IMG/VR virus record: IMGVR_UViG_3300027733_001253
Span: 124,001-188,000 of that record
DNA from: a virus
Strand: one strand, 5' to 3'
Length of the DNA stretch: 64,000 nucleotides
In this document: positions 1 to 64,000 of the stretch, in pieces
Position numbering within the stretch: position 1 is the first letter of the stretch
How the letters are laid out: the number at the start of each line of letters is the position of its first letter
Program-made: the position numbers and the translations under genes
Notes under the pieces: generated by a model
What the model saw: the letters and a program-made list of their open reading frames with translations, nothing else
Told to the model about the DNA's origin: nothing
Databases searched by the model: none

Positions 1-1
1 T

Positions 2-238
2 ATTTTACCAGAAGATGAGAAAGAAAAAATTAGACAACTGTATGAAGAATATTGTGATTGGTTAGTTAAGAATAATGCAAAAGACAACATCATACATGAT
101 GTAAAAGGAATAGTAAGTTATATGGATAGTGTAGATCATACTAATCTGTTATCTGAATTTAAAAAACAAATAACAGTCATTGATGAAGTTAGAAATGAAA
201 AATTTATAGAAATTTATCCGGAATTAAAAATATTATGA
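2..238 (+). CDS. C-terminal end of a radical SAM (twitch-type) protein, partial
   Basis: The reading frame is open from the window edge and ends at TGA 236-238, giving 78 residues of a C-terminus. No cysteine motif is present in this fragment. Its place directly before three radical SAM genes, and a helical tail ending in charged residues like the tails of the genes at 255 and 2585, suggest it is the end of another member of that family. That assignment is inference. Its last codons lie inside a perfect 20-bp tandem duplication. Confidence 0.5.
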   Translation: MLPEDEKEKIRQLYEEYCDWLVKNNAKDNIIHDVKGIVSYMDSVDHTNLLSEFKKQITVIDEVRNEKFIEIYPELKIL

Positions 239-260
239 ATGAATTAAAAATATTATGAAT
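221..260 (+). repeat. Perfect 20-bp tandem duplication at a gene junction
   Basis: Bases 221-240 and 241-260 are identical. The unit carries the stop codon of the upstream gene and the ATGAATGAATTA start region of the downstream gene. The first copy creates a 7-codon minicistron (ATG 235, stop 256-258) that ends over the real start at 255. It looks like a recent slippage duplication. Confidence 0.9.
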
Positions 261-1616
261 GAATTAGAAACTGCACCAGTTACTAAAAAACTTGATTGGG
301 CTATTAAAAGTGTAGATAAATTTTGTACTTTGCCATGGTTAAATTTAAACACTAACCCAAACGGTAATATAAAACTATGCTGTAGTATTCCTTTAGATAC
401 CTTTGTCTCAGATAAAAATGCTAAATCTTACAATTTAGGATACCATGACATTGATGAAATATGGGACAGCATTTATATGCAATATGTTAGAGAAAGAAAA
501 ATAAAAGGAGAAGGTGCTCCTGATTGTCAAGATTGCTACAAAATAGAAAAACTATCAGGACATAGTCCTAGAATGGGTCAAAATGCAATGTGGTTGTCAT
601 ATATACAAAAAGATAAATTGTTATCTAATTATTTAGATGCAAATTTAGAAAAACAATCAGTACCACAATTACCTGTTAGCCTGGAACTTAGATTAGGCAA
701 TCAATGTAACTTACAATGTGTTAGTTGTTGGGGCATGAGTAGTTCTTTGATACATCAAGAAAGAACAGAATATTTAGATAAAAATTATTTAGATAATCCA
801 AAATTAAGTTGGTTAAAGTCAAAGTGGAAAACAGAACAACAAATAGTTAATGAGACTGATGTTCGTGATTGGTTTGAAACTGAAATATTTTACAACAATT
901 TTAAAAAGATGGCTCCTACTTTGCGTAGATTATATACTACCGGCGGTGAACCTACCTTAATTAAAGCTAATTACAAAATGTTTGAAATGTTATTGGAAGC
1001 AAATAACACAGACTGCCAAATAGAATTTACTAGTAATATGACAACTTGGAATCAATCATTCTATAGTAAGTTAGAAAAATTTAAAAACGTTGAAATACAG
1101 ATGAGTATTGACGGGGTTGGTGAAGTAGGTGAATATATTAGGTATCCTAGTGACTTTGCCAAAGTTAGAGAAAACGTAGATAAAGCAGTTGAGTTAGCAT
1201 CAACTCGACCAGGTTGGAAGATAAAATGCTATACTGTACTACAAGCTATGAATTTTAAGCATGTTATGTCAATTTGGAGTATGTTGTATTTGCTATCTTC
1301 TAAACATGATAAACACATAACGTGGTGGCCTATAACTTTATCTGCACCTGAATTTCTTTCATTGAACGCTATTCCTAAAAACATTAGAGAAGAATATATT
1401 GAAATAGTTACCAAACAATCAATGAATTATAGAAAATATTACAATGACGCCCCAAATAGATTTGTAGTTGATGACCATACTTTTAATGCGTATAAAGATT
1501 CAGTATTAAATTCTCCATACAATAGCGAGTTGAGTGACAGATTAAAACATTTTATTGAGTTTAATGACAAGCATCGTAATTTGAAAGGTACTGAATTGTT
1601 TAAGGATATCATATGA
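255..1616 (+). CDS. Radical SAM protein, twitch/SPASM-like
   Basis: This 453-residue protein has the radical SAM cluster motif CX3CX2C at C151, C155 and C158, followed by a GGEP motif near residue 232, as expected for S-adenosylmethionine binding. A separate N-terminal cysteine set (C24, C42, C43, C91, C94) probably holds an auxiliary iron-sulfur cluster like the twitch or SPASM domains of peptide-modifying radical SAM enzymes. The substrate is unknown. It is the second gene of a co-directional run of radical SAM genes; its stop overlaps the next start by 4 bp (ATGA), so the two are probably translationally coupled. The start at 255 is the second copy created by the upstream duplication. Family assignment is secure, function is not. 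Confidence 0.85.
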   Translation: MNELETAPVTKKLDWAIKSVDKFCTLPWLNLNTNPNGNIKLCCSIPLDTFVSDKNAKSYNLGYHDIDEIWDSIYMQYVRERKIKGEGAPDCQDCYKIEKLSGHSPRMGQNAMWLSYIQKDKLLSNYLDANLEKQSVPQLPVSLELRLGNQCNLQCVSCWGMSSSLIHQERTEYLDKNYLDNPKLSWLKSKWKTEQQIVNETDVRDWFETEIFYNNFKKMAPTLRRLYTTGGEPTLIKANYKMFEMLLEANNTDCQIEFTSNMTTWNQSFYSKLEKFKNVEIQMSIDGVGEVGEYIRYPSDFAKVRENVDKAVELASTRPGWKIKCYTVLQAMNFKHVMSIWSMLYLLSSKHDKHITWWPITLSAPEFLSLNAIPKNIREEYIEIVTKQSMNYRKYYNDAPNRFVVDDHTFNAYKDSVLNSPYNSELSDRLKHFIEFNDKHRNLKGTELFKDII

Positions 1617-2584
1617 ATGATAAATTGATAGCGATAAGACCGGTAGAAACTCCGTATATCAATATAACCTGGCAAGTAAGTGACTTCTGTAATTTTAAAT
1701 GTAGTTATTGCAATCCTGGTAACTGGGCAGGCAAAAATCCTAAGAAGAATGAGCCAAAAGATTTTGATAAGATAGTAGACAATTTAAACATAATTTTAAC
1801 TGCACAAGAAGCTAGGGGATATAAAGGATTTAAATTCTTCTTTAGTGGGGGAGAGCCTACTGTTTGGCCTCATTTATTACCATTGATTAAATGGTTAAAA
1901 GAACGACTAGATGACCCGCAAATTGCAATCAATACTAATTTGAGTACTAGCACTAACTGGTGGAAAGAGAATTATCACTTGTTCCATGACGTTGTAGCTA
2001 GCTATCATATTGATTTTGCAAATACTCCTAGGTACTTAGACAACTTGATTTTTTTACAAGATAAGGTAAATTATCTATGCTGTAGAATGATGATGCAAGA
2101 AAATAGATTTGATGAAGTTGTTGAGTTTGGGGAAAGAGTAAAATCTATTTTACAAAATTATAATTTAGAATGGGTGCCATTGTTTGATGACATTAGTGTC
2201 AATGTGGGTCCATGGAAATACAGTGAACCTAGAATGTATGAATTCTTTGAGACACATACATTTGAATCACAAACTAAAATTAGTAAGCCAAATGGAAGTA
2301 AATGGCGAACTGCAAGCAAAGAAGTATATGAGTCTGAAACAGAGCAACCGTTGAACGGTAATAGACTGGTGGCAGAACGTAAAAATTTCTTTTCAGGATG
2401 GAAATGCTATGTTGATGAAAGTTTGTTTATAAATAGTACTGGACATATAACTGCTGCAAGTTGTGGGCAAGGCCCTTCATTGGGTAATATATATGATACT
2501 GTTACTACAGTAGCAGAACCAGTGATATGTAAAAAGCAGCAATGTACATGCGGAACCGATATACTTATTACAAAGGAAATTTAA
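1613..2584 (+). CDS. Radical SAM protein with C-terminal cysteine cluster
   Basis: This 323-residue protein carries the radical SAM CX3CX2C motif at C26, C30 and C33 and a GGEP motif near residue 80. The last 60 residues hold five further cysteines (after WKC, ASC, VICK and CTC), which resembles a SPASM or twitch domain for a second Fe-S cluster. Such enzymes commonly modify ribosomally made peptides or carbohydrates; nothing here fixes the substrate. It overlaps the upstream radical SAM gene by 4 bp and ends exactly where the next one begins, so three enzymes appear to be made from one message in similar amounts. Confidence 0.85.
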   Translation: MNDKLIAIRPVETPYINITWQVSDFCNFKCSYCNPGNWAGKNPKKNEPKDFDKIVDNLNIILTAQEARGYKGFKFFFSGGEPTVWPHLLPLIKWLKERLDDPQIAINTNLSTSTNWWKENYHLFHDVVASYHIDFANTPRYLDNLIFLQDKVNYLCCRMMMQENRFDEVVEFGERVKSILQNYNLEWVPLFDDISVNVGPWKYSEPRMYEFFETHTFESQTKISKPNGSKWRTASKEVYESETEQPLNGNRLVAERKNFFSGWKCYVDESLFINSTGHITAASCGQGPSLGNIYDTVTTVAEPVICKKQQCTCGTDILITKEI

Positions 2585-3829
2585 ATGTCACTGTATTGTG
2601 CGCTAGCATCAAATTCTATAAGTTTTGGATACGACGGAACCATAAGACCTTGTTGTGCAGTAGATACTTATTTTTGGCCCGGGCAAACACGGCATCAACT
2701 AAAGAACTATGATAATAATGTAGTAAAATGGTTTAACAATGATGAGTTAGTATCGCTAAGAACAAAACTACTAGATGGTAAATGGGATCCTATATGTAAC
2801 ATGTGTCGTACTAGAGAACAGCATGGACAAGCTAGTACCAGACAAATATTCAATAATACGTTAGATAGTGTGGAATCTAGATTAAATAAAAATCTTCATA
2901 CTGCTACTGCTACTATACCTGACTTATCTAATATATTTTTATTAGATATAACAGTGGGTAATAAATGTAATAGTGCATGTTTAATGTGTAATGAATCTGC
3001 TAGTTCACTTTGGAAAAAAGAACAAGAGATTATCACTGGTGAAAAAATGGATTGGATTACTCCAAACTGGTTTACTGAAGAAAATATACCTAACTTGATT
3101 GATAACTTACCTAACCTTAGTGCTATACAGTTTTTAGGCGGCGAACCTACAATCAATGAACCACATATATTTTTATTAAAACGATTGATTGACCAAGGTA
3201 GAGCAAAAAATATAACATTAGGATATGTAACTAATTTGACTGGAGTCTCAGATGAATTGTTAGAGTTGTGGAGTCACTTTAGTACTAAGCATATTACTAT
3301 TAGTGTAGATGGAGTAGGTCCTATTAATGAATATATTAGATACCCCTTCAGTTGGAATAAGGTAACATCACAGTTAGATAATTTAAAAGAAATTGCTAAA
3401 CAGCATGGCAATTACCATATTGGATTAAGTCATACTGTAATCTCATTGAACCTGCTCACATTGGATACTTTAATTGATTGGTGGGAAACTCAGATTGAAA
3501 CTAATTCAAGCATATTAAAAAGTCTCCCGCACATACAATGTGTTAATAACCCTGACTATTTTGATCCTATATACATGCCAAATGAGATGAAAGAGAAAGC
3601 TAAAGATACTCTACAACGAGTAATTCAATTATCTGCTGAACGCAATTTAGGAGATAAGTACACTTCGGCAATTAATAACATACTTAATACTGTAATAAAC
3701 AAACAAGTTGATAGCGAGTTGCGAATCAATAAGTGGTTAGAAATGCAAAAATTTGTTACGTCATTAGATAAGCATCGTAATAGAAATATATTTGATTATA
3801 TACCGTATATGAAAGATTATTGGATATAA
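2585..3829 (+). CDS. Radical SAM protein, twitch/SPASM-like
   Basis: This 414-residue protein has the same architecture as the gene at 255: N-terminal cysteines C23, C24, C71 and C74, then the radical SAM motif CX3CX2C at C128, C132 and C135 and a GGEPT motif near residue 191. It is probably a paralogue of that gene. The C-terminal tail is helical and charged. It begins immediately after the stop of the gene at 1613 and is followed one base later by a glycosyltransferase-like gene, so it is part of the same operon. The substrate is unknown. Confidence 0.85.
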   Translation: MSLYCALASNSISFGYDGTIRPCCAVDTYFWPGQTRHQLKNYDNNVVKWFNNDELVSLRTKLLDGKWDPICNMCRTREQHGQASTRQIFNNTLDSVESRLNKNLHTATATIPDLSNIFLLDITVGNKCNSACLMCNESASSLWKKEQEIITGEKMDWITPNWFTEENIPNLIDNLPNLSAIQFLGGEPTINEPHIFLLKRLIDQGRAKNITLGYVTNLTGVSDELLELWSHFSTKHITISVDGVGPINEYIRYPFSWNKVTSQLDNLKEIAKQHGNYHIGLSHTVISLNLLTLDTLIDWWETQIETNSSILKSLPHIQCVNNPDYFDPIYMPNEMKEKAKDTLQRVIQLSAERNLGDKYTSAINNILNTVINKQVDSELRINKWLEMQKFVTSLDKHRNRNIFDYIPYMKDYWI

Positions 3830-3830
3830 T

Positions 3831-5024
3831 ATGGGAATGATGTTAAACACCAATGCATTTTACTATCTTGATAGTATTAAAGAATTGCGTAGTGGGTCAG
3901 TATGGTGGCAGCACTTGAATTTTGTAGATAGTGATTACTACTACTATGAATTTAAACATATGTCAGTTTTTCAAATGTTTCCGATTGAAGATTTAATTCC
4001 TGCAAGAGACATACAACGAATAAGAAATAGAGAAATTAAATTAGTTGTAAATAATAGCCATGAATCATTTCACAATGTTGTTCAAGGTGTATATGAAGGA
4101 TTGATTGTAACAGCTAAACTACCACCTAGTCAAATTATTTTAATGTCAGAGTCCGCAGATATATTATTTGAAATTAGAAAATTTAGCAAATTGTATAATG
4201 TAGAAGAAATGAAATGTGTATGGACACGCATAATGGAGTTTGACATAAAATCTAACAAACAATTGATAATGTCTGTAGATGGATATACTGAACTAAACAC
4301 ACTAAAAGATAAAGTATACAATAAAAAATTTATCAACTTTAATAGAAGATGGAGATTGCATCGCCCAGTGCTGGTTAGTTTATTGTATGCTAATAACTTG
4401 CTAGACAAAGGGTATGTTAGCATGGCATCAAGTGATGACAACAGATCATGGCAAACTGTTTGGAGTAGTATGTTAAGCTGTCACGCAAATACTCCTGAGA
4501 TAGTTAATCTTTTGAAGAATAACGAACAACAGATATTAAACATGCCAAATTTGTATATCGATACAAACGATTTAGTTACAAATCGAGCAATACTAGATTC
4601 CTCTACTGATTACCTATATGAAAATACTTATTTTAGTGTAGTGTCTGAGACTAATTATTATACCAGTGATACGTTTGAAGATGGATCACCAAGTGTTAGT
4701 TACCATGGGTTTGGTAGGCATTTAACTGAAAAAGTTTTTAAAACTATAGCAAATAAACACCCGGCATTGTTAGTATCTCCTCCCCATTCTTTGATTAAAT
4801 TAAGAGAGTTAGGATACAAAACATTCTCCCCATGGATAGACGAAAGTTATGATTTAGAATTAAATGACTCTAAAAGGATGTTAAAGGTAGTAGCAGAAAT
4901 TAAAAGATTGTGCGAATTGAAACCCAATGAGTTATCAGAATTCTTAAATAACGTTAAACCAATCTGTGAATATAATCAAAAAGTGTTATTAAATCAAACT
5001 ACATTCTTAACTCAACTAAACTGA
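3831..5024 (+). CDS. GT10-like (fucosyltransferase-type) protein, family uncertain
   Basis: This 397-residue protein shares its C-terminal half with the gene at 8181: a YFSVVSET segment, then TEKVFK, a conserved proline-histidine step and a YKTFSPWIDESYD segment. That layout is typical of phage proteins resembling family GT10 glycosyltransferases, where the TEKxFK region contributes to nucleotide-sugar binding. The N-terminal part is not recognised. It follows the radical SAM operon and ends 9 bp inside the convergent gene at 5016. A role in glycosylating phage or host surface structures is inferred from the family resemblance and the neighbouring UDP-sugar dehydrogenase. Confidence 0.5.
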   Translation: MGMMLNTNAFYYLDSIKELRSGSVWWQHLNFVDSDYYYYEFKHMSVFQMFPIEDLIPARDIQRIRNREIKLVVNNSHESFHNVVQGVYEGLIVTAKLPPSQIILMSESADILFEIRKFSKLYNVEEMKCVWTRIMEFDIKSNKQLIMSVDGYTELNTLKDKVYNKKFINFNRRWRLHRPVLVSLLYANNLLDKGYVSMASSDDNRSWQTVWSSMLSCHANTPEIVNLLKNNEQQILNMPNLYIDTNDLVTNRAILDSSTDYLYENTYFSVVSETNYYTSDTFEDGSPSVSYHGFGRHLTEKVFKTIANKHPALLVSPPHSLIKLRELGYKTFSPWIDESYDLELNDSKRMLKVVAEIKRLCELKPNELSEFLNNVKPICEYNQKVLLNQTTFLTQLN

Positions 5025-6938
5025 TGCACGAGAAATAATAGTTTTTCCAAAGTTTCTTTTTCTACCAAAATACATATTTTCTAAGAAACGGTCTTGGCTC
5101 ATATCTTTATCTTCAGTAGTGTCAAATTTATAAATTGCACTATTTTTTATATTACTGTTGTCTTGAATATATCCTAAAAAATCATAATCAAAACTTTGAT
5201 ATCGTGGCAGAGCACCTAGGTCTCTGTAATCAATAACATAGTTTCTTTGGAATTGTAATAGTTGTTCTCTAACAGGAGATTCAATATTATAAGTTTCTCG
5301 CAAAAATTCATCTAATGATTCAAATACATAATTAATCATTTTGTCTTTGACCATGTACAGAGTAGTTCTGTGCATAAGGTTCCACCCAAATACTTCAATG
5401 TTACCAATCTTAGGGTGATCGATTCTACCATTGGTCATCCAGTTAGCAAAATAACTGCGTGTATCTGCGAATTGTAATCTAAACCATGAATCTTTTTTAA
5501 TCCATTCATATAAATTTTCATAGAACACAGAATAGTCTATATCTTGTTTAGCTAAGTATCTAGCTATGTACGTTGTCAACCCATTGATATGAAATGTTTG
5601 TATAAAACTAGACCATACTAGAGTATCTAACATTAATTCATGCGGTATAGTTTTTGTTGATACTACTACATCAATGCTTTCATTTAAATCTTTGTCACCG
5701 TAACTACCACTCATATAATCATATACAGCAACTGATTCTAACTTGTATAGTTTTTTCTGCAATAAATTCATCTCAGCATTTTCTAGTAATTGACATTGTA
5801 GAATGTTAATTCCATTATGATTGCCCGCACGGAATATTTTCCAGAAAGCATTTTTCCATGATTCTACTGTCTCACCGGGTAAACCTAATATCAATTCTGT
5901 ATATACTGGTATATTATTCTTATCACATAGTGCAAAGATTTCGTCAATCTTGTGTTGGTCAAGATTCCTGCGTTTTATGTTTTCTAGTACATCTTGATCC
6001 ATGCTCTGTACGCTAACGGTAAGTCCTTGCCCAAAATTAGGAGATTCAGTTATTAGTTTTTTGACAATATCAACTACTTCATTCTTTTGATTTTTTGCCC
6101 ATGTCATTGAGAAACTTTTTAAATTGTCCCACTTCTTTTGCACTTCAATTAATTTATCTACAATAGCATTGTCACGCTCTACAAACATTCCAAAGTTAGC
6201 ATCGGTGATAGTGACGAATCCACAATGTTCTCCAATCCAATCTAATTCATCATATACCCTTTGCATATCAAACTTCTTTACTTTGTTATAGGTAAGACTT
6301 CCCCAGTCACAAAATGTACATGCATAGGGACAACCGCGATTTGTTTCTAGTGTAGCGTTCCATATTATGTTAGGATTTTCTGAAATTATTTTATCAAATA
6401 TACCTGTCAAGTATGGACTAGGAATCTCATCTAACTCATTTATGCGGTTAGGATCTCCGGTATTAATCATTCCATTAGGAGAGTTAATTAACAATCCAGG
6501 TATGTGCGTATAGTCCGAATCAAAATCTTCTAATATACGCTTGAATGTCACTTCTCCTTCCATCTTGATTACTAAATCCATAAACGGTTCTTTCTCAAAC
6601 AGTTTAGTATCTTCAATAGCAGGTTCTGGTCCACCAAAAACAATTAAACACTTTGAATTAAGCACCTTTATCATATGTGCTAATTTATAATTGTAACGAT
6701 GGTTCCAGACATAAGTCGAGAATGCTACTAGGTCACTGGTGCTGAGTTTTAATGCTAATTCATCAATAGGTTCCCTGCGCCATACTAAGTGATGTAATTT
6801 CCAAGATTCTTTGATTTTTTCATCATTCAATGCGTAACTTAAAATCACCCCGGCTGAATATGGCAAATAATAAGCATTAAACTCTTTGGGTCCTTGCTGA
6901 AAATTGGGTTGTACGAAACTAATTTTCTTTTTCTTCAT
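5016..6938 (-). CDS. B12-binding-type radical SAM protein
   Basis: This 640-residue protein has an N-terminal Rossmann-like segment (IVFGGPEPAIED near residue 100) of the kind that binds cobalamin in this class, then RGCPYACTFCDWG with the radical SAM cysteines C203, C207 and C210. A characteristic SVQSMD and LILGLPGET follow, as in the TIM barrel of B12-dependent radical SAM enzymes. These commonly methylate or rearrange unreactive carbons. The classical DxHxxG cobalamin ligand motif is not visible, so B12 dependence is uncertain. It is the only minus-strand gene in the first 15 kb and converges on the gene at 3831 with a 9-bp overlap. Confidence 0.8.
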   Translation of the reverse strand: MKKKKISFVQPNFQQGPKEFNAYYLPYSAGVILSYALNDEKIKESWKLHHLVWRREPIDELALKLSTSDLVAFSTYVWNHRYNYKLAHMIKVLNSKCLIVFGGPEPAIEDTKLFEKEPFMDLVIKMEGEVTFKRILEDFDSDYTHIPGLLINSPNGMINTGDPNRINELDEIPSPYLTGIFDKIISENPNIIWNATLETNRGCPYACTFCDWGSLTYNKVKKFDMQRVYDELDWIGEHCGFVTITDANFGMFVERDNAIVDKLIEVQKKWDNLKSFSMTWAKNQKNEVVDIVKKLITESPNFGQGLTVSVQSMDQDVLENIKRRNLDQHKIDEIFALCDKNNIPVYTELILGLPGETVESWKNAFWKIFRAGNHNGINILQCQLLENAEMNLLQKKLYKLESVAVYDYMSGSYGDKDLNESIDVVVSTKTIPHELMLDTLVWSSFIQTFHINGLTTYIARYLAKQDIDYSVFYENLYEWIKKDSWFRLQFADTRSYFANWMTNGRIDHPKIGNIEVFGWNLMHRTTLYMVKDKMINYVFESLDEFLRETYNIESPVREQLLQFQRNYVIDYRDLGALPRYQSFDYDFLGYIQDNSNIKNSAIYKFDTTEDKDMSQDRFLENMYFGRKRNFGKTIISRASV

Positions 6939-6987
6939 CTATTATTTACTAAATAATTTTAACCATTATATTAAATAAGGAAATTTT

Positions 6988-8184
6988 GTGACAACAGTAT
7001 CAATGATTGGGGTAGGTAAATTAGGGCAAGAGTGTGCTGAAGTTATGGCACAACATTATGATGTAGTAGGTTATGATGTAGAGAACAGAAATCCTGCTTT
7101 TCCTATGAAAAAAACAATTGAAGAAGCAGTACAAGGTAGAGATATTATCTTTATTGCAGCACCCACCGCGCATGACCCCATATATGGCGGCGAGACTCCA
7201 ACTAGTCATTTGCCTAATAAAGATTTTGACTATTCTATAGTTACTAACATCTTATTGGAAGTTAATAAGTATGTAAATAAAAACCAATTAGTTGTATTGA
7301 TTAGTACAGTGTTACCGGGGACAGTTCGTAATATATTAGAACCTTGTATCACTAATGCTAGATTTATTTACAACCCATATCTTATAGCTATGGGTACTAC
7401 TAAGTGGGATATGGTAAATCCTGAAATGGTTATTATTGGCACTGATGATGGTAGTATTACTGGAGACGCAAAAGAATTGATTGAGTTCTACAAAGTGTTT
7501 ATAGAGAATGATCCTAGGTATGAAGTAGGAACATGGGATGAAGCCGAGTCTATTAAAATTTTCTATAATACGTTTATATCTACAAAAGTTGCATTAGTTA
7601 ATATGATACAAGATGTTGCTGAAACAAATGGCAATATTAATGTAGATGTTGTAACTAACGCATTATCAAAAAGTACACATAGAATCACTGGGCCTGCATA
7701 CATGAAAGCTGGCATGGGAGATGGTGGTGCATGTCATCCAAGGGATAATATTGCATTGCGTTATCTAGCCGATAGATTAGATTTAGGGTATGACTTATTT
7801 GATGCTATAATGAAAGCACGAGAAGTACAAGCAGATCGCATGGCTAAAAAATGTTTACAGTACGGCAAGAATGTTACTATTATAGGAAAAGCATATAAGC
7901 CTAGTGTGCCGTATACTAACGGAAGTGGTAGTATGTTAGTAGGACATTATATAGAACAGTACGGCGGAATAGTTAACTACTATGATGTTAATACCGGTGA
8001 TCTAGATTTAAAAACAGATAGTACAGAGGTGTACTTAATTGGTTACTGGGAGCAATGGGTAAGAGATATTGATTGGGAAAAAGAAACAAAACGAATTTAT
8101 ACTTTTATTGATCCATGGCGCGAAATGCTTCCAACGTTAGGACATGTAGTTAAGCATTATGGTAATACTAGGAAATTTAAATGA
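6988..8184 (+). CDS. UDP-glucose/GDP-mannose 6-dehydrogenase-like protein
   Basis: This 398-residue protein starts with GTG after AAGGAAA. It opens with a Rossmann fold (GVGKLG, glycines 8, 10 and 13), and the GDGGACHPRDN motif places the catalytic cysteine at C249, matching the GGxCxPKD signature of nucleotide-sugar dehydrogenases. These enzymes oxidise UDP-glucose or a related sugar to the uronic acid with NAD. A C-terminal domain follows the usual GxAYKPxxxY hinge (GKAYKPSVPY). It overlaps the GT10-like gene by 4 bp, so both probably contribute to a surface glycan. The exact sugar cannot be read from the sequence. Confidence 0.8.
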   Translation: MTTVSMIGVGKLGQECAEVMAQHYDVVGYDVENRNPAFPMKKTIEEAVQGRDIIFIAAPTAHDPIYGGETPTSHLPNKDFDYSIVTNILLEVNKYVNKNQLVVLISTVLPGTVRNILEPCITNARFIYNPYLIAMGTTKWDMVNPEMVIIGTDDGSITGDAKELIEFYKVFIENDPRYEVGTWDEAESIKIFYNTFISTKVALVNMIQDVAETNGNINVDVVTNALSKSTHRITGPAYMKAGMGDGGACHPRDNIALRYLADRLDLGYDLFDAIMKAREVQADRMAKKCLQYGKNVTIIGKAYKPSVPYTNGSGSMLVGHYIEQYGGIVNYYDVNTGDLDLKTDSTEVYLIGYWEQWVRDIDWEKETKRIYTFIDPWREMLPTLGHVVKHYGNTRKFK

Positions 8185-9248
8185 CCCCTACTACGCTATT
8201 ACTAAAAATATGGCCAGAATTACAAAATCATATAGATAATATACATATTATTGATTCGCACTTACATACCGCATTTCCTACTACTAGCAATGAAATAATT
8301 GTAAAAGACATACTACAAGCAAAAAAAGAAGGAAAAACTAAGTTTTTATTTTATCTGATAGGTGAAGGAATAGTATTGCAGATGCTTCAAAAAATTCAAG
8401 ATATTGCTAGTTTACTAAAAAATAATATAGATTCTAAAGATTTAATTTATGTATGTGGTGCATCAGATGGGCTAGAAGTGTATGAAAAAATATATAAACA
8501 ATACAATTGGAAAAACAAAATTTCAGTAATATGTGTTAACGCACATTGGTTTAGTTTAAATTATTCAATATTAAGTTCTTTGCCAGTTGAATATAATATA
8601 AAAGAAAAAGAAAAAGTATTTCTATGTTTTAATAAAATGCCTAGAAAGCATAGACTAGATTTATTAGAATTGATGTATTCCTACATAGACAAAGGATATT
8701 ATTCATTTGAAGGGCCAGGACTCAATTGGGATATATTATCTGATGAATATGTTAATATAAAAAAGAATCGTAATAAATTTCCTTTAAGGCTTAATATCAC
8801 TACAGATAGAAGTAATCCAATTGATATTATACCTGATGACATAAAATATTTTGATGATAGTTATTTCAGTATAATAACTGAGACATTGTTTTATACTGAA
8901 CCAAATTATGGAGTTGATTCAACTTTTATAACTGAAAAAACATTCAAATGTTTAGGTTGTATGCATCCCTTTGTTATGTTAGGTAGACCCCACACATTAA
9001 AAGTTCTGAGAAAAATAGGGTACAAAACATTTAGTCCATTCATTAATGAATCATATGATTCTATTGAAAATAATGAAGAAAGATTGATAGCAGTCTTTAA
9101 AGAAATACAAAGATTAATTTCTAAACCAGCTGAAGAATGGATAGAATGGCAAACTAATATAAAAGAAATTGTAGAACATAACAAACAGCATTTCCATTCG
9201 TCAACTGATTATAGCACAACTAAAAACATTGAAAAATATTTCACATAA
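8181..9248 (+). CDS. GT10-like protein, paralogue of the gene at 3831
   Basis: This 355-residue protein shares with the gene at 3831 a YFSIITET segment, TEKTFK, a cysteine-histidine-proline step (GCMHPF) and YKTFSPFINESYD. The segment order matches the C-terminal domain of GT10-like phage proteins. The N-terminal domain holds a predicted Rossmann-like half (IHIIDSHLHT, FLFYLIGEG, LIYVCGASDG). It is coupled to the UDP-sugar dehydrogenase by an ATGA overlap, which fits a nucleotide-sugar donor and transferase pair. Acceptor and donor are unknown. Confidence 0.5.
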   Translation: MTPTTLLLKIWPELQNHIDNIHIIDSHLHTAFPTTSNEIIVKDILQAKKEGKTKFLFYLIGEGIVLQMLQKIQDIASLLKNNIDSKDLIYVCGASDGLEVYEKIYKQYNWKNKISVICVNAHWFSLNYSILSSLPVEYNIKEKEKVFLCFNKMPRKHRLDLLELMYSYIDKGYYSFEGPGLNWDILSDEYVNIKKNRNKFPLRLNITTDRSNPIDIIPDDIKYFDDSYFSIITETLFYTEPNYGVDSTFITEKTFKCLGCMHPFVMLGRPHTLKVLRKIGYKTFSPFINESYDSIENNEERLIAVFKEIQRLISKPAEEWIEWQTNIKEIVEHNKQHFHSSTDYSTTKNIEKYFT

Positions 9249-9262
9249 ACAGTAACTGTTTA
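9246..9262. repeat. 17-bp palindrome before a repeat-protein gene
   Basis: TAAACAGT at 9246-9253 and ACTGTTTA at 9255-9262 are perfect inverted repeats around one central base. The left arm contains the stop codon of the gene at 8181, and the start of the next gene lies 8 bp beyond the right arm. It could be an operator or a small hairpin; the sequence does not distinguish these. Confidence 0.5.
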
Positions 9263-9270
9263 AATATAAG

Positions 9271-12200
9271 ATGCTACGAGATGTCTTTTATTACGGCTCT
9301 AAACCCAATATTCACCCAAGAGAAAGATTTGCAACTTCAATAGAAGATGCTAGAAATCAATGTACCACGGAACATTTTTGGATAATCAACGAACATTGTG
9401 ATTATCGTAATTTTGATTGGGATTTTGACTTTGAATTCTTGCCCGATGAGGATGTTTGGGCAGAAGAACATAACAATGTATGGCCTAGCTTTCATCAAAA
9501 AGATAGTGGCACATGGTTATGCCCTAAACAATATAGTGAAATAATTATATATCGTGCTGATGTTGATCCACTAAAAAGAAAAAACGAAAAAAACGACAAT
9601 TGGGTATTGCTAGATTTAGTTGATGAAACTAAATTTGATTTCAGTTGGCATCCAGATCCATCTAGCCCTCCATATGTATATGTATGGGGTAATAAATGGA
9701 ATCCGGTAGAATTACAACCAGTACTAGAATATCATGCTCCTTATTCGCATGATATTGATCGTAAGTATATGGATCAAGTAGTTGAATTATTACCCAGCAA
9801 AAATTTTAAAGAAATAATACCTATTGATAAGTCTAAGTTTGATTTGTCATGGAGACCTGACCCGAGAGAACCTCCGTTTGTGTATGTATGGGGTAGCAAG
9901 TGGAATGAAGCAGCGGTTGAACCTGTATTAGCTTATTATTGTCCTAACGCAACTAACAGAAAATATCTTGATACTTTATTAGACTTGATGCCTAATAAAA
10001 TTAATTGGGAAATACCTGATAACATTGACACTGCTGAATTTGATTTTAGTTGGAGACCTAATCCAACTAGTCCTCTATATATATACGAATTTGGTACTCA
10101 ATGGCAAAAGACAGGTGGGCCAAGGTATATAGTTAAAGATGCCACAGACATAAAATATATAGATATTCAAAAAGCAAAAAGATTGCCTAATAGGGAAAAC
10201 TGGAAAGAAATACTACCAGTAACTAATTTTGATTACTCATGGCACCCAGATGATACCGAACCTCCGTTTGTGTATGTATGGGGCAGCAAGTGGAATGAAG
10301 CAGCGGTTGAACCTGTATTAGCTTATTATTGTCCAGGGGCAACTAAACGAAAATATATGTTCGATGAAGTTGAATTATTGCCTGATCAAACTAATTGGGA
10401 AATACCTGATAATATTGATGCTACTAAGTTTGATTTCAGTTGGAGACCTAATCCAACTAGTCCACCATATATTTACGAATTTGCTACTATATGGAATAAC
10501 CGCGGTGGTCCAAAATATGTAGTTAAAGATGCTACACAATTTAGTTACGTAGAAGATATCAAAGCATGTACCAAAGCAAATAAAAATAACTGGAGCATAC
10601 CGTCTGACATAGACACAGAAAATTTTGATTTTACATGGGTTCCCCACCCAGATGCACCCCCATACATATATCAATTTGGTACACAACATCAAAAGACAGG
10701 TGGACCAAAATATATAGTTGAAAATGCCACTGAAATAAAATATGTAAGCGTTCAAAAAGCAAAAAGATTGCCTAATAAAAAAAACTGGAAAGAACTTCTT
10801 CCTATTGATAATTTTGATTACTCATGGCACCCTGATGATACTGACCCTCCATTAATATATGAATTTGGAACACAGCATCAAAGTACAGGTGGATTGAGAT
10901 ATGAAGTTGAAGGCGCATCTGAAATTAAATATATAGACACCTTAAGGGCAACAGTGGTTACCACAGAAATATCACCAAATTGGATCATTCCAAATACTAT
11001 TGATATTAGTCAGTTTGATTTTAGCTGGCACCCCAACACTAATGAAAAACCATACATATACCAATTTGGAACACAACATCAAAAAACAAATGGCCCAAGA
11101 TATGTAGTTGAAGATGCAACTGAAATAAAATATATAGATGATATAAAATCTGTGCGATTAGCTACAATGGTTAATTGGAAAGTATCTGATGGTATAGATG
11201 TTAGTAACTTTGATTTCAGCTGGCATCCCGATGATACCAGCCCACCGTTTGTTTATAGATTTGGTACAATATTAGATAGGGATGACGGTCCTAGATATTT
11301 GACCCCTGATAACACTGGTGAATCAGTGTATATGGAAAGAATAGTTTTAGAAAAGCCAATTGAAATTGAAAAATCTTATCCTAAATATTTGTTGACCACT
11401 TCATTAGAAGATTTGATTAAACAACATCCTGACGAAATATTTTGGGCATTAAATCCTCACATAGATTATACTAATTTTAATTTTGATTGGAAACCTAGTA
11501 TTGAGCAGTCACAGTATATTCAAGTGTTTGGTTCAAGTGAAAACACAAAAACACAAACTTTTTTAGTAAACTCTGTAATGTGGCTCAGAGGAAATACTGA
11601 GTTTAATTGGGTAGAAGAACAAATAAAAAATAAAATTGATATGTTCTTTGTTGATAGAAGTAATATTGAATCACAAACTAGATTTGAAAAACTTAAGATT
11701 AGATTCCCAAATATAATAAAGACAAGATATTTAAACAGTTGGGTCGATACAATAAATCGCTGCATCAATCGTGCTACCAGTAATTTATGTTGGATACTCA
11801 ATAGTGAATTAGATTACACTGATTTTGATTTTGAATATTATCCTAACCCATGGCAAATGAAGATGGTGCATGTGTTCGGCACTCAGTGGAGTCATTGGGG
11901 TACCACTTACTTAGTTAATAAAGAAACATTCCCGCAAGATACCAAATATATAAAAATTATTGAACATCTTTCTAACTTGAATTTTGTTAAAACTATAAAA
12001 GCCAAAGCGTCTAATGTATTGTATGATATAGTTTATATCGACCATGACAATAAAGACTTGTCTAATATCAATAACTTAATTATTAAGTATGAAACTAGTT
12101 ATTTGAATACTTTTAAGAGTATGCTAGATAAACTCCCAGTAAAAAAAGAACATTATGTGTGGGTAGCTAGTACAGTATGTGATTATAAAGATTTTGATTT

Positions 12201-13332
12201 TACTTATATTTGCGACCCATTTGCTAAAGAACACTTACATGTATTTCCTAGCGATAGGCAAAAGTTTGGTGACACATTTTTAATTGATGTTAATAAACTT
12301 AGAACATTGATTGATAATATGAACTCTTTGGAAGAGTATGGGAAGATTAACTATAATCAACATCAAAGAGTAAACCGATTGCCGGCTCCAATCATTATTA
12401 CAGAAAATGATACACATGCTTCTAGCGTAAATACTGATTTTAATTTTCCATACGCTGTGTTTGTGACTGAAGATAATAAAAACATCAATGCCGTTGATGT
12501 TGAACCAATGAATCTATGGAGCAATGAAACTAAAAATATTACTATTACTAGTACAGGTGGAACAAGAATTATAGTTCCAAAAGAAGCTAAACAGTATGTA
12601 AAGAAAGAGTTATACGATTATCCATACATTATTAAGAATAATAAACTTATAGAATCTAACCCATTGGACATTGTGTTCTTTAGTAACGGTGAAACTAGTG
12701 CTGATAGAAATTACGAACATCTATTAAAGATAACACAAGGATTACCAAACAAAATTACTAGAATAGACGGTATAAATGGTCGTGTAAAAAGTCAACACGC
12801 TGCGGCAAATAGTAGCAATACACCATGGTATTTTTTAGTAAACGCTAAATTAAAAGTATCAGCAAAGTTTGATTTTAACTGGCAACCGGACAGATTACAG
12901 ATACCTAAGCACTATATATTTCATGCTACCAATCCAGTGAACGGGTTAGTATATGGTCATCAAGCTATCGTTGCTAACAACAAAAAACTTACATTAGAGA
13001 ACTTTGGTACTGGGTTAGACTTTACAATGGATAGTGAGCATGAAGTTGTTCCTGTTAATTGTGGTATTGGTATGTATAACAGTAGTGAGTGGGATGCATG
13101 GCGTACAGCTTTCCGTGAATGTATTAAGTTAAAAGCATCCAAAACGGAAGAAAATGAAATACGATTAAATACATGGCTAACAACAGCAATTGGTGACTTT
13201 GCCGAATATAGTTTACAAGGTGCCCAACATGCTGTACAATATTATGAACAAGTCAACGGTGACTTAACACAATTACGACTAAGCTATGATTGGGTTTGGT
13301 TAAAAGAAAAATTTAAAAATATATATGAGTGA
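9271..13332 (+). CDS. 1353-residue tandem-repeat protein with glycosyltransferase-like C-terminus
   Basis: Residues of about 120-680 hold nine tandem units of 60-75 residues. Each contains FDFSWxPxP, then PPxxYxFG, then GGPxYxV and often EIKYI. At least four degenerate copies follow (FNFDWKP, FDFEYYP, FDFTYIC, FDFNWQP), each preceded by a W-x-x-N-x-x-x-D-Y-x-D-F pattern. The last 230 residues (DIVFFSNGE, NYEHLLKIT, SNTPWYFLVN) look like the donor-binding half of a GT-A glycosyltransferase, but this is a weak resemblance. There is no signal peptide. It sits between sugar-related genes and a B12-type radical SAM gene, which it overlaps by 8 bp. Function is not recognised. Confidence 0.6.
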   Translation: MLRDVFYYGSKPNIHPRERFATSIEDARNQCTTEHFWIINEHCDYRNFDWDFDFEFLPDEDVWAEEHNNVWPSFHQKDSGTWLCPKQYSEIIIYRADVDPLKRKNEKNDNWVLLDLVDETKFDFSWHPDPSSPPYVYVWGNKWNPVELQPVLEYHAPYSHDIDRKYMDQVVELLPSKNFKEIIPIDKSKFDLSWRPDPREPPFVYVWGSKWNEAAVEPVLAYYCPNATNRKYLDTLLDLMPNKINWEIPDNIDTAEFDFSWRPNPTSPLYIYEFGTQWQKTGGPRYIVKDATDIKYIDIQKAKRLPNRENWKEILPVTNFDYSWHPDDTEPPFVYVWGSKWNEAAVEPVLAYYCPGATKRKYMFDEVELLPDQTNWEIPDNIDATKFDFSWRPNPTSPPYIYEFATIWNNRGGPKYVVKDATQFSYVEDIKACTKANKNNWSIPSDIDTENFDFTWVPHPDAPPYIYQFGTQHQKTGGPKYIVENATEIKYVSVQKAKRLPNKKNWKELLPIDNFDYSWHPDDTDPPLIYEFGTQHQSTGGLRYEVEGASEIKYIDTLRATVVTTEISPNWIIPNTIDISQFDFSWHPNTNEKPYIYQFGTQHQKTNGPRYVVEDATEIKYIDDIKSVRLATMVNWKVSDGIDVSNFDFSWHPDDTSPPFVYRFGTILDRDDGPRYLTPDNTGESVYMERIVLEKPIEIEKSYPKYLLTTSLEDLIKQHPDEIFWALNPHIDYTNFNFDWKPSIEQSQYIQVFGSSENTKTQTFLVNSVMWLRGNTEFNWVEEQIKNKIDMFFVDRSNIESQTRFEKLKIRFPNIIKTRYLNSWVDTINRCINRATSNLCWILNSELDYTDFDFEYYPNPWQMKMVHVFGTQWSHWGTTYLVNKETFPQDTKYIKIIEHLSNLNFVKTIKAKASNVLYDIVYIDHDNKDLSNINNLIIKYETSYLNTFKSMLDKLPVKKEHYVWVASTVCDYKDFDFTYICDPFAKEHLHVFPSDRQKFGDTFLIDVNKLRTLIDNMNSLEEYGKINYNQHQRVNRLPAPIIITENDTHASSVNTDFNFPYAVFVTEDNKNINAVDVEPMNLWSNETKNITITSTGGTRIIVPKEAKQYVKKELYDYPYIIKNNKLIESNPLDIVFFSNGETSADRNYEHLLKITQGLPNKITRIDGINGRVKSQHAAANSSNTPWYFLVNAKLKVSAKFDFNWQPDRLQIPKHYIFHATNPVNGLVYGHQAIVANNKKLTLENFGTGLDFTMDSEHEVVPVNCGIGMYNSSEWDAWRTAFRECIKLKASKTEENEIRLNTWLTTAIGDFAEYSLQGAQHAVQYYEQVNGDLTQLRLSYDWVWLKEKFKNIYE
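9634..11310 (+). repeat. Tandem coding repeats, about 200 bp per unit
   Basis: Nine in-frame units encode the FD[FLY][ST]W-x-P and Y-x-[FW]-G motifs. Some units are nearly identical at DNA level: around 9870-9935 and 10258-10330 share long exact stretches, which points to recent duplication or gene conversion within the gene. Confidence 0.8.
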
Positions 13333-15532
13333 ATTATATCAATATAAAAAAAAGATAGTGGAATCAAGACCACTAGAGCCTGACGCTGATATTAAGCATC
13401 TGGCTATGTTGCAAGCTATTGCACCTTATGCAAAAACTAAAGTTCAAAAAAATGTAACTACTATTGATATCAACTATGCGTATAGAAAAACAAAGTTATT
13501 ATTAATACTTTGTCCAGAATGGGCACCAATGTTTCCACCGTTCAATCTTGCAAGACTGTCTGCGGTTGCAAAAGGCGCTGGATATGAATCTAATTGTATT
13601 GATTTGAATGTAAAGGCATATAACTTATCTCACAAATGGCGAAATGATGGACTTATTGATTTCGACCCGTGGGACGGCGCAAGAGATTGGAAATGGTTAG
13701 CAAAAGACTACCATAGTGATATACATCCGCATCTGAGCATTTTATTAAACAAATACATAGAACAGATTGTTAAAAATCCTCCTGACGTTATAGGATTTAC
13801 TATGTACTATACAAATGCAGAACCAGTTAAGTATATGGTGAAAAAATTAAGAGAAAGATTGCCAAATATTAAAATACTAGTAGGTGGTCCTAATATTAGA
13901 CCTTGCCAAGAACCACATGCTTGGAGTGGAGAAGATGATAATATGTTTGATTATGTTATCAATGGGGAAGGTGAATTACTTCTTTTAGAAATTTTAGAAG
14001 AAATTGAAAACGGAATAATTCACGACAAGGTTCAAAAGCTAGCACAACCTGAAGAACAAAGATTAAATTTGAATGACTTGCCTATGCCTGATTATTCTAA
14101 TTTTGATTTCAATGAATATGAATTTCCAAATGGAGTTAATAGTGAACTGAGTAGAGGTTGTACTGCAAAATGCACCTTTTGTGAAGAAACACATTTTTGG
14201 AAATATCGTCAACGCATGGCTACTGATATTCTAAAAGAAATAGAAACATTATACTATGAAAAAGGAACTGACATAGTTTGGTTTATTGATAGTTTGGTAA
14301 ATGGAAATCTAAATGAACTTAGAGCCTTCTGCAAAGGAGTCATTGCTAAAGGTATGAAAATTCATTGGACTGGATATGCAAGATGTGATGGACGAATGGA
14401 TTTAGCATTCTATCAAGATTTAGCTGATTCAGGTTGTCATATGTTAAACTATGGCATAGAGTCTGGAAGTCAGCCTGTACTAGATGATATTGACAAAGGT
14501 GTTACTATTGCTGAAATGGAACAAAACTTTATAGATGGGAAGAAAACTGGAGTAAATGCTTTTACCAATTGGATAGTAGGGTTCCCAACAGAATCATATC
14601 AAAATTTTGCAGATACAATGACTTTTTTATGGCGTAATAGAAATAACAACATAGCTAATATTGCTGCTGGATTTGGATTTGGTTTAGGTATGGATACTAT
14701 TGTTGGACAAAATCCTGATAAGTTTAATTTACTAGCACACAAGTATGCAGGTGGATGGATAACTAAAGATTTCAAACTTTCTAAATTTCATGTCATGGTT
14801 AGGATGAAAGTATTTGCAGTATTCTTGCAGCATTTGTTAACTGAAAAATCAGTTTCAATCCCGCAGCGTGGTAATTTGCCAATGCATCATTATAAAATTG
14901 TGTTTGATGATCCTACAATGCAAAAAGAAATTGAATATGAAAACTTTGATTACAATATAATACATCCTGACATCAATCCCTTTGCTGATAGTTTAGTAAA
15001 TGAAATATTTACATTGTTTAGAATACTATGGCGTACACGAGGAGGATTTACTGCTACAATTAAATTTGATCAAGATTTAGATATGATAGAATTTGGTGAA
15101 AGAAATGCCGGCCCTTATTGGGCTAATCATAATTTTACAATAGATGATGAAGGTAATTGGGAAGCAGATTTTGATTATTACTATCAACAACCGGTCACTA
15201 TTATCGATCCAGTAGATCCTTTATCGGCAAAATCTCCGTTTTTTGCACAAGATTATTCTAGACAACAATCTAATGCATCCATTCGTGCTAGAAAACTAGC
15301 TAAACCAAAGTGGGGAGACGGTGGCAGAAATCACGAAGAATTCATGGAGTTAATTGCAGAAGAAAGACATTTAAATAGTACAATTGATTTCTCATTTAAA
15401 CATAAATGGCAAGATACTGGTTCATGGGCAAATCCTGAAAGATATAACGTAGCTGTTCCTAATTCACATACTACATCTCCAAAACATTATACACCCATTA
15501 AATTTGACAAACTAGAATTTAAAAGTGTATAA
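13325..15532 (+). CDS. B12-binding domain radical SAM protein
   Basis: This 735-residue protein has an N-terminal Rossmann-type domain (VIGFTMYYTNA, ILVGGPNIRP) as in cobalamin-binding radical SAM enzymes, then SRGCTAKCTFCEE with the cluster cysteines C279, C283 and C286, and a later YGIESGSQPVL motif typical of the barrel. No clear DxHxxG histidine ligand is seen. The 200-residue C-terminal extension is not recognised. It overlaps the repeat protein by 8 bp, so the two are likely made together; the repeat protein or its product could be the substrate, but that is inference. Confidence 0.8.
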   Translation: MSELYQYKKKIVESRPLEPDADIKHLAMLQAIAPYAKTKVQKNVTTIDINYAYRKTKLLLILCPEWAPMFPPFNLARLSAVAKGAGYESNCIDLNVKAYNLSHKWRNDGLIDFDPWDGARDWKWLAKDYHSDIHPHLSILLNKYIEQIVKNPPDVIGFTMYYTNAEPVKYMVKKLRERLPNIKILVGGPNIRPCQEPHAWSGEDDNMFDYVINGEGELLLLEILEEIENGIIHDKVQKLAQPEEQRLNLNDLPMPDYSNFDFNEYEFPNGVNSELSRGCTAKCTFCEETHFWKYRQRMATDILKEIETLYYEKGTDIVWFIDSLVNGNLNELRAFCKGVIAKGMKIHWTGYARCDGRMDLAFYQDLADSGCHMLNYGIESGSQPVLDDIDKGVTIAEMEQNFIDGKKTGVNAFTNWIVGFPTESYQNFADTMTFLWRNRNNNIANIAAGFGFGLGMDTIVGQNPDKFNLLAHKYAGGWITKDFKLSKFHVMVRMKVFAVFLQHLLTEKSVSIPQRGNLPMHHYKIVFDDPTMQKEIEYENFDYNIIHPDINPFADSLVNEIFTLFRILWRTRGGFTATIKFDQDLDMIEFGERNAGPYWANHNFTIDDEGNWEADFDYYYQQPVTIIDPVDPLSAKSPFFAQDYSRQQSNASIRARKLAKPKWGDGGRNHEEFMELIAEERHLNSTIDFSFKHKWQDTGSWANPERYNVAVPNSHTTSPKHYTPIKFDKLEFKSV

Positions 15533-15540
15533 TAAATACA
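15532..15540 (+). promoter_or_regulatory. T4-type late promoter motif (AATAAATAC)
   Basis: AATAAATAC overlaps the stop of the upstream gene and abuts ATG 15540. It fits the T4-family late element ATAAATA. Transcription started from it would begin inside or near the start codon. Confidence 0.4.
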
Positions 15541-15731
15541 TGATAGTCAAATTCGCAAACAAGATAGGACAATTACATGGAAAGTTTTTCATGTGGTTAG
15601 GACACAAAGCCGAAACTAATCCATGGTGGGCGGTCGCATTGACTGTCTGGGCATTGTATGAGATTGGTGAACATATTGCAGGGCCAGTGATGGCAGTGTT
15701 ATATGCTACTGGACATCTAAGTTTTGTTTGA
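15540..15731 (+). CDS. Small membrane protein, function unknown
   Basis: This 63-residue protein has an amphipathic N-terminus and a hydrophobic segment of about 25 residues (around residues 27-52) that could span the membrane. The ATG at 15540 was preferred over the GTG at 15525 because it follows a late-type AATAAATAC motif and does not overlap the upstream gene. No family was recognised. Its stop overlaps the next start by one base. Confidence 0.55.
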   Translation: MIVKFANKIGQLHGKFFMWLGHKAETNPWWAVALTVWALYEIGEHIAGPVMAVLYATGHLSFV

Positions 15732-15877
15732 TGAATGTAGAAAAAGAAACCATCTATCATTTCACTTGTGCTGAGTGTAAAGGGTGGTTTAGTATCGCTA
15801 CTATGGAAGCGTGGAAACCAAAGAAGTTATATTGTCCACATTGTGGCAAATTATCAGAGGAGAACGTATGTTTATAG
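15731..15877 (+). CDS. Small zinc-ribbon protein
   Basis: A 48-residue frame begins at ATG 15731, inside the stop codon TGATG of the previous gene. It has two CxxC pairs (CAEC near residue 13 and CPHC near residue 39) spaced as in a zinc ribbon. Similar tiny proteins occur in many phages. The substrate or partner is unknown. The last 10 bp overlap the next gene. Confidence 0.6.
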   Translation: MNVEKETIYHFTCAECKGWFSIATMEAWKPKKLYCPHCGKLSEENVCL

Positions 15878-16011
15878 GATTGATGGGGGTTGACAGTGAT
15901 GGTCGGACCATGTATACTCCTAGTGGTGAGAAGATATTTTTCACACTGCCTTGGGGACTAGCATGGCGGGTGCAAGAAATCCAACATTGGATCGCTAAGA
16001 AAACTTGGTGA
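15868..16011 (+). CDS. Small hypothetical protein
   Basis: This 47-residue protein begins at ATG 15868, inside the zinc-ribbon gene, with AGGAG upstream. It contains no recognised motif beyond an aromatic-rich middle (FFTLPWGLAW). It ends just before the tmRNA locus. Confidence 0.5.
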   Translation: MFIGLMGVDSDGRTMYTPSGEKIFFTLPWGLAWRVQEIQHWIAKKTW

Positions 16012-16018
16012 TAAATAG
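16010..16018 (+). promoter_or_regulatory. T4-type late promoter motif before tmRNA (GATAAATAG)
   Basis: GATAAATAG lies directly upstream of the tmRNA acceptor piece. A start 6-8 bases downstream would give a precursor beginning near 16024, right where the acceptor piece should begin. Confidence 0.4.
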
Positions 16019-16089
16019 AAGTTATTGTTGTAATCCCTTCAAAGCGAAGGACTTCTGGACGCGGGTTCGACTCCCGCCAGGTCCACCAT

Positions 16090-16155
16090 AAGCATACTCA
16101 CTCGGATAGGTGTACGCACTTATCTTTATCAGTTTCGATCTGTAGGAGTATGCTT
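16090..16155 (+). repeat. Inverted repeat in the tmRNA intervening segment
   Basis: AAGCATACTC at 16090-16099 pairs perfectly with GAGTATGCTT at 16146-16155. It extends the acceptor stem in the precursor and would be removed when the RNA is cut into two pieces. Confidence 0.9.
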
Positions 16156-16320
16156 CTGACGGGCCTGCCCTGGTTTCGACAGAGGTAGATAGTAGAGACG
16201 GCAACACGGTAGGCGATGACCGTTAATCAAGCAAATTTCATAACTGCAAACGATGAGTTATATTCTTTAGCTGCTTAAGCTAAGGTGCAGTAGGACTTAC
16301 TGTATAAAAGAAACAACCAG

Positions 16321-16342
16321 AACCCGCTTCGGCGGGTTTCTT
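16321..16342 (+). terminator. Rho-independent terminator after tmRNA
   Basis: AACCCGC-TTCG-GCGGGTT forms a stable stem with a TTCG tetraloop followed by TCTTATT. It ends the tmRNA precursor transcript. Confidence 0.85.
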
Positions 16343-16449
16343 ATTAGTAGTAACACTAATAAAGATTCATACTTTTCACTATGTTATTTAGGTTATGGCA
16401 ACACATATAAACGATATATACAATGTCAATTTGATATAGGAGAACAATT

Positions 16450-16524
16450 ATGAAATGGACTACCCCTCAAGCAAGCGATATGCGTTTCGGTTTTGAAATT
16501 ACCATGTATATTGCTAATCGTTAA
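16450..16524 (+). CDS. pqqA: PqqA, precursor peptide of the cofactor PQQ
   Basis: This 24-residue frame begins with MKWTTP and ends FGFEITMYIANR. PqqA peptides share the MxWxxP start and the E-x-x-x-Y core whose glutamate and tyrosine side chains become pyrroloquinoline quinone; here these are E16 and Y20. AGGAG sits 8 bases before ATG 16450. The gene stands alone between terminators, so it would be a short abundant message. No PqqB, C, D or E homologue was seen, so the peptide would rely on the host pathway. The radical SAM enzymes of this window do not look like PqqE. Identity is read from the sequence pattern; the role is inferred. Confidence 0.87.
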   Translation: MKWTTPQASDMRFGFEITMYIANR

Positions 16525-16536
16525 TTCACATATTAA

Positions 16537-16563
16537 CCAAAAAAGACACTTAGGTGTCTTTTT
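16537..16563 (+). terminator. Rho-independent terminator after pqqA
   Basis: AAAAAAGACAC-TTAG-GTGTCTTTTT is a near-perfect hairpin with a U-tract, 13 bases after the pqqA stop. Confidence 0.9.
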
Positions 16564-16642
16564 CCATATTAAGTAGAATACATTGCGTAATCAGTGTATA
16601 CTCTTTGCTTGAATACATAATTTATTTGACAGGATTTGTCGG

Positions 16643-16673
16643 ACTAAATATTATTCTAACCCCAGAAGGGTTA
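16643..16673 (+). promoter_or_regulatory. Porin leader: ACTAAATA motif and short hairpin
   Basis: ACTAAATA at 16643-16650 also occurs before pstS (17672) and before the gene at 61723, so it may be a promoter variant. It is followed by TAACCC/GGGTTA arms at 16657-16662 and 16668-16673, 20 bases before the porin ribosome-binding site. Function is not established. Confidence 0.35.
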
Positions 16674-16696
16674 TTATAAACTAAAGGAAATATAAT

Positions 16697-17596
16697 ATGA
16701 AGAAATATGCTTTACTCTTGGCCCTAGCATTGGCCTCAGGTTTTGTGCTAGCACAAACCGCTCCCCAAGTCAGCGTCTATGGCAAAGTACGTGAGTATCA
16801 AGAATCATACACAGCTGGTACCGCTAGTGCCCTCACTCGGTTGACCAATGACTCAAGCCGCTTAGGTGTAAAAGCCTCTAGTGATGTTGGTGATGGAATC
16901 ACCGCTGCCGTTATCATCGAAACTGGCGTAGCAATGGACGCACCAAGTGCTACCACTTTAGGTGATCGTACTTCACTCTTTAGCTTGAGCAATAATTTAG
17001 GTTCTTTAGGCATGGGTCGTGACAAGCACAGTGTAGTTCGTGTGTTGGATAACTATGACGCATTTGACAATGCGTATGGCACTATTGCCGCTACCATTCA
17101 CTCTGCACAAGGCAGTCGTTTGCAAAATGGTTTGTTCGTGAACACAGCAAGTATCGCTGGCTTCACAGGACAATATGTGATGGCTAATAGCGAAACTGCT
17201 GGAACTACTAATGTTCAGACTGGTAGCATCAGCTACACTTTGGGACCTATGTCTGCTACAGTCGCTCGTTATGATGACAGCAGCACCAGTCTCAGCACTA
17301 TCGTTGGTGTGAAATACAAATTGGTTAGTACTGGAACTACAGTGTTCGGAATGTATAGCGATGACAAGGTATCTAATGTAAGCACCACAGGTTCTAGCGT
17401 TGGTATCAGCCAAGCAATCGGTGATCGTTTTGCAGTTCAAGGTACATATGGTCAGACTAACACTAGCGTGACCGGTCGTGGTTTGGGTGTAAGCTATGCG
17501 ATGAACAAAGCATTGACATTCAATGCTCGTTGGAGTTACCTAGATGCTGCTACTGATATTAATCAATACGGTGTAGGCGTAGAATTCAATTTCTAA
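16697..17596 (+). CDS. Betaproteobacterial-type outer-membrane porin
   Basis: This 299-residue protein has a signal peptide (cleavage after VLA, about residue 19) and the Gram-negative porin layout: QVSVYGKVRE first strand, SRLGVKASSDVGDGITA, an LGSLGMGRDK turn, and a final strand ending in phenylalanine (VGVEFNF), the signal for outer-membrane insertion. General porins pass small solutes; a role in phosphate entry is inferred only from the pstS gene that follows. AAAGGA precedes the ATG. Base composition is closer to 45 percent GC, above neighbours at 1-15 kb, consistent with capture from a host. It is short for the family (usually 330-380 residues) but looks intact. Confidence 0.85.
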   Translation: MKKYALLLALALASGFVLAQTAPQVSVYGKVREYQESYTAGTASALTRLTNDSSRLGVKASSDVGDGITAAVIIETGVAMDAPSATTLGDRTSLFSLSNNLGSLGMGRDKHSVVRVLDNYDAFDNAYGTIAATIHSAQGSRLQNGLFVNTASIAGFTGQYVMANSETAGTTNVQTGSISYTLGPMSATVARYDDSSTSLSTIVGVKYKLVSTGTTVFGMYSDDKVSNVSTTGSSVGISQAIGDRFAVQGTYGQTNTSVTGRGLGVSYAMNKALTFNARWSYLDAATDINQYGVGVEFNF

Positions 17597-17614
17597 TCTA
17601 ACTCAAATTAGAAC

Positions 17615-17639
17615 AAAGGGCACTAGTTGCCCTTTTCTT
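17615..17639 (+). terminator. Rho-independent terminator after porin
   Basis: AAAGGGCA-CTAGT-TGCCCTTT with a T-rich tail (TTCTT) follows the porin stop by 18 bases. Confidence 0.85.
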
Positions 17640-17654
17640 ATGGATGTAATATTA

Positions 17655-17672
17655 CTGTCACAATTATGTCAC
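17655..17672 (+). promoter_or_regulatory. Pho-box-like site upstream of pstS
   Basis: CTGTCACAATTATGTCAC matches the PhoB consensus CTGTCATAWAWCTGTCAY at 15 of 18 positions, with both seven-base half-sites 11 bp apart as required. It lies 32 bp before the pstS start. Host PhoB controls pstS of marine cyanophages in a comparable way. The -10 position is not clear. Confidence 0.6.
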
Positions 17673-17703
17673 TAAATATTTGTGTAACACACAAGGAGAT
17701 TAC

Positions 17704-18699
17704 ATGAAAAAACTGTTTACAACATTATTGGCAGTGATAGCATTCGCTGCATCAGCACAAGAGATTACAGGAGCCGGGGCAACATTCCCGGCTCCGTTAT
17801 ATGCAAAGTGGGCGAGTGAATATAACAAGTCTACCAACATCAAGATCAACTATCAATCAGTTGGTTCAGGCGCAGGCATCAAGCAGATTGAAGCAAAGAC
17901 CGTCACGTTCGGTGCAAGTGACATGCCACTCACCGATGACAAACTTCAAGCATCAGGCTTGTTTCAGTTTCCTACAGCAATTGGTGGAGTTGTTCCGGTA
18001 ATCAACCTCAAAGGAATTGAGCCCGGACAACTACGCTTGACAGGTGCAGTCATGGCTGATATCTTCTTGGGCAAGATCACCCGTTGGGATGATGCTGCTA
18101 TCAAATCATTGAACCCGTCACTAGCATTGCCCGATCAAGCTATCACAGTGGTTCGCCGTGCAGATGGAAGTGGCACAACATTCATCTGGACCAACTACTT
18201 GAGCAAAGTCAGCAAAGAGTTCAAAGATACAATCGGTGAAGGCACTGCTGTTAGTTGGAAAACAGGAGCAGGTGGTAAGGGTAACGAAGGCGTTTCTGCT
18301 ATGGTTCGCCAACTTCCGGGGGCATTGGGCTATGTTGAATATGCTTATGTAAAACAAGCCAAGATGAACTGGGTCAATGTGCAGAATGCAGCAGGCAATT
18401 GGGTAGCACCTACAGAAGATGCATTCAAAGCAGCCGCTGCTAACGCTGACTGGAACAAGAGTTACTATCAGATATTGACTAATCAAGCAGGCAAAGAAGC
18501 ATGGCCTATCAGTGGTGCTACATTCATTCTTGTTTATGTAAAGCCAGGTGATGTTGCTGCATCTAAAACTGCTCTAACATTCTTTGATTGGGCTTTCAAT
18601 AATGGCGACAAAGCCGCAGATGAGTTAGACTATGTTGCATTACCGGCAGCAGTCAAAGCTAAGATTCGTTCTGATTGGAAACAACTAGGATTATTTTAA
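17704..18699 (+). CDS. pstS: Phosphate ABC transporter substrate-binding protein
   Basis: This 331-residue protein has a signal peptide ending ASA (about residue 19) and the PstS signature ITGAGATFPAPLYAKW. Phosphate-binding residues sit in GSGAGI, FGASDMP and RADGSGTT, in the usual order, and the length matches the family. It binds phosphate in the periplasm and hands it to the host PstCAB transporter, none of which is encoded here. The ATG at 17704 follows AAGGAGAT; an upstream in-frame start at 17680 was rejected because it lacks a ribosome site and spoils the signal peptide. It lies behind a Pho-box-like site and before a strong terminator, so it is its own transcription unit. Confidence 0.95.
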   Translation: MKKLFTTLLAVIAFAASAQEITGAGATFPAPLYAKWASEYNKSTNIKINYQSVGSGAGIKQIEAKTVTFGASDMPLTDDKLQASGLFQFPTAIGGVVPVINLKGIEPGQLRLTGAVMADIFLGKITRWDDAAIKSLNPSLALPDQAITVVRRADGSGTTFIWTNYLSKVSKEFKDTIGEGTAVSWKTGAGGKGNEGVSAMVRQLPGALGYVEYAYVKQAKMNWVNVQNAAGNWVAPTEDAFKAAAANADWNKSYYQILTNQAGKEAWPISGATFILVYVKPGDVAASKTALTFFDWAFNNGDKAADELDYVALPAAVKAKIRSDWKQLGLF

Positions 18700-18744
18700 A
18701 CCGACCTCAAGATAGAGAGGAGGCTGGAACTCGTAACCAGCACT

Positions 18745-18768
18745 AAGAGCCGAAAGGCTCTTTTTTAT
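18745..18768 (+). terminator. Rho-independent terminator after pstS
   Basis: AAGAGCC-GAAA-GGCTCTT with a six-T run. It separates pstS from the next gene by only 12 bases, leaving almost no room for a separate promoter. Confidence 0.9.
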
Positions 18769-18781
18769 TAGAATAATAATA

Positions 18782-19555
18782 ATGAAAACATATAGATCAA
18801 TTTTTATCTCTGATGTGCATTTAGGAACCAAAGATTGTCAAGCTGACAAACTCAACAACTTTCTAAAGCATAACTCATGCGATACACTATATCTAGTAGG
18901 GGATATAATTGATGCATGGCGTATCCAACAAAATAAATGGCGTTGGAAGCAGAGTCACACTAATGTAGTCCGTCGTGTTCTTGGTCACGCTAAACGTGGA
19001 ACAAGAGTTATATATGTTGCTGGTAATCACGATGAATTTCTACGCCCGATGATTCCATATGGATTCAGTTTTGGACTCGTTGAGATACACAATCAGATAG
19101 AACATATAGGTGCAGATGGCAAGCATTATCTTGTAGTGCATGGAGATTTGTTTGATGGTATAACTAGACTAGCACCTTGGATAAGTTTCTTAGGAGATTA
19201 TGCATACGATACTATCCTAGCATGGAATAGCAGATTCAATTGGATAAGACATAAGATGGGATTTGGTTATTGGAGTCTTAGTCAGTATTTGAAACAGCGT
19301 GTGAAAAAAGCTGTTGATTTTATTTTTCACTTTGAACACAACCTCGCTAAGTACTGTAAGAAGCGAGGCTTTGATGGGGTTATATGTGGACATATTCACC
19401 ATGCTGAAATCAAAGATATAGATGGAATCACTTACATGAACGACGGTGACTGGGTAGAGTCATGCACAGCATTGGTAGAGCATCATGATGGTAAGTGGGA
19501 AATAGTTACATGGACTAGAGAAAATGATCAAGACGATACTGATAATAACGGATAA
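18782..19555 (+). CDS. plcP: PlcP-type metallophosphoesterase (COG2908), likely phospholipase C
   Basis: All metal-binding motifs of the calcineurin-like family are intact: DVHLG (D11, H13), GDIID (D41), GNHDE (N82, H83), VVHGD (H120) and GHIHH (H204, H206). General annotation would call it LpxH, but the WSLSQYLKQRVKKAV stretch, the FLGDYAYDTIL segment and the ending NDGDWVESCTALVEHHDG are the pattern of the PlcP group. PlcP removes the head group of phospholipids under phosphate limitation, leaving diacylglycerol. It overlaps a glycosyltransferase of the Agt type by 32 bp, the arrangement found in bacteria that remodel lipids. Function is inferred from this pattern and context. The ribosome-binding site is weak. 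Confidence 0.75.
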   Translation: MKTYRSIFISDVHLGTKDCQADKLNNFLKHNSCDTLYLVGDIIDAWRIQQNKWRWKQSHTNVVRRVLGHAKRGTRVIYVAGNHDEFLRPMIPYGFSFGLVEIHNQIEHIGADGKHYLVVHGDLFDGITRLAPWISFLGDYAYDTILAWNSRFNWIRHKMGFGYWSLSQYLKQRVKKAVDFIFHFEHNLAKYCKKRGFDGVICGHIHHAEIKDIDGITYMNDGDWVESCTALVEHHDGKWEIVTWTRENDQDDTDNNG

Positions 19556-20522
19556 CTTACCAGAGCAAATAAATGGCGTTGTCACTACATATAAGAATAT
19601 TGAGGCGTGTGCGGTTCTGGACGACTATCGTGTTGTTTTCCTTACTCCCATGGAGTTCCTATTTTTTGATTGCCCAGGCTACAGTGAAGTTAAAATTTCG
19701 ATTCCCTGGAAGATTGGGGAGAAGATTAGGGCGGTGGCTCCGGATTATATACACATCGCCACAGAGGGTCCTCTTGGTCTCTACGCTAGATTTTATCTTG
19801 ACCGGCACTATCGTAGGTATAATACTGCTTATCATACAAAGTATCCTGAAGCCTTACATAAGTATCTAAGGATACCACAATCTATAACTTGGAAATATGT
19901 GAGATGGTTTCACAAACATAGTGGTCGTGTATTGACTACTACAGATAGTATGGTGAAGGAACTGAAAGAACATGGCTTCTGGGGCGAGATCAACTCATGG
20001 ACCCGCGGCGTTGACCGAAGCATATTTAATCCCGGTTATCGCGGCAGCAGAGGCACCGGTCCTGTGCTGTTGTGTGTGTGCAGACTCAGCATAGAAAAGA
20101 ATCTGGATGCGTTTTGCAGTTTGGATTATCCTGGTGCTCGCAAAGTATTAGTAGGTGACGGGCCGGATCGTGCTAGACTGGAAAAACTATATCCTGATGT
20201 GGAGTTCAAAGGATTCAAGACCGGCTTCGCTCTAGCACAATGCTATGCTGATGCTGATGTGTTTGTGTTTCCTTCACGGTGGGAAACATTTGGCATTGTG
20301 ATGATTGAAGCCATGGCCTGCGGCACTCCTGTAGCAGCATACCCTGTGCTAGGACCATTAGATGTTGTTGAGCAAGGTGTCACTGGATTTGTGAATGAGA
20401 ACCTAGCTGATGCTATAACTGGTTGCCTACAATTAGATAGAGATAGAGTATTAGAAGGTAGCCAGCGTTGGAGTTGGGAGAGAGCCTGGAAGATATTCCG
20501 CGACAATCTTACTCCGCTTTAA
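19524..20522 (+). CDS. agt: GT4 glycosyltransferase, Agt-like (glycolipid synthesis)
   Basis: This 332-residue protein has the two-lobed GT4 layout. The N-terminal lobe has IITDNLPEQINGVV and an IATEGPLG motif at 78-85; the C-terminal lobe has the catalytic EX7E pair E254 and E262 in WETFGIVMIEAMACGTPV. Close bacterial relatives transfer a sugar to diacylglycerol, making glycolipids that replace phospholipids. It overlaps plcP by 32 bp in another frame and ends 4 bp inside the convergent gene. The segment 19960-20520 is clearly more GC-rich than its surroundings and uses more G/C-ending codons, which suggests recent transfer. The acceptor is inferred. Confidence 0.75.
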   Translation: MIKTILIITDNLPEQINGVVTTYKNIEACAVLDDYRVVFLTPMEFLFFDCPGYSEVKISIPWKIGEKIRAVAPDYIHIATEGPLGLYARFYLDRHYRRYNTAYHTKYPEALHKYLRIPQSITWKYVRWFHKHSGRVLTTTDSMVKELKEHGFWGEINSWTRGVDRSIFNPGYRGSRGTGPVLLCVCRLSIEKNLDAFCSLDYPGARKVLVGDGPDRARLEKLYPDVEFKGFKTGFALAQCYADADVFVFPSRWETFGIVMIEAMACGTPVAAYPVLGPLDVVEQGVTGFVNENLADAITGCLQLDRDRVLEGSQRWSWERAWKIFRDNLTPL

Positions 20523-21130
20523 TCTTCATAATCTTGACGCAAGTCAGGATCAATCAACTGCCCACGCATCAGATATAATGGACTCTTGCGATAGATGACA
20601 GCATCATGGAATGGATCTGTCATTATCTTTAAGCACCATACTAGTGCTACTTTGCGGCTTTGAATAGCAGTAAGTTGTATCATTCTAAACACAACTGCTG
20701 CTAATCCTAACCATAACCAACCCCAACCAATCCTATCTATTAGTGTGTCTGGTGCAGCGTCTGGCATCACAAAGTTAAACAATGCCGCATCAAAGTATGC
20801 CAGCAACGGCACAGCCAACCAGCAAGCGATCAATACTCGTTTGCGTTTGAGATTGTATCCAATCTTGATAGCCTCTTTATGATCTTGTGTGGCCTGATTG
20901 TATGTGTCGTAATCTTTGGGTTCAAAGAAGAAATGTCCTGCTTGTCTTGTAGTCATTGAGATAAACCACGCGATGTAAGCACTAATTACGGGATCAATGA
21001 ATAGATAAGCATATGCTACTATGAATGATAATGCACTAATTAAATGCAAAAATTGATTTATCCTGCTGTGATGATAATAGCGATGATCGTCCCAGCGTTG
21101 CACTCTTAATGTCTCTAGTATTTCTTTCAT
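20519..21130 (-). CDS. Polytopic membrane protein, possibly Mpo1/DUF962-like
   Basis: This 203-residue protein has about four hydrophobic segments. Conserved histidines lie at the N-terminus (HHSRINQFLH, near residues 20-29), and a GHFFFEP motif sits near residue 66. Histidine-rich segments around the first helices and a GHxxFE motif recall Mpo1/DUF962 proteins, which shorten fatty acids by alpha-oxidation; the match is partial. It converges on the Agt-like gene with a 4-bp overlap. A lipid-related job is suggested by context only. Confidence 0.45.
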   Translation of the reverse strand: MKEILETLRVQRWDDHRYYHHSRINQFLHLISALSFIVAYAYLFIDPVISAYIAWFISMTTRQAGHFFFEPKDYDTYNQATQDHKEAIKIGYNLKRKRVLIACWLAVPLLAYFDAALFNFVMPDAAPDTLIDRIGWGWLWLGLAAVVFRMIQLTAIQSRKVALVWCLKIMTDPFHDAVIYRKSPLYLMRGQLIDPDLRQDYED

Positions 21131-21151
21131 AGTTTACCCCATTTTACTATT

Positions 21152-21173
21152 TAGTGAAATTTTTATTTCACTA
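21152..21173. repeat. Inverted repeat between divergent genes
   Basis: TAGTGAAAT at 21152-21160 pairs perfectly with ATTTCACTA at 21165-21173. It sits between the start of the gene at 21130 and the ATAAATAC motif before the gene at 21210. It may be an operator or a leader hairpin. Confidence 0.5.
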
Positions 21174-21180
21174 TTATGAC

Positions 21181-21189
21181 AATAAATAC
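21181..21189 (+). promoter_or_regulatory. T4-type late promoter motif (AATAAATAC)
   Basis: The motif lies 21 bp before the ATG at 21210, with AAGGGGG in between, so this is a late-type motif with room for a normal leader. Confidence 0.4.
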
Positions 21190-21209
21190 AGACAACAAAG
21201 GGGGAATCC

Positions 21210-21506
21210 ATGCGTCACCTAATATTGGCATTGTTATGCCTAACAACCACTATTTCATTTGCCCAACTAGCAGAGTATGACAGAAAATTAACTTGCGGAA
21301 AAACTAAATTTGTTCTTGAGGCACTAACCAAGATGGCCAAAGAGAAAATAATCTGGGTTGGAGATAGCAAATACTCTGATACTCAAACCGTTGTGATGAT
21401 CAATACTGAGACCCTCACTTGGACTGTAGTTCAATATGACAAGACTATGGCGTGTGTATTGAACAATGGTGAAGGATTTAAGATCAGAGACAAGGATCTA
21501 GAATAG
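21210..21506 (+). CDS. Small secreted protein, paralogue of the gene at 46212
   Basis: This 98-residue protein has a signal peptide (cleaved after SFA, about residue 18). The mature part has two cysteines that could form a disulfide (LTCGKTKF and MACVLNN), and a TLTWTVVQYDK segment. The minus-strand gene at 46212 shares the same pattern: signal peptide, C near the mature start, M-x-x-x-x-x-x-TWTII and a second C. The function is unknown; a periplasmic role is inferred. Spacing to a late-type ATAAATAC motif suggests late expression. Confidence 0.6.
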   Translation: MRHLILALLCLTTTISFAQLAEYDRKLTCGKTKFVLEALTKMAKEKIIWVGDSKYSDTQTVVMINTETLTWTVVQYDKTMACVLNNGEGFKIRDKDLE

Positions 21507-21520
21507 GGTATTACCTATTC
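21501..21520. repeat. Hairpin between convergent genes
   Basis: GAATAGG at 21501-21507 pairs with CCTATTC at 21514-21520, overlapping both stop codons. There is no long T-tract, so termination is possible but not clear. Confidence 0.4.
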
Positions 21521-22155
21521 ATTAAATCGTTAGTGAAATCTAACAACAATTCGTGCTGCTCGCCGCCGTGCCACTTGCCCTTCATGTAGCTGTAGCTATC
21601 ATACCAAAACTGTTCACTTTCAGGATGACAACCAATCAGTCCTATGCGTTTTTGATAGATAGCCATCGCATCACCATTTGCGTATGTAGCGACCGTTCTG
21701 AATTTGTGTCTATTGCCAACTAGCGAACACCCATCATAGAAGAACATGTTCATGGGTTCGTCTTTCCATGTTATTGCTAAGTTTTTAGCATGTGGTCTAC
21801 GTGTATCAGTACCAGGTTGTTTGATATACTGTACCGCATCAACATCATCTAGTACATTCAAGTAATGACTACCTGCCCAATATGCACCCATACAGATACC
21901 TAAGTATCTACCGCCACCATGGATGAAATCTTTTACTCGTTTTCCGTTGTTTTTGAAAAGTTGTTTGAATGTATCACTATCCCCGATCCCTCCCGGAACA
22001 GCAATCATATCTACCCCGTCAAAGAAATCGTATTCTAACTTATTTTTACTAAAGATTTTGAAGTTATAATACTCACTTAAAGCCTTCATCATCCCGTTTC
22101 CTGATTGGACGGAGCATTTCGGGTCGTACAAGAATAATGCGATTGTGGGTTTCAC
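21511..22155 (-). CDS. Class I glutamine amidotransferase-like protein (BPL_N type)
   Basis: This protein has 214 residues when started at the GTG at 22155. It contains a GGIGDSD loop, then GGGRYLGICMGAYWAG, where the cysteine lies at the nucleophile elbow of class I glutamine amidotransferase-like folds, and a later IGCHPESEQFWY with the expected histidine and glutamate. Similar proteins form the N-terminal domain of some biotin-ligase-like and phage proteins. Reaction and partner are unknown. The GTG start was chosen because a CATAAATA motif lies just upstream and because the longer frame to 22236 adds a cysteine-rich stretch without similarity. Confidence 0.6.
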   Translation of the reverse strand: MKPTIALFLYDPKCSVQSGNGMMKALSEYYNFKIFSKNKLEYDFFDGVDMIAVPGGIGDSDTFKQLFKNNGKRVKDFIHGGGRYLGICMGAYWAGSHYLNVLDDVDAVQYIKQPGTDTRRPHAKNLAITWKDEPMNMFFYDGCSLVGNRHKFRTVATYANGDAMAIYQKRIGLIGCHPESEQFWYDSYSYMKGKWHGGEQHELLLDFTNDLMNR

Positions 22156-22160
22156 AATCT

Positions 22161-22168
22161 TATTTATG
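22161..22168 (-). promoter_or_regulatory. T4-type late promoter motif, minus strand (CATAAATA)
   Basis: CATAAATA on the minus strand is 5 bases before GTG 22155, implying a leaderless or nearly leaderless message. Confidence 0.4.
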
Positions 22169-22186
22169 TTTGTACAACATCCTTGA

Positions 22187-22206
22187 CATAAATACCAAAA
22201 GGTATT
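22187..22206 (+). promoter_or_regulatory. T4-type late motif plus short hairpin
   Basis: CATAAATAC at 22187-22195 is followed by AATACC/GGTATT arms (22191-22196 and 22201-22206). It is 23 bases before ATG 22218 and divergent to the motif at 22161-22168. Confidence 0.35.
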
Positions 22207-22217
22207 ATAATAACAAT

Positions 22218-22472
22218 ATGAAAATCCAAACAGCACTAGATTGGCAAGAAGTATCAGATAGACTAAAGACTGATCTACACCGCATGGGTTACAATCCAGA
22301 CTTGAAAAAGATGTATGATAATATTCAAGTTATGGTGACCGAACTAAGCAAACTTGAAGTAAATGGTCGTAGAATTCGCAGTACAGATTATACCCAAACT
22401 CAAGTTGACAACATTAATAAAGCGATAGACCACTTGGAAAAGCTAATTCTGATGGGCCTACTAATGAAATAA
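22218..22472 (+). CDS. Small hypothetical protein
   Basis: This 84-residue protein is largely helical and charged, with many leucines spaced for a coiled coil in the last 40 residues. No family was recognised. The ATG at 22218 was preferred to the upstream in-frame ATG because the latter overlaps the divergent promoter region. It is the first gene of an early-type cluster. Confidence 0.5.
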   Translation: MKIQTALDWQEVSDRLKTDLHRMGYNPDLKKMYDNIQVMVTELSKLEVNGRRIRSTDYTQTQVDNINKAIDHLEKLILMGLLMK

Positions 22473-22476
22473 ACGG

Positions 22477-22505
22477 TTGACAATAAATGGTTTTGGGTAT
22501 ATAAT
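22477..22505 (+). promoter_or_regulatory. Consensus sigma-70 promoter, early family
   Basis: TTGACA at 22477-22482, 17-bp spacer and TATAAT at 22500-22505. Spacer and downstream leader (CTTAGACAG) are almost identical to those of the promoters at 22787, 37744 and 38081. Confidence 0.9.
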
Positions 22506-22538
22506 ACAATCTTAGACAGTCAATTATTGGAGTTAATT

Positions 22539-22790
22539 ATGATCGTTTGGAATGTTCAAGTATACCGGGTCAATCCCGAGACTGCCCGACCCGATTTCTA
22601 CAAGGTCCTAAGCGAGCGAGAGTTCGCGGTTGAAGGTGAAGTATATCTAGGAGCAGCCCAAGATGAGGCATATGGATATGCGGCAGTTTACAACCGTGAG
22701 CACTTCTACAACTACCCAGATACTCCTACAGGCTTTGCCTTTGTCACTGGACAGATCGACACTGATACTGGAGAGAATCTTCCCGGTTGA
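22539..22790 (+). CDS. Small hypothetical early protein
   Basis: This 83-residue protein has no recognised domain; it is rich in aromatic and acidic residues. The ATG at 22539 follows GGAG and lies about 27 bases after the expected start site of a perfect sigma-70 promoter. Its stop TGA is part of the -35 hexamer of the next promoter. Early expression at high level is inferred from the promoter. Confidence 0.6.
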   Translation: MIVWNVQVYRVNPETARPDFYKVLSEREFAVEGEVYLGAAQDEAYGYAAVYNREHFYNYPDTPTGFAFVTGQIDTDTGENLPG

Positions 22791-22815
22791 CATTAAATGG
22801 TTTTGGGTATATAAT
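22787..22815 (+). promoter_or_regulatory. Consensus sigma-70 promoter, early family
   Basis: TTGACA at 22787-22792, 17-bp spacer, TATAAT at 22810-22815. The -35 overlaps the upstream stop codon. Confidence 0.9.
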
Positions 22816-22847
22816 ACAATCTTAGACAGTCAACAAACGGAGTTTAT

Positions 22848-23183
22848 ATGATGATTGAAAAAGAAACTAAACACAAATCTGCTGGCAATTTTGCGTGGTT
22901 TGCTGAACGTGATGCAAGAATGCGTAGTATAGTGAACAGTTCTTTGTTTACTGAAATCCAAAAAATTCGTGCTGAACAAGTCAAATTGGGCCTAGAAATG
23001 GTCTATAGTGCTGATAGAGTTTATATTGAATTTCGCAAAACATTTATCAGCGTCAAAGTAGAGAAGCCCACCGTGCGTGATCGCAAGGGCCTAACAATGC
23101 TAGAAACTTGCTATGCAAACGAAGATTTTGAAAAGTGCAAGACTGCACAGGGTGTTACTTATCGTCTGTTTCGTAAAGTATAA
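22848..23183 (+). CDS. Small hypothetical early protein
   Basis: This 111-residue, lysine- and arginine-rich protein has a helical first half. No domain was recognised. It follows a perfect sigma-70 promoter, with GGAG 8 bases before the ATG. Basic composition and early promoter suggest a host-takeover factor, but nothing more can be said. Confidence 0.6.
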   Translation: MMIEKETKHKSAGNFAWFAERDARMRSIVNSSLFTEIQKIRAEQVKLGLEMVYSADRVYIEFRKTFISVKVEKPTVRDRKGLTMLETCYANEDFEKCKTAQGVTYRLFRKV

Positions 23184-23202
23184 AACTGTTTAAGGAATAA
23201 AA

Positions 23203-23847
23203 ATGGCTTATAAAAAACCTGTACCCCTCAATCTTGCTGCCGATGATGTTTGGGCCGCTGCTTGCCAGGCACAACGATTGAATCAAGGCTACATCAAGGT
23301 TAGTGAAGATGCTCCTGCAGGGCAAACAAACCGCAATTTGGTAACAAAATTTCTTGCCGACACTACTCAAATCACCGACGAGGATCGTGAACAAGGTAAA
23401 TTGGTTCGCAAATTCTATCAAGGATTTACATTCAAAATTCTTAAAGGTATTAAGTTGTCTGAATTTGACAACACTGCAATGCTACTTGCCAATCGTGAAA
23501 TCATTGATACCAATTACGACCTTGCAGTAATCACTAGTTTGCCCTCAGGCTACGAGCGCGGCATGAAACGCCAGACTGTGGATCAGCGTATCAGTTTCGC
23601 TAAGGGCGGGTACATTAGCGTTGTGGGTAACAAAGTATCCCCTACGATTGAGGTACTCAAATCTTTCTATTCGCAAAATTGGAACACAAACTACATCACT
23701 GGTATCACTAGTGATGATCAGGTTCTATTCTTTGCATTCAAACAACCATTAGAAGTGGGCAAGATGTATGACCTTTATGGTACTGTCAAAGTTCACCGTG
23801 ACAATGTTACCCAATTAAATAGGGTAAAAGTCCTTTCTGTAGTATAA
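23203..23847 (+). CDS. Hypothetical phage protein
   Basis: This 214-residue soluble protein has no recognised domain. Its C-terminal part alternates beta-like segments (DLYGTVKVHRDN, RVKVLSVV). It follows the gene at 22848 by 19 bp, with AAGGA before the ATG, so it probably shares the early promoter at 22787. Confidence 0.6.
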   Translation: MAYKKPVPLNLAADDVWAAACQAQRLNQGYIKVSEDAPAGQTNRNLVTKFLADTTQITDEDREQGKLVRKFYQGFTFKILKGIKLSEFDNTAMLLANREIIDTNYDLAVITSLPSGYERGMKRQTVDQRISFAKGGYISVVGNKVSPTIEVLKSFYSQNWNTNYITGITSDDQVLFFAFKQPLEVGKMYDLYGTVKVHRDNVTQLNRVKVLSVV

Positions 23848-23877
23848 TGTTCGCATTCAAATCATTTTGGAGTTAAT

Positions 23878-24000
23878 ATGAAAGTTATTGTTATTGCATT
23901 CTTGTTAAGTATGCTTACCGCATGTGGTACTGTTGGTGGTGCAGTCAGTGGTGCTGGGTCAGACTTGACTAAAGCAGGCGAATGGATTCGGAGCAAATAA
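23878..24000 (+). CDS. Entericidin-like small lipoprotein
   Basis: A 40-residue frame has a lipoprotein signal ending LTAC (C15) and a short mature part (GTVGGAVSGAGSDLTKAG). Entericidins have the same layout: lipobox cysteine, then a G-rich stretch and a D-x-x-x-x-G pattern. Entericidin B is a bacteriolytic lipoprotein and entericidin A its antidote. GGAG lies 7 bases before the ATG. Whether this one affects lysis is unknown. Confidence 0.55.
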   Translation: MKVIVIAFLLSMLTACGTVGGAVSGAGSDLTKAGEWIRSK

Positions 24001-24001
24001 C

Positions 24002-24133
24002 ATGATGAATTTTCTTTTAGGCGCGGTAGTTGGTATCGTAGTATCTACTACAGGTGTAGCACCTATAGCTAGAATGCTAGATAGTGGTGTGAATCAAATA
24101 AAAGCTGTTGCACACGAGCAGGCTAATCAGTAA
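24002..24133 (+). CDS. Small membrane protein
   Basis: This 43-residue protein has one hydrophobic segment (about residues 4-22) and a polar tail. ATG 24002 is one base after the stop of the entericidin-like gene. The pairing of a tiny lipoprotein with a tiny membrane protein is suggestive of a lysis- or envelope-related pair, but no family was recognised. Confidence 0.45.
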   Translation: MMNFLLGAVVGIVVSTTGVAPIARMLDSGVNQIKAVAHEQANQ

Positions 24134-24146
24134 TGTTTTGGTAAGC

Positions 24147-24506
24147 ATGGCTAAACTAACATTGTTTCCCGGGGAAGAAACTAAGCGCCTATTAGGCGAA
24201 TTGTCTATTCCTCAACATACTGTGGAAGCATTGGATAATTATTTCCTCAGAGGTTGGGAACCGGGCGGGTTCCTTACGAGCATTCTTACTAACGAACTAT
24301 ACGGTGCAGTTAGAAGTGCAGACTATGCTAACAAGCATGTTATCTATGAGATTGTACAATGGTTGACTCTTGAACCAATAGTTCCTAAAAATAGTTGGGG
24401 ACATGAAAAACTAGTAGAATGTTGGTTGCATGATGTTGACAACCGCAGAACCAAGTTTGTTGACATGATGGAAAAACTATTAATCTGGGAAGAATTAAAG
24501 GCATAA
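24147..24506 (+). CDS. Hypothetical protein
   Basis: This 119-residue protein begins at ATG 24147, the first start that does not overlap the upstream gene; an earlier in-frame ATG at 24108 is possible. It is helical (NYFLRGWEPGGFLTSIL) with no catalytic motif. The layout is that of phage proteins of unknown function encoded in early regions. Confidence 0.55.
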   Translation: MAKLTLFPGEETKRLLGELSIPQHTVEALDNYFLRGWEPGGFLTSILTNELYGAVRSADYANKHVIYEIVQWLTLEPIVPKNSWGHEKLVECWLHDVDNRRTKFVDMMEKLLIWEELKA

Positions 24507-24507
24507 T

Positions 24508-24861
24508 ATGAGTGGATGGAACATAATCACACAAATTCGTTCAATTGAACAACGGGCGGACTTGCTGGGCATGAAGTTGGCTCCCTATAAGCATGATGCC
24601 CGTTACGGTGACAATGTGGCATTAATCCCAAAAGACAATGACGCATTGCCCATCTATACCCGTGATGCAGTATTGTTTGCTGGTTCACTTGAAGGGGCTG
24701 GTCAGTGGATGCAAGGTGTATTGTGGGCACGAGAATACGACCGCATGAACACTGATAGGAACCTTGACAAAAAGCGTGAACGCAAAGAACAAGATGAACG
24801 CAATATTCAAATGGTCAGAATCTTAAAAGAAGAAAAACTAAGTTTGGTGCCAAATGATTAA
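24508..24861 (+). CDS. Hypothetical protein with charged helical tail
   Basis: This 117-residue protein has an N-terminal helical pair and a final 35-residue segment dense in lysine, arginine and glutamate (DKKRERKEQDER), probably a coiled coil. It starts right after the preceding stop and overlaps the next gene by 8 bp. No function was recognised. Confidence 0.55.
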   Translation: MSGWNIITQIRSIEQRADLLGMKLAPYKHDARYGDNVALIPKDNDALPIYTRDAVLFAGSLEGAGQWMQGVLWAREYDRMNTDRNLDKKRERKEQDERNIQMVRILKEEKLSLVPND

Positions 24862-25063
24862 AAATGTTATCATAGGTGTGCTAGGAGTAGCAGTAATAAT
24901 GTGCTGGATCAAAGTTGATCCAGAATGCATGGCGCCTGAGGATCCAGACAGTGTGATAATTGAATATAAATGTTCTGAACTAGATGAATATGAGGATATT
25001 CCTGAGGAAGTAGTAGATGAATGTCGCATTAAAGCCGAAACAGTCACTAACAAAAAATCGTAG
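24854..25063 (+). CDS. Small single-pass membrane protein with acidic tail
   Basis: This 69-residue protein has an N-terminal hydrophobic helix (about residues 4-18) and an acidic, three-cysteine tail. The first cysteine (C17) lies at the helix end but is not in a good lipobox. No family was recognised. Confidence 0.5.
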   Translation: MIKNVIIGVLGVAVIMCWIKVDPECMAPEDPDSVIIEYKCSELDEYEDIPEEVVDECRIKAETVTNKKS

Positions 25064-25109
25064 AAACAATTTCTGAATAAATATAATGTGAGTATATATA
25101 GGAGAAACC

Positions 25110-26444
25110 ATGTCAGTTAGTTGGATATCTAAGTTGAATGAAAGTGATAGCCGAATTCATAAGGAAGAGGTCATCAAAGAAGCGTTAGACGCAAGTGTCC
25201 TAGGCAATGAAAGTGCTATTAATTTCCTTACCTTTGCAAAGGCCTGTTATAATCCGTATGTAACATTCGGTGTACGTGATGTACCAGAATCTAAAGGGGT
25301 TAATCATTGCCCTAATCCTTGGGATGAATTTGGCGATTTGTTGTACAAATTAAGTTTGCGTGAATTGTCAGGTAATGCAGCAATTACAGCAGTACATCAA
25401 ATGGCATGGAAATTTGATAGTGAAGAATGGAATGGATTTGTTGCACCTATCATTCGTAGAGACCTTCGTGCAGGTATAAGTGAAAAAACAATTAACAAAA
25501 TATGCAAAGGTACTGAATTTGAGATACCAATATTTGGTTGTCAACTAGCAACCACTAGTGAAGATAGACCCGAGATGCAAGGTATCAAACGGCTTGAACC
25601 TAAATTAGATGGTGTACGTGTATTGATGACAGTAACACCAAATGATACAGGTGGATGTGCAGTTATATGTTATAGTCGCAATGGCAAAGAGTTTGAAAAT
25701 TTCAAACTGATTGAAGAACAGATTACTACTAATTATTCTTTATTGTTGAAAACAAATTCTAGGCTATTGAAGAAAGGTTTTGTACTCGATGGAGAAGTAA
25801 TTGGAGCATCATTCCAAGAACTAATGCGCCAAGCACGTAGAAAATCTGATGTAAAAGCAGATGATAGCATATTTAATATCTTTGATATTATTCCATTAGA
25901 AGAATTCTTTAAAGGTCGTTGGGAAGAACCTCTTACTAAGAGACTTAAAGTATTAGATAAGATGAAAGAAGTAATTGAACTCATGCCCAATGTTGATTAC
26001 TTGCCTCATATCAAAGTCAATTTAGATACTGCTGCAGGCCGCAATCAACTTGAACGCTATGCTAGAGAGAATGTAGCAGATGGGTTCGAAGGTATTATGA
26101 TTAAAGACCTAGACGCATTCTATGAATGCAAGCGTACTACCGCTTGGATGAAATGGAAACCCACCGTTACTGTAGACTTGGAGGTTATTGATGTTGAAGA
26201 AGGCACTGGTAAGAATAAAGGACGACTTGGAGCTCTTGTTTGCGCCGGCGTCGACCTTGGGTTCGATATTTCAGTCAATGTTGGTAGCGGGTTTACTGAC
26301 AGTGATAGAACTGACTATTGGGATAATAGTGATATGGTCATTGGTCGTACTGCTGAAATCTTGTGTGATACCATAACACAAAATAAAGACGGAACTTACA
26401 GTTTACGTTTTCCCAGATTCCTTCGCTTCCGAGACGATAAGTGA
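25110..26444 (+). CDS. ATP-dependent DNA ligase, T4-like
   Basis: This 444-residue protein has the covalent nucleotidyltransferase motif I, EPKLDGVR, with the adenylated lysine at K165, then motif IV FEGIMIKD and motif V AWMKWKP near the expected spacing. A T4-type N-terminal helical domain (about 150 residues) precedes it and an OB-fold domain follows. It seals nicks during phage replication and repair. GGAGA lies 6 bases before the ATG. It starts a run of co-directional genes. Confidence 0.9.
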   Translation: MSVSWISKLNESDSRIHKEEVIKEALDASVLGNESAINFLTFAKACYNPYVTFGVRDVPESKGVNHCPNPWDEFGDLLYKLSLRELSGNAAITAVHQMAWKFDSEEWNGFVAPIIRRDLRAGISEKTINKICKGTEFEIPIFGCQLATTSEDRPEMQGIKRLEPKLDGVRVLMTVTPNDTGGCAVICYSRNGKEFENFKLIEEQITTNYSLLLKTNSRLLKKGFVLDGEVIGASFQELMRQARRKSDVKADDSIFNIFDIIPLEEFFKGRWEEPLTKRLKVLDKMKEVIELMPNVDYLPHIKVNLDTAAGRNQLERYARENVADGFEGIMIKDLDAFYECKRTTAWMKWKPTVTVDLEVIDVEEGTGKNKGRLGALVCAGVDLGFDISVNVGSGFTDSDRTDYWDNSDMVIGRTAEILCDTITQNKDGTYSLRFPRFLRFRDDK

Positions 26445-26475
26445 TATAATATATCTTAACCAGGAGTTAAGATAT
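26445..26475 (+). promoter_or_regulatory. -10 element and ribosome-site hairpin
   Basis: TATAAT at 26445-26450 is directly followed by perfect 9-bp arms ATATCTTAA (26451-26459) and TTAAGATAT (26467-26475). The loop holds the AGGAG ribosome site and the right arm covers two bases of the ATG at 26474. Messages reading through from the ligase gene would form the hairpin; a message starting about 26457 would lack its left arm. Confidence 0.55.
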
Positions 26476-26650
26476 GGAAGCACAATTTAAAGTAGGTGAT
26501 AAGGTAGAAAAGGTCGGCGGTGACTATACCTTTGTAGGTCATGTTGTAGCAGTCTTTGCTAAACTAAGTGGCGCAATTCGTTTGGTCGTTGAAGATGACC
26601 GCGGCGTGTTGCATGTTTATAGTGAGAAAATTTTACGTTCTGTGGAGTAA
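26474..26650 (+). CDS. Small KOW-like hypothetical protein
   Basis: This 58-residue beta-rich protein begins FKVGDKVEKVGGDY and ends HVYSEKILRS, a pattern common in small phage proteins of unknown function. It looks like a compact barrel. Translation may be controlled by the hairpin that buries its ribosome site. Confidence 0.6.
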   Translation: MEAQFKVGDKVEKVGGDYTFVGHVVAVFAKLSGAIRLVVEDDRGVLHVYSEKILRSVE

Positions 26651-26653
26651 ATC

Positions 26654-27187
26654 ATGGTATCAGTTGTTAAGAGCGAATGGCATCAAGTAGAGAAACGATA
26701 TGGTCTAGAGATAGACACCGATCTATTGAGTGAGATTTATCCTGAATTGGATGAAGATGAGATTGAGGCAAAACTTGCTGAACTAGAATCAGGTGAAGAA
26801 GATATTGATACTATTCTAGGTGATGCCTATGACAATGATGTAGATATTGATTGGGATTATCTCAATGAAGATGATTGGTGGACTGACCGCAAGGGCGGAT
26901 ATGAAGTTACCTATAGTTTAGAAGAATGGGAAGTGCATGAAGATTATGTATCACCTATCACCCACAAATGTACTAAATGCAAATGGACTGGTTCAAAATT
27001 TGATGCAGAATGGAAATGGGAAGATGATAATGGTGTTGAGTTAGATGAAGCCATTAAGATTTGTCCAATGTGTGATAGTGCTACTGAATTGACCGAAGTT
27101 GGAGTCGAACAAGAAAAGAAAGATGCTGAAACTAAAGCGCGATGGCCATGGACTAGTGCAGAAGATGAAGAATCAACTGAGGCATAA
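26654..27187 (+). CDS. Acidic protein with C-terminal zinc ribbon
   Basis: This 177-residue protein is very rich in aspartate and glutamate in its first 100 residues. A zinc-ribbon-like cysteine set follows: CTKCKW near residue 105 and CPMCD near residue 138. A high negative charge recalls phage DNA-mimic proteins, but that is speculation. It lies three bases after the preceding gene. Confidence 0.6.
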   Translation: MVSVVKSEWHQVEKRYGLEIDTDLLSEIYPELDEDEIEAKLAELESGEEDIDTILGDAYDNDVDIDWDYLNEDDWWTDRKGGYEVTYSLEEWEVHEDYVSPITHKCTKCKWTGSKFDAEWKWEDDNGVELDEAIKICPMCDSATELTEVGVEQEKKDAETKARWPWTSAEDEESTEA

Positions 27188-27189
27188 TC

Positions 27190-27417
27190 ATGTACAAAAC
27201 AGTTTATACCGAAGTAGAAGTTGATGTTGATTTGAGTGACTTTGAAACCGAAGATTTACTTGACGAATTAGCCAGTCGCAGTTCGTTGCCAATGGAAGAA
27301 GATTTTCAAGGTAAAGAATTGTTAGAAAAAATCTGGTTGAAGCGTAGACAAGGTAATCACGATTATCAAACAGAATTGGATCAACTAATCTATCAAGTTA
27401 CTGGTCATATAATATGA
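27190..27417 (+). CDS. Small acidic hypothetical protein
   Basis: This 75-residue, helical, acidic protein has no recognised motif. It starts two bases after the zinc-ribbon gene and overlaps the next start by 4 bp, so it is part of the same operon. Confidence 0.55.
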   Translation: MYKTVYTEVEVDVDLSDFETEDLLDELASRSSLPMEEDFQGKELLEKIWLKRRQGNHDYQTELDQLIYQVTGHII

Positions 27418-27611
27418 CACATCCATTAGTAGGTAGATCATATACCTTTGAGGATGGCAATCGCATGGAGATAATACAAGTAAGAGAACAAGATGAACAC
27501 CGCGGTGGTGCTAGTGTTACTTACTTGGCTTATCAAGGTCCAGGCATTCCACAAAAGTTAGTATTAAATTTAGAACAATTCATTGATATCTACGGTCAGC
27601 TATTTGAATGA
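27414..27611 (+). CDS. Small hypothetical protein
   Basis: This 65-residue, beta-rich protein starts in an ATGA overlap with the previous gene. No family was recognised. Confidence 0.55.
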   Translation: MTHPLVGRSYTFEDGNRMEIIQVREQDEHRGGASVTYLAYQGPGIPQKLVLNLEQFIDIYGQLFE

Positions 27612-27615
27612 CTAT

Positions 27616-27640
27616 TTAGGTAGTCTGTTTCAGACTAAAT
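27616..27640 (+). repeat. Hairpin with CTAAATA motif before membrane-protein gene
   Basis: AGTCTG-TTT-CAGACT forms a short stem, extended by TTTAG and CTAAA on the two sides with two unpaired bases. CTAAATA is at its 3' edge, 6 bases before ATG 27646. It could end the upstream message, start the next, or both. Confidence 0.35.
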
Positions 27641-27645
27641 AAACA

Positions 27646-29169
27646 ATGCTCAAAAGAATTTTCAGTTTTTCCAATTTCACCTTATTAGTAGCATTAACAG
27701 TTAGTACTATCGCCGCATGGTATAGTATTATCGGGTTGACTACTATCTTTGCTGGAGCAGTAGTTCCAGTTATCATCATGGGTTCAGTACTTGAACTCGC
27801 TAAGATTACCACAACTGTTTGGTTGCGTAAGTATTGGCATCGTGCTGGATTACTACTCAAACTATACTTAGTGCCTGCTGTAATGGCTATTGCATTGATT
27901 ACAAGCATGGGTATCTTTGGTTTCTTAAGCAAAGCACACATTGATCAAGGTATCGGCACAGGTGATATCGGTGCCCAAGTATCATTGCTTGATGAGAAAA
28001 TAAAGACCGAACGTGATAACATAGAGACAAGTAAAAAAGCATTACAACAGATGGATGCTCAAGTAGACCAGATGTTGAGTCGTACTGATACGGATAAAGG
28101 TGCTGAGAAAGCAGTACAGATTCGCCGTAATCAAGCAAAGGAAAGAGTAGCATTACAGCGTGATATCGCTGCGTCACAGTCTGCAATTAAAACATTCAAT
28201 GAAGAACGGGCACCTATTGCTAGTCAATTGCGTAAAGTAGAGGCTGAAGTAGGTCCTATCAAGTATATCGCTGCACTGATATATGGAGATAACCCTGATC
28301 AAAACATCTTAGAAAAAGCAGTACGCTGGGTCATCATCTTGCTTGTTATCGTGTTTGATCCATTAGCGTTGATGTTAGTATTAGCTGCTAATCAGAGTAA
28401 AGACTGGGACGATGAAGAACCCATAGAAGAAGTCATAGAAGAAGTCATAGAAGAACCTATAGAAGAACCTATAGAAGAAGAACCTATAGAAGAATTTGAT
28501 ATCAATGACCATCCATACTTGTTTACACCGGCTGGTAGTCAAACACCACCTGGAATAGAACCCGTACCTATCCAAGTCTACAAGAGTGAACCAAGTGACC
28601 CTATATTAGAGCCTTGCTATAAGTGTGGCACCCCATTAGTTGATGCTCCTGGCATCGGTCCATTCTGCCCAAATAAAGAGTGTGATGTTTTTGATAGTCC
28701 TTATCTGCAAGATATAGAGCCGGTTGTAATTGAAGAACCTATCAAGATAGTTGAATTGCCAGAAGTGATAGAATCTAATACTATTCCATACCAAGAATTA
28801 GATGGTGGTTATGTAATGTTTGACAACAAGCATATGCACAAAGATGTATTGACTGGCATGCGCCCAGATATATTAAAATTAGTTGCAGATTCGGGTAAAC
28901 AAACTAAAACAAATTTTGGAACATCGTTTCCAACTATAGCTGGCAAAGGTGACACCTTTGTTCGGGTAGATTCCTTACCAAATAAGGTTTACAAATTTGA
29001 CGGCGCAAGATGGATTATGGTCAACAAGGACCAATCCAATACCTATCTACACGACCAAGAATACATTAAGTATTTGGTTCAAAAGATTGAAGAAGGTGAA
29101 TATGACATTGAATTGTTGTCCGAAATAGAGAAACAACAAATTGAAGATTATTTGACCAAAAACTCTTGA
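27646..29169 (+). CDS. Membrane protein with coiled coil, EEPIEE repeats and zinc ribbon
   Basis: This 507-residue protein has three hydrophobic segments in its first 100 residues, a coiled coil of about 100 residues (from DEKIKTERDN to RKVEAEVG), a fourth hydrophobic segment near residue 230, an acidic EEPIEE/EEVIEE repeat block at about 255-285, a zinc ribbon (CYKCGTP and CPNKECD) near 325-345, and a C-terminal domain containing KGDTFVRVDSLPNKVYKFDG. It is probably anchored in the inner membrane. The C-terminal domain resembles modules seen in other phage structural proteins. Function is unknown. Confidence 0.6.
   Translation: MLKRIFSFSNFTLLVALTVSTIAAWYSIIGLTTIFAGAVVPVIIMGSVLELAKITTTVWLRKYWHRAGLLLKLYLVPAVMAIALITSMGIFGFLSKAHIDQGIGTGDIGAQVSLLDEKIKTERDNIETSKKALQQMDAQVDQMLSRTDTDKGAEKAVQIRRNQAKERVALQRDIAASQSAIKTFNEERAPIASQLRKVEAEVGPIKYIAALIYGDNPDQNILEKAVRWVIILLVIVFDPLALMLVLAANQSKDWDDEEPIEEVIEEVIEEPIEEPIEEEPIEEFDINDHPYLFTPAGSQTPPGIEPVPIQVYKSEPSDPILEPCYKCGTPLVDAPGIGPFCPNKECDVFDSPYLQDIEPVVIEEPIKIVELPEVIESNTIPYQELDGGYVMFDNKHMHKDVLTGMRPDILKLVADSGKQTKTNFGTSFPTIAGKGDTFVRVDSLPNKVYKFDGARWIMVNKDQSNTYLHDQEYIKYLVQKIEEGEYDIELLSEIEKQQIEDYLTKNS
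28413..28493 (+). repeat. Short in-frame repeats encoding EEPIEE/EEVIEE
   Basis: About five tandem 12-15 bp units of the type GAAGAACCTATA. Slippage in this block would change the length of an acidic linker without breaking the frame. Confidence 0.75.
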
Positions 29170-29224
29170 ACTTTAATCCATTCTAGTATACAATACATAT
29201 ATCTTTAACTACTGGAGAAATCCA

Positions 29225-29905
29225 ATGAAAATGAAACTTAAACTTACTGCGTTAGCATTTGCTGTGGCCCTTGTCGGATGTGCATCATCTGGTAAAAAAG
29301 ATGAGGCCGCTGATAATAAAATTGAGCCGATTCGTTCTCAGAAATTGGCTACTAGTTTTAAAGCAGAGGCAATTACAATTGAATCTGAATGCAGCTGGTT
29401 CACTAGCAAGAAAAATTGTGACATTACGGCTATCGAGGCTGTAGGTACTGCTGCTACCAATGGTAATACTGAGAACAATGTCCGTGTAGCATTGATTCGT
29501 GCAGGCGACAAAGCCCGTGCTAATGTTCGGCACTTCATCAATGAAGATGTTAGCAGCAGCCGTGTAAATCGTACTATTGCTAAGAACATTGAGCAAGCAA
29601 TGGACAAGATGAAACAACGTGCTCCTAGCGGCGATACTGTAGCACTGAGTGATGAAGAAGTGTTGAAGGCTAAGCAAGAAGATGCAGCCGATAAGTCTAC
29701 CAACTTCATGGAACGTAACAACTACAACGACACTGCACACAATCTTACTGATAACATTGCAGTAAATGCACAAGGTATCTTGCGTGGTTTCCGTGTGGTC
29801 AAGCAAGAAAAGATTGGCCCACAAGAAGTAGCAGTTACTTTGCGCTGGGATACTGAAAGCGATGTTGCCGCAACTATGTTGCGTAAAAAATTCGACGGAA
29901 AATAA
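29225..29905 (+). CDS. Lipoprotein, LPP20-like
   Basis: This 226-residue protein has a lipoprotein signal ending LVGC (cysteine about residue 19) and a helical mature part (RTIAKNIEQAMDKMKQR) that is followed by a beta-rich end. Similar secreted proteins of the LPP20 type sit on the outer membrane of bacteria. GGAG precedes the ATG. It is followed after two bases by another secreted protein, suggesting a two-component envelope system. The assignment to LPP20 is uncertain. Confidence 0.5.
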   Translation: MKMKLKLTALAFAVALVGCASSGKKDEAADNKIEPIRSQKLATSFKAEAITIESECSWFTSKKNCDITAIEAVGTAATNGNTENNVRVALIRAGDKARANVRHFINEDVSSSRVNRTIAKNIEQAMDKMKQRAPSGDTVALSDEEVLKAKQEDAADKSTNFMERNNYNDTAHNLTDNIAVNAQGILRGFRVVKQEKIGPQEVAVTLRWDTESDVAATMLRKKFDGK

Positions 29906-29907
29906 AC

Positions 29908-30894
29908 ATGAACAAGCTACTAAGTTTAGTGGCATGTTTATTGTTTGTTGGTAGTGCAGTTGCTGAAAACAAATACATTCGTGTAGTTAGCACAGCACCC
30001 ACACTTGAACAAGCAAAAGAACTTGCTTTTCGTGAAGCCATTCAAATACGAGTAGGTACAATTGTTCTTAGTGAGCGTGAATCAAGTTTTGAGAATACAT
30101 TAAAGGACAATGTTTCTGTCTATAGTGCTGGATATGTTGATGATTTTAAAATAATCTCAATTGTACCAAAAAACTCTAATGTAGAAGTTACAGTAGATGT
30201 ACTAGTTGCTGATAGTAAGTTGATGAATCAAAAACTATCACAGGGTAAAGATAAAAAGTCCTTTGATGGTGAGAAGGTAGCTACTACTCTTAATTCATTT
30301 TTGAATCAAAAGCAAAAAGGTGATCAACTACTACAAACTGTAATGGGTAGTTATCCAAAGAATGCTTTTGTAATCAATCAACAGCCTTATGTATTATCTG
30401 TGGATAGCTATCGTAATACTATCTTAAAGATTCCGTATAGTATTCAATGGAACAATGATTTTATTATTGCAATGCGTGAGGCTATGGGATTGTTAGAGGA
30501 CAACACTTATAAAACAGGTGCAATGGCTCCCGCAAACATTATCATTACTGATAAGAATAATACGCAAGGTGATAGAAATTGGTTTAAGTTTAATGACATG
30601 CCTACCTTACAAAATGTTAAAACTGAAATCTCTGGTAGAAAAGAAGTACGAATTGCATTAGATATGCTTGATGGTAATGGTAAATCATTATATAAAACAT
30701 GCTATACTCCGGATGCTATTGCAAACAGAAAGCCAGTATTCTATAATATGAATGACCGTCGTGGTATTTTTATATTTGGTAATGGAATAGAGTCTGGGTT
30801 CCTACAACTAAAAATTTCACCTGGATACAATCCAGTACTACAACAAACAAGTAAGATTGAATTGTCTGTTGTAAGTGTTAGTGGTTGCACTTAA
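29908..30894 (+). CDS. Secreted protein, function unknown
   Basis: This 328-residue protein has a signal peptide (cleaved after VAE or AVA, about residue 19). The mature N-terminal half (APTLEQAKELAFREAIQIRVGT) matches the helix-strand pattern of LPP20/FlgT-like domains. The second half is unrecognised, with a possible disulfide (CYTPDA and the C-terminal SGCT). It follows the lipoprotein gene by two bases. Confidence 0.5.
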   Translation: MNKLLSLVACLLFVGSAVAENKYIRVVSTAPTLEQAKELAFREAIQIRVGTIVLSERESSFENTLKDNVSVYSAGYVDDFKIISIVPKNSNVEVTVDVLVADSKLMNQKLSQGKDKKSFDGEKVATTLNSFLNQKQKGDQLLQTVMGSYPKNAFVINQQPYVLSVDSYRNTILKIPYSIQWNNDFIIAMREAMGLLEDNTYKTGAMAPANIIITDKNNTQGDRNWFKFNDMPTLQNVKTEISGRKEVRIALDMLDGNGKSLYKTCYTPDAIANRKPVFYNMNDRRGIFIFGNGIESGFLQLKISPGYNPVLQQTSKIELSVVSVSGCT

Positions 30895-30933
30895 GTAAAA
30901 TATGAATACCGTGACAAAAAGATAAATTAATAT

Positions 30934-32142
30934 ATGACCACTGAATCAAAATTGACATATTGTTCTTTTTGTAATACACATAAAGATAAAGTTAAAAAAC
31001 TAATCGTTGGAGATGATGTTGCTATATGTAGTGAATGTATTGAACTATGTACCCAACTTATTGAAGATGAAAATCTAGTAGCAGAAACTCCTAAACCCAA
31101 AGAAGAAGAACCATACAACGATCCTTCTTCAATTAAAGATTATCTAGACCAGCATGTTATTGGTCAAGATAGTGCCAAGGAGGTACTGAGTGTGGCTATC
31201 GCTAATCACTATAAGCGCATCACACATCCTCCTAAAGATTTAGACATTCAAAAAGGTAATGTATTGTTGATTGGACCAACTGGTTCAGGTAAAACCTTGC
31301 TTGCTAAGACTGTAGCCAAATATCTCAAAGTGCCCTTTGTCGTTGCTGATGCTACAAGTTTAACTGAGGCAGGATATGTTGGTGATGATGTTGAATCAAT
31401 GATTAGCATGTTGGTGAATGCTGCTGGAGGTGATCCTAGACTAGCAGAGCGTGGCATTGTGTTCGTTGATGAAATTGACAAGATTGCACGTAAAGGAGAA
31501 AGCGTAAACATTACACGCGATGTATCAGGTGAAGGTGTGCAACAAGCATTGCTTAAGTTGGTTGAAGGTACAGTTTGTCGTATTCCAGCAGCAGGTGGCA
31601 GAAAGCATCCTGGTGGAGAAATGCTGGAGATTGATACGAAAAATATATTATTCATATCAGGCGGAGCCTTTGTTGGATTGAAAGATATAATCAATAACCG
31701 CATGAACGGAACTAGTATTGGATTTGGTGCAGAGATCAAAGACCACAAAAAAGAAGGTGATTTAGGACAAGTTTCTCCGGATGACTTAACTAAGTACGGG
31801 ATGATTCCTGAATTTATCGGCCGTTTTACTACTACGGTTAGCATCGGGGAATTAAATAAGCAAGAATTGCTGCGTGTACTTACGGAAGTAAAAAACAACT
31901 ATATTGACCAGTACAAGTATCTATTGAGTATTGACAATATCAAATTAGAATTTGATGCCGGGGCACTAGAACAAATTGTTGAAAATTGCTTGAAATTAAA
32001 GACTGGGGCACGTGGATTACACACGGAAATTGAAAAAGTACTCATGCCGCATATGTTCAACACCAAAAAGTACAGAGAAAATAACGTAACTGAGATAAAT
32101 ATAACAAGGGAGCAAGTTTTAGAACCAAAATCAATTTTATGA
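30934..32142 (+). CDS. clpX: ClpX, ATP-dependent unfoldase
   Basis: This 402-residue protein is full length for ClpX. The zinc-binding domain has C10, C13, C32 and C35; Walker A is GPTGSGKT (114-121), Walker B VFVDEID (176-182), pore loop GYVG (147-150) and RKH loop (223-225). The IGF tripeptide that docks onto ClpP is present at 262-264 in SIGFGAE. So all features needed to recognise LAA-ending tags and to feed ClpP are intact. It overlaps the ribosomal protein bS21 gene by 4 bp and lies near hsp20, clpS and clpP. It could work with the phage or host protease. Confidence 0.96.
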
Positions 32143-32360
32143 GTATTAAAGGAAGACGAGTTATTGTAACAGATGGAAATGTTGAAAAAGCATTACGGAA
32201 GTTTAAAAAGAAGATTACAGACCAAAACCTATTGCAGGAATTGCGTGATCGGGAACAATATGTCAAGCCTAGTATACAGCGTAAAGTAGATAAAGGTCTA
32301 GCCAAACGCAGATGGCAAAAATACTTACGTGACCAAAGTCTTCCCAAAAAACTATTTTGA
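32139..32360 (+). CDS. rpsU: Ribosomal protein bS21 homologue
   Basis: This 73-residue basic protein has the bS21 layout: [13 protein letters not shown], then [26 protein letters not shown] and a helical tail. bS21 sits at the 30S platform by the anti-Shine-Dalgarno end of 16S RNA and influences initiation. bS21 genes are known in some large aquatic phages. The start overlaps clpX by 4 bp. Replacing host bS21 on ribosomes is the likely role (inference). Confidence 0.9.
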
Positions 32361-32392
32361 CCTAAATAGTAGAATTTTTTGCGTATTTTTAG

Positions 32393-32404
32393 TATAATAA
32401 ATAC
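32393..32404 (+). promoter_or_regulatory. Overlapping TATAAT and AATAAATAC before hsp20
   Basis: TATAAT at 32393-32398 overlaps AATAAATAC at 32396-32404, so sigma-70 and late-type recognition could both act here. No clear -35 is visible. The leader to ATG 32468 is about 60 bases. Confidence 0.45.
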
Positions 32405-32408
32405 TCAT

Positions 32409-32460
32409 TGTAGATGCCGATAATCGGGTCTACTTAATAGTCATCTTGCTTATAAAGGAG
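32409..32460 (+). promoter_or_regulatory. Structured hsp20 leader, ROSE-like thermometer candidate
   Basis: GTAGA-TG-CCGA-TAA-TCGG-G-TCTAC (about 32410-32432) forms one hairpin. CTTGCT at 32445-32450 can pair with AGGAG at 32456-32460 leaving one G bulged, the arrangement seen in ROSE thermometers of small heat-shock genes. Confidence 0.45.
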
Positions 32461-32467
32461 AAAACAA

Positions 32468-32932
32468 ATGACAAACACAAAAACTTTACACCTTCGCACC
32501 ATTGACATTCCACAACTACACAAATTTGGTATCGGTTTTGATACTATGTTTGACGAGTTGAACAGAATGCATTCTCAACATCTAAATTCCAATTCACACT
32601 ATCCCCCGTATAATGTAATCCAAATAAATGAGGACGAGTATATGATTAGTATTGCTGTTGCGGGATTTGGTCACGATAACCTGTCAGTTACAAAAGACAA
32701 AAATTTCTTAATAATTGAAGGTAATCATGCTGCGGATACAGTTGAGACAAATGAGGTTAATTATCTACACAAAGGAATCAGCGAACGAAACTTCCGTCGT
32801 GAATTTCAACTTGCTGATTATGTAGAAATTTCTAATGCTCATTTAGAATTGGGTATTCTTAATGTTCACTTAAAACGTGAAATTCCTGAAGAGAAAAAGC
32901 CCAAGTCTATTGCTATTACCTATACTAAATAG
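32468..32932 (+). CDS. Small heat-shock protein Hsp20 (IbpA-like)
   Basis: This 154-residue protein has the alpha-crystallin domain: PPYNVIQINEDEYMISIAVAG with the conserved A-G-F step at its end, NFLIIEGNH, and the LENGxLxV-like element as LELGILNVHL before the I-x-I-like tail EKKPKSIAI. It keeps unfolding proteins soluble. AAGGAG is 7 bases before the ATG. It follows bS21 and is closed by a strong terminator. Hsp20 genes are widespread in T4-like phages of cyanobacteria and pelagic hosts. Confidence 0.92.
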   Translation: MTNTKTLHLRTIDIPQLHKFGIGFDTMFDELNRMHSQHLNSNSHYPPYNVIQINEDEYMISIAVAGFGHDNLSVTKDKNFLIIEGNHAADTVETNEVNYLHKGISERNFRREFQLADYVEISNAHLELGILNVHLKREIPEEKKPKSIAITYTK

Positions 32933-32943
32933 TATAATAGCAT

Positions 32944-32976
32944 AAGTGTGTAGTTATGGTGACTACACACTTTTTA
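32944..32976 (+). terminator. Rho-independent terminator after hsp20
   Basis: AAGTGTGTAGT pairs with ACTACACACTT (32944-32954 and 32962-32972), followed by TTT. It ends the transcript that contains clpX, bS21 and hsp20. Confidence 0.9.
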
Positions 32977-32999
32977 TAACTAACACATATAAACTAACT

Positions 33000-33305
33000 A
33001 TGTCTAAAACGGAAACAAAAATCAAAATCAAACCTAATCTAGCATTGGCTGAGCCTCCATTGTACAAAATCATTTACATCAATGATAATGTAACTAGTAT
33101 AGAGTTTGTCGTAGGTAGTTTAATTGATTACTTTAATTATAATCAAGATACTGCTAGTACAATTACACACAATATCCATGAAGAAGGTAGTGCTGTAGTT
33201 GCTGTACTGCCTTATGAAATTGCAGAACAAAAAGGTATTGAGGTTACGTTAGAAGCACGTAGTCAAGGTTATCCACTTCAAATTAAAGTTGAAGCAGAGG
33301 CTTAA
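33000..33305 (+). CDS. clpS: ClpS, adaptor for the Clp protease
   Basis: This 101-residue protein has the ClpS fold: PPLYKIIYINDNVTSIEFV with the N-degron pocket residues N28, D29 and N30 in place of the usual NDD, then NIHEEGSAVV with H60, and the AEQKGIEVTLEARSQGYPL helix. ClpS normally delivers N-end-rule substrates to ClpA, which is absent here, so it may act on host ClpA or be repurposed. ATG 33000 was chosen over the GTG at 32946, which lies inside the terminator. There is no clear ribosome site. Confidence 0.88.
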   Translation: MSKTETKIKIKPNLALAEPPLYKIIYINDNVTSIEFVVGSLIDYFNYNQDTASTITHNIHEEGSAVVAVLPYEIAEQKGIEVTLEARSQGYPLQIKVEAEA

Positions 33306-34006
33306 AGAGTAATTTCTATTCTTTTAGCCCAATAAGGGTTTCTTTTAAAACACCCGTTGTTTATGTAGTTGATGCCATTGATATTGGTGTCAACTACTTT
33401 TCCATATGTGCCGTATAACCAGTGCGATACTTTGTTTTCAGTATCGGATATTAAACTCATACTCATGTGTAATTGATTTTCTAAATGCTTTGGATGTTCC
33501 CCAAAATACAATTCTTCATTGGGCGCAGAGTTAGAGACTACTACAATTTTTTTAACATCTAAATGTTTTTGTAAGCGTTCAATGGTACTCTTTAGATAGA
33601 TCAAATCTTCATTGCGATGTACTTCAACTATAGCATTGACTACAACATCATCAGTTTCTACTGTGTTTCCATACCAACCATTAGCACCTATGATAGCAAT
33701 GCCATCAATCACTACTACATGATGATGCATGATTGCTAAATTGCGTATACTTTTGCAGGCTTTGTGTATTTCGTCTGTGCGTTTAGCTACAACATCAGTG
33801 TTATGATATTCTAGTGAACCTAACGTATAGAATACACCTTGATAGAATTTAGATAAATGAGATAAGGTTTGCTTAATAGTGCGTAAATCTTGACTAATGT
33901 TTCCTGCTATTATACAGTATAAACTAGTTGCTTTACCTTCCCAATTGAAACTATCCTCAGGGATTAGATTCAAGTCACTTATTAAGTCAAACCCTATCGT
34001 ATTCAT
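33302..34006 (-). CDS. Degenerate (catalytically dead) calcineurin-like phosphoesterase
   Basis: The 234-residue protein aligns along its length with the phosphoesterase at 40612, but every metal-binding motif is changed: SDLHL is SDLNL (N13), SGD is AGN (N36), GNHEF is GSLEY (S64, L65), GHHAP is SNSAP (158-160) and HGHMH is YGTYG (198-202). The scaffold (IIGANGWYGN, INNGC) is preserved. It cannot be a normal hydrolase and is likely a binding or regulatory protein. It converges on clpS with a 4-bp overlap. Confidence 0.75.
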   Translation of the reverse strand: MNTIGFDLISDLNLIPEDSFNWEGKATSLYCIIAGNISQDLRTIKQTLSHLSKFYQGVFYTLGSLEYHNTDVVAKRTDEIHKACKSIRNLAIMHHHVVVIDGIAIIGANGWYGNTVETDDVVVNAIVEVHRNEDLIYLKSTIERLQKHLDVKKIVVVSNSAPNEELYFGEHPKHLENQLHMSMSLISDTENKVSHWLYGTYGKVVDTNINGINYINNGCFKRNPYWAKRIEITL

Positions 34007-34324
34007 TTACTTAGCAATGCTAATCTTAGGCTTTTTTGTTGCTGGTGCTTTTGGCTTAGCTGGTGCTTTAGCTGCTGGCTTTACAGCTGGCTTTGTTGCT
34101 TTCGGTTTAGCTACTGCTTTTGGCTTAGGTGTAGTTTCAACGACCGGCACTGCGGTAGGCTCAGGACCTAACTTCACAAGTGGTGATTCGGGAACATACG
34201 GAATCGGCGTAGTTGCAGCGGGTTCTGGTACCTTATAAGGTGCTGCACCAGGTGCAACTGCATCAATCGGGCGACTCTCGCTATATGGTCCCATACCAAA
34301 CAGACTTTTTAGAAATTTTAACAT
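34007..34324 (-). CDS. Alanine/proline/lysine-rich protein
   Basis: This 105-residue protein begins MLKFLKSLFG and then consists mainly of P, A, K and T, with AKPKAT and PAKPKAP repeats, so it is probably unstructured and strongly basic at its C-terminus. The ATG at 34324 follows AAGGAG; the longer frame from 34339 would include that site. It is similar in style to phage virion-associated or DNA-binding tails. Function is unknown. Confidence 0.55.
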   Translation of the reverse strand: MLKFLKSLFGMGPYSESRPIDAVAPGAAPYKVPEPAATTPIPYVPESPLVKLGPEPTAVPVVETTPKPKAVAKPKATKPAVKPAAKAPAKPKAPATKKPKISIAK

Positions 34325-34380
34325 AATTTTCTCCTTCATTGTATTTACTATCGGGCAATAAATTTATAATTTTTCCTATA

Positions 34381-34389
34381 GATAAATAC
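34381..34389 (+). promoter_or_regulatory. T4-type late promoter motif (GATAAATAC)
   Basis: GATAAATAC ends 6 bases before ATG 34396. No ribosome-binding site separates them. Confidence 0.5.
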
Positions 34390-34395
34390 TAAACT

Positions 34396-35925
34396 ATGCG
34401 TGAATTTATAACATTATTAGACCAACTGAACGAAAGTACAGGATTAGCAGGTCGCAAACCAGGCGACGTTTTCAAAAATGAAAACGGTGATGAAGCAATA
34501 TTTAACGATATTAAATTCTTCCCGGAAGGTGGTGGCAAATTTACACCCGAAGAATTAGATCAAGCATTAATTCAAATTGAACAACAAGTTCCAGATATTC
34601 AATGGCAAAATAGTCGTTCTGGACGTACAGGTGGGTTTGCAATAATCTCATTTGGTACTTTTGTTATTGGACAATATCTACAAGAAGTTAAGCCCTCACT
34701 TACTGATAACAAAGTATCAAACACATTCACAGTAGATGGTTCAACATATAAGTTTGGCGGTAAAGCAGCAGCAAAAGCAGATGCTGGCTTAAGTCCACAA
34801 GATTTATTAACTGACAAACTTGATTTAACTATCTCAAAGATAATGAATCAACTTGCTAGCAGTTTAGGAACAGATAGTCCATTGTATGCACTAGCACATA
34901 ATATCGCAATAGGACAACCATTACCAATATCATTTGAAGCACCTGAGGGAGTTAGCTTTTCGGCTTTTCGTGATTACTTCTGTGAGATACTACAACCAAT
35001 AGCATTGCAAAAAGGTCAATACACCGGTAATGCCGGTGAAGCTGCAAATAAGTTTTTAGGTGGAACATTTCAAAAGACATTGATTAGTTTTGATGATAGT
35101 AAAACAGCAGGACTTAGTGATAGCGTTATAACTAATAGTCAAGGTGGTAGCGTATTAGTTAGTACAAAAGGTGGCAAAGGTGCTACAGCTAGCGCAAGTA
35201 ATTTGATTGATCAGATTGATAAGATAGCAGAAACCCCGGATGGTGGAAAATTCTTAAACAAACATAAAGAAGTAGTTGATATATTACGTGAGATACAAGA
35301 TGCAGGACAAGCAGGTTCTCCATTGATGCTGGGTGTACGTTATGGTATCATTAGTCCAGACGATGTTGAAATGATCAGAGCATTTAAGAAAATAGGTCCT
35401 GTTAGTTTAGATAATCTTGGACAACTTGGACTTAGTGATAATTTAACAAAGTTAGCAGAAGAACGTAACACAGATGACCCAGATAATGTTAATTTGTATT
35501 ATCACTTGATGGCAGCAGTAGCGCATAAAGCAGCACAAGAAGTAAATGAAAAAACAAATTTTAGTAAAGCTGCTGCTGATATATTAAACAATGGTGCATT
35601 AGTACAGATGTATACCAAAGCAAGTGAAGGCAAAGGTAAATGGACACTGCAAGAATTCAATACAATTTATCCAGGTACAAGCATCAAAGGCGTTTATCTA
35701 TCAGCAGGTAAAACATATTATAGTACTGGTATAAAAGGTAATTACACATTTAAAATTGACAAAGGTTCTGGTGCGCCAAAAGATGATGAACAGACAACAA
35801 CTACACCTAGAGCCAAACGAGAAAAAAGTGCAGGCATTGATCAATTAGCAACTGCATCTAAAAATATCGTCAACCCAGTATCAAAACCCAAAGAAGTAGG
35901 TACAAGAGAAAAACGCAAACGGTAA
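34396..35925 (+). CDS. Large hypothetical protein with MRxxITLL leader
   Basis: This 509-residue protein begins MREFITLLDQLNE, a leader shared with the superoxide dismutase at 57100 and, more loosely, the genes at 55198 and 57651. The rest is soluble; a stretch GGSVLVSTKGGKGA near residues 250-265 recalls the D...xxK core of nuclease-like folds, but this is weak. The C-terminal 60 residues are low-complexity and basic. A late-type motif lies 6 bases before the ATG. A virion or injected protein is possible. Confidence 0.5.
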   Translation: MREFITLLDQLNESTGLAGRKPGDVFKNENGDEAIFNDIKFFPEGGGKFTPEELDQALIQIEQQVPDIQWQNSRSGRTGGFAIISFGTFVIGQYLQEVKPSLTDNKVSNTFTVDGSTYKFGGKAAAKADAGLSPQDLLTDKLDLTISKIMNQLASSLGTDSPLYALAHNIAIGQPLPISFEAPEGVSFSAFRDYFCEILQPIALQKGQYTGNAGEAANKFLGGTFQKTLISFDDSKTAGLSDSVITNSQGGSVLVSTKGGKGATASASNLIDQIDKIAETPDGGKFLNKHKEVVDILREIQDAGQAGSPLMLGVRYGIISPDDVEMIRAFKKIGPVSLDNLGQLGLSDNLTKLAEERNTDDPDNVNLYYHLMAAVAHKAAQEVNEKTNFSKAAADILNNGALVQMYTKASEGKGKWTLQEFNTIYPGTSIKGVYLSAGKTYYSTGIKGNYTFKIDKGSGAPKDDEQTTTTPRAKREKSAGIDQLATASKNIVNPVSKPKEVGTREKRKR

Positions 35926-35982
35926 CCAATATAGTTGCAACTAGCTAATCTTTCTGTTATACTTTTAATTTTAAGGAAGTAT

Positions 35983-36570
35983 ATGAGTTTAGTCCCAATG
36001 GTTTTAGAACAAACAAGCAAAGGTGAGCGTAGTTATGATATATACAGCCGCATGTTGCGTGACCGTGTTATTTTGCTTGAGGGCGAAGTACACGATCAAA
36101 TGGCAAATCTAGTCGTTGCCCAATTGCTTTACTTAGAAAGCGAAGGCGAGAAGGATATTAGTGTTTACATCAATAGCCCAGGTGGTAGTGTAACTGCTGG
36201 TATGGCAATCTACGATTGTATGCAATTCATTAAGCCTGATGTTATGACCATCGTCATGGGTCAAGCATGTAGTATGGGTAGTTTGCTTGCACAAGCGGGA
36301 GCAAAAGGTAAGCGTTATATGTTGCCCAACGCAAGGCATATGATTCATCAGCCCAGTGGTGGCGCACGAGGTCAAGCTACCGACATGGAAATTCAAGTCA
36401 GAGAAATTATAACTATGAAAAAATGTCTTACACAAATCTATGTTGACCACAATAGTGTTGGTAAGACATACGAGGAACTAGCTAAAGATATGGAACGAGA
36501 CTTTTTTATGAGTGCTACCGAAGCAGTAGCATACGGATTAGCTGATTCTGTACTGAAAAAGCGTCCGTAA
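35983..36570 (+). CDS. clpP: ClpP, ATP-dependent protease subunit
   Basis: The 195-residue protein is close to E. coli ClpP. The catalytic triad is intact: S97 in GQACSMGS, H122 in MIHQPSGG and D173 in MERDFFMS. N-terminal residues that gate the chamber (LVPMVLEQ) and YINSPGG are present. It forms the proteolytic chamber fed by ClpX. ATG 35983 follows AAGGAAG; an earlier in-frame start at 35935 was rejected. It overlaps the next radical SAM gene by one base. Confidence 0.96.
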
Positions 36571-37613
36571 TGTACTGTGCTAGACTTGATCACTATGCTA
36601 AACTTACACCACCTTATGTTGAGTTTGGATCAAATGCAGTGATCAGTGGGTGTTGCGTTATGAACGATATACCTTTTTTTTCTAGTTATAGCGAAATGAT
36701 AAACAGTAACTGGATGAAAAATATAAAAAATACTTTTAAAGAAAATAAATTTCCCAAAGAATGCGTTCGGTGCCAAGAAAAAGAAGAAATTAATCAAAAA
36801 AGTGATAGGATGTATTATAACGAAGATATGAAAATGCAATCTGATATTGATTATCTAACAGTAGATTTAATGTTAGATAATATTTGTAATACTGCATGTC
36901 AATTTTGTAGTCCGCATGTTAGTACTAAGATAGCATCTTTAATATCTTCTAATTATGAAATAAGAGATGCTACTCCTTATTATAATAGTAAAGTATTGCC
37001 CATTGATAGAATAACTCAACTAGACTTAACTGGTGGCGAACCAAGCAATAGCAAAAATATAAAAGAAGTATTAAAAAGTTTGCCACCAAATATAAAATCA
37101 ATTAGAGTTAATACTAATTGTACCTCATTTATGGATGAGTTAATTCCTATCGCTGAAACAGGTATCTCCATACAAATTACTATAAGTCTAGATGGAGTAG
37201 GAAAAGTTCAAGAATATATGAGATGGCCCACTAAGTGGAATATTTTTTGTGATGTATTAGAAAAATATAAAAAATTTGCAAGCAATTATGAAGCAGTTAG
37301 TATCAATTTATATACCACACTTACTGCATTGAATATTTATGATTTTGATAATATTATAAACTTTGTGAAAGAACATAATATAGGTCATAGTTTCAATAAC
37401 ATAGCTGACAAAAAAGAACTTTTGATAACTAGTGTAAATTCATTTACTTTGGCAGCTAGAGAAAAATTTACCAAAGAAGAAAATTCAACTTTGAATCATT
37501 ACTCTAACTTAATTGCTAGTGGGAATGACAATCAAACTGATTTTGATAATTTTGTCAAAAAACAAGATTCCTTAAGAAAAATCAATATAAGAGACTATAT
37601 AACTTACGGTTGA
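36570..37613 (+). CDS. Radical SAM protein, twitch-like, next to clpP
   Basis: This 347-residue protein has N-terminal cysteines (GCCVMND near residue 28, CVRC near residue 65) and the radical SAM motif CNTACQFC with CX3CX2C, plus GGEPSNS. It is shorter than the enzymes at 255 and 2585 but of the same type. The ATG overlaps the final base of clpP, so both are translated together, a pairing I cannot explain. The stop TGA is embedded in the -35 hexamer of the promoter at 37610. Confidence 0.8.
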   Translation: MYCARLDHYAKLTPPYVEFGSNAVISGCCVMNDIPFFSSYSEMINSNWMKNIKNTFKENKFPKECVRCQEKEEINQKSDRMYYNEDMKMQSDIDYLTVDLMLDNICNTACQFCSPHVSTKIASLISSNYEIRDATPYYNSKVLPIDRITQLDLTGGEPSNSKNIKEVLKSLPPNIKSIRVNTNCTSFMDELIPIAETGISIQITISLDGVGKVQEYMRWPTKWNIFCDVLEKYKKFASNYEAVSINLYTTLTALNIYDFDNIINFVKEHNIGHSFNNIADKKELLITSVNSFTLAAREKFTKEENSTLNHYSNLIASGNDNQTDFDNFVKKQDSLRKINIRDYITYG

Positions 37614-37638
37614 CAATAAATGGGTTTTGTGCTATACT
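37610..37638 (+). promoter_or_regulatory. Sigma-70 promoter, early family variant
   Basis: TTGACA at 37610-37615, 17-bp spacer, TATACT at 37633-37638. Spacer begins ATAAATGG like the other copies. The predicted start site falls on ATG 37645. Confidence 0.85.
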
Positions 37639-37644
37639 TACAAC

Positions 37645-37740
37645 ATGAAATACTTAATTGAACTACTTCAAGCGGCCATCATCACTTCGGTGATGTTTGG
37701 CCCGTTTTTCTATTACTTTGCGTTTATGATGAAACCCTAA
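37645..37740 (+). CDS. Tiny membrane protein, possibly leaderless
   Basis: A 31-residue peptide that is almost entirely hydrophobic (residues 7-28), ending MMKP. Its ATG lies 7 bases after the -10 of a near-consensus promoter, so the message would begin at or next to the start codon. It resembles phage small membrane effectors such as those affecting superinfection or lysis, but is unrecognised. Confidence 0.5.
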   Translation: MKYLIELLQAAIITSVMFGPFFYYFAFMMKP

Positions 37741-37743
37741 AGG

Positions 37744-37772
37744 TTGACAACAAATGGTTTTGGGTATATAAT
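37744..37772 (+). promoter_or_regulatory. Consensus sigma-70 promoter, early family
   Basis: TTGACA at 37744-37749, 17-bp spacer, TATAAT at 37767-37772, then the shared CTTAGACAG leader. Confidence 0.9.
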
Positions 37773-37805
37773 ACATACTTAGACAGTTAATTAAAGGACA
37801 AGAAA

Positions 37806-38078
37806 ATGCGTACAAAGACTATCATTGAAGGTTTGAAAAATTCTCAAAAATTCCGTGTGATTTTCAAGGGCGATGGCTCCGAGAACGACATTGGCATGTA
37901 CATGACAGTCCAGCAAATGACCGAAATGTTTGCTACCACTAACGCCCGCGTATTGTGCTGGGATGCGATGGAAATGCTAGCGGCTGAGCGATACTTGGCT
38001 AAAGCACACCGCAAAGCTATCCCAACTGGACTTGGCACTACTATCCGCGGTAAACAGATTCAAGTGGACCTAGTTTAA
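37806..38078 (+). CDS. Small hypothetical early protein
   Basis: This 90-residue protein has a basic C-terminus and no known domain. It is alone behind a perfect sigma-70 promoter, with AAAGGA before the ATG, so strong immediate expression after infection is expected. Confidence 0.6.
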   Translation: MRTKTIIEGLKNSQKFRVIFKGDGSENDIGMYMTVQQMTEMFATTNARVLCWDAMEMLAAERYLAKAHRKAIPTGLGTTIRGKQIQVDLV

Positions 38079-38080
38079 GG

Positions 38081-38109
38081 TTGACATTAAATGGTTTTGG
38101 GTATATAAT
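38081..38109 (+). promoter_or_regulatory. Consensus sigma-70 promoter, early family
   Basis: TTGACA at 38081-38086, 17-bp spacer, TATAAT at 38104-38109, followed by the same leader as the promoter at 37744. Confidence 0.9.
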
Positions 38110-38142
38110 ACATACTTAGACAGTTAATTAAAGGACTTGAAA

Positions 38143-38460
38143 ATGACAGATACAGAATTTGACACTAAATTTGACTACTACGAGACCGTTCGTGAGGAGT
38201 TGGGATTGAGTGCTATTTGGTCCATCTATGAGATTGACAATCTTAGCGACCGTCATCCCTACGAAGGTGTCAAATTCTTGACATACAAAGACTTCTTTGG
38301 CAAAGATATTACTGTGGAAATTAATGGTCTTACTTATGCGGCTTTGTTTGTTGCAGCAAATGCGGTGCTCAATCGGTCCAAAACACATCACAATTTTATC
38401 GAGGCTTTTGAGCAAAATACTGCTAACCCTGAAGTCCTAATGTTGCACACTGGATCTTAA
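38143..38460 (+). CDS. Small hypothetical early protein
   Basis: This 105-residue, acidic protein has no recognised motif. ATG 38143 follows AAAGGA by 7 bases; a TTG six bases earlier is possible but unlikely. The gene stands behind a dedicated strong promoter. Confidence 0.6.
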   Translation: MTDTEFDTKFDYYETVREELGLSAIWSIYEIDNLSDRHPYEGVKFLTYKDFFGKDITVEINGLTYAALFVAANAVLNRSKTHHNFIEAFEQNTANPEVLMLHTGS

Positions 38461-38463
38461 TAG

Positions 38464-38492
38464 TTGACAATAAATGGATTCGGGTATATAAT
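38464..38492 (+). promoter_or_regulatory. Consensus sigma-70 promoter, early family
   Basis: TTGACA at 38464-38469, 17-bp spacer (ATAAATGGATTCGGGTA), TATAAT at 38487-38492. The spacer differs by two bases from the other copies. Confidence 0.9.
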
Positions 38493-38525
38493 AGAGTCTT
38501 AATCAGTTAACAACAGGAGTTTCAA

Positions 38526-38993
38526 ATGGGTACACGTTCACGAATCGGTGTCATGCATGGTGAGAAACTGAAAAGCGTTTACTGTCACTGGGATGGTTAT
38601 CTGGAACACAATGGTCGTATCCTGCAGGACCACTATGATAGTGCTAAGGCAAATCATCTGGTTGCTCTTGGTTTTATCTCTAGTCTTAAAGAAGAAATCG
38701 GTGAAAAACATCCCTTCAGCGGTTGCGATGTTATCCCTAACATCTCCCATGAAAAGTATGCCGAATTGTACGGCAAGATGACTACATTCTATGGTCGTGA
38801 TCGCGGCGATAAAAATGTTGAATTCACAGTGGACCAATCGTATGCCGAATTTTTGAGCAAGGAATATGATTGCGAATACTATTACATTATGTGTGATGGT
38901 GTGTGGTATGTTGGTGTTAATCGTAGCCATGATTCAATGGTGCCTGGACAATTGTATGTATTGGCTGAGCAATTGGCTAAGGTGACTGCATAA
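38526..38993 (+). CDS. Conserved phage protein starting MGTRSRIG
   Basis: This 155-residue protein begins MGTRSRIGVMHGEKLKSVYC and contains HWDGYLEHNGRIL, a pattern common to phage and bacterial proteins of unknown function. CDVIP and a second cysteine-rich part are not a clear zinc site. It heads a chain of overlapping small genes and is preceded by a consensus promoter and AGGAG. Confidence 0.65.
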   Translation: MGTRSRIGVMHGEKLKSVYCHWDGYLEHNGRILQDHYDSAKANHLVALGFISSLKEEIGEKHPFSGCDVIPNISHEKYAELYGKMTTFYGRDRGDKNVEFTVDQSYAEFLSKEYDCEYYYIMCDGVWYVGVNRSHDSMVPGQLYVLAEQLAKVTA

Positions 38994-39142
38994 TGAAAGA
39001 ACAACTACTAGCCCTAGCTTACGAGCAGGAAGACGAGTTTGGCTCTAGTGATCGTGACGAGTTTGATTGTTTGATTGCATTGATTGAAGATGGCACCATC
39101 AACACCTTCGAGGAACTTGCCAAGTACGGAGTTGAAAAATGA
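38993..39142 (+). CDS. Small acidic hypothetical protein
   Basis: This 49-residue, acidic, helical protein starts in a TAATG overlap with the previous stop and overlaps the next start (ATGA). No family was recognised; the tight coupling supports that it is real. Confidence 0.55.
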   Translation: MKEQLLALAYEQEDEFGSSDRDEFDCLIALIEDGTINTFEELAKYGVEK

Positions 39143-39342
39143 ACAAGCGTAAAATTACCTGTCGTGCGCTACTGGACGGAGTTGTGAAAAACACCTATAC
39201 AGAAATGCGACGGGTTTATACTGACGGTCAGGGCGAGTATATAAAATCCATGGGCCGTAAGTATCGACTGGTGAATGATAGTTATGATAGTAACTATTCC
39301 ACTGTTCCGTGGACTTCACTCAACGATTTGTTTAAGGTTTAA
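39139..39342 (+). CDS. Small basic hypothetical protein
   Basis: This 67-residue basic protein is coupled by ATGA to its neighbour upstream and by TAATG to the one downstream. No domain was recognised. Confidence 0.55.
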   Translation: MNKRKITCRALLDGVVKNTYTEMRRVYTDGQGEYIKSMGRKYRLVNDSYDSNYSTVPWTSLNDLFKV

Positions 39343-39674
39343 TGATGGAAGCAGTAGTAGAAACAACAGTATGGTCGGGAGATGTTCAGCCCAATCATAA
39401 ATATTTGCTTGATGGTACCAAGGTGCTTGCATACATCAAGCAGGGTTCTACTACGCCACTCTATTTCAAAACACCACTGACTATTGACAAGCGTGGTCGT
39501 AAGTTTGTAGCACTTAACCCAAATCCCTTTAAAAAGGTTAAAGAAAAGAGTACAATTATCAAAGTGTCCGGTAGCAAGGGTCAGGTGTACTCTATTGACA
39601 CAGAAGAAAAGTCATGCACCTGCCCTGGATATACATTCCGTGGCACTTGCAAACATATAGCAGAATTAGTATGA
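39342..39674 (+). CDS. SWIM zinc-finger protein
   Basis: This 110-residue protein ends with a SWIM motif, CTCPGYTFRGTCKH, with the CxC...CxH pattern, preceded by the conserved YSIDTEEKS strand. SWIM domains bind zinc and often DNA or proteins. It lies inside a chain of overlapping early genes. The target is unknown. Confidence 0.7.
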   Translation: MMEAVVETTVWSGDVQPNHKYLLDGTKVLAYIKQGSTTPLYFKTPLTIDKRGRKFVALNPNPFKKVKEKSTIIKVSGSKGQVYSIDTEEKSCTCPGYTFRGTCKHIAELV

Positions 39675-39916
39675 TTATAATTGACATGGTTAGGCCTACC
39701 AAAAATGAAAATGTTACAAATGCATTTTATAAATTAATCGGACCAGTAACAAACCCTGAAAGTACAGTTGAGTATCATACCAATATCAAAAAATTTTTAA
39801 AGAGCAAATTTAATTACGATACAGAATTCATATTTAGTGGTGAATACCGTACTTTGACTGAAATACGAATTAATACTAATAGTGATGAGGTATGGTTTGT
39901 TTTAAAACACGGTTAA
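39671..39916 (+). CDS. Small hypothetical protein
   Basis: This 81-residue protein starts in an ATGA overlap with the SWIM gene. It alternates charged helices with beta segments and has no recognised motif. Confidence 0.5.
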   Translation: MIIIDMVRPTKNENVTNAFYKLIGPVTNPESTVEYHTNIKKFLKSKFNYDTEFIFSGEYRTLTEIRINTNSDEVWFVLKHG

Positions 39917-39921
39917 ATGTA

Positions 39922-40188
39922 ATGATTTATTACAAGATTAGAAGTAAAGACAACCCAGCGATGTTTGTAAGTGGTACTCCATATCATAATCACTATGATA
40001 ATATTGGACGAATCTTTCAAAAGATTGGAGGCTTACGATCATTCCTGACAGTTGTTATGTCAAACCAACATCAGAGTCACAAAATATCTGATTGGGAAAT
40101 CGTTGAGATGGAAATGATAGTAAAAGAAGTAAAGGGTGTTCACGAGGTTATCACCCAAAAGAAATTAATAGAATTGTTAACAAAATAA
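39922..40188 (+). CDS. Small hypothetical protein
   Basis: This 88-residue protein begins MIYYKIRSKDNPAMFVSGTP, a pattern seen in phage proteins of unknown function. The ATG at 39922 was preferred because the longer frame overlaps the preceding gene. Confidence 0.5.
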   Translation: MIYYKIRSKDNPAMFVSGTPYHNHYDNIGRIFQKIGGLRSFLTVVMSNQHQSHKISDWEIVEMEMIVKEVKGVHEVITQKKLIELLTK

Positions 40189-40190
40189 GA

Positions 40191-40219
40191 TTGACTATAA
40201 ATCAAACTTAGTGTATACT
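40191..40219 (+). promoter_or_regulatory. Sigma-70 promoter, divergent early variant
   Basis: TTGACT at 40191-40196, 17-bp spacer starting ATAAAT, TATACT at 40214-40219. It is a weaker copy of the early family. Confidence 0.75.
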
Positions 40220-40246
40220 ACTATTTTAATTACTTAGGAATAGATT

Positions 40247-40615
40247 ATGAACGGATTTGATCGCATACTAGAATTGAAACGGAATGGCGCAACATTGATT
40301 TCTCGCTTCCCAGAATACTACGGGCTAGAAATTTTTGATGTTCATAACCCGCATGATAAAAAGTACATGAGTGGGTTAATCATGGAACTAGATGAAGATG
40401 ACTATCTACTGAATTCTATGGCAGTAGATGAAACAGGTGAGCCTATGGAACTAAATATTACACACGAGGAAAATGAAAATGTTCCCGTAGGGAAAAAGGC
40501 TAGCGTTGTGGGAACATCAATAAGTCAATCAGACTTGTTAGCATTACATCAAACTGGGCCAAACACATATGATGTTTATATGAACGATAAACAAATGAAA
40601 AAAGCATTAAAATGA
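40247..40615 (+). CDS. Hypothetical protein
   Basis: This 122-residue acidic protein is unrecognised. It starts behind the promoter at 40191 with a TTAGGAA site and overlaps the phosphoesterase start by 4 bp. Confidence 0.5.
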   Translation: MNGFDRILELKRNGATLISRFPEYYGLEIFDVHNPHDKKYMSGLIMELDEDDYLLNSMAVDETGEPMELNITHEENENVPVGKKASVVGTSISQSDLLALHQTGPNTYDVYMNDKQMKKALK

Positions 40616-41454
40616 AAATAGCATTGTGCAGTGACCTGCACTTAGAGTTCCAAGATATCAACATTCAGAATACAGAGAATGCTGATGTATTGATATTGTC
40701 CGGCGATATTCTTGTCGCTGAGGACCTGCACAACCATCCTGAGGTGCATCCAATGGACCCGGTGAACATCCCTAACTTAGGTCGCAGACAAGCATCAGCA
40801 CAACGATTCCGTGACTTTATGAAACGTTGTAGTTTTCAATTCCCGCATGTTGTGGTAATTGCAGGCAATCACGAATTTTATCATGGTAATTGGAAAGCCA
40901 GTATCCAGTACCTGCGTGATGAATATAGTAAGTTTCCAAACATCTATTTCCTTGAGCAAGAACTTAAGGTCATTGATGATGTAACATTCATTGGTGCAAC
41001 ATTGTGGACTGACTGTAACAAAGGTGATCCTCTTACATTACATGCATTGGGTGATATGATGAATGACTTTAGAATCATTCGTAATGATGAACTCGGCTTT
41101 ACTAAGTTGCGTCCTGCTCACGCAATGCATCGCCATCAAAGAACAGTAGCTTATTTTAAAACAGTATTGGCTGATAGAAAAGATAACAAAGTTGTTGTTG
41201 TAGGGCATCATGCACCTACATTGAATAGCATACATGAACGCTATCGCAATGATCAATTGATGAACGGTGGATATGCTAGCGACTTGAGCGAATTTATCTT
41301 GGATCATCCACAGATTGTTCTTTGGACTCACGGTCATATGCATGATCCTAGTGACTACATGGTTGGTACGACCCGCGTGGTTTGCAATCCTCGAGGTTAT
41401 GCAGGACATGATAGTCAAGCCGATGTGTTTCAGACATTGTTTTTGGACATTTAA
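40612..41454 (+). CDS. Calcineurin-like metallophosphoesterase
   Basis: This 280-residue protein has all the family motifs: SDLHLE (D8, H10), SGDIL (D32), AGNHEF, GHHAP and HGHMHDP. It is therefore expected to be an active metal-dependent phosphoesterase; the substrate may be a nucleotide, phosphoprotein or RNA end. The degenerate protein at 33302 looks like its paralogue. It is coupled to the upstream gene by ATGA. Confidence 0.85.
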   Translation: MKIALCSDLHLEFQDINIQNTENADVLILSGDILVAEDLHNHPEVHPMDPVNIPNLGRRQASAQRFRDFMKRCSFQFPHVVVIAGNHEFYHGNWKASIQYLRDEYSKFPNIYFLEQELKVIDDVTFIGATLWTDCNKGDPLTLHALGDMMNDFRIIRNDELGFTKLRPAHAMHRHQRTVAYFKTVLADRKDNKVVVVGHHAPTLNSIHERYRNDQLMNGGYASDLSEFILDHPQIVLWTHGHMHDPSDYMVGTTRVVCNPRGYAGHDSQADVFQTLFLDI

Positions 41455-41481
41455 ATATGCAACAATATGTCCAATACTTCT

Positions 41482-41510
41482 TGTATAAGAATAGATATTA
41501 TCGTATAATT
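41482..41510 (+). promoter_or_regulatory. Putative sigma-70 promoter
   Basis: TTGTAT at 41482-41487, 17-bp spacer, TATAAT at 41505-41510, 45 bases before ATG 41556. It is not of the repeated early family. Confidence 0.5.
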
Positions 41511-41555
41511 GTAGTACATCGTAACAACGATGAATCATTTAATAAGGAAAACAAA

Positions 41556-41813
41556 ATGACTTTAACTAAACAAGCCCGTGTCTTAGAGGCACTACAAAAA
41601 GGTGAGCAACTCACCGCAAAACAAATTGCTGCACGTTTTGGCGTGAAGAACCCAACCGCTACTGTTAGCGATTTGCGTTATGCAGGTTTTGCTGTATATG
41701 CTAACAAGCACACCGACACTAAAGGTCGTACTTCTACTAAGTACCGTTTGGGTCGTCCTAGCCGTGAAGTTGTAGCTGCTGGTTACAAGGCTTTGGCTCT
41801 TGGTCTAGTCTAA
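41556..41813 (+). CDS. Winged-helix DNA-binding protein
   Basis: This 85-residue protein has a helix-turn-helix from about residue 8 to 45 (LEALQKGEQLTAKQIAARFG, then NPTATVSDLRYAG), followed by a wing and an alanine-rich helix. It is typical of small phage regulators. It has its own promoter and is followed by a terminator, so it may control early or middle genes. The target is unknown. Confidence 0.7.
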   Translation: MTLTKQARVLEALQKGEQLTAKQIAARFGVKNPTATVSDLRYAGFAVYANKHTDTKGRTSTKYRLGRPSREVVAAGYKALALGLV

Positions 41814-41831
41814 TATTGACTAGCTAGGTTC

Positions 41832-41861
41832 AACGGGCACCTCAAGCCCGTTAATTATTTT
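41832..41861 (+). terminator. Probable Rho-independent terminator
   Basis: AACGGGC at 41832-41838 pairs with GCCCGTT at 41846-41852, followed by AATTATTTTAT. The T-tract is interrupted. Confidence 0.6.
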
Positions 41862-41875
41862 ATACTAGGAGTTAC

Positions 41876-42334
41876 ATGAACATATTTCATAAGGTTATGA
41901 ACAAACTAGGTCGATACAGGTTAATTCCAGATCGTAGAACTGGCGCAGACTATATGCACCGTTACTATGTCTTTCTCAAAGACCGCAAATGGTTCCCCTT
42001 CAATGTCACACTACATAAGATTGTAAGGTCTGATGATCCAATTATGCATGATCATCCATGGTCTTTTATGACAATCATTCTTAGTGGCGGTTACTATGAG
42101 CATACCCCTCAATTTAATAGTAAAGGTGAGCAATTCGCTGAATTTATTAGATGGCGCGGCCCGGGAAGCATTATCATGCGTAAGTCAAATGAATATCATT
42201 GGCTTGAACTGGATAACAACAAACCTGCTACTACGTTATTCTTTATGGGACCTCAGCAACGAGATTGGGGATTCTTTACGAATAACAAATGGATACATAA
42301 CGAGACATATTTAAAAAACGCAAAAACAAACTAA
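41876..42334 (+). CDS. Cupin-fold protein
   Basis: This 152-residue protein has a double-stranded beta-helix pattern: DPIMHDHPWSFMTIILSGG with the H-x-H metal pair, and a second motif at YHWLELDNN. Phage proteins of this type are often annotated as cupin or cysteine-dioxygenase-like. Substrate unknown. AGGAG lies before the ATG. Confidence 0.65.
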   Translation: MNIFHKVMNKLGRYRLIPDRRTGADYMHRYYVFLKDRKWFPFNVTLHKIVRSDDPIMHDHPWSFMTIILSGGYYEHTPQFNSKGEQFAEFIRWRGPGSIIMRKSNEYHWLELDNNKPATTLFFMGPQQRDWGFFTNNKWIHNETYLKNAKTN

Positions 42335-42343
42335 GGAAACAAA

Positions 42344-42562
42344 ATGTACATTATACTAACAAACGCAAACCCAGCTTATCGTGGAACGCAGATAGCACTT
42401 AATAGTGATTTGATTCAATCAATTCATACATCACCTGTACTCAGAGAAACTGGAGAAACAGAGAATGTTACTTTTGTTTTCTGTCCACCACATGGAACAT
42501 GGGAAGTATCTGAATCAACTGATTATGTTGTTTCTATACTGAATACACAATGGAACAAGTAA
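42344..42562 (+). CDS. Small hypothetical protein
   Basis: This 72-residue beta-rich protein ends FCPPHGTWEVSESTDYVVS, a pattern found in small phage proteins of unknown role. It is coupled to the next gene by TAATG. Confidence 0.55.
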   Translation: MYIILTNANPAYRGTQIALNSDLIQSIHTSPVLRETGETENVTFVFCPPHGTWEVSESTDYVVSILNTQWNK

Positions 42563-42843
42563 TGAACGAACAAACAAAAGAATTATTACTAATATTACAA
42601 GAGGAATGTGCAGAGGTCACACAAGCAGTTAGTAAGTGTATGCGTTTTGGACCCGATCAAATGAAACCGGGTAAAAACAGAACTAACATAAATATGCTTG
42701 AAGAAGAAATTGGTGACTTGTTTGCAATGGTAGAACTGTTGACAGATATGAATGTTGGTGTCACTGTTGAAGGAATTAAAGAAGCTAAACTAAATAAGTT
42801 TCACAAGTTGAAAAAATGGTCTAATTTAACTATTAATAAATAA
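42562..42843 (+). CDS. MazG-like nucleotide pyrophosphohydrolase
   Basis: This 93-residue, all-helical protein carries EECAEVTQAVSK and EEEIGDLFAM, the two E-x-x-E pairs that bind magnesium in MazG-family NTP pyrophosphohydrolases. Phage MazG can alter host (p)ppGpp or cleanse the dNTP pool. The ATG at 42562 sits in the stop of the previous gene; 42550 is a possible earlier start. Confidence 0.75.
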   Translation: MNEQTKELLLILQEECAEVTQAVSKCMRFGPDQMKPGKNRTNINMLEEEIGDLFAMVELLTDMNVGVTVEGIKEAKLNKFHKLKKWSNLTINK

Positions 42844-42847
42844 TACT

Positions 42848-43198
42848 ATGGAATACTCTACAATCATTTATCTACTCCAGTCATTGTCTATATTTTTAGC
42901 AGGAGCTTTTTTTGGTACAAGATATACACTATATCGTCTACAGAAAGCATTAGAAGAAGCCGGGGTAGATTTTGAGGAAGAGGAAAAGGTTGAAGTAATC
43001 CAAGTTAAGAAATATTTCATTGAAAATATTAATGAATTACTTTATCTATATGAGCATACCAGTAATCAATTTATTGGTCAAGGTAAATCATTGGAAGAAC
43101 TTGCATTAATTGCAAAAGGCAAAACAGAGATTGCAGGTGTTACTTATGATGAAGAAATAGTTTGGTTTGTCGACGGGGAAGTAAAAACAACATTATGA
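42848..43198 (+). CDS. Small membrane-anchored protein
   Basis: This 116-residue protein has an N-terminal hydrophobic helix (about residues 6-22), then an acidic soluble domain. It overlaps the following start by 4 bp. Function not recognised. Confidence 0.55.
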   Translation: MEYSTIIYLLQSLSIFLAGAFFGTRYTLYRLQKALEEAGVDFEEEEKVEVIQVKKYFIENINELLYLYEHTSNQFIGQGKSLEELALIAKGKTEIAGVTYDEEIVWFVDGEVKTTL

Positions 43199-43389
43199 AG
43201 GTAAACAAGGTAACGGAACAAGAAAAGGCTTTTCAAGTTCGTCACCTTGCGGCTATCAAACAATATCAACAAGAAAATCACAAGCATCATTTAAAAGCAC
43301 TTGAAACTGCTGCTATGGAAGAAACACGCATCCAACGCAATAAGAGATTGAGTTTACCAAAAGGTCGTAATGTAGATATTGACTGCTAA
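43195..43389 (+). CDS. Small basic helical protein
   Basis: This 64-residue protein is a long charged helix (QENHKHHLKALETAAMEETR). ATG 43195 in an ATGA overlap was preferred over the longer frame. No function recognised. Confidence 0.5.
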   Translation: MKVNKVTEQEKAFQVRHLAAIKQYQQENHKHHLKALETAAMEETRIQRNKRLSLPKGRNVDIDC

Positions 43390-43391
43390 AC

Positions 43392-43925
43392 ATGAAAATA
43401 AACATAGGCAAATATCCAAAGAATAACAAGACCCGTAGAAAGATTGATGTACAAATTGATACATACGATACTTGGGGATTGGACCATACTCTAGCACTAA
43501 TCATATACCCAGCATTACTGCAACTTAAAGCAACTAAGCAAGGTGTACCAAATGAATTTGCTGATGATGGATCCTCTAGCAGTCAAGATAGTTTTGAGTT
43601 TTACCAAGAGTCATACGATGATGCTTGGAAAGCAGGACTAGAAAAATGGGATGAAACACTAGACAAGATGATATGGTCTTTTGAGCAACTACTCAAAGCT
43701 GATTATGATGATCAATATCATCATGGCGAACCTAAATATGATTGGGTAAAGACCGATAAACAATATCCTAATCCAGTTACTGGTGTGTTGGAAGCAACAT
43801 ACAAAATGGTAGATAAGAATCCTGATGCACACTGGTATGACCATGTCGGGCACATGAAACACGATGAACGGATACAAGAAGGTTTGGAACTGTTCGGTAA
43901 GTATTTTCGTAGCATGTGGGATTGA
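43392..43925 (+). CDS. Conserved phage protein of unknown function
   Basis: This 177-residue protein contains YDTWGLDHTLALIIYPALLQ and later W- and Y-rich acidic stretches. This layout is conserved in many T4-like phages, but the role is unknown. A trinuclear-like histidine cluster (YHHGEP, YDHVGHMKHDER) might bind metal. Confidence 0.65.
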   Translation: MKINIGKYPKNNKTRRKIDVQIDTYDTWGLDHTLALIIYPALLQLKATKQGVPNEFADDGSSSSQDSFEFYQESYDDAWKAGLEKWDETLDKMIWSFEQLLKADYDDQYHHGEPKYDWVKTDKQYPNPVTGVLEATYKMVDKNPDAHWYDHVGHMKHDERIQEGLELFGKYFRSMWD

Positions 43926-43926
43926 T

Positions 43927-44163
43927 ATGTTTGAACAGATGGCAAAAGAATTAGTATCGTATTTTCCGGGCAAAGCTGAAGGCTTCTATATCACCCAAGA
44001 AGAATTTGATGATTTTTGTAAGAATTTTCTATTTGAAGAACTCAAAGGTAATACTAAATTAGGTGAAGCATTTTGTGAAAAATATAATCAGACAAATTAT
44101 GTACTAAGTATATTAAACAACAGGTCAGCTAGAGAACATATCAAAACATTCTATGTAAAATGA
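43927..44163 (+). CDS. Small hypothetical protein
   Basis: This 78-residue helical, acidic protein begins at ATG 43927, one base after the previous stop, and ends in an ATGA overlap with the next gene. No domain was recognised. Confidence 0.5.
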   Translation: MFEQMAKELVSYFPGKAEGFYITQEEFDDFCKNFLFEELKGNTKLGEAFCEKYNQTNYVLSILNNRSAREHIKTFYVK

Positions 44164-44624
44164 GTAACAAACTTAAAGGAAGAAATAGTTTTGATATAAC
44201 CACAGGCAATACGCTTGTGCCCTTCTTTAATAGAAACATTACCCCATACCCAACTGAAGCAGGCGGTGTTAAATTTGATTTAGTCCCGGTTGAAAAACAA
44301 AAAGATATAATGCTCAACGTTGGCAGAATGCATGCCGAGCAAGAATACAATCGTATTATGGAATTGGTTAGTGTATTAGAAAAACAAGCACGACAGATTA
44401 AACGCAGATTAGAAATAACCGACGCAGTACACGCTGCTGAATATCAGTTCCAAACTTACCATGGGCAAACATATTGGTTAGTATTTGAAAGAGAAAAGAA
44501 GAAAACGATATTAGCTAAAACAGGACCAAATGGTTGGAGTGCTAGTGCTCCAGAAAGTTATGAATATATTGCTGCTGTTAAATGGTTAGGAGATCATACT
44601 TGGATTGAGGTTGAATCAGAATGA
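44160..44624 (+). CDS. DUF2452 family protein
   Basis: This 154-residue protein has the DUF2452 pattern: KFDLVPVEKQKDIML near residues 40-54, a helix ending QARQIKRRLEIT, and HGQTYWLVF followed by WLGDHTWIEV. The biochemical role of the family is unknown. It is coupled to the dCMP deaminase gene by a 4-bp overlap. Confidence 0.75.
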   Translation: MSNKLKGRNSFDITTGNTLVPFFNRNITPYPTEAGGVKFDLVPVEKQKDIMLNVGRMHAEQEYNRIMELVSVLEKQARQIKRRLEITDAVHAAEYQFQTYHGQTYWLVFEREKKKTILAKTGPNGWSASAPESYEYIAAVKWLGDHTWIEVESE

Positions 44625-45070
44625 AACAAAAATTTATTGATTATTACATGAAGGTAGCAGAACTCACTAGCACATTGAGTTATGCTAAACGATTGCAAGT
44701 TGGTTCTGTCATTGTCAAGGGTAACAAGATACTTGCTACAGGTTACAATGGTATGCCAAGTGGATGGGATAATACTTGTGAGACAGTTGAGGTAGTTGAA
44801 TTGGATGAGAAGTTTGTAAAGCGGCTTGTAACCAAGCAAGAAGTATTACATGCAGAAACAAACGCAATTGCTAAAGTGTCCGCAAGCACAGAATCTAGCG
44901 AGGGTGCGACTATGTTCTGCACACATGCGCCATGCATCAATTGTGCTAAACTAATATATCAGAGTGGTATCAATAGCTTATACTACCGAGATACATATAG
45001 AGATACGTCAGGAATACAATTCCTAGAAAGTAGTGGGTTAGTTGTCACTAAATACGAAACTCAAAGCTGA
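44621..45070 (+). CDS. dCMP deaminase
   Basis: This 149-residue protein has the cytidine/deoxycytidylate deaminase zinc site: HAE at 77-79 and PCINC with C105 and C108. GYNGMPSGWDN is the typical substrate loop. It converts dCMP to dUMP, feeding thymidylate synthesis during phage replication. T4 gene cd is the known counterpart. Confidence 0.9.
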   Translation: MKQKFIDYYMKVAELTSTLSYAKRLQVGSVIVKGNKILATGYNGMPSGWDNTCETVEVVELDEKFVKRLVTKQEVLHAETNAIAKVSASTESSEGATMFCTHAPCINCAKLIYQSGINSLYYRDTYRDTSGIQFLESSGLVVTKYETQS

Positions 45071-45242
45071 AATCATTATTGATTATGGCAAACTAAGACC
45101 AATGATAGGCTGGTTAGAGAGAAACTGTATTGGCGAATGGGGTTACAATTGTGTAGTACCAGCTGGTAGTGATGGTGGCATGTACGAATTTTACTTTGAA
45201 GAAGAACGAGACTATACAGCCTTTGTGTTGTGGAAACAATGA
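45042..45242 (+). CDS. Small hypothetical phage protein, non-ATG start
   Basis: The frame has no ATG until the middle of the protein; a TTG at 45042 inside the deaminase gene gives 66 residues. The core EIIIDYGKLRPMIGWLE and the end YTAFVLWKQ match a common small phage protein. The start is uncertain. It overlaps the next start by 4 bp. Confidence 0.5.
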   Translation: MSLNTKLKAEIIIDYGKLRPMIGWLERNCIGEWGYNCVVPAGSDGGMYEFYFEEERDYTAFVLWKQ

Positions 45243-45484
45243 AATACTATACTTTTTTCCGTGAAAATAATAACTTTGATGATATCTTAAATGATAATTC
45301 TGTCAAAAAAATCATTGCCACAAAAATTAAATGGCATCGACATTTAATGATCGGTATACACAAAGAAGGTAATGAGCAAAATTTCAGCCTCATTACACTA
45401 AAGTACGGTGAAGATATGATTAACAATCTTACCAAAGACTTTACTCCCATTGCAGGAGTAGATTACATGCCTAAAAAGCGTTAA
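45239..45484 (+). CDS. Small hypothetical protein
   Basis: This 81-residue basic protein starts at ATG 45239 in an ATGA overlap. Its end overlaps the convergent carboxypeptidase by 4 bp. No domain was recognised. Confidence 0.5.
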   Translation: MKYYTFFRENNNFDDILNDNSVKKIIATKIKWHRHLMIGIHKEGNEQNFSLITLKYGEDMINNLTKDFTPIAGVDYMPKKR

Positions 45485-46215
45485 TGTAATTTAGATACCA
45501 TATACGCTTCTGGTATACGGGTCTTTGTATTCTTACTACCTAGTAATACAACTGTCCTAACTCCCTGCTCTCCGTGTAGCATCATAACAATGCAGCCACC
45601 GCTAGCGGTTATCCATCCTGTTTTACTTACTATAAAGTCAACGCCTTTGCCAACTAGGTCATTGGTATTGTGAAAGATAGCACGAGTCTTTTTGTTAATT
45701 TGCCATTGAATGGTTGAGGTATTGCTTGCGTTAGTAATAGTTGGGTAATTCTTTGCTGCCATTACCAACTTAACTAAATCTTCTGCGGTGCTTACATTGG
45801 TAGTAAGCAACCCGGTTGGGTCAGTGAAATTGCTACTGTGCATTTTTAATTCAGTAGCTTTATTATTCATTGCTTGAATGCATCTAAACATACCGCCCGG
45901 ATAGTATTCGCAAAGCATTCTAGCAGCATTGTTATCTGATTTGATAATGGCTAGATTGAGTAACTCTTGTCGAGTGAATGTTCTATTGTATAGTTTCTTT
46001 GGTATTGTTTCAGTTAATGATTGTCCACTATCCAATACAACTATGCTAGTCATCAGTTTAGTTATGCTAGCAATAGAACGAACGTCTTTAGTGTGTGAAC
46101 CATCTAATATAAGTCCATTGTCATCAGCAACTAACCATGCTTGTGCAGTCAATGCGGGGTAAGCATTAGCACAAAAAGAAGCACATAGCAGTAAGGCTGT
46201 GATACATTTTTTCAA
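45481..46215 (-). CDS. Serine D,D-carboxypeptidase-like protein (S11, PBP5/7 type)
   Basis: This 244-residue protein has a signal peptide (cleaved after ANA, about residue 18) and the three penicillin-binding motifs in order: SITK at 50-53, SDN at 93-95 and KTG at 198-200. It should act in the periplasm, trimming or cutting peptidoglycan cross-links, and could aid lysis or modify the wall. It lacks the C-terminal anchor of PBP5. The gene is directly preceded on its strand by a small secreted protein with a 4-bp overlap. Confidence 0.85.
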   Translation of the reverse strand: MKKCITALLLCASFCANAYPALTAQAWLVADDNGLILDGSHTKDVRSIASITKLMTSIVVLDSGQSLTETIPKKLYNRTFTRQELLNLAIIKSDNNAARMLCEYYPGGMFRCIQAMNNKATELKMHSSNFTDPTGLLTTNVSTAEDLVKLVMAAKNYPTITNASNTSTIQWQINKKTRAIFHNTNDLVGKGVDFIVSKTGWITASGGCIVMMLHGEQGVRTVVLLGSKNTKTRIPEAYMVSKLH

Positions 46216-46538
46216 TTAAATAAATCTTTCTTTTTCATAAAGATAGGAGAGAACTCAGCTTCAGTGCCGGCTCCAACAATACAACTAAGTTTATCTTTAG
46301 TTGCTATGATTGTCCAAGTTTTCTCTTTTGGACTCATCCATAATGTCATAGTAGAACCTGCTTCATCACTAGTCTTACCTAGGATAACAGGAATTTCTTT
46401 ATAAGTTTTCTGTAACTCTGTGAATATCTTCATAGTATTGTAACATTCTATTTTGACATTTACAACTTCATCGGGTTTATCTTGTGCATAAACGGGTAGG
46501 AAGGACAGGCATAGTAAGGTGATGGTTAAGTATTTCAT
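46212..46538 (-). CDS. Small secreted protein, paralogue of the gene at 21210
   Basis: This 108-residue protein has a signal peptide (cleaved after VYA, about residue 18) and two cysteines (IECYNT and LSCIVG) with a KTWTIIATKDK segment between, in the same order as in the gene at 21210. It overlaps the carboxypeptidase gene by 4 bp and is probably co-expressed with it. Periplasmic function unknown; a wall-related one is suggested by the pairing. Confidence 0.6.
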   Translation of the reverse strand: MKYLTITLLCLSFLPVYAQDKPDEVVNVKIECYNTMKIFTELQKTYKEIPVILGKTSDEAGSTMTLWMSPKEKTWTIIATKDKLSCIVGAGTEAEFSPIFMKKKDLFN

Positions 46539-46542
46539 ATTT

Positions 46543-46550
46543 TATTTATG
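46543..46550 (-). promoter_or_regulatory. T4-type late promoter motif, minus strand (CATAAATA)
   Basis: CATAAATA lies 4 bases before ATG 46538, with no ribosome-binding site between, in the same arrangement as at 22161, 34381 and 55185. Confidence 0.45.
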
Positions 46551-49500
46551 TTAAACGGGTTGGTCGCCAAAAGTAATGCCGCCATTGCTTGCATCGATGG
46601 ATACATTACCCATTGAGATGATGGGTAGTCGCGTGAATATCCAACCTGTATTGTTACTTACATTGGTTGAAGTGGGTCCTGCATACCAAGTAGGAGCACT
46701 ATTGGTCTGACCGGTTACACCGGTCGCATTTATATCTTGGATAGATAGATAATCTCCATATACTGTGCCGCTAGCTTTACGAATTGTTGCACGAGTGCCC
46801 GCAACATTTGAGTTGATAGTTACTAAATTTCCTGCTGTGCCACGCAAATTGAAATTAATAAATGTTGGGGTTCCGAGACCGGTAGCAATTGTAAGAGTGC
46901 ATGGTTGAACTGAATTTGTTATGTTATTAAAAGTAGCGGTACTGTTACCAGTAATAGTCAATTGACCTGCACCTATATTAATTGTTGAGTCAAAAGTAAG
47001 GTTTCCGACGTTTCCAACTGAAACAAATTTTGCACTAGCATTACTATAATTAAGAATCAATCCACTTACTGTTAAATTTGAACCACTAAATTGACTAGGT
47101 TGATTAAGACCTGATCCGGTAATATTAAATATTTGACCAGTTCCAAATATACCTCTAACATTTGCCCCGGTACCACCAAATGTATTCGTTGTTATAGGAA
47201 ATCCCTGCGTATACAGATTTCCACCGGTGAGACTCAAACCTGAAGTTGCATTACCTGTGTATGCATCCTTCAATGTAGTATTACCGCCCGATATTGTCAA
47301 GGAACCCATTATTTTACCATTTGTGGTAAGTGTATTATTTCCTCCAAAAAACTCAAAACCTGGAACATAACTTCCACTGGCTCCAACAACGACATCACCG
47401 GTCACGTTTTGCGCGCCACCTTGAAGTGAAGCGGCACCCACGCCGGCAAAACCAGTTAAATTGAGTCTTGACCAATAACTAGGAAAATTAAATGTTATTA
47501 CAGCCGAACCTCCCGTAATAGTTAATGGGGGAGCATTAGTTGCGGTAGCTCCACCCGTTCCACCTGCACCAAAAGTTCTAGCGACAGTCATCGCAGAAAC
47601 AAATCCACCTGCTCCAGACCAAGTAAAACCAGTAAGATTGGTCATACCTATGCAAGTTTGTCCTGCTGTCGTATGTGCTAGTGAGATATTACCTGCGGTG
47701 AATGAATCACCAAATTGAATATTACGTGTACCAGAAGCATTACTAGTAAAAATACCAACTGTTAAAGTTACTCCTGGGGCAAGTATTAAAGTACCAGCTG
47801 TTAAAGTGAAGGTACCAGTCGCAGTCAACGAGTAACTATTGTTAAATGTTACTGAACCAGTACCCGATATAGTCCACGCTGGTGTCGCAGTTATCGTACC
47901 GGTACTGTATGTGAATGAACCTGCTGACACAACAATACCAACCGACGCTGTTAATGTTCCATTACCACCTGCCCAAACATGAGTTCCACCGTTAACTGTA
48001 AATGTTGTACAGGCTAATGTGCCATTTGATATACCAAAACTACCACCACTGAAAGTAGCAGTGCCACTACAAGTCAAATTATTACCACAGAAGAATGAAC
48101 CTGCTGTCTGTTGATAGGTTACACATAGTAGACCTGAACCAGCTAAACTATATGCTCCAACACTATTAAGAGTTAGTGTAGCACAGCTTTTAGTATTACT
48201 ATTGAAAGTCCCAGTGCCGCGCAAGTTGAACGAACAGTTTGTCCAAGTTCCAGCACTACTTAATGTCACTGAGTTTGCTATGTTAATAGTAGTAGCAAGT
48301 ATCGTGAATGCGCCTGCTGCGCTTGGATTAAAGTTAGCGAACCAGCTACCAGTCGTTATCGTAGGTACTGCTGTTCCACCACTATCCCATTGTATACTTA
48401 TTGCATTGTTTACGTTACCGCCAGTCGTTCCTATTGTATATGTTTGTGCTACTGTACCAGATGTTAAGAATCCAGCAGATGGACTATAGAATGTACCATA
48501 ATCAACTATCAAGTTAGTTGTATTTGCCATATCAACTGCTGTTGCTGCTGCCGTTGTGTTTGTTAATCTTATATATCCATAAATTTGTAAAAAACGAACG
48601 CCAGTGCCGTTAGAAATAAATCTACCAACTGATAATGTTTGATTACTTTGTGTATTGTATATACTTAATGTACCTGCATTGAATGTGTATGTACTAGTTC
48701 CAGCAGTCATCGTAAAACTTGCAGTTAGATATACACCACCACCGTTTTGAGTAATCGTAGTCACGGTTAATGTACCGCCATTGCTTAAGTATACATTACC
48801 AGTAGTAACAATAAAACTACCAGTTGGTACAATTGTACCGCCCCAAGCAGTAAGCGTTCCACCATTAACTGTGAATGTCGTACAAGTACATGTTCCAGAT
48901 ATTTGTGGACTTCCTGACAATAAAGTAACTGCTGCTATTGTTTTTGCATTAGTTGTTATTGTTCCACTACTGCTACAATTCAATGTTAGTCCAGTAAAAA
49001 CTCCAACTCCAGTTGCTAATGTTGCATTGACAACATTAACTGTTGATGTTGCTGGTGAGCAAGTACTACCGGTGAAGTCTATTGTATTAAAATAACTACC
49101 ACTACTAATAGTAGGTATACTTGCACCAGTAAATATAAACAAGTTTGGTGCTACTGTAGGTGCACCACCTGTGCCACAATTAAATGTTCTAGTTACTGAC
49201 ATGTTTGCTCTAAAGCCACCGGTACCAGTTGCACTAAAGTTAGTGGCATTGGACATAGCTATTACGGAAGTTCCTGCTGTAGGATGAGTAACATTTATAA
49301 AAGTTGAACCAAAATTAATAGTACGGACATTTGTAAAACTTGAGTTAAATTGTGCAGTATTTAAACTAAACCCGTTAAGAGTAAGTGTGCCTTTCGTAAG
49401 TTCAAATCCTTGAACTCCAACTAACGAGTCTTGATCAAAATTGTCTAGTAGTCGAACTATTCCAACTGTGTTAATATAAATTTGTGAACTAAACAATTTA

Positions 49501-52500
49501 CCTGCACTTGTTATACTTTGAACATAACCCGGTAGACTGTTATTAAAATTTATTTTTCCGCCCACATTAGTTACACTTGTTAACCCTGAACCATTTGTCC
49601 AATCTCCTGAAACATAGACATTCTCGCCATTAGTAATACCAAGTGTAAAAGCATTGGTTCTACTTGCCATGTTTATACTAGTAAAATATATAGCCGAATT
49701 AAAAGTTATTGATGCACTTGTATTCAACCCATTATTATCTATGATAATAGTATCTTGTGGTAAAGGATAATTAGCAGCAGCCGGTGTTCCGCCTGAAGTT
49801 AATGCCCAAGCAACTTGTGTGGCATTACCACCACCAGCTAAACTCCAATACTTATTTCTACCGGGAGTAAATGAAATATTATTATTATTGCTTATATTGC
49901 CTAAGCGATCACCAACCCATGGTAACCATTTGCCTTGTGCATTAATGTCTCTAAAAAAGATTTTAGTAAGTGATGATATTTGACCATTAACAGTTATTTT
50001 AACTTGATTTCCAATGGTAGCAGATGCTACGACTAATTTATTATCATCATTTACATTAGATTGTGGAGTAGGGATAGTCAAATTACCATTGACTATTATA
50101 TCATTAGCAAATGTATATATAGCAGAAGTAGAAGTAGATGTAGGTAATGTTAAATTATTAAATGTATTTTTTCCTGTAATACCAATGTTACTAGGACCCA
50201 TAGTAGTATTAGTAAAATTGTAAAAAGTTAAACCAATGACTGATCCATTTTCTACAGTCAAACTATTTGTGCCTGTATAAGCTATTGTACTTGTACCGGC
50301 ATTAAATGTTAATCCAATTGTGTTTACACGAAATAAACCACTCATTGTAACTATAGAACTACCTAAATTTATTGCTCTAGTTGTAGTAGTAGTATACGAA
50401 CTAATTCTAACAGTAGATATATCATAATTGTTTGAATTAAATGTACCAGCTTCTACTAGTATGTCAGAACTTAATGTCAATGGGTCTGCCAAACCAACAA
50501 TCCCGCCACCTGTAAGTTTTATTGTATTTGTTGTTTTGCCATTACTGGTCATTATTTGTGTATTACCAATTGTAGCGCCAAATACTAAACTATTTGGTGC
50601 AGTTGTAACGGTCATTCCAGTAGAATATTTCCAATTTCCATATATGGTGTTGTCTGTACTTAAGGTCCATGATCCTGCAAACCCGGTAAAGTCTACATTT
50701 TTTGCAGTATAACCTGCTGTACCTAAGAAAGTTAATGCATATGTTCCACCAGTAAAGTTGAAACTTATTGCTTGTGCTTCTGGCAATGCCCCAGATGCAA
50801 CAGTAATTGCAGTGCTACCAGTACTAGTCACATTGACAACGGGAATACCAGTAATAGTTAAAAGAGTAATAGTTCCTGTGTTCCAAACAGTACCAGTACC
50901 AGTTACATTGATTACTCCAGTGGTACCAAACGCTATTGTTCTTGTACTAGCAATTGTGGCTGCAAATGTGCCAGTTGTCAATTGATACCCGTTAAGACGT
51001 AATGTGGCACTGTTCATCGTTGATGATCTAGTACTACCAGTTGTTAAGTTAGCAAGTAATGTGCATACAGAACCACTAGTAAAAGACAAAGGATTATCAA
51101 TTGCTCTGTTTACAGATATACCAACAGCAGCGCCATTAAATTCAATCAGACCTGTGCCTGGACTTACTGTACCCCCTGTTGCAGGTATAATAAAAGAAGG
51201 TCCCGCTATTGTACATGCACTGGATTGAGATAGTGTAAAGGTCATTCCAGTTAAATCAACTGAGTTCATGCCGCCAAGTAATGTTACCGTATCTGTTGCA
51301 CCAGACGCTAAATACATGGTATTGCCAGTTCCAGACCCTATAGCAACGTTGAACTGCGAAACTAGGTAAAAACTAAAAGTTCTAGTGCCAACACTACCAG
51401 TGTATGTGCTGTTTATGGACACCGTACCTGTTGTGGTTATCAACGCACCAGTAACTCCCCAAACAGTCATGTTGTTTCCGGTTAACAATATTTGTCCACT
51501 AGTTCCAAAATTTATAGTATTTGCACCAGATACTGTACGAACAAATCCACCGGTTGATAATGTGTTATTGTTTAGTGTTAGTACACCACTTGCAGCGACT
51601 AGAGAAAAAGTATAAGTTCCATTTTGAGCCAATGTAAGATTTTGATTTAAAACAACAGTACCATTTTGCTGAGTAAAAGTAGGAACTGCTGTTAAAGTGC
51701 CGCCTGGTGAATAAGTGAATGTTGCACTAGGTGCACCAAAGTTCGCAACAAAAGAAACAGATGGATTTATAGTACCACTGTTAAGAGTAAAACTATCACC
51801 AGTTTGGAATGTTGTGCAATTTATAGTACCTGCATTTATTGATAAAGTACCAGCATTATAATTAGCTGTAGTTGAACAAGTTAAAGTAAATCCATTTATA
51901 TTAAATGTTGCAGTCGCTACTGATTGGGTATAAGTAGAGCAATTAAAATTAGTTGCCAGTGTAGTTACAGTTGGGTTAGGAGTAGCTACGCCAAGTGTTA
52001 GGGCACCTATACCAGTTGTGCTTCCGTTAGCATTTAATGATCCTGTACCGTACGTAGTTAATACGATACCTGTGTAAGTTCCGCCAGAACTTAATGTAAG
52101 GTCTTTAGCAAATATCGTTCCTGAGGCAGTACCAGTATAGCCATTAAAATTTAAAAGTGTAAACCAAGAACTCGCTGTAAATGTAACTGCTGAGGTGCCA
52201 GATGTAATATAAAGTGGAACACCTCCCGTAACAGTCGGGGTAGTTGTAGCAGTAAATGTCCTGGTAACTGTCATTGCTGTGCTAAAACCACCAGTTCCTG
52301 TATAAGTAATACCAGTATTTCCTATATTTAATACAGTTGTTGCTGCGGTAGGATGTACTAGGTAAATAAAATTACTACCAAATGTTATTGCACGAGTGTT
52401 AGCATTTTGACTATTAAATATACCAGTAGTTAAATCAAACCCATTTAAGTTTATTGTACCGTTAGTCAATGTTGTGGTAATAGTACTAGTAGTAGTTAAA

Positions 52501-52901
52501 TTACCGCCTAAACTCCATACACCACCTACACCAGAAAATGTTATTGGGGAAGATATCGTTGTGTTATTGGTAGTTATTGTTCTACCTGCACTTGTAGAGT
52601 TAAATGTTAGAAGACCAGTGATAGACCAAGCAGTAGTGTTAGATAATGTCATAGAACCGGATACTGTCAATGTGGGCGCAGTACCAGTAATAAGTAAAAC
52701 CACACCGGCACTAATGGTAATATCTAAGCATGTTAATGCACCTGTCATTGTGACATTATAAGTAGCAGCTTGGTCAAAGAAAACACTATCTGCGGCTGTC
52801 GGAACGCTTGCGCCAGCCGTTCCGCCCGAAGTTGCTGACCAGTTAGTAGTAGCAGTTGTACTCCAAGTTCCTGACCCTCCTACCCAAAATCTATTTGCCA
52901 T
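46551..52901 (-). CDS. Giant 2116-residue adhesin-like / tail-fibre-like repeat protein
   Basis: The largest gene of the window. It begins MANRFWVGGSGTW and has a first segment (WSATSGGTAGASVPTAADSV) common to phage and bacterial beta-solenoid proteins. The rest is dominated by T, S, G, N and V, with recurring patterns such as TFTVNGGT, TITGxG, TRTFGAGG and FNGY/GFxG, consistent with parallel beta-helix repeats. No signal peptide or transmembrane helix is seen. It is likely a receptor-binding or surface-decorating virion protein. A minus-strand CATAAATA lies upstream with an AGAGGA site. Confidence 0.65.
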   Translation of the reverse strand: MANRFWVGGSGTWSTTATTNWSATSGGTAGASVPTAADSVFFDQAATYNVTMTGALTCLDITISAGVVLLITGTAPTLTVSGSMTLSNTTAWSITGLLTFNSTSAGRTITTNNTTISSPITFSGVGGVWSLGGNLTTTSTITTTLTNGTINLNGFDLTTGIFNSQNANTRAITFGSNFIYLVHPTAATTVLNIGNTGITYTGTGGFSTAMTVTRTFTATTTPTVTGGVPLYITSGTSAVTFTASSWFTLLNFNGYTGTASGTIFAKDLTLSSGGTYTGIVLTTYGTGSLNANGSTTGIGALTLGVATPNPTVTTLATNFNCSTYTQSVATATFNINGFTLTCSTTANYNAGTLSINAGTINCTTFQTGDSFTLNSGTINPSVSFVANFGAPSATFTYSPGGTLTAVPTFTQQNGTVVLNQNLTLAQNGTYTFSLVAASGVLTLNNNTLSTGGFVRTVSGANTINFGTSGQILLTGNNMTVWGVTGALITTTGTVSINSTYTGSVGTRTFSFYLVSQFNVAIGSGTGNTMYLASGATDTVTLLGGMNSVDLTGMTFTLSQSSACTIAGPSFIIPATGGTVSPGTGLIEFNGAAVGISVNRAIDNPLSFTSGSVCTLLANLTTGSTRSSTMNSATLRLNGYQLTTGTFAATIASTRTIAFGTTGVINVTGTGTVWNTGTITLLTITGIPVVNVTSTGSTAITVASGALPEAQAISFNFTGGTYALTFLGTAGYTAKNVDFTGFAGSWTLSTDNTIYGNWKYSTGMTVTTAPNSLVFGATIGNTQIMTSNGKTTNTIKLTGGGIVGLADPLTLSSDILVEAGTFNSNNYDISTVRISSYTTTTTRAINLGSSIVTMSGLFRVNTIGLTFNAGTSTIAYTGTNSLTVENGSVIGLTFYNFTNTTMGPSNIGITGKNTFNNLTLPTSTSTSAIYTFANDIIVNGNLTIPTPQSNVNDDNKLVVASATIGNQVKITVNGQISSLTKIFFRDINAQGKWLPWVGDRLGNISNNNNISFTPGRNKYWSLAGGGNATQVAWALTSGGTPAAANYPLPQDTIIIDNNGLNTSASITFNSAIYFTSINMASRTNAFTLGITNGENVYVSGDWTNGSGLTSVTNVGGKINFNNSLPGYVQSITSAGKLFSSQIYINTVGIVRLLDNFDQDSLVGVQGFELTKGTLTLNGFSLNTAQFNSSFTNVRTINFGSTFINVTHPTAGTSVIAMSNATNFSATGTGGFRANMSVTRTFNCGTGGAPTVAPNLFIFTGASIPTISSGSYFNTIDFTGSTCSPATSTVNVVNATLATGVGVFTGLTLNCSSSGTITTNAKTIAAVTLLSGSPQISGTCTCTTFTVNGGTLTAWGGTIVPTGSFIVTTGNVYLSNGGTLTVTTITQNGGGVYLTASFTMTAGTSTYTFNAGTLSIYNTQSNQTLSVGRFISNGTGVRFLQIYGYIRLTNTTAAATAVDMANTTNLIVDYGTFYSPSAGFLTSGTVAQTYTIGTTGGNVNNAISIQWDSGGTAVPTITTGSWFANFNPSAAGAFTILATTINIANSVTLSSAGTWTNCSFNLRGTGTFNSNTKSCATLTLNSVGAYSLAGSGLLCVTYQQTAGSFFCGNNLTCSGTATFSGGSFGISNGTLACTTFTVNGGTHVWAGGNGTLTASVGIVVSAGSFTYSTGTITATPAWTISGTGSVTFNNSYSLTATGTFTLTAGTLILAPGVTLTVGIFTSNASGTRNIQFGDSFTAGNISLAHTTAGQTCIGMTNLTGFTWSGAGGFVSAMTVARTFGAGGTGGATATNAPPLTITGGSAVITFNFPSYWSRLNLTGFAGVGAASLQGGAQNVTGDVVVGASGSYVPGFEFFGGNNTLTTNGKIMGSLTISGGNTTLKDAYTGNATSGLSLTGGNLYTQGFPITTNTFGGTGANVRGIFGTGQIFNITGSGLNQPSQFSGSNLTVSGLILNYSNASAKFVSVGNVGNLTFDSTINIGAGQLTITGNSTATFNNITNSVQPCTLTIATGLGTPTFINFNLRGTAGNLVTINSNVAGTRATIRKASGTVYGDYLSIQDINATGVTGQTNSAPTWYAGPTSTNVSNNTGWIFTRLPIISMGNVSIDASNGGITFGDQPV

Positions 52902-52925
52902 TATTATTCCTCTTTAATACTCTAA

Positions 52926-52933
52926 TATTTATG
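52926..52933 (-). promoter_or_regulatory. T4-type late promoter motif, minus strand (CATAAATA)
   Basis: CATAAATA is about 24 bases before ATG 52901 with a ribosome-binding site between them. It suits a late structural gene. Confidence 0.5.
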
Positions 52934-52938
52934 TTAAG

Positions 52939-53430
52939 TTAAAAACCTTTATTAGTTATCACTTGGAATGTAATAGTTATTAGTGGTGCGATGATGCATA
53001 GAGAACCCATGATCCATAATGTTCCCATGATGGCTCTTGCTTTGGCTTCACGGTCTTTTTGCTTCTGTTCTTCTATGCGTCTATCTTCTGCTTGGCGTTC
53101 TTCCATCAATCTCCTGCGTTCAGCTTGCATCTCATAATAGACTTCTGCGTTGCCAGACCAGAATAGTATATCTTTCAGTTCTTTCTCATATTGCCTCAAT
53201 GCTCGGGAGTGCATAGCCATTTGTAACGCTTGGGAATTAATTTGAGCATCACTCATCCTGATGCTTTGTACTTTTAATTTGACACTAGCATTATGTACCT
53301 CATCAGCAGAATTATAGAATTTGCTAAATTCGTTTATGAGGCCGTTTATATCTTTTCCCAATGCAACTGCTTTCTTTATTCCGGCCACTGTTGCTTGTGC
53401 TATCGCAAATGCGGTGAACGGATCGATCAT
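52939..53430 (-). CDS. Helical protein with C-terminal membrane segment
   Basis: This 163-residue protein has a long charged coiled coil (AERRRLMEERQAEDRRIEEQ) at about residues 102-133 and a hydrophobic segment at 137-158. The first half is helical (AFAIAQATVAGIKKAV). Such proteins are common in marine T4-like phages next to structural genes. Function unknown. It overlaps the next upstream minus-strand gene by 4 bp. Confidence 0.6.
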   Translation of the reverse strand: MIDPFTAFAIAQATVAGIKKAVALGKDINGLINEFSKFYNSADEVHNASVKLKVQSIRMSDAQINSQALQMAMHSRALRQYEKELKDILFWSGNAEVYYEMQAERRRLMEERQAEDRRIEEQKQKDREAKARAIMGTLWIMGSLCIIAPLITITFQVITNKGF

Positions 53431-53669
53431 TTTCGTGCATCCTTAGAATTAAGTGATTGTGACTTAGGGGTTGGTGGAGGAGGCGGTGGAGGTGGCGGAG
53501 GTTCTGGGTATTGTACACATACCATTTTATGTTGTACAGGTATCTGTGATTTAAGGTCGGTTAGGCTTCTTTGACAAGTAGCCTCATCTTGAAAATATCC
53601 AATCTGCTGTATAACCGGCGATACAATCCCTGCACTGATTATTGCGATAGACCATACCATGTTAGCCAT
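53427..53669 (-). CDS. Small secreted/anchored protein with polyproline tract
   Basis: This 80-residue protein has an N-terminal hydrophobic segment (residues 4-20), two cysteines (TCQRS and MVCVQ), and a run of ten prolines near residues 57-66 followed by a basic tail. It may span the envelope. No family was recognised. Confidence 0.5.
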   Translation of the reverse strand: MANMVWSIAIISAGIVSPVIQQIGYFQDEATCQRSLTDLKSQIPVQHKMVCVQYPEPPPPPPPPPPTPKSQSLNSKDARK

Positions 53670-53679
53670 AAGTATGGCC

Positions 53680-54201
53680 TTACATCCACATCCAAATGCC
53701 TTGGCTCATCAATATTGCACCAATCAATCCTACACCAATGCTAGAGTAAAACATTCCCATACTAACTGCTAAAATACTAGCAGATAATAATACGATACTA
53801 AGTTGTAATGTTGATCCAGCAAATGTTAACCATGGACTATGTTGTTTTGCCTCATCTCTTTCAGCTTCTAACTTTCTAGCTTTTTCCATGAGTTCTTTCT
53901 TACCTTCATTCTTGACTGGATCGCTCTCATAACGGTCGATCTTAGCAGTCAATTGTTCAACTTTCTTAGTATCTTTGCGGGCGATAGCATCATCTCTAGC
54001 ATTTTCTGCTATAGTCTGTTTGATGCTTTTTGCTTGATAAAAGTTCCAAGTATCGTTAGCTTTGATAGTGTTAGTCAATACACTACCACTGATTCCATTA
54101 GCAATATATGTGTTAACTGCTAATAATGCTGCTATTACTGTGATAGTCCATCCGGCTCTATCTTTGATGTGTGCCTCTCTCTCGCTGCGTGATTCTGCCA
54201 T
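53680..54201 (-). CDS. DUF4337-like membrane protein
   Basis: This 173-residue protein has one N-terminal hydrophobic segment, a NDTWNFYQAKSIKQ motif at about residues 49-62, a charged coiled coil and two C-terminal hydrophobic segments. This order is the signature of the DUF4337 family. Function is unknown. It lies in a minus-strand operon of membrane proteins. Confidence 0.7.
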   Translation of the reverse strand: MAESRSEREAHIKDRAGWTITVIAALLAVNTYIANGISGSVLTNTIKANDTWNFYQAKSIKQTIAENARDDAIARKDTKKVEQLTAKIDRYESDPVKNEGKKELMEKARKLEAERDEAKQHSPWLTFAGSTLQLSIVLLSASILAVSMGMFYSSIGVGLIGAILMSQGIWMWM

Positions 54202-54204
54202 TTT

Positions 54205-54948
54205 TTACTCCTTAATAATTTTTTTAACTGCTGGCTTTTTTACCGGTATCTTTTTAATAACTTTTCTAACCGGTTTTTTATCAACTACTTCTTTATGCTT
54301 GATAACCATCACTAATAAAATCAAACTTAGATTTATGACAATGATCATCGTCCATGCTGCTGTCATATAGAACATATATTCTGATTGTAATCTGCTTACC
54401 ACCATCACATAGAATTCATCCGTAGTGACAACGATCTCTTTCTTGTATTTTTTGTAATCATCTCCAAACATCAACATCTGTGCTTCTGTGTAATGGTGCA
54501 TCATTATGTCAAAATTCAATTCAGGCTTACCCTTATCTATCCATGCGAACGCTTCAACTTCTAGTTTAGCGAGATTGTTGCTTAGTTGTTCTGCTTTTAA
54601 TAACTGATCTAATTCGGTCTGTAAAAACGGTACTTCTTTTACTCTGTCTTTGAATGATTTTGTCACACCCTTATCATCCGCTACTTCTCCGTTTCGGATT
54701 TTAAGCACATTATTGAATTCTGTTCTCCATTGTTCATTCTTGGTCGTCACGAAAAATCTAGCATAATTAGTCAAATCATCTGACGATTTAGCCATAGTGC
54801 GAGTGAGAGAAGCAGCATGATTTAGTGTGGTTAGTTGCGTTTCTGCACTTTTGAAACAACTAAGAACAGCCAAACTGCTTACAAATATAACCCCTGCAAT
54901 AACATATGGAGTTCTCTTAAATTCTAAAATTTTATCTAATATTTTCAT
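54205..54948 (-). CDS. Membrane protein with chemoreceptor-like sensor domain
   Basis: This 247-residue protein has hydrophobic segments at about 14-32 and 193-217 flanking a helical periplasmic domain. That domain contains SSDDLTNYARFFVTTKNEQW and NVLKIRNGE, a pattern seen in the ligand domains of methyl-accepting chemotaxis proteins (SDDLTxxARxxVxTxD, ILxIRNG). The cytoplasmic part is only a 30-residue lysine-rich tail, so HAMP and signalling domains are missing. It could pair with host receptors or work by itself; this is inference. Confidence 0.6.
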   Translation of the reverse strand: MKILDKILEFKRTPYVIAGVIFVSSLAVLSCFKSAETQLTTLNHAASLTRTMAKSSDDLTNYARFFVTTKNEQWRTEFNNVLKIRNGEVADDKGVTKSFKDRVKEVPFLQTELDQLLKAEQLSNNLAKLEVEAFAWIDKGKPELNFDIMMHHYTEAQMLMFGDDYKKYKKEIVVTTDEFYVMVVSRLQSEYMFYMTAAWTMIIVINLSLILLVMVIKHKEVVDKKPVRKVIKKIPVKKPAVKKIIKE

Positions 54949-55112
54949 GTTAATGCTTTCATTATTAATCCTAGTGCTTGCTTTACTTCTGCTTGGTAAT
55001 TAGTTAGGATAACCATACCTACACCTAAGGCAGCGGTCGGGAAACTCTTTACTGATGGAGGGGGAGGCGGCTCGACTACTTTTCGCCTAGTAGTAACTTT
55101 TTTTGTTACCAT
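54945..55112 (-). CDS. Small protein with polyproline and hydrophobic segment
   Basis: A 55-residue frame starts at ATG 55112 behind AAGGAG. It has a basic N-terminus, five consecutive prolines and a weakly hydrophobic helix. Its stop overlaps the start of the sensor-like gene by 3 bp, so they are coupled. Function unknown. Confidence 0.5.
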   Translation of the reverse strand: MVTKKVTTRRKVVEPPPPPSVKSFPTAALGVGMVILTNYQAEVKQALGLIMKALT

Positions 55113-55184
55113 TTTTGTACTCCTTATTATTGTTATTATTGTTGTACTATGTATTTAGCTATAAAATCGTTCCTATACTGTACA

Positions 55185-55192
55185 GATAAATA
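55185..55192 (+). promoter_or_regulatory. T4-type late promoter motif (GATAAATA)
   Basis: GATAAATA is 5 bases before ATG 55198, so the message would start at or next to the initiation codon. Confidence 0.5.
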
Positions 55193-55197
55193 TAATG

Positions 55198-55770
55198 ATG
55201 CGTATACGAGAATTATTAGAAGAAATTGAGTCTGAACCAGAAGCAAAGATGCCACATCTATACCTAGATATGGATGGAGTTCAAGCAGATTTCTTTGGCG
55301 CCTGGGCTGGAAAGCATGGGGTTTCTAGTTACAAAGAGATTCCAAGACGAGAAGAAGATATACAAGCATTAGCAACAAGTAGCCCGGAACAAGTTTATCA
55401 GTTTTTTAGAGACTTAAAGCCACTAACAGGTGGTATGCGTATTGTAATGTGGCTAAATGATAATAAAATCCCGTTCACCGTATTGTCTGCTCCGTTGCGC
55501 GGTCCGTATGCGAAGGCTAGCATAGAAGCTAAAAAAGATTGGCTAGACCAATATAACCCGGGAACTAGTGGTAGTGCAATATTCACTGGTGCAAAGTACA
55601 AACATGCATTAAATGGTGGCATCCCAAATGTACTAGTAGATGATTATGGCAAATATTTAGATGCATGGAGTAGTGCAGGTGGCATTGCAGTAAAGCATGA
55701 AGATAGTACTGTTGCTCAAACTATCCAAGAACTTGAAAAGATTTACGGACCATTCATCCATAAAACTTGA
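55198..55770 (+). CDS. HAD-type 5'-nucleotidase-like protein
   Basis: This 190-residue protein (start at 55198; ATG 55195 also possible) begins MRIRELLEE, a leader resembling that of three other genes here. Then come LYLDMDGVQADFF with the nucleophile D24 and acid D26 of HAD phosphatases, a TVLSAPLRG motif II, a lysine region and VLVDDYGKYLDAW motif IV. The pattern is that of 5'(3')-deoxyribonucleotidases, which hydrolyse dNMPs. Late expression is suggested by the ATAAATA motif. Confidence 0.75.
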   Translation: MRIRELLEEIESEPEAKMPHLYLDMDGVQADFFGAWAGKHGVSSYKEIPRREEDIQALATSSPEQVYQFFRDLKPLTGGMRIVMWLNDNKIPFTVLSAPLRGPYAKASIEAKKDWLDQYNPGTSGSAIFTGAKYKHALNGGIPNVLVDDYGKYLDAWSSAGGIAVKHEDSTVAQTIQELEKIYGPFIHKT

Positions 55771-55796
55771 TTAGTAATCAACAAATACATTATACT
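55767..55796 (+). promoter_or_regulatory. Putative sigma-70 promoter
   Basis: TTGATT at 55767-55772, 18-bp spacer, TATACT at 55791-55796. The expected start site falls on ATG 55803. Confidence 0.45.
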
Positions 55797-55802
55797 AGAC
55801 AC

Positions 55803-55991
55803 ATGGCTAGACCTAATCCTGGACAAGAAAGAATGCGTTATGAAGTAATAACGCAACCAAATCCTGACAATGACGATGACTTATTATTACCTATCCCACA
55901 AGCATTGCTTGACCAAATGGGCTGGAAAGAGGGAGATAATATTGAAGTTGGATTAGATGAAGAAGGCCGTTATATATTAAAGAAAACATGA
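55803..55991 (+). CDS. AbrB/SpoVT-like small protein
   Basis: This 62-residue protein has the swapped-hairpin AbrB pattern: LLLPIPQALLDQMGWKEGD, then IEVGLDEEGRYILKK. These domains bind DNA, either as transition regulators or as antitoxins. No toxin gene lies beside it. The ATG at 55803 was preferred over the frame start at 55767. Confidence 0.65.
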   Translation: MARPNPGQERMRYEVITQPNPDNDDDLLLPIPQALLDQMGWKEGDNIEVGLDEEGRYILKKT

Positions 55992-56383
55992 ATAATAGTT
56001 CAATCTATCCACCAACACAACAAGTTTATACAACCACAGGTACTAGTATAAATATAAATCCAATAAATCCAATAACTACAGGAACTGGCGGACAATTTCT
56101 AGTTAATAATGGCACAAGTCCAGTCTGGACTGACACTATTAGTCATCAACCTACTGGTACTTTACAAGTTAAAGGTGATGCTGTTTTTGAGGGTGATATT
56201 AAAGTCAAGGGCAAAAGCCTAGATAAGACCTTGACTAAGATAGAAGAACGGTTAGCGATACTACATCCCAACGAAAAACTAGAGGTAAAGTGGAAAAAAT
56301 TGCGAGAATTGCGTAAGCAATATATGGAATTAGAAGCCGACATTCTGGAAAAAGAAAAGATTGTTGAAATACTGAAAAGATGA
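55988..56383 (+). CDS. Virion-type protein with coiled-coil end
   Basis: This 131-residue protein has a T-, N- and G-rich first half (PTGTLQVKGDAVFEGDIKV) like the tail-fibre protein at 59139, and a helical C-terminus (LRELRKQYMELEADILEKEK). The phrase LxPNxxLExxW is common to phage tail-associated proteins. It starts in an ATGA overlap with the AbrB-like gene. Structural role inferred. Confidence 0.55.
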   Translation: MNNSSIYPPTQQVYTTTGTSININPINPITTGTGGQFLVNNGTSPVWTDTISHQPTGTLQVKGDAVFEGDIKVKGKSLDKTLTKIEERLAILHPNEKLEVKWKKLRELRKQYMELEADILEKEKIVEILKR

Positions 56384-56386
56384 CGG

Positions 56387-56415
56387 TTGACAATAAATGA
56401 TTTTTGTATTATAAT
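56387..56415 (+). promoter_or_regulatory. Consensus sigma-70 promoter, early family
   Basis: TTGACA at 56387-56392, 17-bp spacer starting ATAAATGA, TATAAT at 56410-56415. It is the only copy of the early family in the right-hand third. Confidence 0.85.
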
Positions 56416-56444
56416 ATACTCATATTAACTATGTTTATATCCGT

Positions 56445-56843
56445 ATGACTATGCATCTAGCACATCCCTCCCTATCGATGGGTGGTAAACGCAAGGGCAA
56501 AATTAAGTTTCGCAATGCAGAGGAAGCACGGAAGCACCGTGAACTAGAATCTGACTGGCACGACCTACAGAAAAAGTGGGGAGTTGAACAGGAAACAAAG
56601 AGACAAAAACGAGCGATGGCAGCAGAACCATTGGTCTATTCACTTAGTACACCGATCGGTCGTACCAACACACATCACATCAAGAGTTTGGATACTGGAC
56701 ATTCTGGTCCCGTGTCTAGCAAGCCAGCACCAAAATACACAGGAACAAAGATTCTTGGTATTGGTACTATGCACAAGAGTAATGCTGTTCCTGTCTTTAG
56801 CGATGAGGAAGCTAGAGATATCAGCACAATGCGCCGCAACTAA
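56445..56843 (+). CDS. Hypothetical basic protein
   Basis: This 132-residue protein is basic at its N-terminus (KRKGKIKFRNAEEARKHRE) and has a conserved-looking end (ILGIGTMHKSNAVPVFSDEE) found in many phage proteins of unknown role. It is preceded by a strong early promoter and lies just before the IF-1 gene, so the two probably share a message. Confidence 0.6.
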   Translation: MTMHLAHPSLSMGGKRKGKIKFRNAEEARKHRELESDWHDLQKKWGVEQETKRQKRAMAAEPLVYSLSTPIGRTNTHHIKSLDTGHSGPVSSKPAPKYTGTKILGIGTMHKSNAVPVFSDEEARDISTMRRN

Positions 56844-56862
56844 AGGAGTTTAATAAACTAAA

Positions 56863-57078
56863 ATGGCAAAAGAAGAGGGAATCAAGATGGACGGTAAGGT
56901 GATCGATGTATTACCCAATGCTATGTTCAAAGTACAGATGAATCCAAGTAATGTGATTACTGGTTACATCAGTGGTCGTATGCGTAAGAACGACATTAAA
57001 ATATTGCTCGGAGACACGGTGGAAGTAGAATTCTCACCCTACGACCTATCTAAAGGACGCATTACTCGGCGCAGGTAA
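56863..57078 (+). CDS. infA: Translation initiation factor IF-1
   Basis: This 71-residue OB-fold protein matches bacterial IF-1: MAKEEGIKMDGKVIDVLPNA, then GYISGRMRKNDIKILLGD and the end SPYDLSKGRITRR. IF-1 blocks the A site of the 30S subunit during initiation and helps IF-2 and IF-3. Length is as in bacteria. Its transcription from an early sigma-70 promoter at 56387 would supply it soon after infection. A phage-coded IF-1 together with bS21 points to altered initiation. Confidence 0.93.
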   Translation: MAKEEGIKMDGKVIDVLPNAMFKVQMNPSNVITGYISGRMRKNDIKILLGDTVEVEFSPYDLSKGRITRRR

Positions 57079-57082
57079 CAAT

Positions 57083-57105
57083 ACGCATAAATACATGTTA
57101 TGCGT
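57083..57105 (+). promoter_or_regulatory. Late motif and start-codon hairpin before sod
   Basis: CATAAATAC at 57086-57094 overlaps perfect arms ACGCATAA (57083-57090) and TTATGCGT (57098-57105). The right arm covers ATG 57100. Read-through transcripts would hide the start, while a late transcript beginning near 57099 would not. Confidence 0.55.
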
Positions 57106-57654
57106 GACATTATTACATTGCTTGAGGAAAAGAGTAAGCCTCAAGACATAGAAATCATACCCTTAAACTTCACTCCGGCTGAAGTCAGTCCTGTACTATC
57201 CAAAGACACATTGGATTTGCACTATGGGAAACTAGCCCACGGGTATGCTGAACGATACAATAATAAAGAGGGTGATAGAGATTTCAACTATGCAGGCGCT
57301 TTCCTGCATAATACATTATTCCCGCAGTTCCGTGAAGTGAGAAACAATAACAAGCCCAACGGCCCTATGATGGGATTCGTTAATAAACATTACGGTGATT
57401 ATGATAACATGAAGTCTGAGTTTGAGATTGAGGCCATGAAGATACAGGGTAGTGGTTGGATATACTTAGCTACAGACGGCAAGATTAAAACGATAGTAAA
57501 TCATCAAGTACGCAATGACATATTGTTATTGATTGACTGGTGGGAACATGCTTTCATATTAGATTACGGCAGTGATAAGAAAAAGTACATCAAAGAACAG
57601 TGGAAAATCATAAACTGGAATGTGATTAATACCCGTTGGGGTAAGAGTCTATGA
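57100..57654 (+). CDS. Fe/Mn superoxide dismutase with leader peptide
   Basis: This 184-residue protein has all four metal ligands of the Fe/Mn family: H41 in LDLHYGKLAHGY, H70 in GAFLHNTLF, D146 and H150 in IDWWEHAFILDY. It converts superoxide to hydrogen peroxide and oxygen. It begins MRDIITLLEEK, a leader not present in bacterial SODs and shared with other phage genes here. It is preceded by a late-type motif and overlaps the kinase-like gene by 4 bp. Which metal is bound cannot be read with confidence. Confidence 0.88.
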   Translation: MRDIITLLEEKSKPQDIEIIPLNFTPAEVSPVLSKDTLDLHYGKLAHGYAERYNNKEGDRDFNYAGAFLHNTLFPQFREVRNNNKPNGPMMGFVNKHYGDYDNMKSEFEIEAMKIQGSGWIYLATDGKIKTIVNHQVRNDILLLIDWWEHAFILDYGSDKKKYIKEQWKIINWNVINTRWGKSL

Positions 57655-58748
57655 GAGCCACAGAATTTATAACCGAAGTATTTACTAGCAATGTCTCTAG
57701 TGAAGTAGTTAGAGCAACTCCAGACTTATACACCACTAAGGCTACGATAGGTGGTCGTGTTATTGTTTTTAATGCTTCACAGTATGACGATGATGAAGGT
57801 AAATCAGTATGGGAAATAGACTTTACTGAATATGAAAAGGACGGAACTGGTACAACTTTTAGAAAGACTGGTTCTGGTAATGAATTACAAGTATTCTCAT
57901 TTGTCATTGAGTCAATCAAAGATTTGATTTCTAGCTATCATCCTGATCAACTTACATTCACTTCACACAAAGCAGATGACAATAGAACTAAATTATACCA
58001 GCGTATGTTGAATAGAATCAAAGTACCCGGTTACCATGCGGCACCTATTGATTCAGGTGAGTATGATGACTACTTCAAGATTGTCAAAGATAATTTGGAT
58101 GAAGCTGAAGTAGCTACTAAGAATAGCAATGAGATTTGGAAACAACTAAGAGCGGCTGGATATCATCATGTTGGCAGCGGTGCTGATGCTACTGTTTTTG
58201 CCAAAGATGATAGTCATGTGATCAAGATATTGATGCCAGAGGATGCGGGTAGCAAAGCTGAACAAGTATTTCGTAAGTTTTATGAGTTTTCAATGAGTCA
58301 TCAAGATTTACCATGCGTTCCTAGATTCAATGAAGTGAACACCATCGATATCAATGGCAAAGACTACACTCAGATTGAGATGGAGAGATTATCCCCTATA
58401 GAAAAAGGTGGTTTCTTACAAGGTATGGTTTGGTTATTAAGTGATTATGTTAGTGGAAATAAACCATGGTCAACTGTGGAAAGCGAATTAACAAATGGAC
58501 ACCCGTGGTATTTTTTTAGTCCAAACTATTCTGGTACTTTTGCTAGAACATGGCAAAGTATACTAGAAAATCCTGCAAGTAAAAAAACTTACAGTATGTA
58601 TAAACAGCTATATACTGTGATGCAGTTATTATATAGTACAGGAAATATCAATAAATTTGGATGGGATTTGCATACGGCAAATGTCATGCAACGAAGTAAC
58701 GGACAACCGGTTATCATTGATCCGTGGTTTAGCGAAGGAACATCATAA
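57651..58748 (+). CDS. Protein-kinase-like fold protein
   Basis: This 365-residue protein has the core of the kinase/aminoglycoside phosphotransferase fold: [13 protein letters not shown] glycine-rich loop followed by VIKIL with the lysine, the hinge IEMERL, and [15 protein letters not shown] then VIIDPWF, in the place of HxDxxxxN and DFG. The N-terminal 130 residues form a separate domain beginning [11 protein letters not shown]. It overlaps SOD by 4 bp. The target (protein or small molecule) is unknown. Similar proteins are found in T4-like phages. Confidence 0.65.
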
Positions 58749-58749
58749 T

Positions 58750-59094
58750 ATGAACTTAACAGTTACAGAAAACGCAAGAGCAAAGATATTAGAAGTAATA
58801 GCAGAAGAGGGAAATCCTGCATTAAGATTACGCATGTATGTACAAGGTGGAGGATGCTCAGGAATGAGTTATGGATTCACACTAGATGAAGTACAAAACG
58901 AAGATGATTGGGCTATTCCAGCTGGATCTACTACGATTTTAGTAGATAGTATGAGTATGCAATATGTTGCCGGAGCAGAAGTTGATTTTAAAGATGACTT
59001 ATCCGGTAGTCAATTCACTATTAGTAACCCAAATGCACAGACAACTTGCGGTTGTGGAAGCAGTTTTCAGCCAAGCTATGACATGATGGAGTGA
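58750..59094 (+). CDS. A-type iron-sulfur carrier protein (IscA/ErpA)
   Basis: This 114-residue protein has the three conserved cysteines of A-type carriers: C36 in [11 protein letters not shown], and C100 and C102 in TTCGCGSSF. It passes Fe-S clusters to acceptor enzymes. The window encodes at least six radical SAM enzymes, each requiring a [4Fe-4S] cluster, so this gene could support their assembly. Such carriers are known in marine T4-like phages. ATG 58750 follows the kinase stop by one base. Confidence 0.9.
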
Positions 59095-59113
59095 TACTGA
59101 TTTAATCCCTATT

Positions 59114-59122
59114 GATAAATAC
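59114..59122 (+). promoter_or_regulatory. T4-type late promoter motif (GATAAATAC)
   Basis: GATAAATAC lies 16 bases before ATG 59139, with an AAGGA site between. It is the clearest late promoter, in front of an obvious virion gene. Confidence 0.6.
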
Positions 59123-59138
59123 ATAATAAGGACTAACC

Positions 59139-61685
59139 ATGGCAATTTCAGGCATAGAAAACATCAATATTGGGTTACAGAACGAAGCTGCGGGCAGTGA
59201 TTCGTTATATACGGCCTTTAATAAATCTAAGAACAATTTCACTACACTATTTTCTTGTGCTAGTCCAACTACAACTTTTGTTTCTGGCAATGGAATATAT
59301 GTAGAATATAGTAATAGCAACACATATTTGACTATCACAAACACCGGTGTAACTAATTTAGTTGCCGGTGATGATAGTATTGTTTTAACTCAAAGTAACG
59401 GGAACATAACAATTACTGCGCCTGGAGGCGGTAATGGTGGCGGTGGTGTATCAAACATTGATGTGGTAGGCGCAGCAGCAGGAGCTAGGATCACCTCAGT
59501 GGGCGGACCTATTATTAGTAGTGGTATCATCACATTGGATTTAGCTACCAGTGGTGTTGTTGCTGGTACGTATACTTATCCAACCGTTACAGTAGACCAA
59601 TATGGTCGTGTTACTAGTATAGCAAATGCTGCTTCCACTGGTACTGTAACTAGTGTAGGTGTGACAACAACTGGTGCAGGTATACAAATATCTGGTAGTC
59701 CTATTACTACCGCAGGAAACATCAGTATCATTAATACTGGTGTAACAAGATTAAATGCTGGCTCTGGAATATCACTTAGTAGTAGTAATGGAAACATTAC
59801 AGTTTCTACCTCAGCAGCGGCGGCAGGTGTCACTAGTGTAGGTCTATCTAGTACTTCATTAGATGTAACAAATAGTCCTATAACATCAACTGGTACAATG
59901 ACAGTAGATTTACCTACTAACACTTCTATAGTGGGTAATTTAACTGTTGGTAATAATTTAACAGTAACTGGAAATACAACCGTTACGGGAAACTTAACAG
60001 TTACAGGAAATACAATCTATTACAATGTAACTTCATTTAATGTTCAAGATCCAATCATTTCATTGGGCGGCGGACCAAACGGCAATGCATTAACAAGTAA
60101 TGATGGGAAAGATAGAGGAACTGCATTACAGTATTATACAAGTGCGCCCGTAACTGCGTTTATGGGATGGGATACTGGTAATAGTGAATTTGCATTTGGT
60201 AGTAATGTAACTATTGCTAGCGAAGTAGTAACTTATAATACATTAGGTAATGCACGAGGATTAACTTGGTTGGGTAATGTAAGTGGTACAACAGGTGTAT
60301 TTAGTACGAGTGCTAACATTCCATTAATCAATAGTGGTACTAGCAATATCACACTTACATCTGGTGGTAATGTTTCTACGTTTATCGCGGGCAATGTAAC
60401 TGCTCAATTTGTTGTTACATCGACCGGCGCTAACATAGCAGGTACTGCTAACGTTGTTGGTAACTTAATTTCAGGCAATTCAACTACAACTACATCAGTT
60501 ATTACAACTGGTAACATCACTACTATCAATAGTGGACTATTACAAAATGGTAATAGTAACATTTCTATTACTGCTAATGCAAATGTATCTATTGCAGTAA
60601 CAGGTGCTAACAGATTAGTATTAACTAGTACTGGTGCTAATATCACAGGCACAGCAAATGTATCCGGTAATGCTAATGTACTTAATTTAGGCACAGCGCA
60701 AGTACTAGCAAGTGCTAATGTAACCAGTCCGCAATTTATATCTAATGTTGCAGGCGGTACTGCACCTTTTGTAGTTACAAGTACAACACAGGTAGCTAAT
60801 TTAAGTGTAGCAACAGCAGGTAGTGCTACAACAGCAGGTAGTGCTACAACAGCAGGTACTGTAACAACAGCAGCACAAGGTAATATTACTAGTGTTGGCA
60901 CACTAACATCATTGGGAGTTAATGGTACAGTAACCGCAGTAGCATTTACTGCTAACACAGGTGTATTTACTGGTAACGGAAATGGGTTGAGTTCATTGGT
61001 AGGTGCTAATGTAACTGGAACTGTAGCTAGTGCAACAAATGCGTCGGCATTATTACAAAATACATCTACATCAACAACGGTATACCCTACGTTCTCTACA
61101 TCATCATCAAATGGGAATTCATCTGCGGTAATTAATACAAGCATTAGTGCTAACTTGGGCAATGCATCTATTACAGCAACAACGTTTGTTGGTGCTTTGT
61201 CCGGAGCAGCAACAAGCGCAACTACAGCAGGAACCGTAACAACAGCAGCACAAGGTAATATTACTAGTGTTGGTACATTAACAACTTTAACTAGTGGTAA
61301 TTTAACCGGTACTGGTTTTATACTTTCTAATAGTAAAACTCAAGGTGTTGGATATGCATCAGGTGCTGGTAGTGCAGGAACTCAAGCAACAAGTCGTAGT
61401 ACAGCAGTCGCAATGGCAGCACCATGTGTTACTGGATCAATTACATTGTTTACTACAACATCTACTGCTAATACATGGAATAGCTTTGCTGTATCTAATG
61501 TAGTTTGTACAGTATCTGATATAGTTATAATAAATTTCCGTTCCGGTGCTACTGCTACCAGTTATATTCCTAGCATTTTATCGGTTGGCGCTAATACATT
61601 TACCATACAGATATACAATCAATCTGCTATCCCAAGTGATACTCCAATAATTAATTTTGCAATACTTAGAGGCGCCAACGCTTAA
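59139..61685 (+). CDS. Tail-fibre-like virion protein
   Basis: This 848-residue protein starts with ISGIENINIGLQNEAAGSD, a phage-fibre-like head, and then has long runs of short beta repeats (NLTVTGNTTVTG, TSVGTLTSL, TTAGTVTTAAQGN). A region around 300-345 (VQDPIISLGGGPNG, GWDTGNSEFAFG) is typical of fibre modules seen in T4-like marine phages. It is very rich in T, S, N, G and V. No catalytic domain or chaperone domain is seen. Confidence 0.75.
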   Translation: MAISGIENINIGLQNEAAGSDSLYTAFNKSKNNFTTLFSCASPTTTFVSGNGIYVEYSNSNTYLTITNTGVTNLVAGDDSIVLTQSNGNITITAPGGGNGGGGVSNIDVVGAAAGARITSVGGPIISSGIITLDLATSGVVAGTYTYPTVTVDQYGRVTSIANAASTGTVTSVGVTTTGAGIQISGSPITTAGNISIINTGVTRLNAGSGISLSSSNGNITVSTSAAAAGVTSVGLSSTSLDVTNSPITSTGTMTVDLPTNTSIVGNLTVGNNLTVTGNTTVTGNLTVTGNTIYYNVTSFNVQDPIISLGGGPNGNALTSNDGKDRGTALQYYTSAPVTAFMGWDTGNSEFAFGSNVTIASEVVTYNTLGNARGLTWLGNVSGTTGVFSTSANIPLINSGTSNITLTSGGNVSTFIAGNVTAQFVVTSTGANIAGTANVVGNLISGNSTTTTSVITTGNITTINSGLLQNGNSNISITANANVSIAVTGANRLVLTSTGANITGTANVSGNANVLNLGTAQVLASANVTSPQFISNVAGGTAPFVVTSTTQVANLSVATAGSATTAGSATTAGTVTTAAQGNITSVGTLTSLGVNGTVTAVAFTANTGVFTGNGNGLSSLVGANVTGTVASATNASALLQNTSTSTTVYPTFSTSSSNGNSSAVINTSISANLGNASITATTFVGALSGAATSATTAGTVTTAAQGNITSVGTLTTLTSGNLTGTGFILSNSKTQGVGYASGAGSAGTQATSRSTAVAMAAPCVTGSITLFTTTSTANTWNSFAVSNVVCTVSDIVIINFRSGATATSYIPSILSVGANTFTIQIYNQSAIPSDTPIINFAILRGANA

Positions 61686-61709
61686 AATATAATGGGTACT
61701 TAAAACCTA

Positions 61710-61717
61710 ACTAAATA
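61710..61717 (+). promoter_or_regulatory. ACTAAATA motif before gene 61723
   Basis: ACTAAATATTTG ends 3 bases before ATG 61723. The same word precedes pstS and the porin. It may be a second class of late-type element. Confidence 0.3.
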
Positions 61718-61722
61718 TTTGA

Positions 61723-61986
61723 ATGGAACATCCATTCTTAGACAGAAAACAATTGTCTGAAAAGACACTTGAAGAAATTCAGACCGATATCACCGGTTTA
61801 ATGAATAAGCTAAACTTTGCCTATAAAATGGGTAATCGTCCATTAATCAATCAGCTTACTATGGTAATCGAAAGCTATCGCAGAGAAGCTGGCGAGAAAC
61901 TTGATCAGGTTATGGAAAAACAAAACCTCAAGAATCAAGTCTACATACAAAAAGAGGGTGAAAGTGGCAACAAAAATAGAACGTGA
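61723..61986 (+). CDS. Small helical T4-like phage protein
   Basis: This 87-residue, almost all-helical protein begins MEHPFLDRKQLSEKTLEE and has INQLTMVIESYRREA, a pattern common to a small conserved protein of T4-like marine phages. Function unknown. Its end overlaps the next gene by 23 bp. Confidence 0.65.
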   Translation: MEHPFLDRKQLSEKTLEEIQTDITGLMNKLNFAYKMGNRPLINQLTMVIESYRREAGEKLDQVMEKQNLKNQVYIQKEGESGNKNRT

Positions 61987-62557
61987 ATTCGCATTCCAAG
62001 CAGCGGTTCATTTTGAAGGATACTTCTTAATGACTGTATATGAACTTTCATTAGGAATGGAAGTTGATACAGCATCTATTAAAGAGCAAAATATAGCAAT
62101 GGATAGAATAACTTATTTCTTAACTGAGTGTTTAGAAAATAGTGTATTCGTAGAACACACAGACAAAAAGGCTATAGAAAAATATCTACAAGCAGATATT
62201 AAAGTATGCACTCTTCCAGAAGAACCATACGATCAAATTATAACCATTCTATTATTATTAAAACTTAATGCTATCACTGAAGGTAAACTTCATGTAAATA
62301 CTATCTCACTACGATCTGGATTAAGTGATGATGTTAAATTTATATATGATATAGATACTGCTAGCAACCATCCTTTTGGTAATAAATCGTGGTGGTCAGA
62401 ATGCAGCACCGTTATGTCTGATGTAGCTAAAACTAATAAAAAAGAAAAAATAGTTAAACTAATTAAACAACATTGCGATTGGGCAAGCGTTGGTTTAGAT
62501 TGGGAACAAAAAGAATACAAAACTACTGAAATTATTTTTCAGGATAAACAACCATAA
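61964..62557 (+). CDS. Conserved T4-like phage protein
   Basis: This 197-residue protein starts at GTG 61964, behind GAGGGTG, inside the upstream gene. It is soluble with helical N-terminal and mixed C-terminal parts (WWSECSTVMSDVAKTNK). I associate it with conserved proteins of unknown role that lie beside the gene at 61723 in T4-like phages; this is recall, not measured. Confidence 0.55.
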   Translation: MATKIEREFAFQAAVHFEGYFLMTVYELSLGMEVDTASIKEQNIAMDRITYFLTECLENSVFVEHTDKKAIEKYLQADIKVCTLPEEPYDQIITILLLLKLNAITEGKLHVNTISLRSGLSDDVKFIYDIDTASNHPFGNKSWWSECSTVMSDVAKTNKKEKIVKLIKQHCDWASVGLDWEQKEYKTTEIIFQDKQP

Positions 62558-62595
62558 CTGTTGATTTGCTCAACAGTCTATGTTATCATTCATGG

Positions 62596-63105
62596 ATGAA
62601 AACAGATATGTATGGGCAGATTATTCTCACAGAAAATGATCTCTGTGATTTATATATGCGTGATCCAATACGAACTATCAAAGGGTGTTTTGTAGATAAG
62701 AAAATCAACTTAGATGATATTTTTCTGTCTAACGAAAATCTACCCATACTAGTAGAATATGTTGACAGTAAGTTATCATTGGAACAATTTGATAATCACA
62801 ATCAATCACAATGGCACATGCCCATTGAATACTATGAAATGGATATTGCTAAATGGGTATTGGATCAATGTAAAAACGAAGAAGAACTACAACGTGCAGG
62901 TGATGAACTGATAAAATTCCATGATAGGAGTATGTTCCCACTACTACAGTACTTGAAGTACCTTGTGGACACAATGCGTAGAAACAATATCGTATGGGGA
63001 GTGGGTCGTGGTAGTAGTGTGGCAAGCTATGTATTGTATTTGATAGGAATTCACAGAATAAATAGCTTGTACTACCAATTGTCGGTAGATGAATTTTTAA
63101 AATAA
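62596..63105 (+). CDS. DNA polymerase III alpha-like protein, short form lacking catalytic aspartates
   Basis: The 169-residue protein matches a short piece of bacterial DnaE: MPIEYYEMDIAKWVL, then EEELQRAGDEL and NIVWGVGRGSSVASYVLYLI, corresponding to the GPGRGS region of the palm. It stops at VDEFLK, just before the place where DnaE has its catalytic PDFDVDF aspartates. So it cannot polymerise on its own. The frame ends naturally and is followed by AAGGAGAT and the next gene, so this looks like a stable short form rather than an accident. Confidence 0.7.
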   Translation: MKTDMYGQIILTENDLCDLYMRDPIRTIKGCFVDKKINLDDIFLSNENLPILVEYVDSKLSLEQFDNHNQSQWHMPIEYYEMDIAKWVLDQCKNEEELQRAGDELIKFHDRSMFPLLQYLKYLVDTMRRNNIVWGVGRGSSVASYVLYLIGIHRINSLYYQLSVDEFLK

Positions 63106-63115
63106 GGAGATTAAA

Positions 63116-63496
63116 ATGGCTACACATAGAACAGCAATGGGCAAAACAGTTGATATGTCTGCGATTCTAGCTAAGAATGAAAAAACTAGAGCAGTTGGTA
63201 ACATGGGCGTAAATGCACGTGGAGATACGATTGATGCATACGGAAGAATTATCAAACCAGTAACTGCCAAAGTTAATGAAGCATATGGGAAAACAGTAGG
63301 TAATCGTTCTGCACAAGCAACAAAAAATATACCAAAGCCCCAATCAAAAATACAACCAGATGCTAAAGTAGCATCACCAGTAGAAATTCCAGAACTAACA
63401 GAGCATGAGCGTGAGTTGGATGAATTTTTAGAAGATGATATTGAAGTTGAAAAAATAAAAGAAGAAGAAGTAAAGAAAGCAACCAAGAAGAAATAA
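63116..63496 (+). CDS. Conserved T4-like phage protein
   Basis: This 126-residue protein begins MATHRTAMGKTVDMSAILA and has VGNMGVNARGDTID, a pattern seen in T4-like phages just before the co-chaperonin gene. The C-terminal half is proline-rich then acidic and lysine-rich. Function unknown. AAGGAG lies before the ATG. Confidence 0.65.
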   Translation: MATHRTAMGKTVDMSAILAKNEKTRAVGNMGVNARGDTIDAYGRIIKPVTAKVNEAYGKTVGNRSAQATKNIPKPQSKIQPDAKVASPVEIPELTEHERELDEFLEDDIEVEKIKEEEVKKATKKK

Positions 63497-63497
63497 T

Positions 63498-63908
63498 ATG
63501 GAAGAAATTACACTAGACTTTGAAACCACTGACGAAAAGAAATTAGCGTTTGAACCGCATAAGTTTAAGAAAAGTCAATTCAAACCAATCGGCGCACATA
63601 TCATTGTTTATGATATGAGTTTTGATGTTCGTATTACCACTAGCGGTATACTACTACCCAATGATGATATGAAAAGTGCTGGTATCAGACCTCGCTGGGG
63701 AAAGATATACAAGATTGGCGCAGAGAATAAAGACCCTGATTTGTATGAAGAACTATGGGTCATGGTAAGTCATGGTCGCTGGACACGTGGAATCGATATT
63801 GAAGATGAAACGGGTAAGAAAACATTGCGTAGAGTTGATCCTAGTGATATACTATTAGCGTCAGATGAACAAGTATATGACGAAACATTTAGCGACAAGG
63901 TGTATTAA
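63498..63908 (+). CDS. Co-chaperonin, gp31/GroES-like
   Basis: This 136-residue protein has a GroES-type barrel: PIGAHIIVYDMSFDVRITTSG, GILLPNDD, a mobile-loop region and GKIYKIGAENKDPDLY, ending with SDILLASDE. In T4, gp31 replaces GroES on GroEL to fold the large capsid protein. Its position beside virion genes suits that role. It starts two bases after the previous stop and its own stop overlaps the next start. Confidence 0.85.
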   Translation: MEEITLDFETTDEKKLAFEPHKFKKSQFKPIGAHIIVYDMSFDVRITTSGILLPNDDMKSAGIRPRWGKIYKIGAENKDPDLYEELWVMVSHGRWTRGIDIEDETGKKTLRRVDPSDILLASDEQVYDETFSDKVY

Positions 63909-64000
63909 TGATAAATTGGTTTAAGAAAAAAGTTATTAGCTGGGTTAGAGAAGATTGGGATAAAGTTCGAAGTGATGGTGATAATGGGTTGATTCCCATG
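63908..64000 (+). CDS. Partial gene at window end, unknown
   Basis: ATG 63908 overlaps the co-chaperonin stop (TAATG). The 31 codons visible encode MINWFKKKVISWVREDWD..., a helical basic-to-acidic start. The rest lies outside the window; no family can be named. Confidence 0.6.
   Translation, partial: MINWFKKKVISWVREDWDKVRSDGDNGLIPM

Follow-up and report, generated by a model that had tools for sequence, protein, structure and literature searches.

Predicted PlcP and Agt lipid-remodelling genes on a T4-like jumbo phage and its viral relatives, often behind a Pho box, suggest phosphorus salvage from the host membrane

The sequence analysed here is a stretch of 64,000 nucleotides (hereafter, the window) that corresponds to bases 124001-188000 of a virus record of 230,993 bases (IMGVR_UViG_3300027733_001253). 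The viral nature of this 231-kb record is indicated by a T4-type gp23 capsid gene, and the record also carries a T4-type DNA polymerase, clamp loader, ribonucleotide reductase and baseplate wedge; it is a T4-like jumbo phage. A GenBank search with positions 22500-46000 of the window found no near-identical phage DNA. A permuted tmRNA of the beta type occurs at 15973-16343 (Rfam RF01850, 155.6 bits), a short distance upstream of the genes under study. Because the tmRNA of the phage is of the beta type, the host is probably betaproteobacterial rather than a member of the marine groups considered in the initial annotation. All four genes named in that annotation are present on the phage as adjoining + strand ORFs in the order described, namely, a porin-like gene, pstS, a metallophosphoesterase gene and a GT4 glycosyltransferase gene. 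With the intervening signals included, the order of the locus is porin, hairpin, Pho box, pstS, terminator-like hairpin and plcP-agt.

The first ORF (16697..17596, +) encodes an outer-membrane porin-like protein of 299 amino acids. A Pfam search with the protein itself returned no family match, and the assignment is based on a phage homologue (L045, 51-52% identical) that matches Porin_4 with 84 bits; in the PDB, a weak match to PorB was found (E 0.0038). No family match to a phosphate-selective porin of the OprP/PhoE type was obtained. A sigma-70-like promoter, TTGACA-17-TATTAT, precedes the gene (16626..16654, +; 11/12 matches in a consensus scan), but such scans yield as many sites in shuffled sequences and the site is weak when taken alone. 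A terminator-like hairpin follows the gene (17615..17635, +, although the scan gives the - strand) and is also present in a near relative, L013. The porin is probably a separate transcription unit. Its proposed role in phosphate uptake is disfavoured by the promoter-like site, the hairpin, the lack of a Pho box before any of seven phage copies and the absence of the porin from many plcP phages.

The second ORF, pstS (17704..18699, +), encodes a periplasmic phosphate-binding protein. The natural start is the ATG at 17704, which gives 331 amino acids, rather than the listed TTG, which lies too far upstream at 17680. The protein scores 427 bits with NF008171 (cut-off 339) and 390 bits with TIGR00975 (cut-off 205), and its PHROG match is a phosphate transporter subunit. 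With scores so far above both cut-offs, the identification as PstS is certain. Directly before pstS lies a Pho box (17645..17672, +) composed of two overlapping exact TGTMAYN5TGTMAY motifs, which are 11-bp direct repeats and the sole exact matches in the 231-kb record. Because two matches in the record are likewise obtained with a reversed control pattern, our argument for this Pho box is based on its position and not on the number of matches. The terminator-like hairpin between pstS and plcP (18745..18762, +) lies inside a leader that is shared with L013. This relative does not have pstS, and the identical Pho box and leader stand straight before its plcP, which points to a gain or loss of pstS between the Pho box and the plcP leader. 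In the phage studied here, plcP does not have a Pho box of its own. Because of this and of the hairpin, Pho control of plcP-agt would require read-through, and the arrangement of the signals suggests that the pair depends on it.

To place this Pho box in a wider context, exact motifs within 160 nt upstream were counted gene by gene at the viral loci. The motif was found before 14 of 17 viral pstS genes and before only 4 of 1,499 control genes. It also precedes 46 of 115 viral plcP genes, including 41 of the 106 with no pstS in front and 5 of the 9 that lie behind pstS, and it was found before none of 83 viral agt genes and none of the 7 phage porins. Among leaders that are dissimilar to one another (<65% identical), the box was present in 6 of 8 for pstS and 16 of 47 for plcP. 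Since the repeats persist although the spacers differ, selection on the repeats is likely. This signal was obtained with the TGTMAY form in the test by gene position; the generic consensus CTGTCATN4CTGTCAT was not in excess across the window (8 found, 6.3 expected). The leaders of pelagiphage Mosig and of S-SRM01 contained no strict Pho box. Many viral plcP and pstS genes thus lie behind Pho boxes, and the link of the locus to phosphate starvation is stronger than could be seen in the initial annotation. With a terminator-like hairpin between pstS and plcP, a single transcript of the cassette is doubtful in this genome. PhoB presumably controls the genes of this phage as well.

The third ORF, plcP (18782..19555, +), encodes a metallophosphoesterase (Metallophos, PF00149), a predicted phospholipase C of the PlcP type. 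The protein is 55% identical to PlcP of Pseudomonas aeruginosa (PA3219 allele) and 50% identical over 241 amino acids to PlcP of Sinorhizobium meliloti, and these two bacterial proteins are less similar to each other (45%) than either is to the phage protein. The two bacterial reference loci were recognised by their neighbouring genes. At the P. aeruginosa locus (L232), plcP is followed by a glycosyltransferase gene and an adenylate cyclase gene, which we take to be cyaB, so that the arrangement would be PA3219-PA3218-cyaB. At the S. meliloti locus (L231), plcP lies next to an AHL synthase gene and a gene for a LuxR regulator, an arrangement that presumably corresponds to SMc00171 beside sinI/sinR. 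PA3219 and PA3218 have been characterised (PMC8528852). The ligands of the calcineurin-type two-metal site (D, H, D, N, H, H, H) are kept in the phage copy and in 154 viral relatives.

Relatives of this protein are named UDP-2,3-diacylglucosamine diphosphatase in databases, which would make them LpxH. However, the signature of the phage protein is GNHD, and that of LpxH is GNRD. Histidine occurs at this position in 154/154 viral and 86/86 bacterial PlcPs and arginine in 25/25 LpxH proteins; according to a crystallographic study, the arginine is unique to LpxH and other metallophosphoesterases have histidine (PMC5016852). The LpxH models match only weakly, with 35 bits for TIGR01854 (cut-off 190) and 44 bits for NF003743 (cut-off 134), and E. 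coli LpxH is approximately 25% identical over 109 aligned residues. A structure model of the phage PlcP (mean pLDDT 79, with a poor insert region) has LpxH as its nearest solved fold (TM ~0.55), as would be expected in this superfamily. In a tree that included PlcP and LpxH sequences, the two form separate groups with a support of 100. The main phage PlcPs constitute one clade (support 99), which is joined by sequences from Hyphomonadaceae, pelagiphage Mosig and locus L125. Because an AU test that kept the phage sequences and LpxH together was not rejected (p 0.53), the point at which LpxH joins allows that the phage clade may be the sister of the bacterial PlcPs and not nested among them. Judged by signature residue, model scores, identity and tree grouping, an identity as LpxH is rejected and the phosphoesterase is PlcP-like, as the initial annotation had proposed from its sequence pattern.

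The fourth ORF, agt (19524..20522, +), overlaps plcP by 32 nt and encodes a GT4 protein that we predict to be a diacylglycerol glycosyltransferase. The GT4 domains PF00534, PF13692 and PF13439 were found (Glycos_transf_1 and Glyco_transf_4 passed), and the E-x7-E motif is located at E254/E262. The protein is 43% identical over 318 amino acids to Agt1 of P. aeruginosa (PA3218 allele). A tree with WcaI, WcaC, WaaB and WaaG of E. coli was uninformative owing to saturated branches, and adjacency to plcP across genomes was used in its place. Among 200 Pseudomonadota genomes, 52 contain strong matches to the phage protein (177-320 bits), and other GT4 proteins score no higher than 122 bits. The best matches in these 52 genomes, counted by hand from their positions, lie directly downstream of plcP in 34 cases; a further 13 come from genomes whose plcP is located elsewhere (47/52 in plcP genomes overall), and 5 come from genomes with no plcP match. 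By sequence likeness and gene neighbourhood, the phage GT4 is closest to the plcP-linked Agt rather than to polysaccharide GT4 enzymes, in agreement with its initial description as Agt-like.

The locus is not an isolated case. In a scan of viral contigs, PlcP relatives were encoded on at least 598 viral stretches, 80 of which were retained (84-100% identical), and a second scan found Agt relatives on 319 viral stretches. At 71 of 71 plcP loci with enough downstream sequence, a glycosyltransferase gene on the same strand is the next (66) or the second (5) gene; these loci were fetched by PlcP alone and are related to one another, and they do not represent 71 independent events. The glycosyltransferase is Agt at 26 loci and an unrelated GT2 at 45, and this GT2 was not found beside the bacterial plcP genes that were fetched. 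Both plcP and agt are under strong purifying selection, the dN/dS values relative to the phage copy being about 0.04-0.06 in plcP and 0.12 in agt, although most pairs are close to synonymous saturation and only seven plcP pairs could be used. Because hundreds of viral contigs carry the plcP-glycosyltransferase pair, which is under purifying selection, its occurrence is far beyond chance. The sampled carrier records are up to 524 kb in length, and most of them are fragments; within this limit, a T4-type capsid gene was found in 10 of 27 records (this phage included), a T4-type portal in 8 of 26 and pstS in only 8 of 27. Among isolated phages, PlcP relatives were limited to Mosig, S-SRM01 and distant matches, and neither of the two named phages has a glycosyltransferase gene beside it. 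Genes for a fatty-acid desaturase and for Mpo1-like and RimK-like proteins also occur near viral plcP.

The closest known counterpart is the PlcP-Agt system of P. aeruginosa (PA3219-PA3218), SAR11 HTCC7211 and related bacteria, in which both enzymes occur, also in this order; its P. aeruginosa members share 55% (PlcP) and 43% (Agt) identity with the phage pair, and Pho-box control is common to the bacterial system and many phage copies. In contrast to the bacterial system, the phage set lies on a T4-like jumbo phage, its main copies form their own clade, and here pstS precedes plcP. PlcP of S. meliloti (SMc00171) has the same metal site, and no agt is beside the gene in the locus seen. LpxH shares the metallophosphoesterase fold and differs in the arginine that replaces the signature histidine and in its substrate. 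Among phages, Pelagibacter phage Mosig EXVC030M is an isolate in which a plcP relative (48% identity) lies beside a phosphate-transporter gene; it differs in that no glycosyltransferase adjoins, and the gene is annotated as UDP-2,3-diacylglucosamine hydrolase. The genome announcement of Mosig is silent on this gene. The pstS genes of cyanophages, which are under host PhoB control, carry an upstream Pho box and resemble the phage pstS in this respect; to our knowledge, the phosphate modules of cyanophages do not include lipid enzymes.

In bacteria, the production of diacylglycerol from phospholipid requires PlcP, and Agt is the enzyme that forms glucosyl- and glucuronosyl-diacylglycerol when phosphate is low (PMC4796936; PMC8528852). 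Considering the identity of the genes, the coupling of plcP to a glycosyltransferase, the Pho-box enrichment, the purifying selection and the viral context, we regard it as probable that the locus is a PhoB-switched module with which the phage salvages phosphorus, by capture through PstS and by a lipid swap through PlcP and Agt that moves membrane phosphorus into the phage genome. The starvation regulator PhoB of the host would switch the module on, and PstS would raise the capture of periplasmic phosphate for the Pst transporter of the host. PlcP would split host phospholipids into diacylglycerol and a phosphorylated head group, and Agt would glycosylate the diacylglycerol, thereby preventing its build-up, with the sugar lipid holding the membrane intact until lysis. 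The product of PlcP is a phosphorylated head group and not free phosphate, which counts against salvage. No phage phosphatase was identified for this step, and host phosphatases would release the phosphate. In phosphorus-starved infected cells, membrane phosphorus would thus feed the large phage genome. We infer both that the phage PlcP and Agt are active enzymes and that the freed phosphorus reaches phage DNA. One copy of a 231-kb genome contains 462,000 phosphorus atoms (~4.6 x 10^5), and an E. coli-sized cell contains roughly 2 x 10^7 phospholipids; the membrane could therefore supply the phosphorus of tens of genomes in such a cell and of fewer in small lake bacteria. A broader proposal, to which we give slightly less than an even chance, is that T4-like phages possess a phage-specific PlcP lineage that is always coupled to a glycosyltransferase (Agt of the GT4 type or GT2) and belongs to the PhoB regulon, and that this lineage performs the lipid swap, with some of the glycolipids possibly being new, and directs the phosphorus into phage DNA.

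The remodelling of lipids may be real and yet bring a gain other than phosphorus, with glycolipids altering the charge or curvature of the membrane so as to exclude competing phages, withstand membrane stress or help with virion assembly and lysis. In other systems, phage attachment is altered when lipids change (PMC9938194), genes for a desaturase and for Mpo1-like and RimK-like proteins also lie close to plcP, and pstS was not seen in most plcP phage records. However, the Pho boxes before plcP and pstS tie both genes to phosphate starvation, and in Mosig plcP adjoins a phosphate-transporter gene; we consider a gain of this other kind unlikely, although it carries some weight. Far less credible is surface modification, in which an LpxH-type lipid A enzyme would be paired with a glycosyltransferase for LPS or capsule: the database names, the nearest fold and the weak LpxH matches are outweighed by scores of 35-44 bits against cut-offs of 134-190, the GNHD signature, 50-55% identity to true PlcP and the separation of LpxH in the tree.

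A further reading, taken from the initial annotation, is that the porin serves as the outer-membrane entry for phosphate. It is directly upstream of the cassette, and at 5 of 71 plcP loci a phage porin gene is nearby. Against this, all 7 phage porins have no Pho box in front, and the gene has its own promoter-like site, a hairpin after it and no family match of its own. In addition, phage porins can replace receptors, as exemplified by the Lc protein of phage PA-2, and a role of this type is an alternative. We therefore think it improbable that the porin is part of the module.

That phages carry metabolic genes for the uptake of phosphate is well established, and phospholipids hold a large stock of the phosphorus in a cell. 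Because the PlcP-Agt pathway often sits behind the phosphate-starvation switch of the host, its presence on hundreds of viral stretches suggests that viruses extract phosphorus from the membrane of the host. If this is true, a new source of phosphorus would be open to replicating phages, the phosphorus status of the water would be linked to virus production, and the lipids freed on lysis would be changed. In the open-access literature that was searched, we found no report of a phage plcP and no paper that combines 'plcP' with 'auxiliary metabolic'; with phage terms, only bacterial remodelling or phage attachment was retrieved. A viral metatranscriptome of Lake Baikal counts 'lpxH' and a desaturase among metabolic genes (PMC9611531), and this 'lpxH' is possibly a PlcP-type gene under another name. 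The gene class filed in virus surveys as lpxH or lipopolysaccharide biosynthesis may likewise be PlcP.

Convergent with agt, a gene on the - strand (20519..21130) encodes an Mpo1-like membrane protein with a weak match to PF06127 (19.8 bits, cut-off 24). No homology could be recognised between it and the Mpo1-like gene in the vicinity of the P. aeruginosa locus. The Mpo1-like family is represented by 15 gene copies near viral plcP, and the phage gene is a possible further lipid gene.

In 45 of the 71 phage loci that extend far enough downstream of plcP, the predicted PlcP-type phospholipase C gene, a GT2 glycosyltransferase takes the place of Agt, the predicted GT4 diacylglycerol glycosyltransferase; these 71 loci are related to one another. 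The GT2 gene directly follows plcP in L016, L019-L021, L024-L028 and other phage loci (for example, L068:6901-7617). Its closest NCBIfam model is TIGR04283, with a score under the cut-off, and the enzyme is possibly a new lipid glycosyltransferase. Directly 5′ of plcP, the window (18700-18781) and phage locus L013 (1250-1335) share a leader with a terminator-like hairpin, a possible case of attenuation.

The most frequent non-glycosyltransferase neighbour of viral plcP is a BPL_N/glutamine-amidotransferase-like gene (52 copies in the loci examined), which is predicted at 21511-22236 (-) in the window. DesA-like fatty-acid desaturase genes lie close to plcP in 7 of the 71 loci (e.g., L159:9033-9746, -). 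A RimK-like ATP-grasp ligase gene sits between plcP and agt in L034, L066, L083, L099, L106, L107, L117, L159, L161 and L164. In the large phage contigs L083, L099, L133, L159 and L161, CHASE2-adenylate cyclase and FecR-domain genes adjoin plcP-agt and may form a phage signalling unit.

The phage encodes a permuted tmRNA (15973-16343; Rfam RF01850) with the tag peptide ANDELYSLAA, and because this tmRNA is of the beta type, it suggests a betaproteobacterial host. Arrays that include radical SAM and SPASM-like genes occupy 255-5024 and 13325-15532 of the window and 4.8-19 kb and 120.7-124 kb of the whole record. Besides these, the phage encodes a PhpK-like B12 radical SAM protein and, at 9271-13332, a protein of 1353 aa for which an NCBIfam match was not found. 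The NDP-sugar dehydrogenase encoded at 6988-8184 is, in principle, a possible source of UDP-glucuronate.
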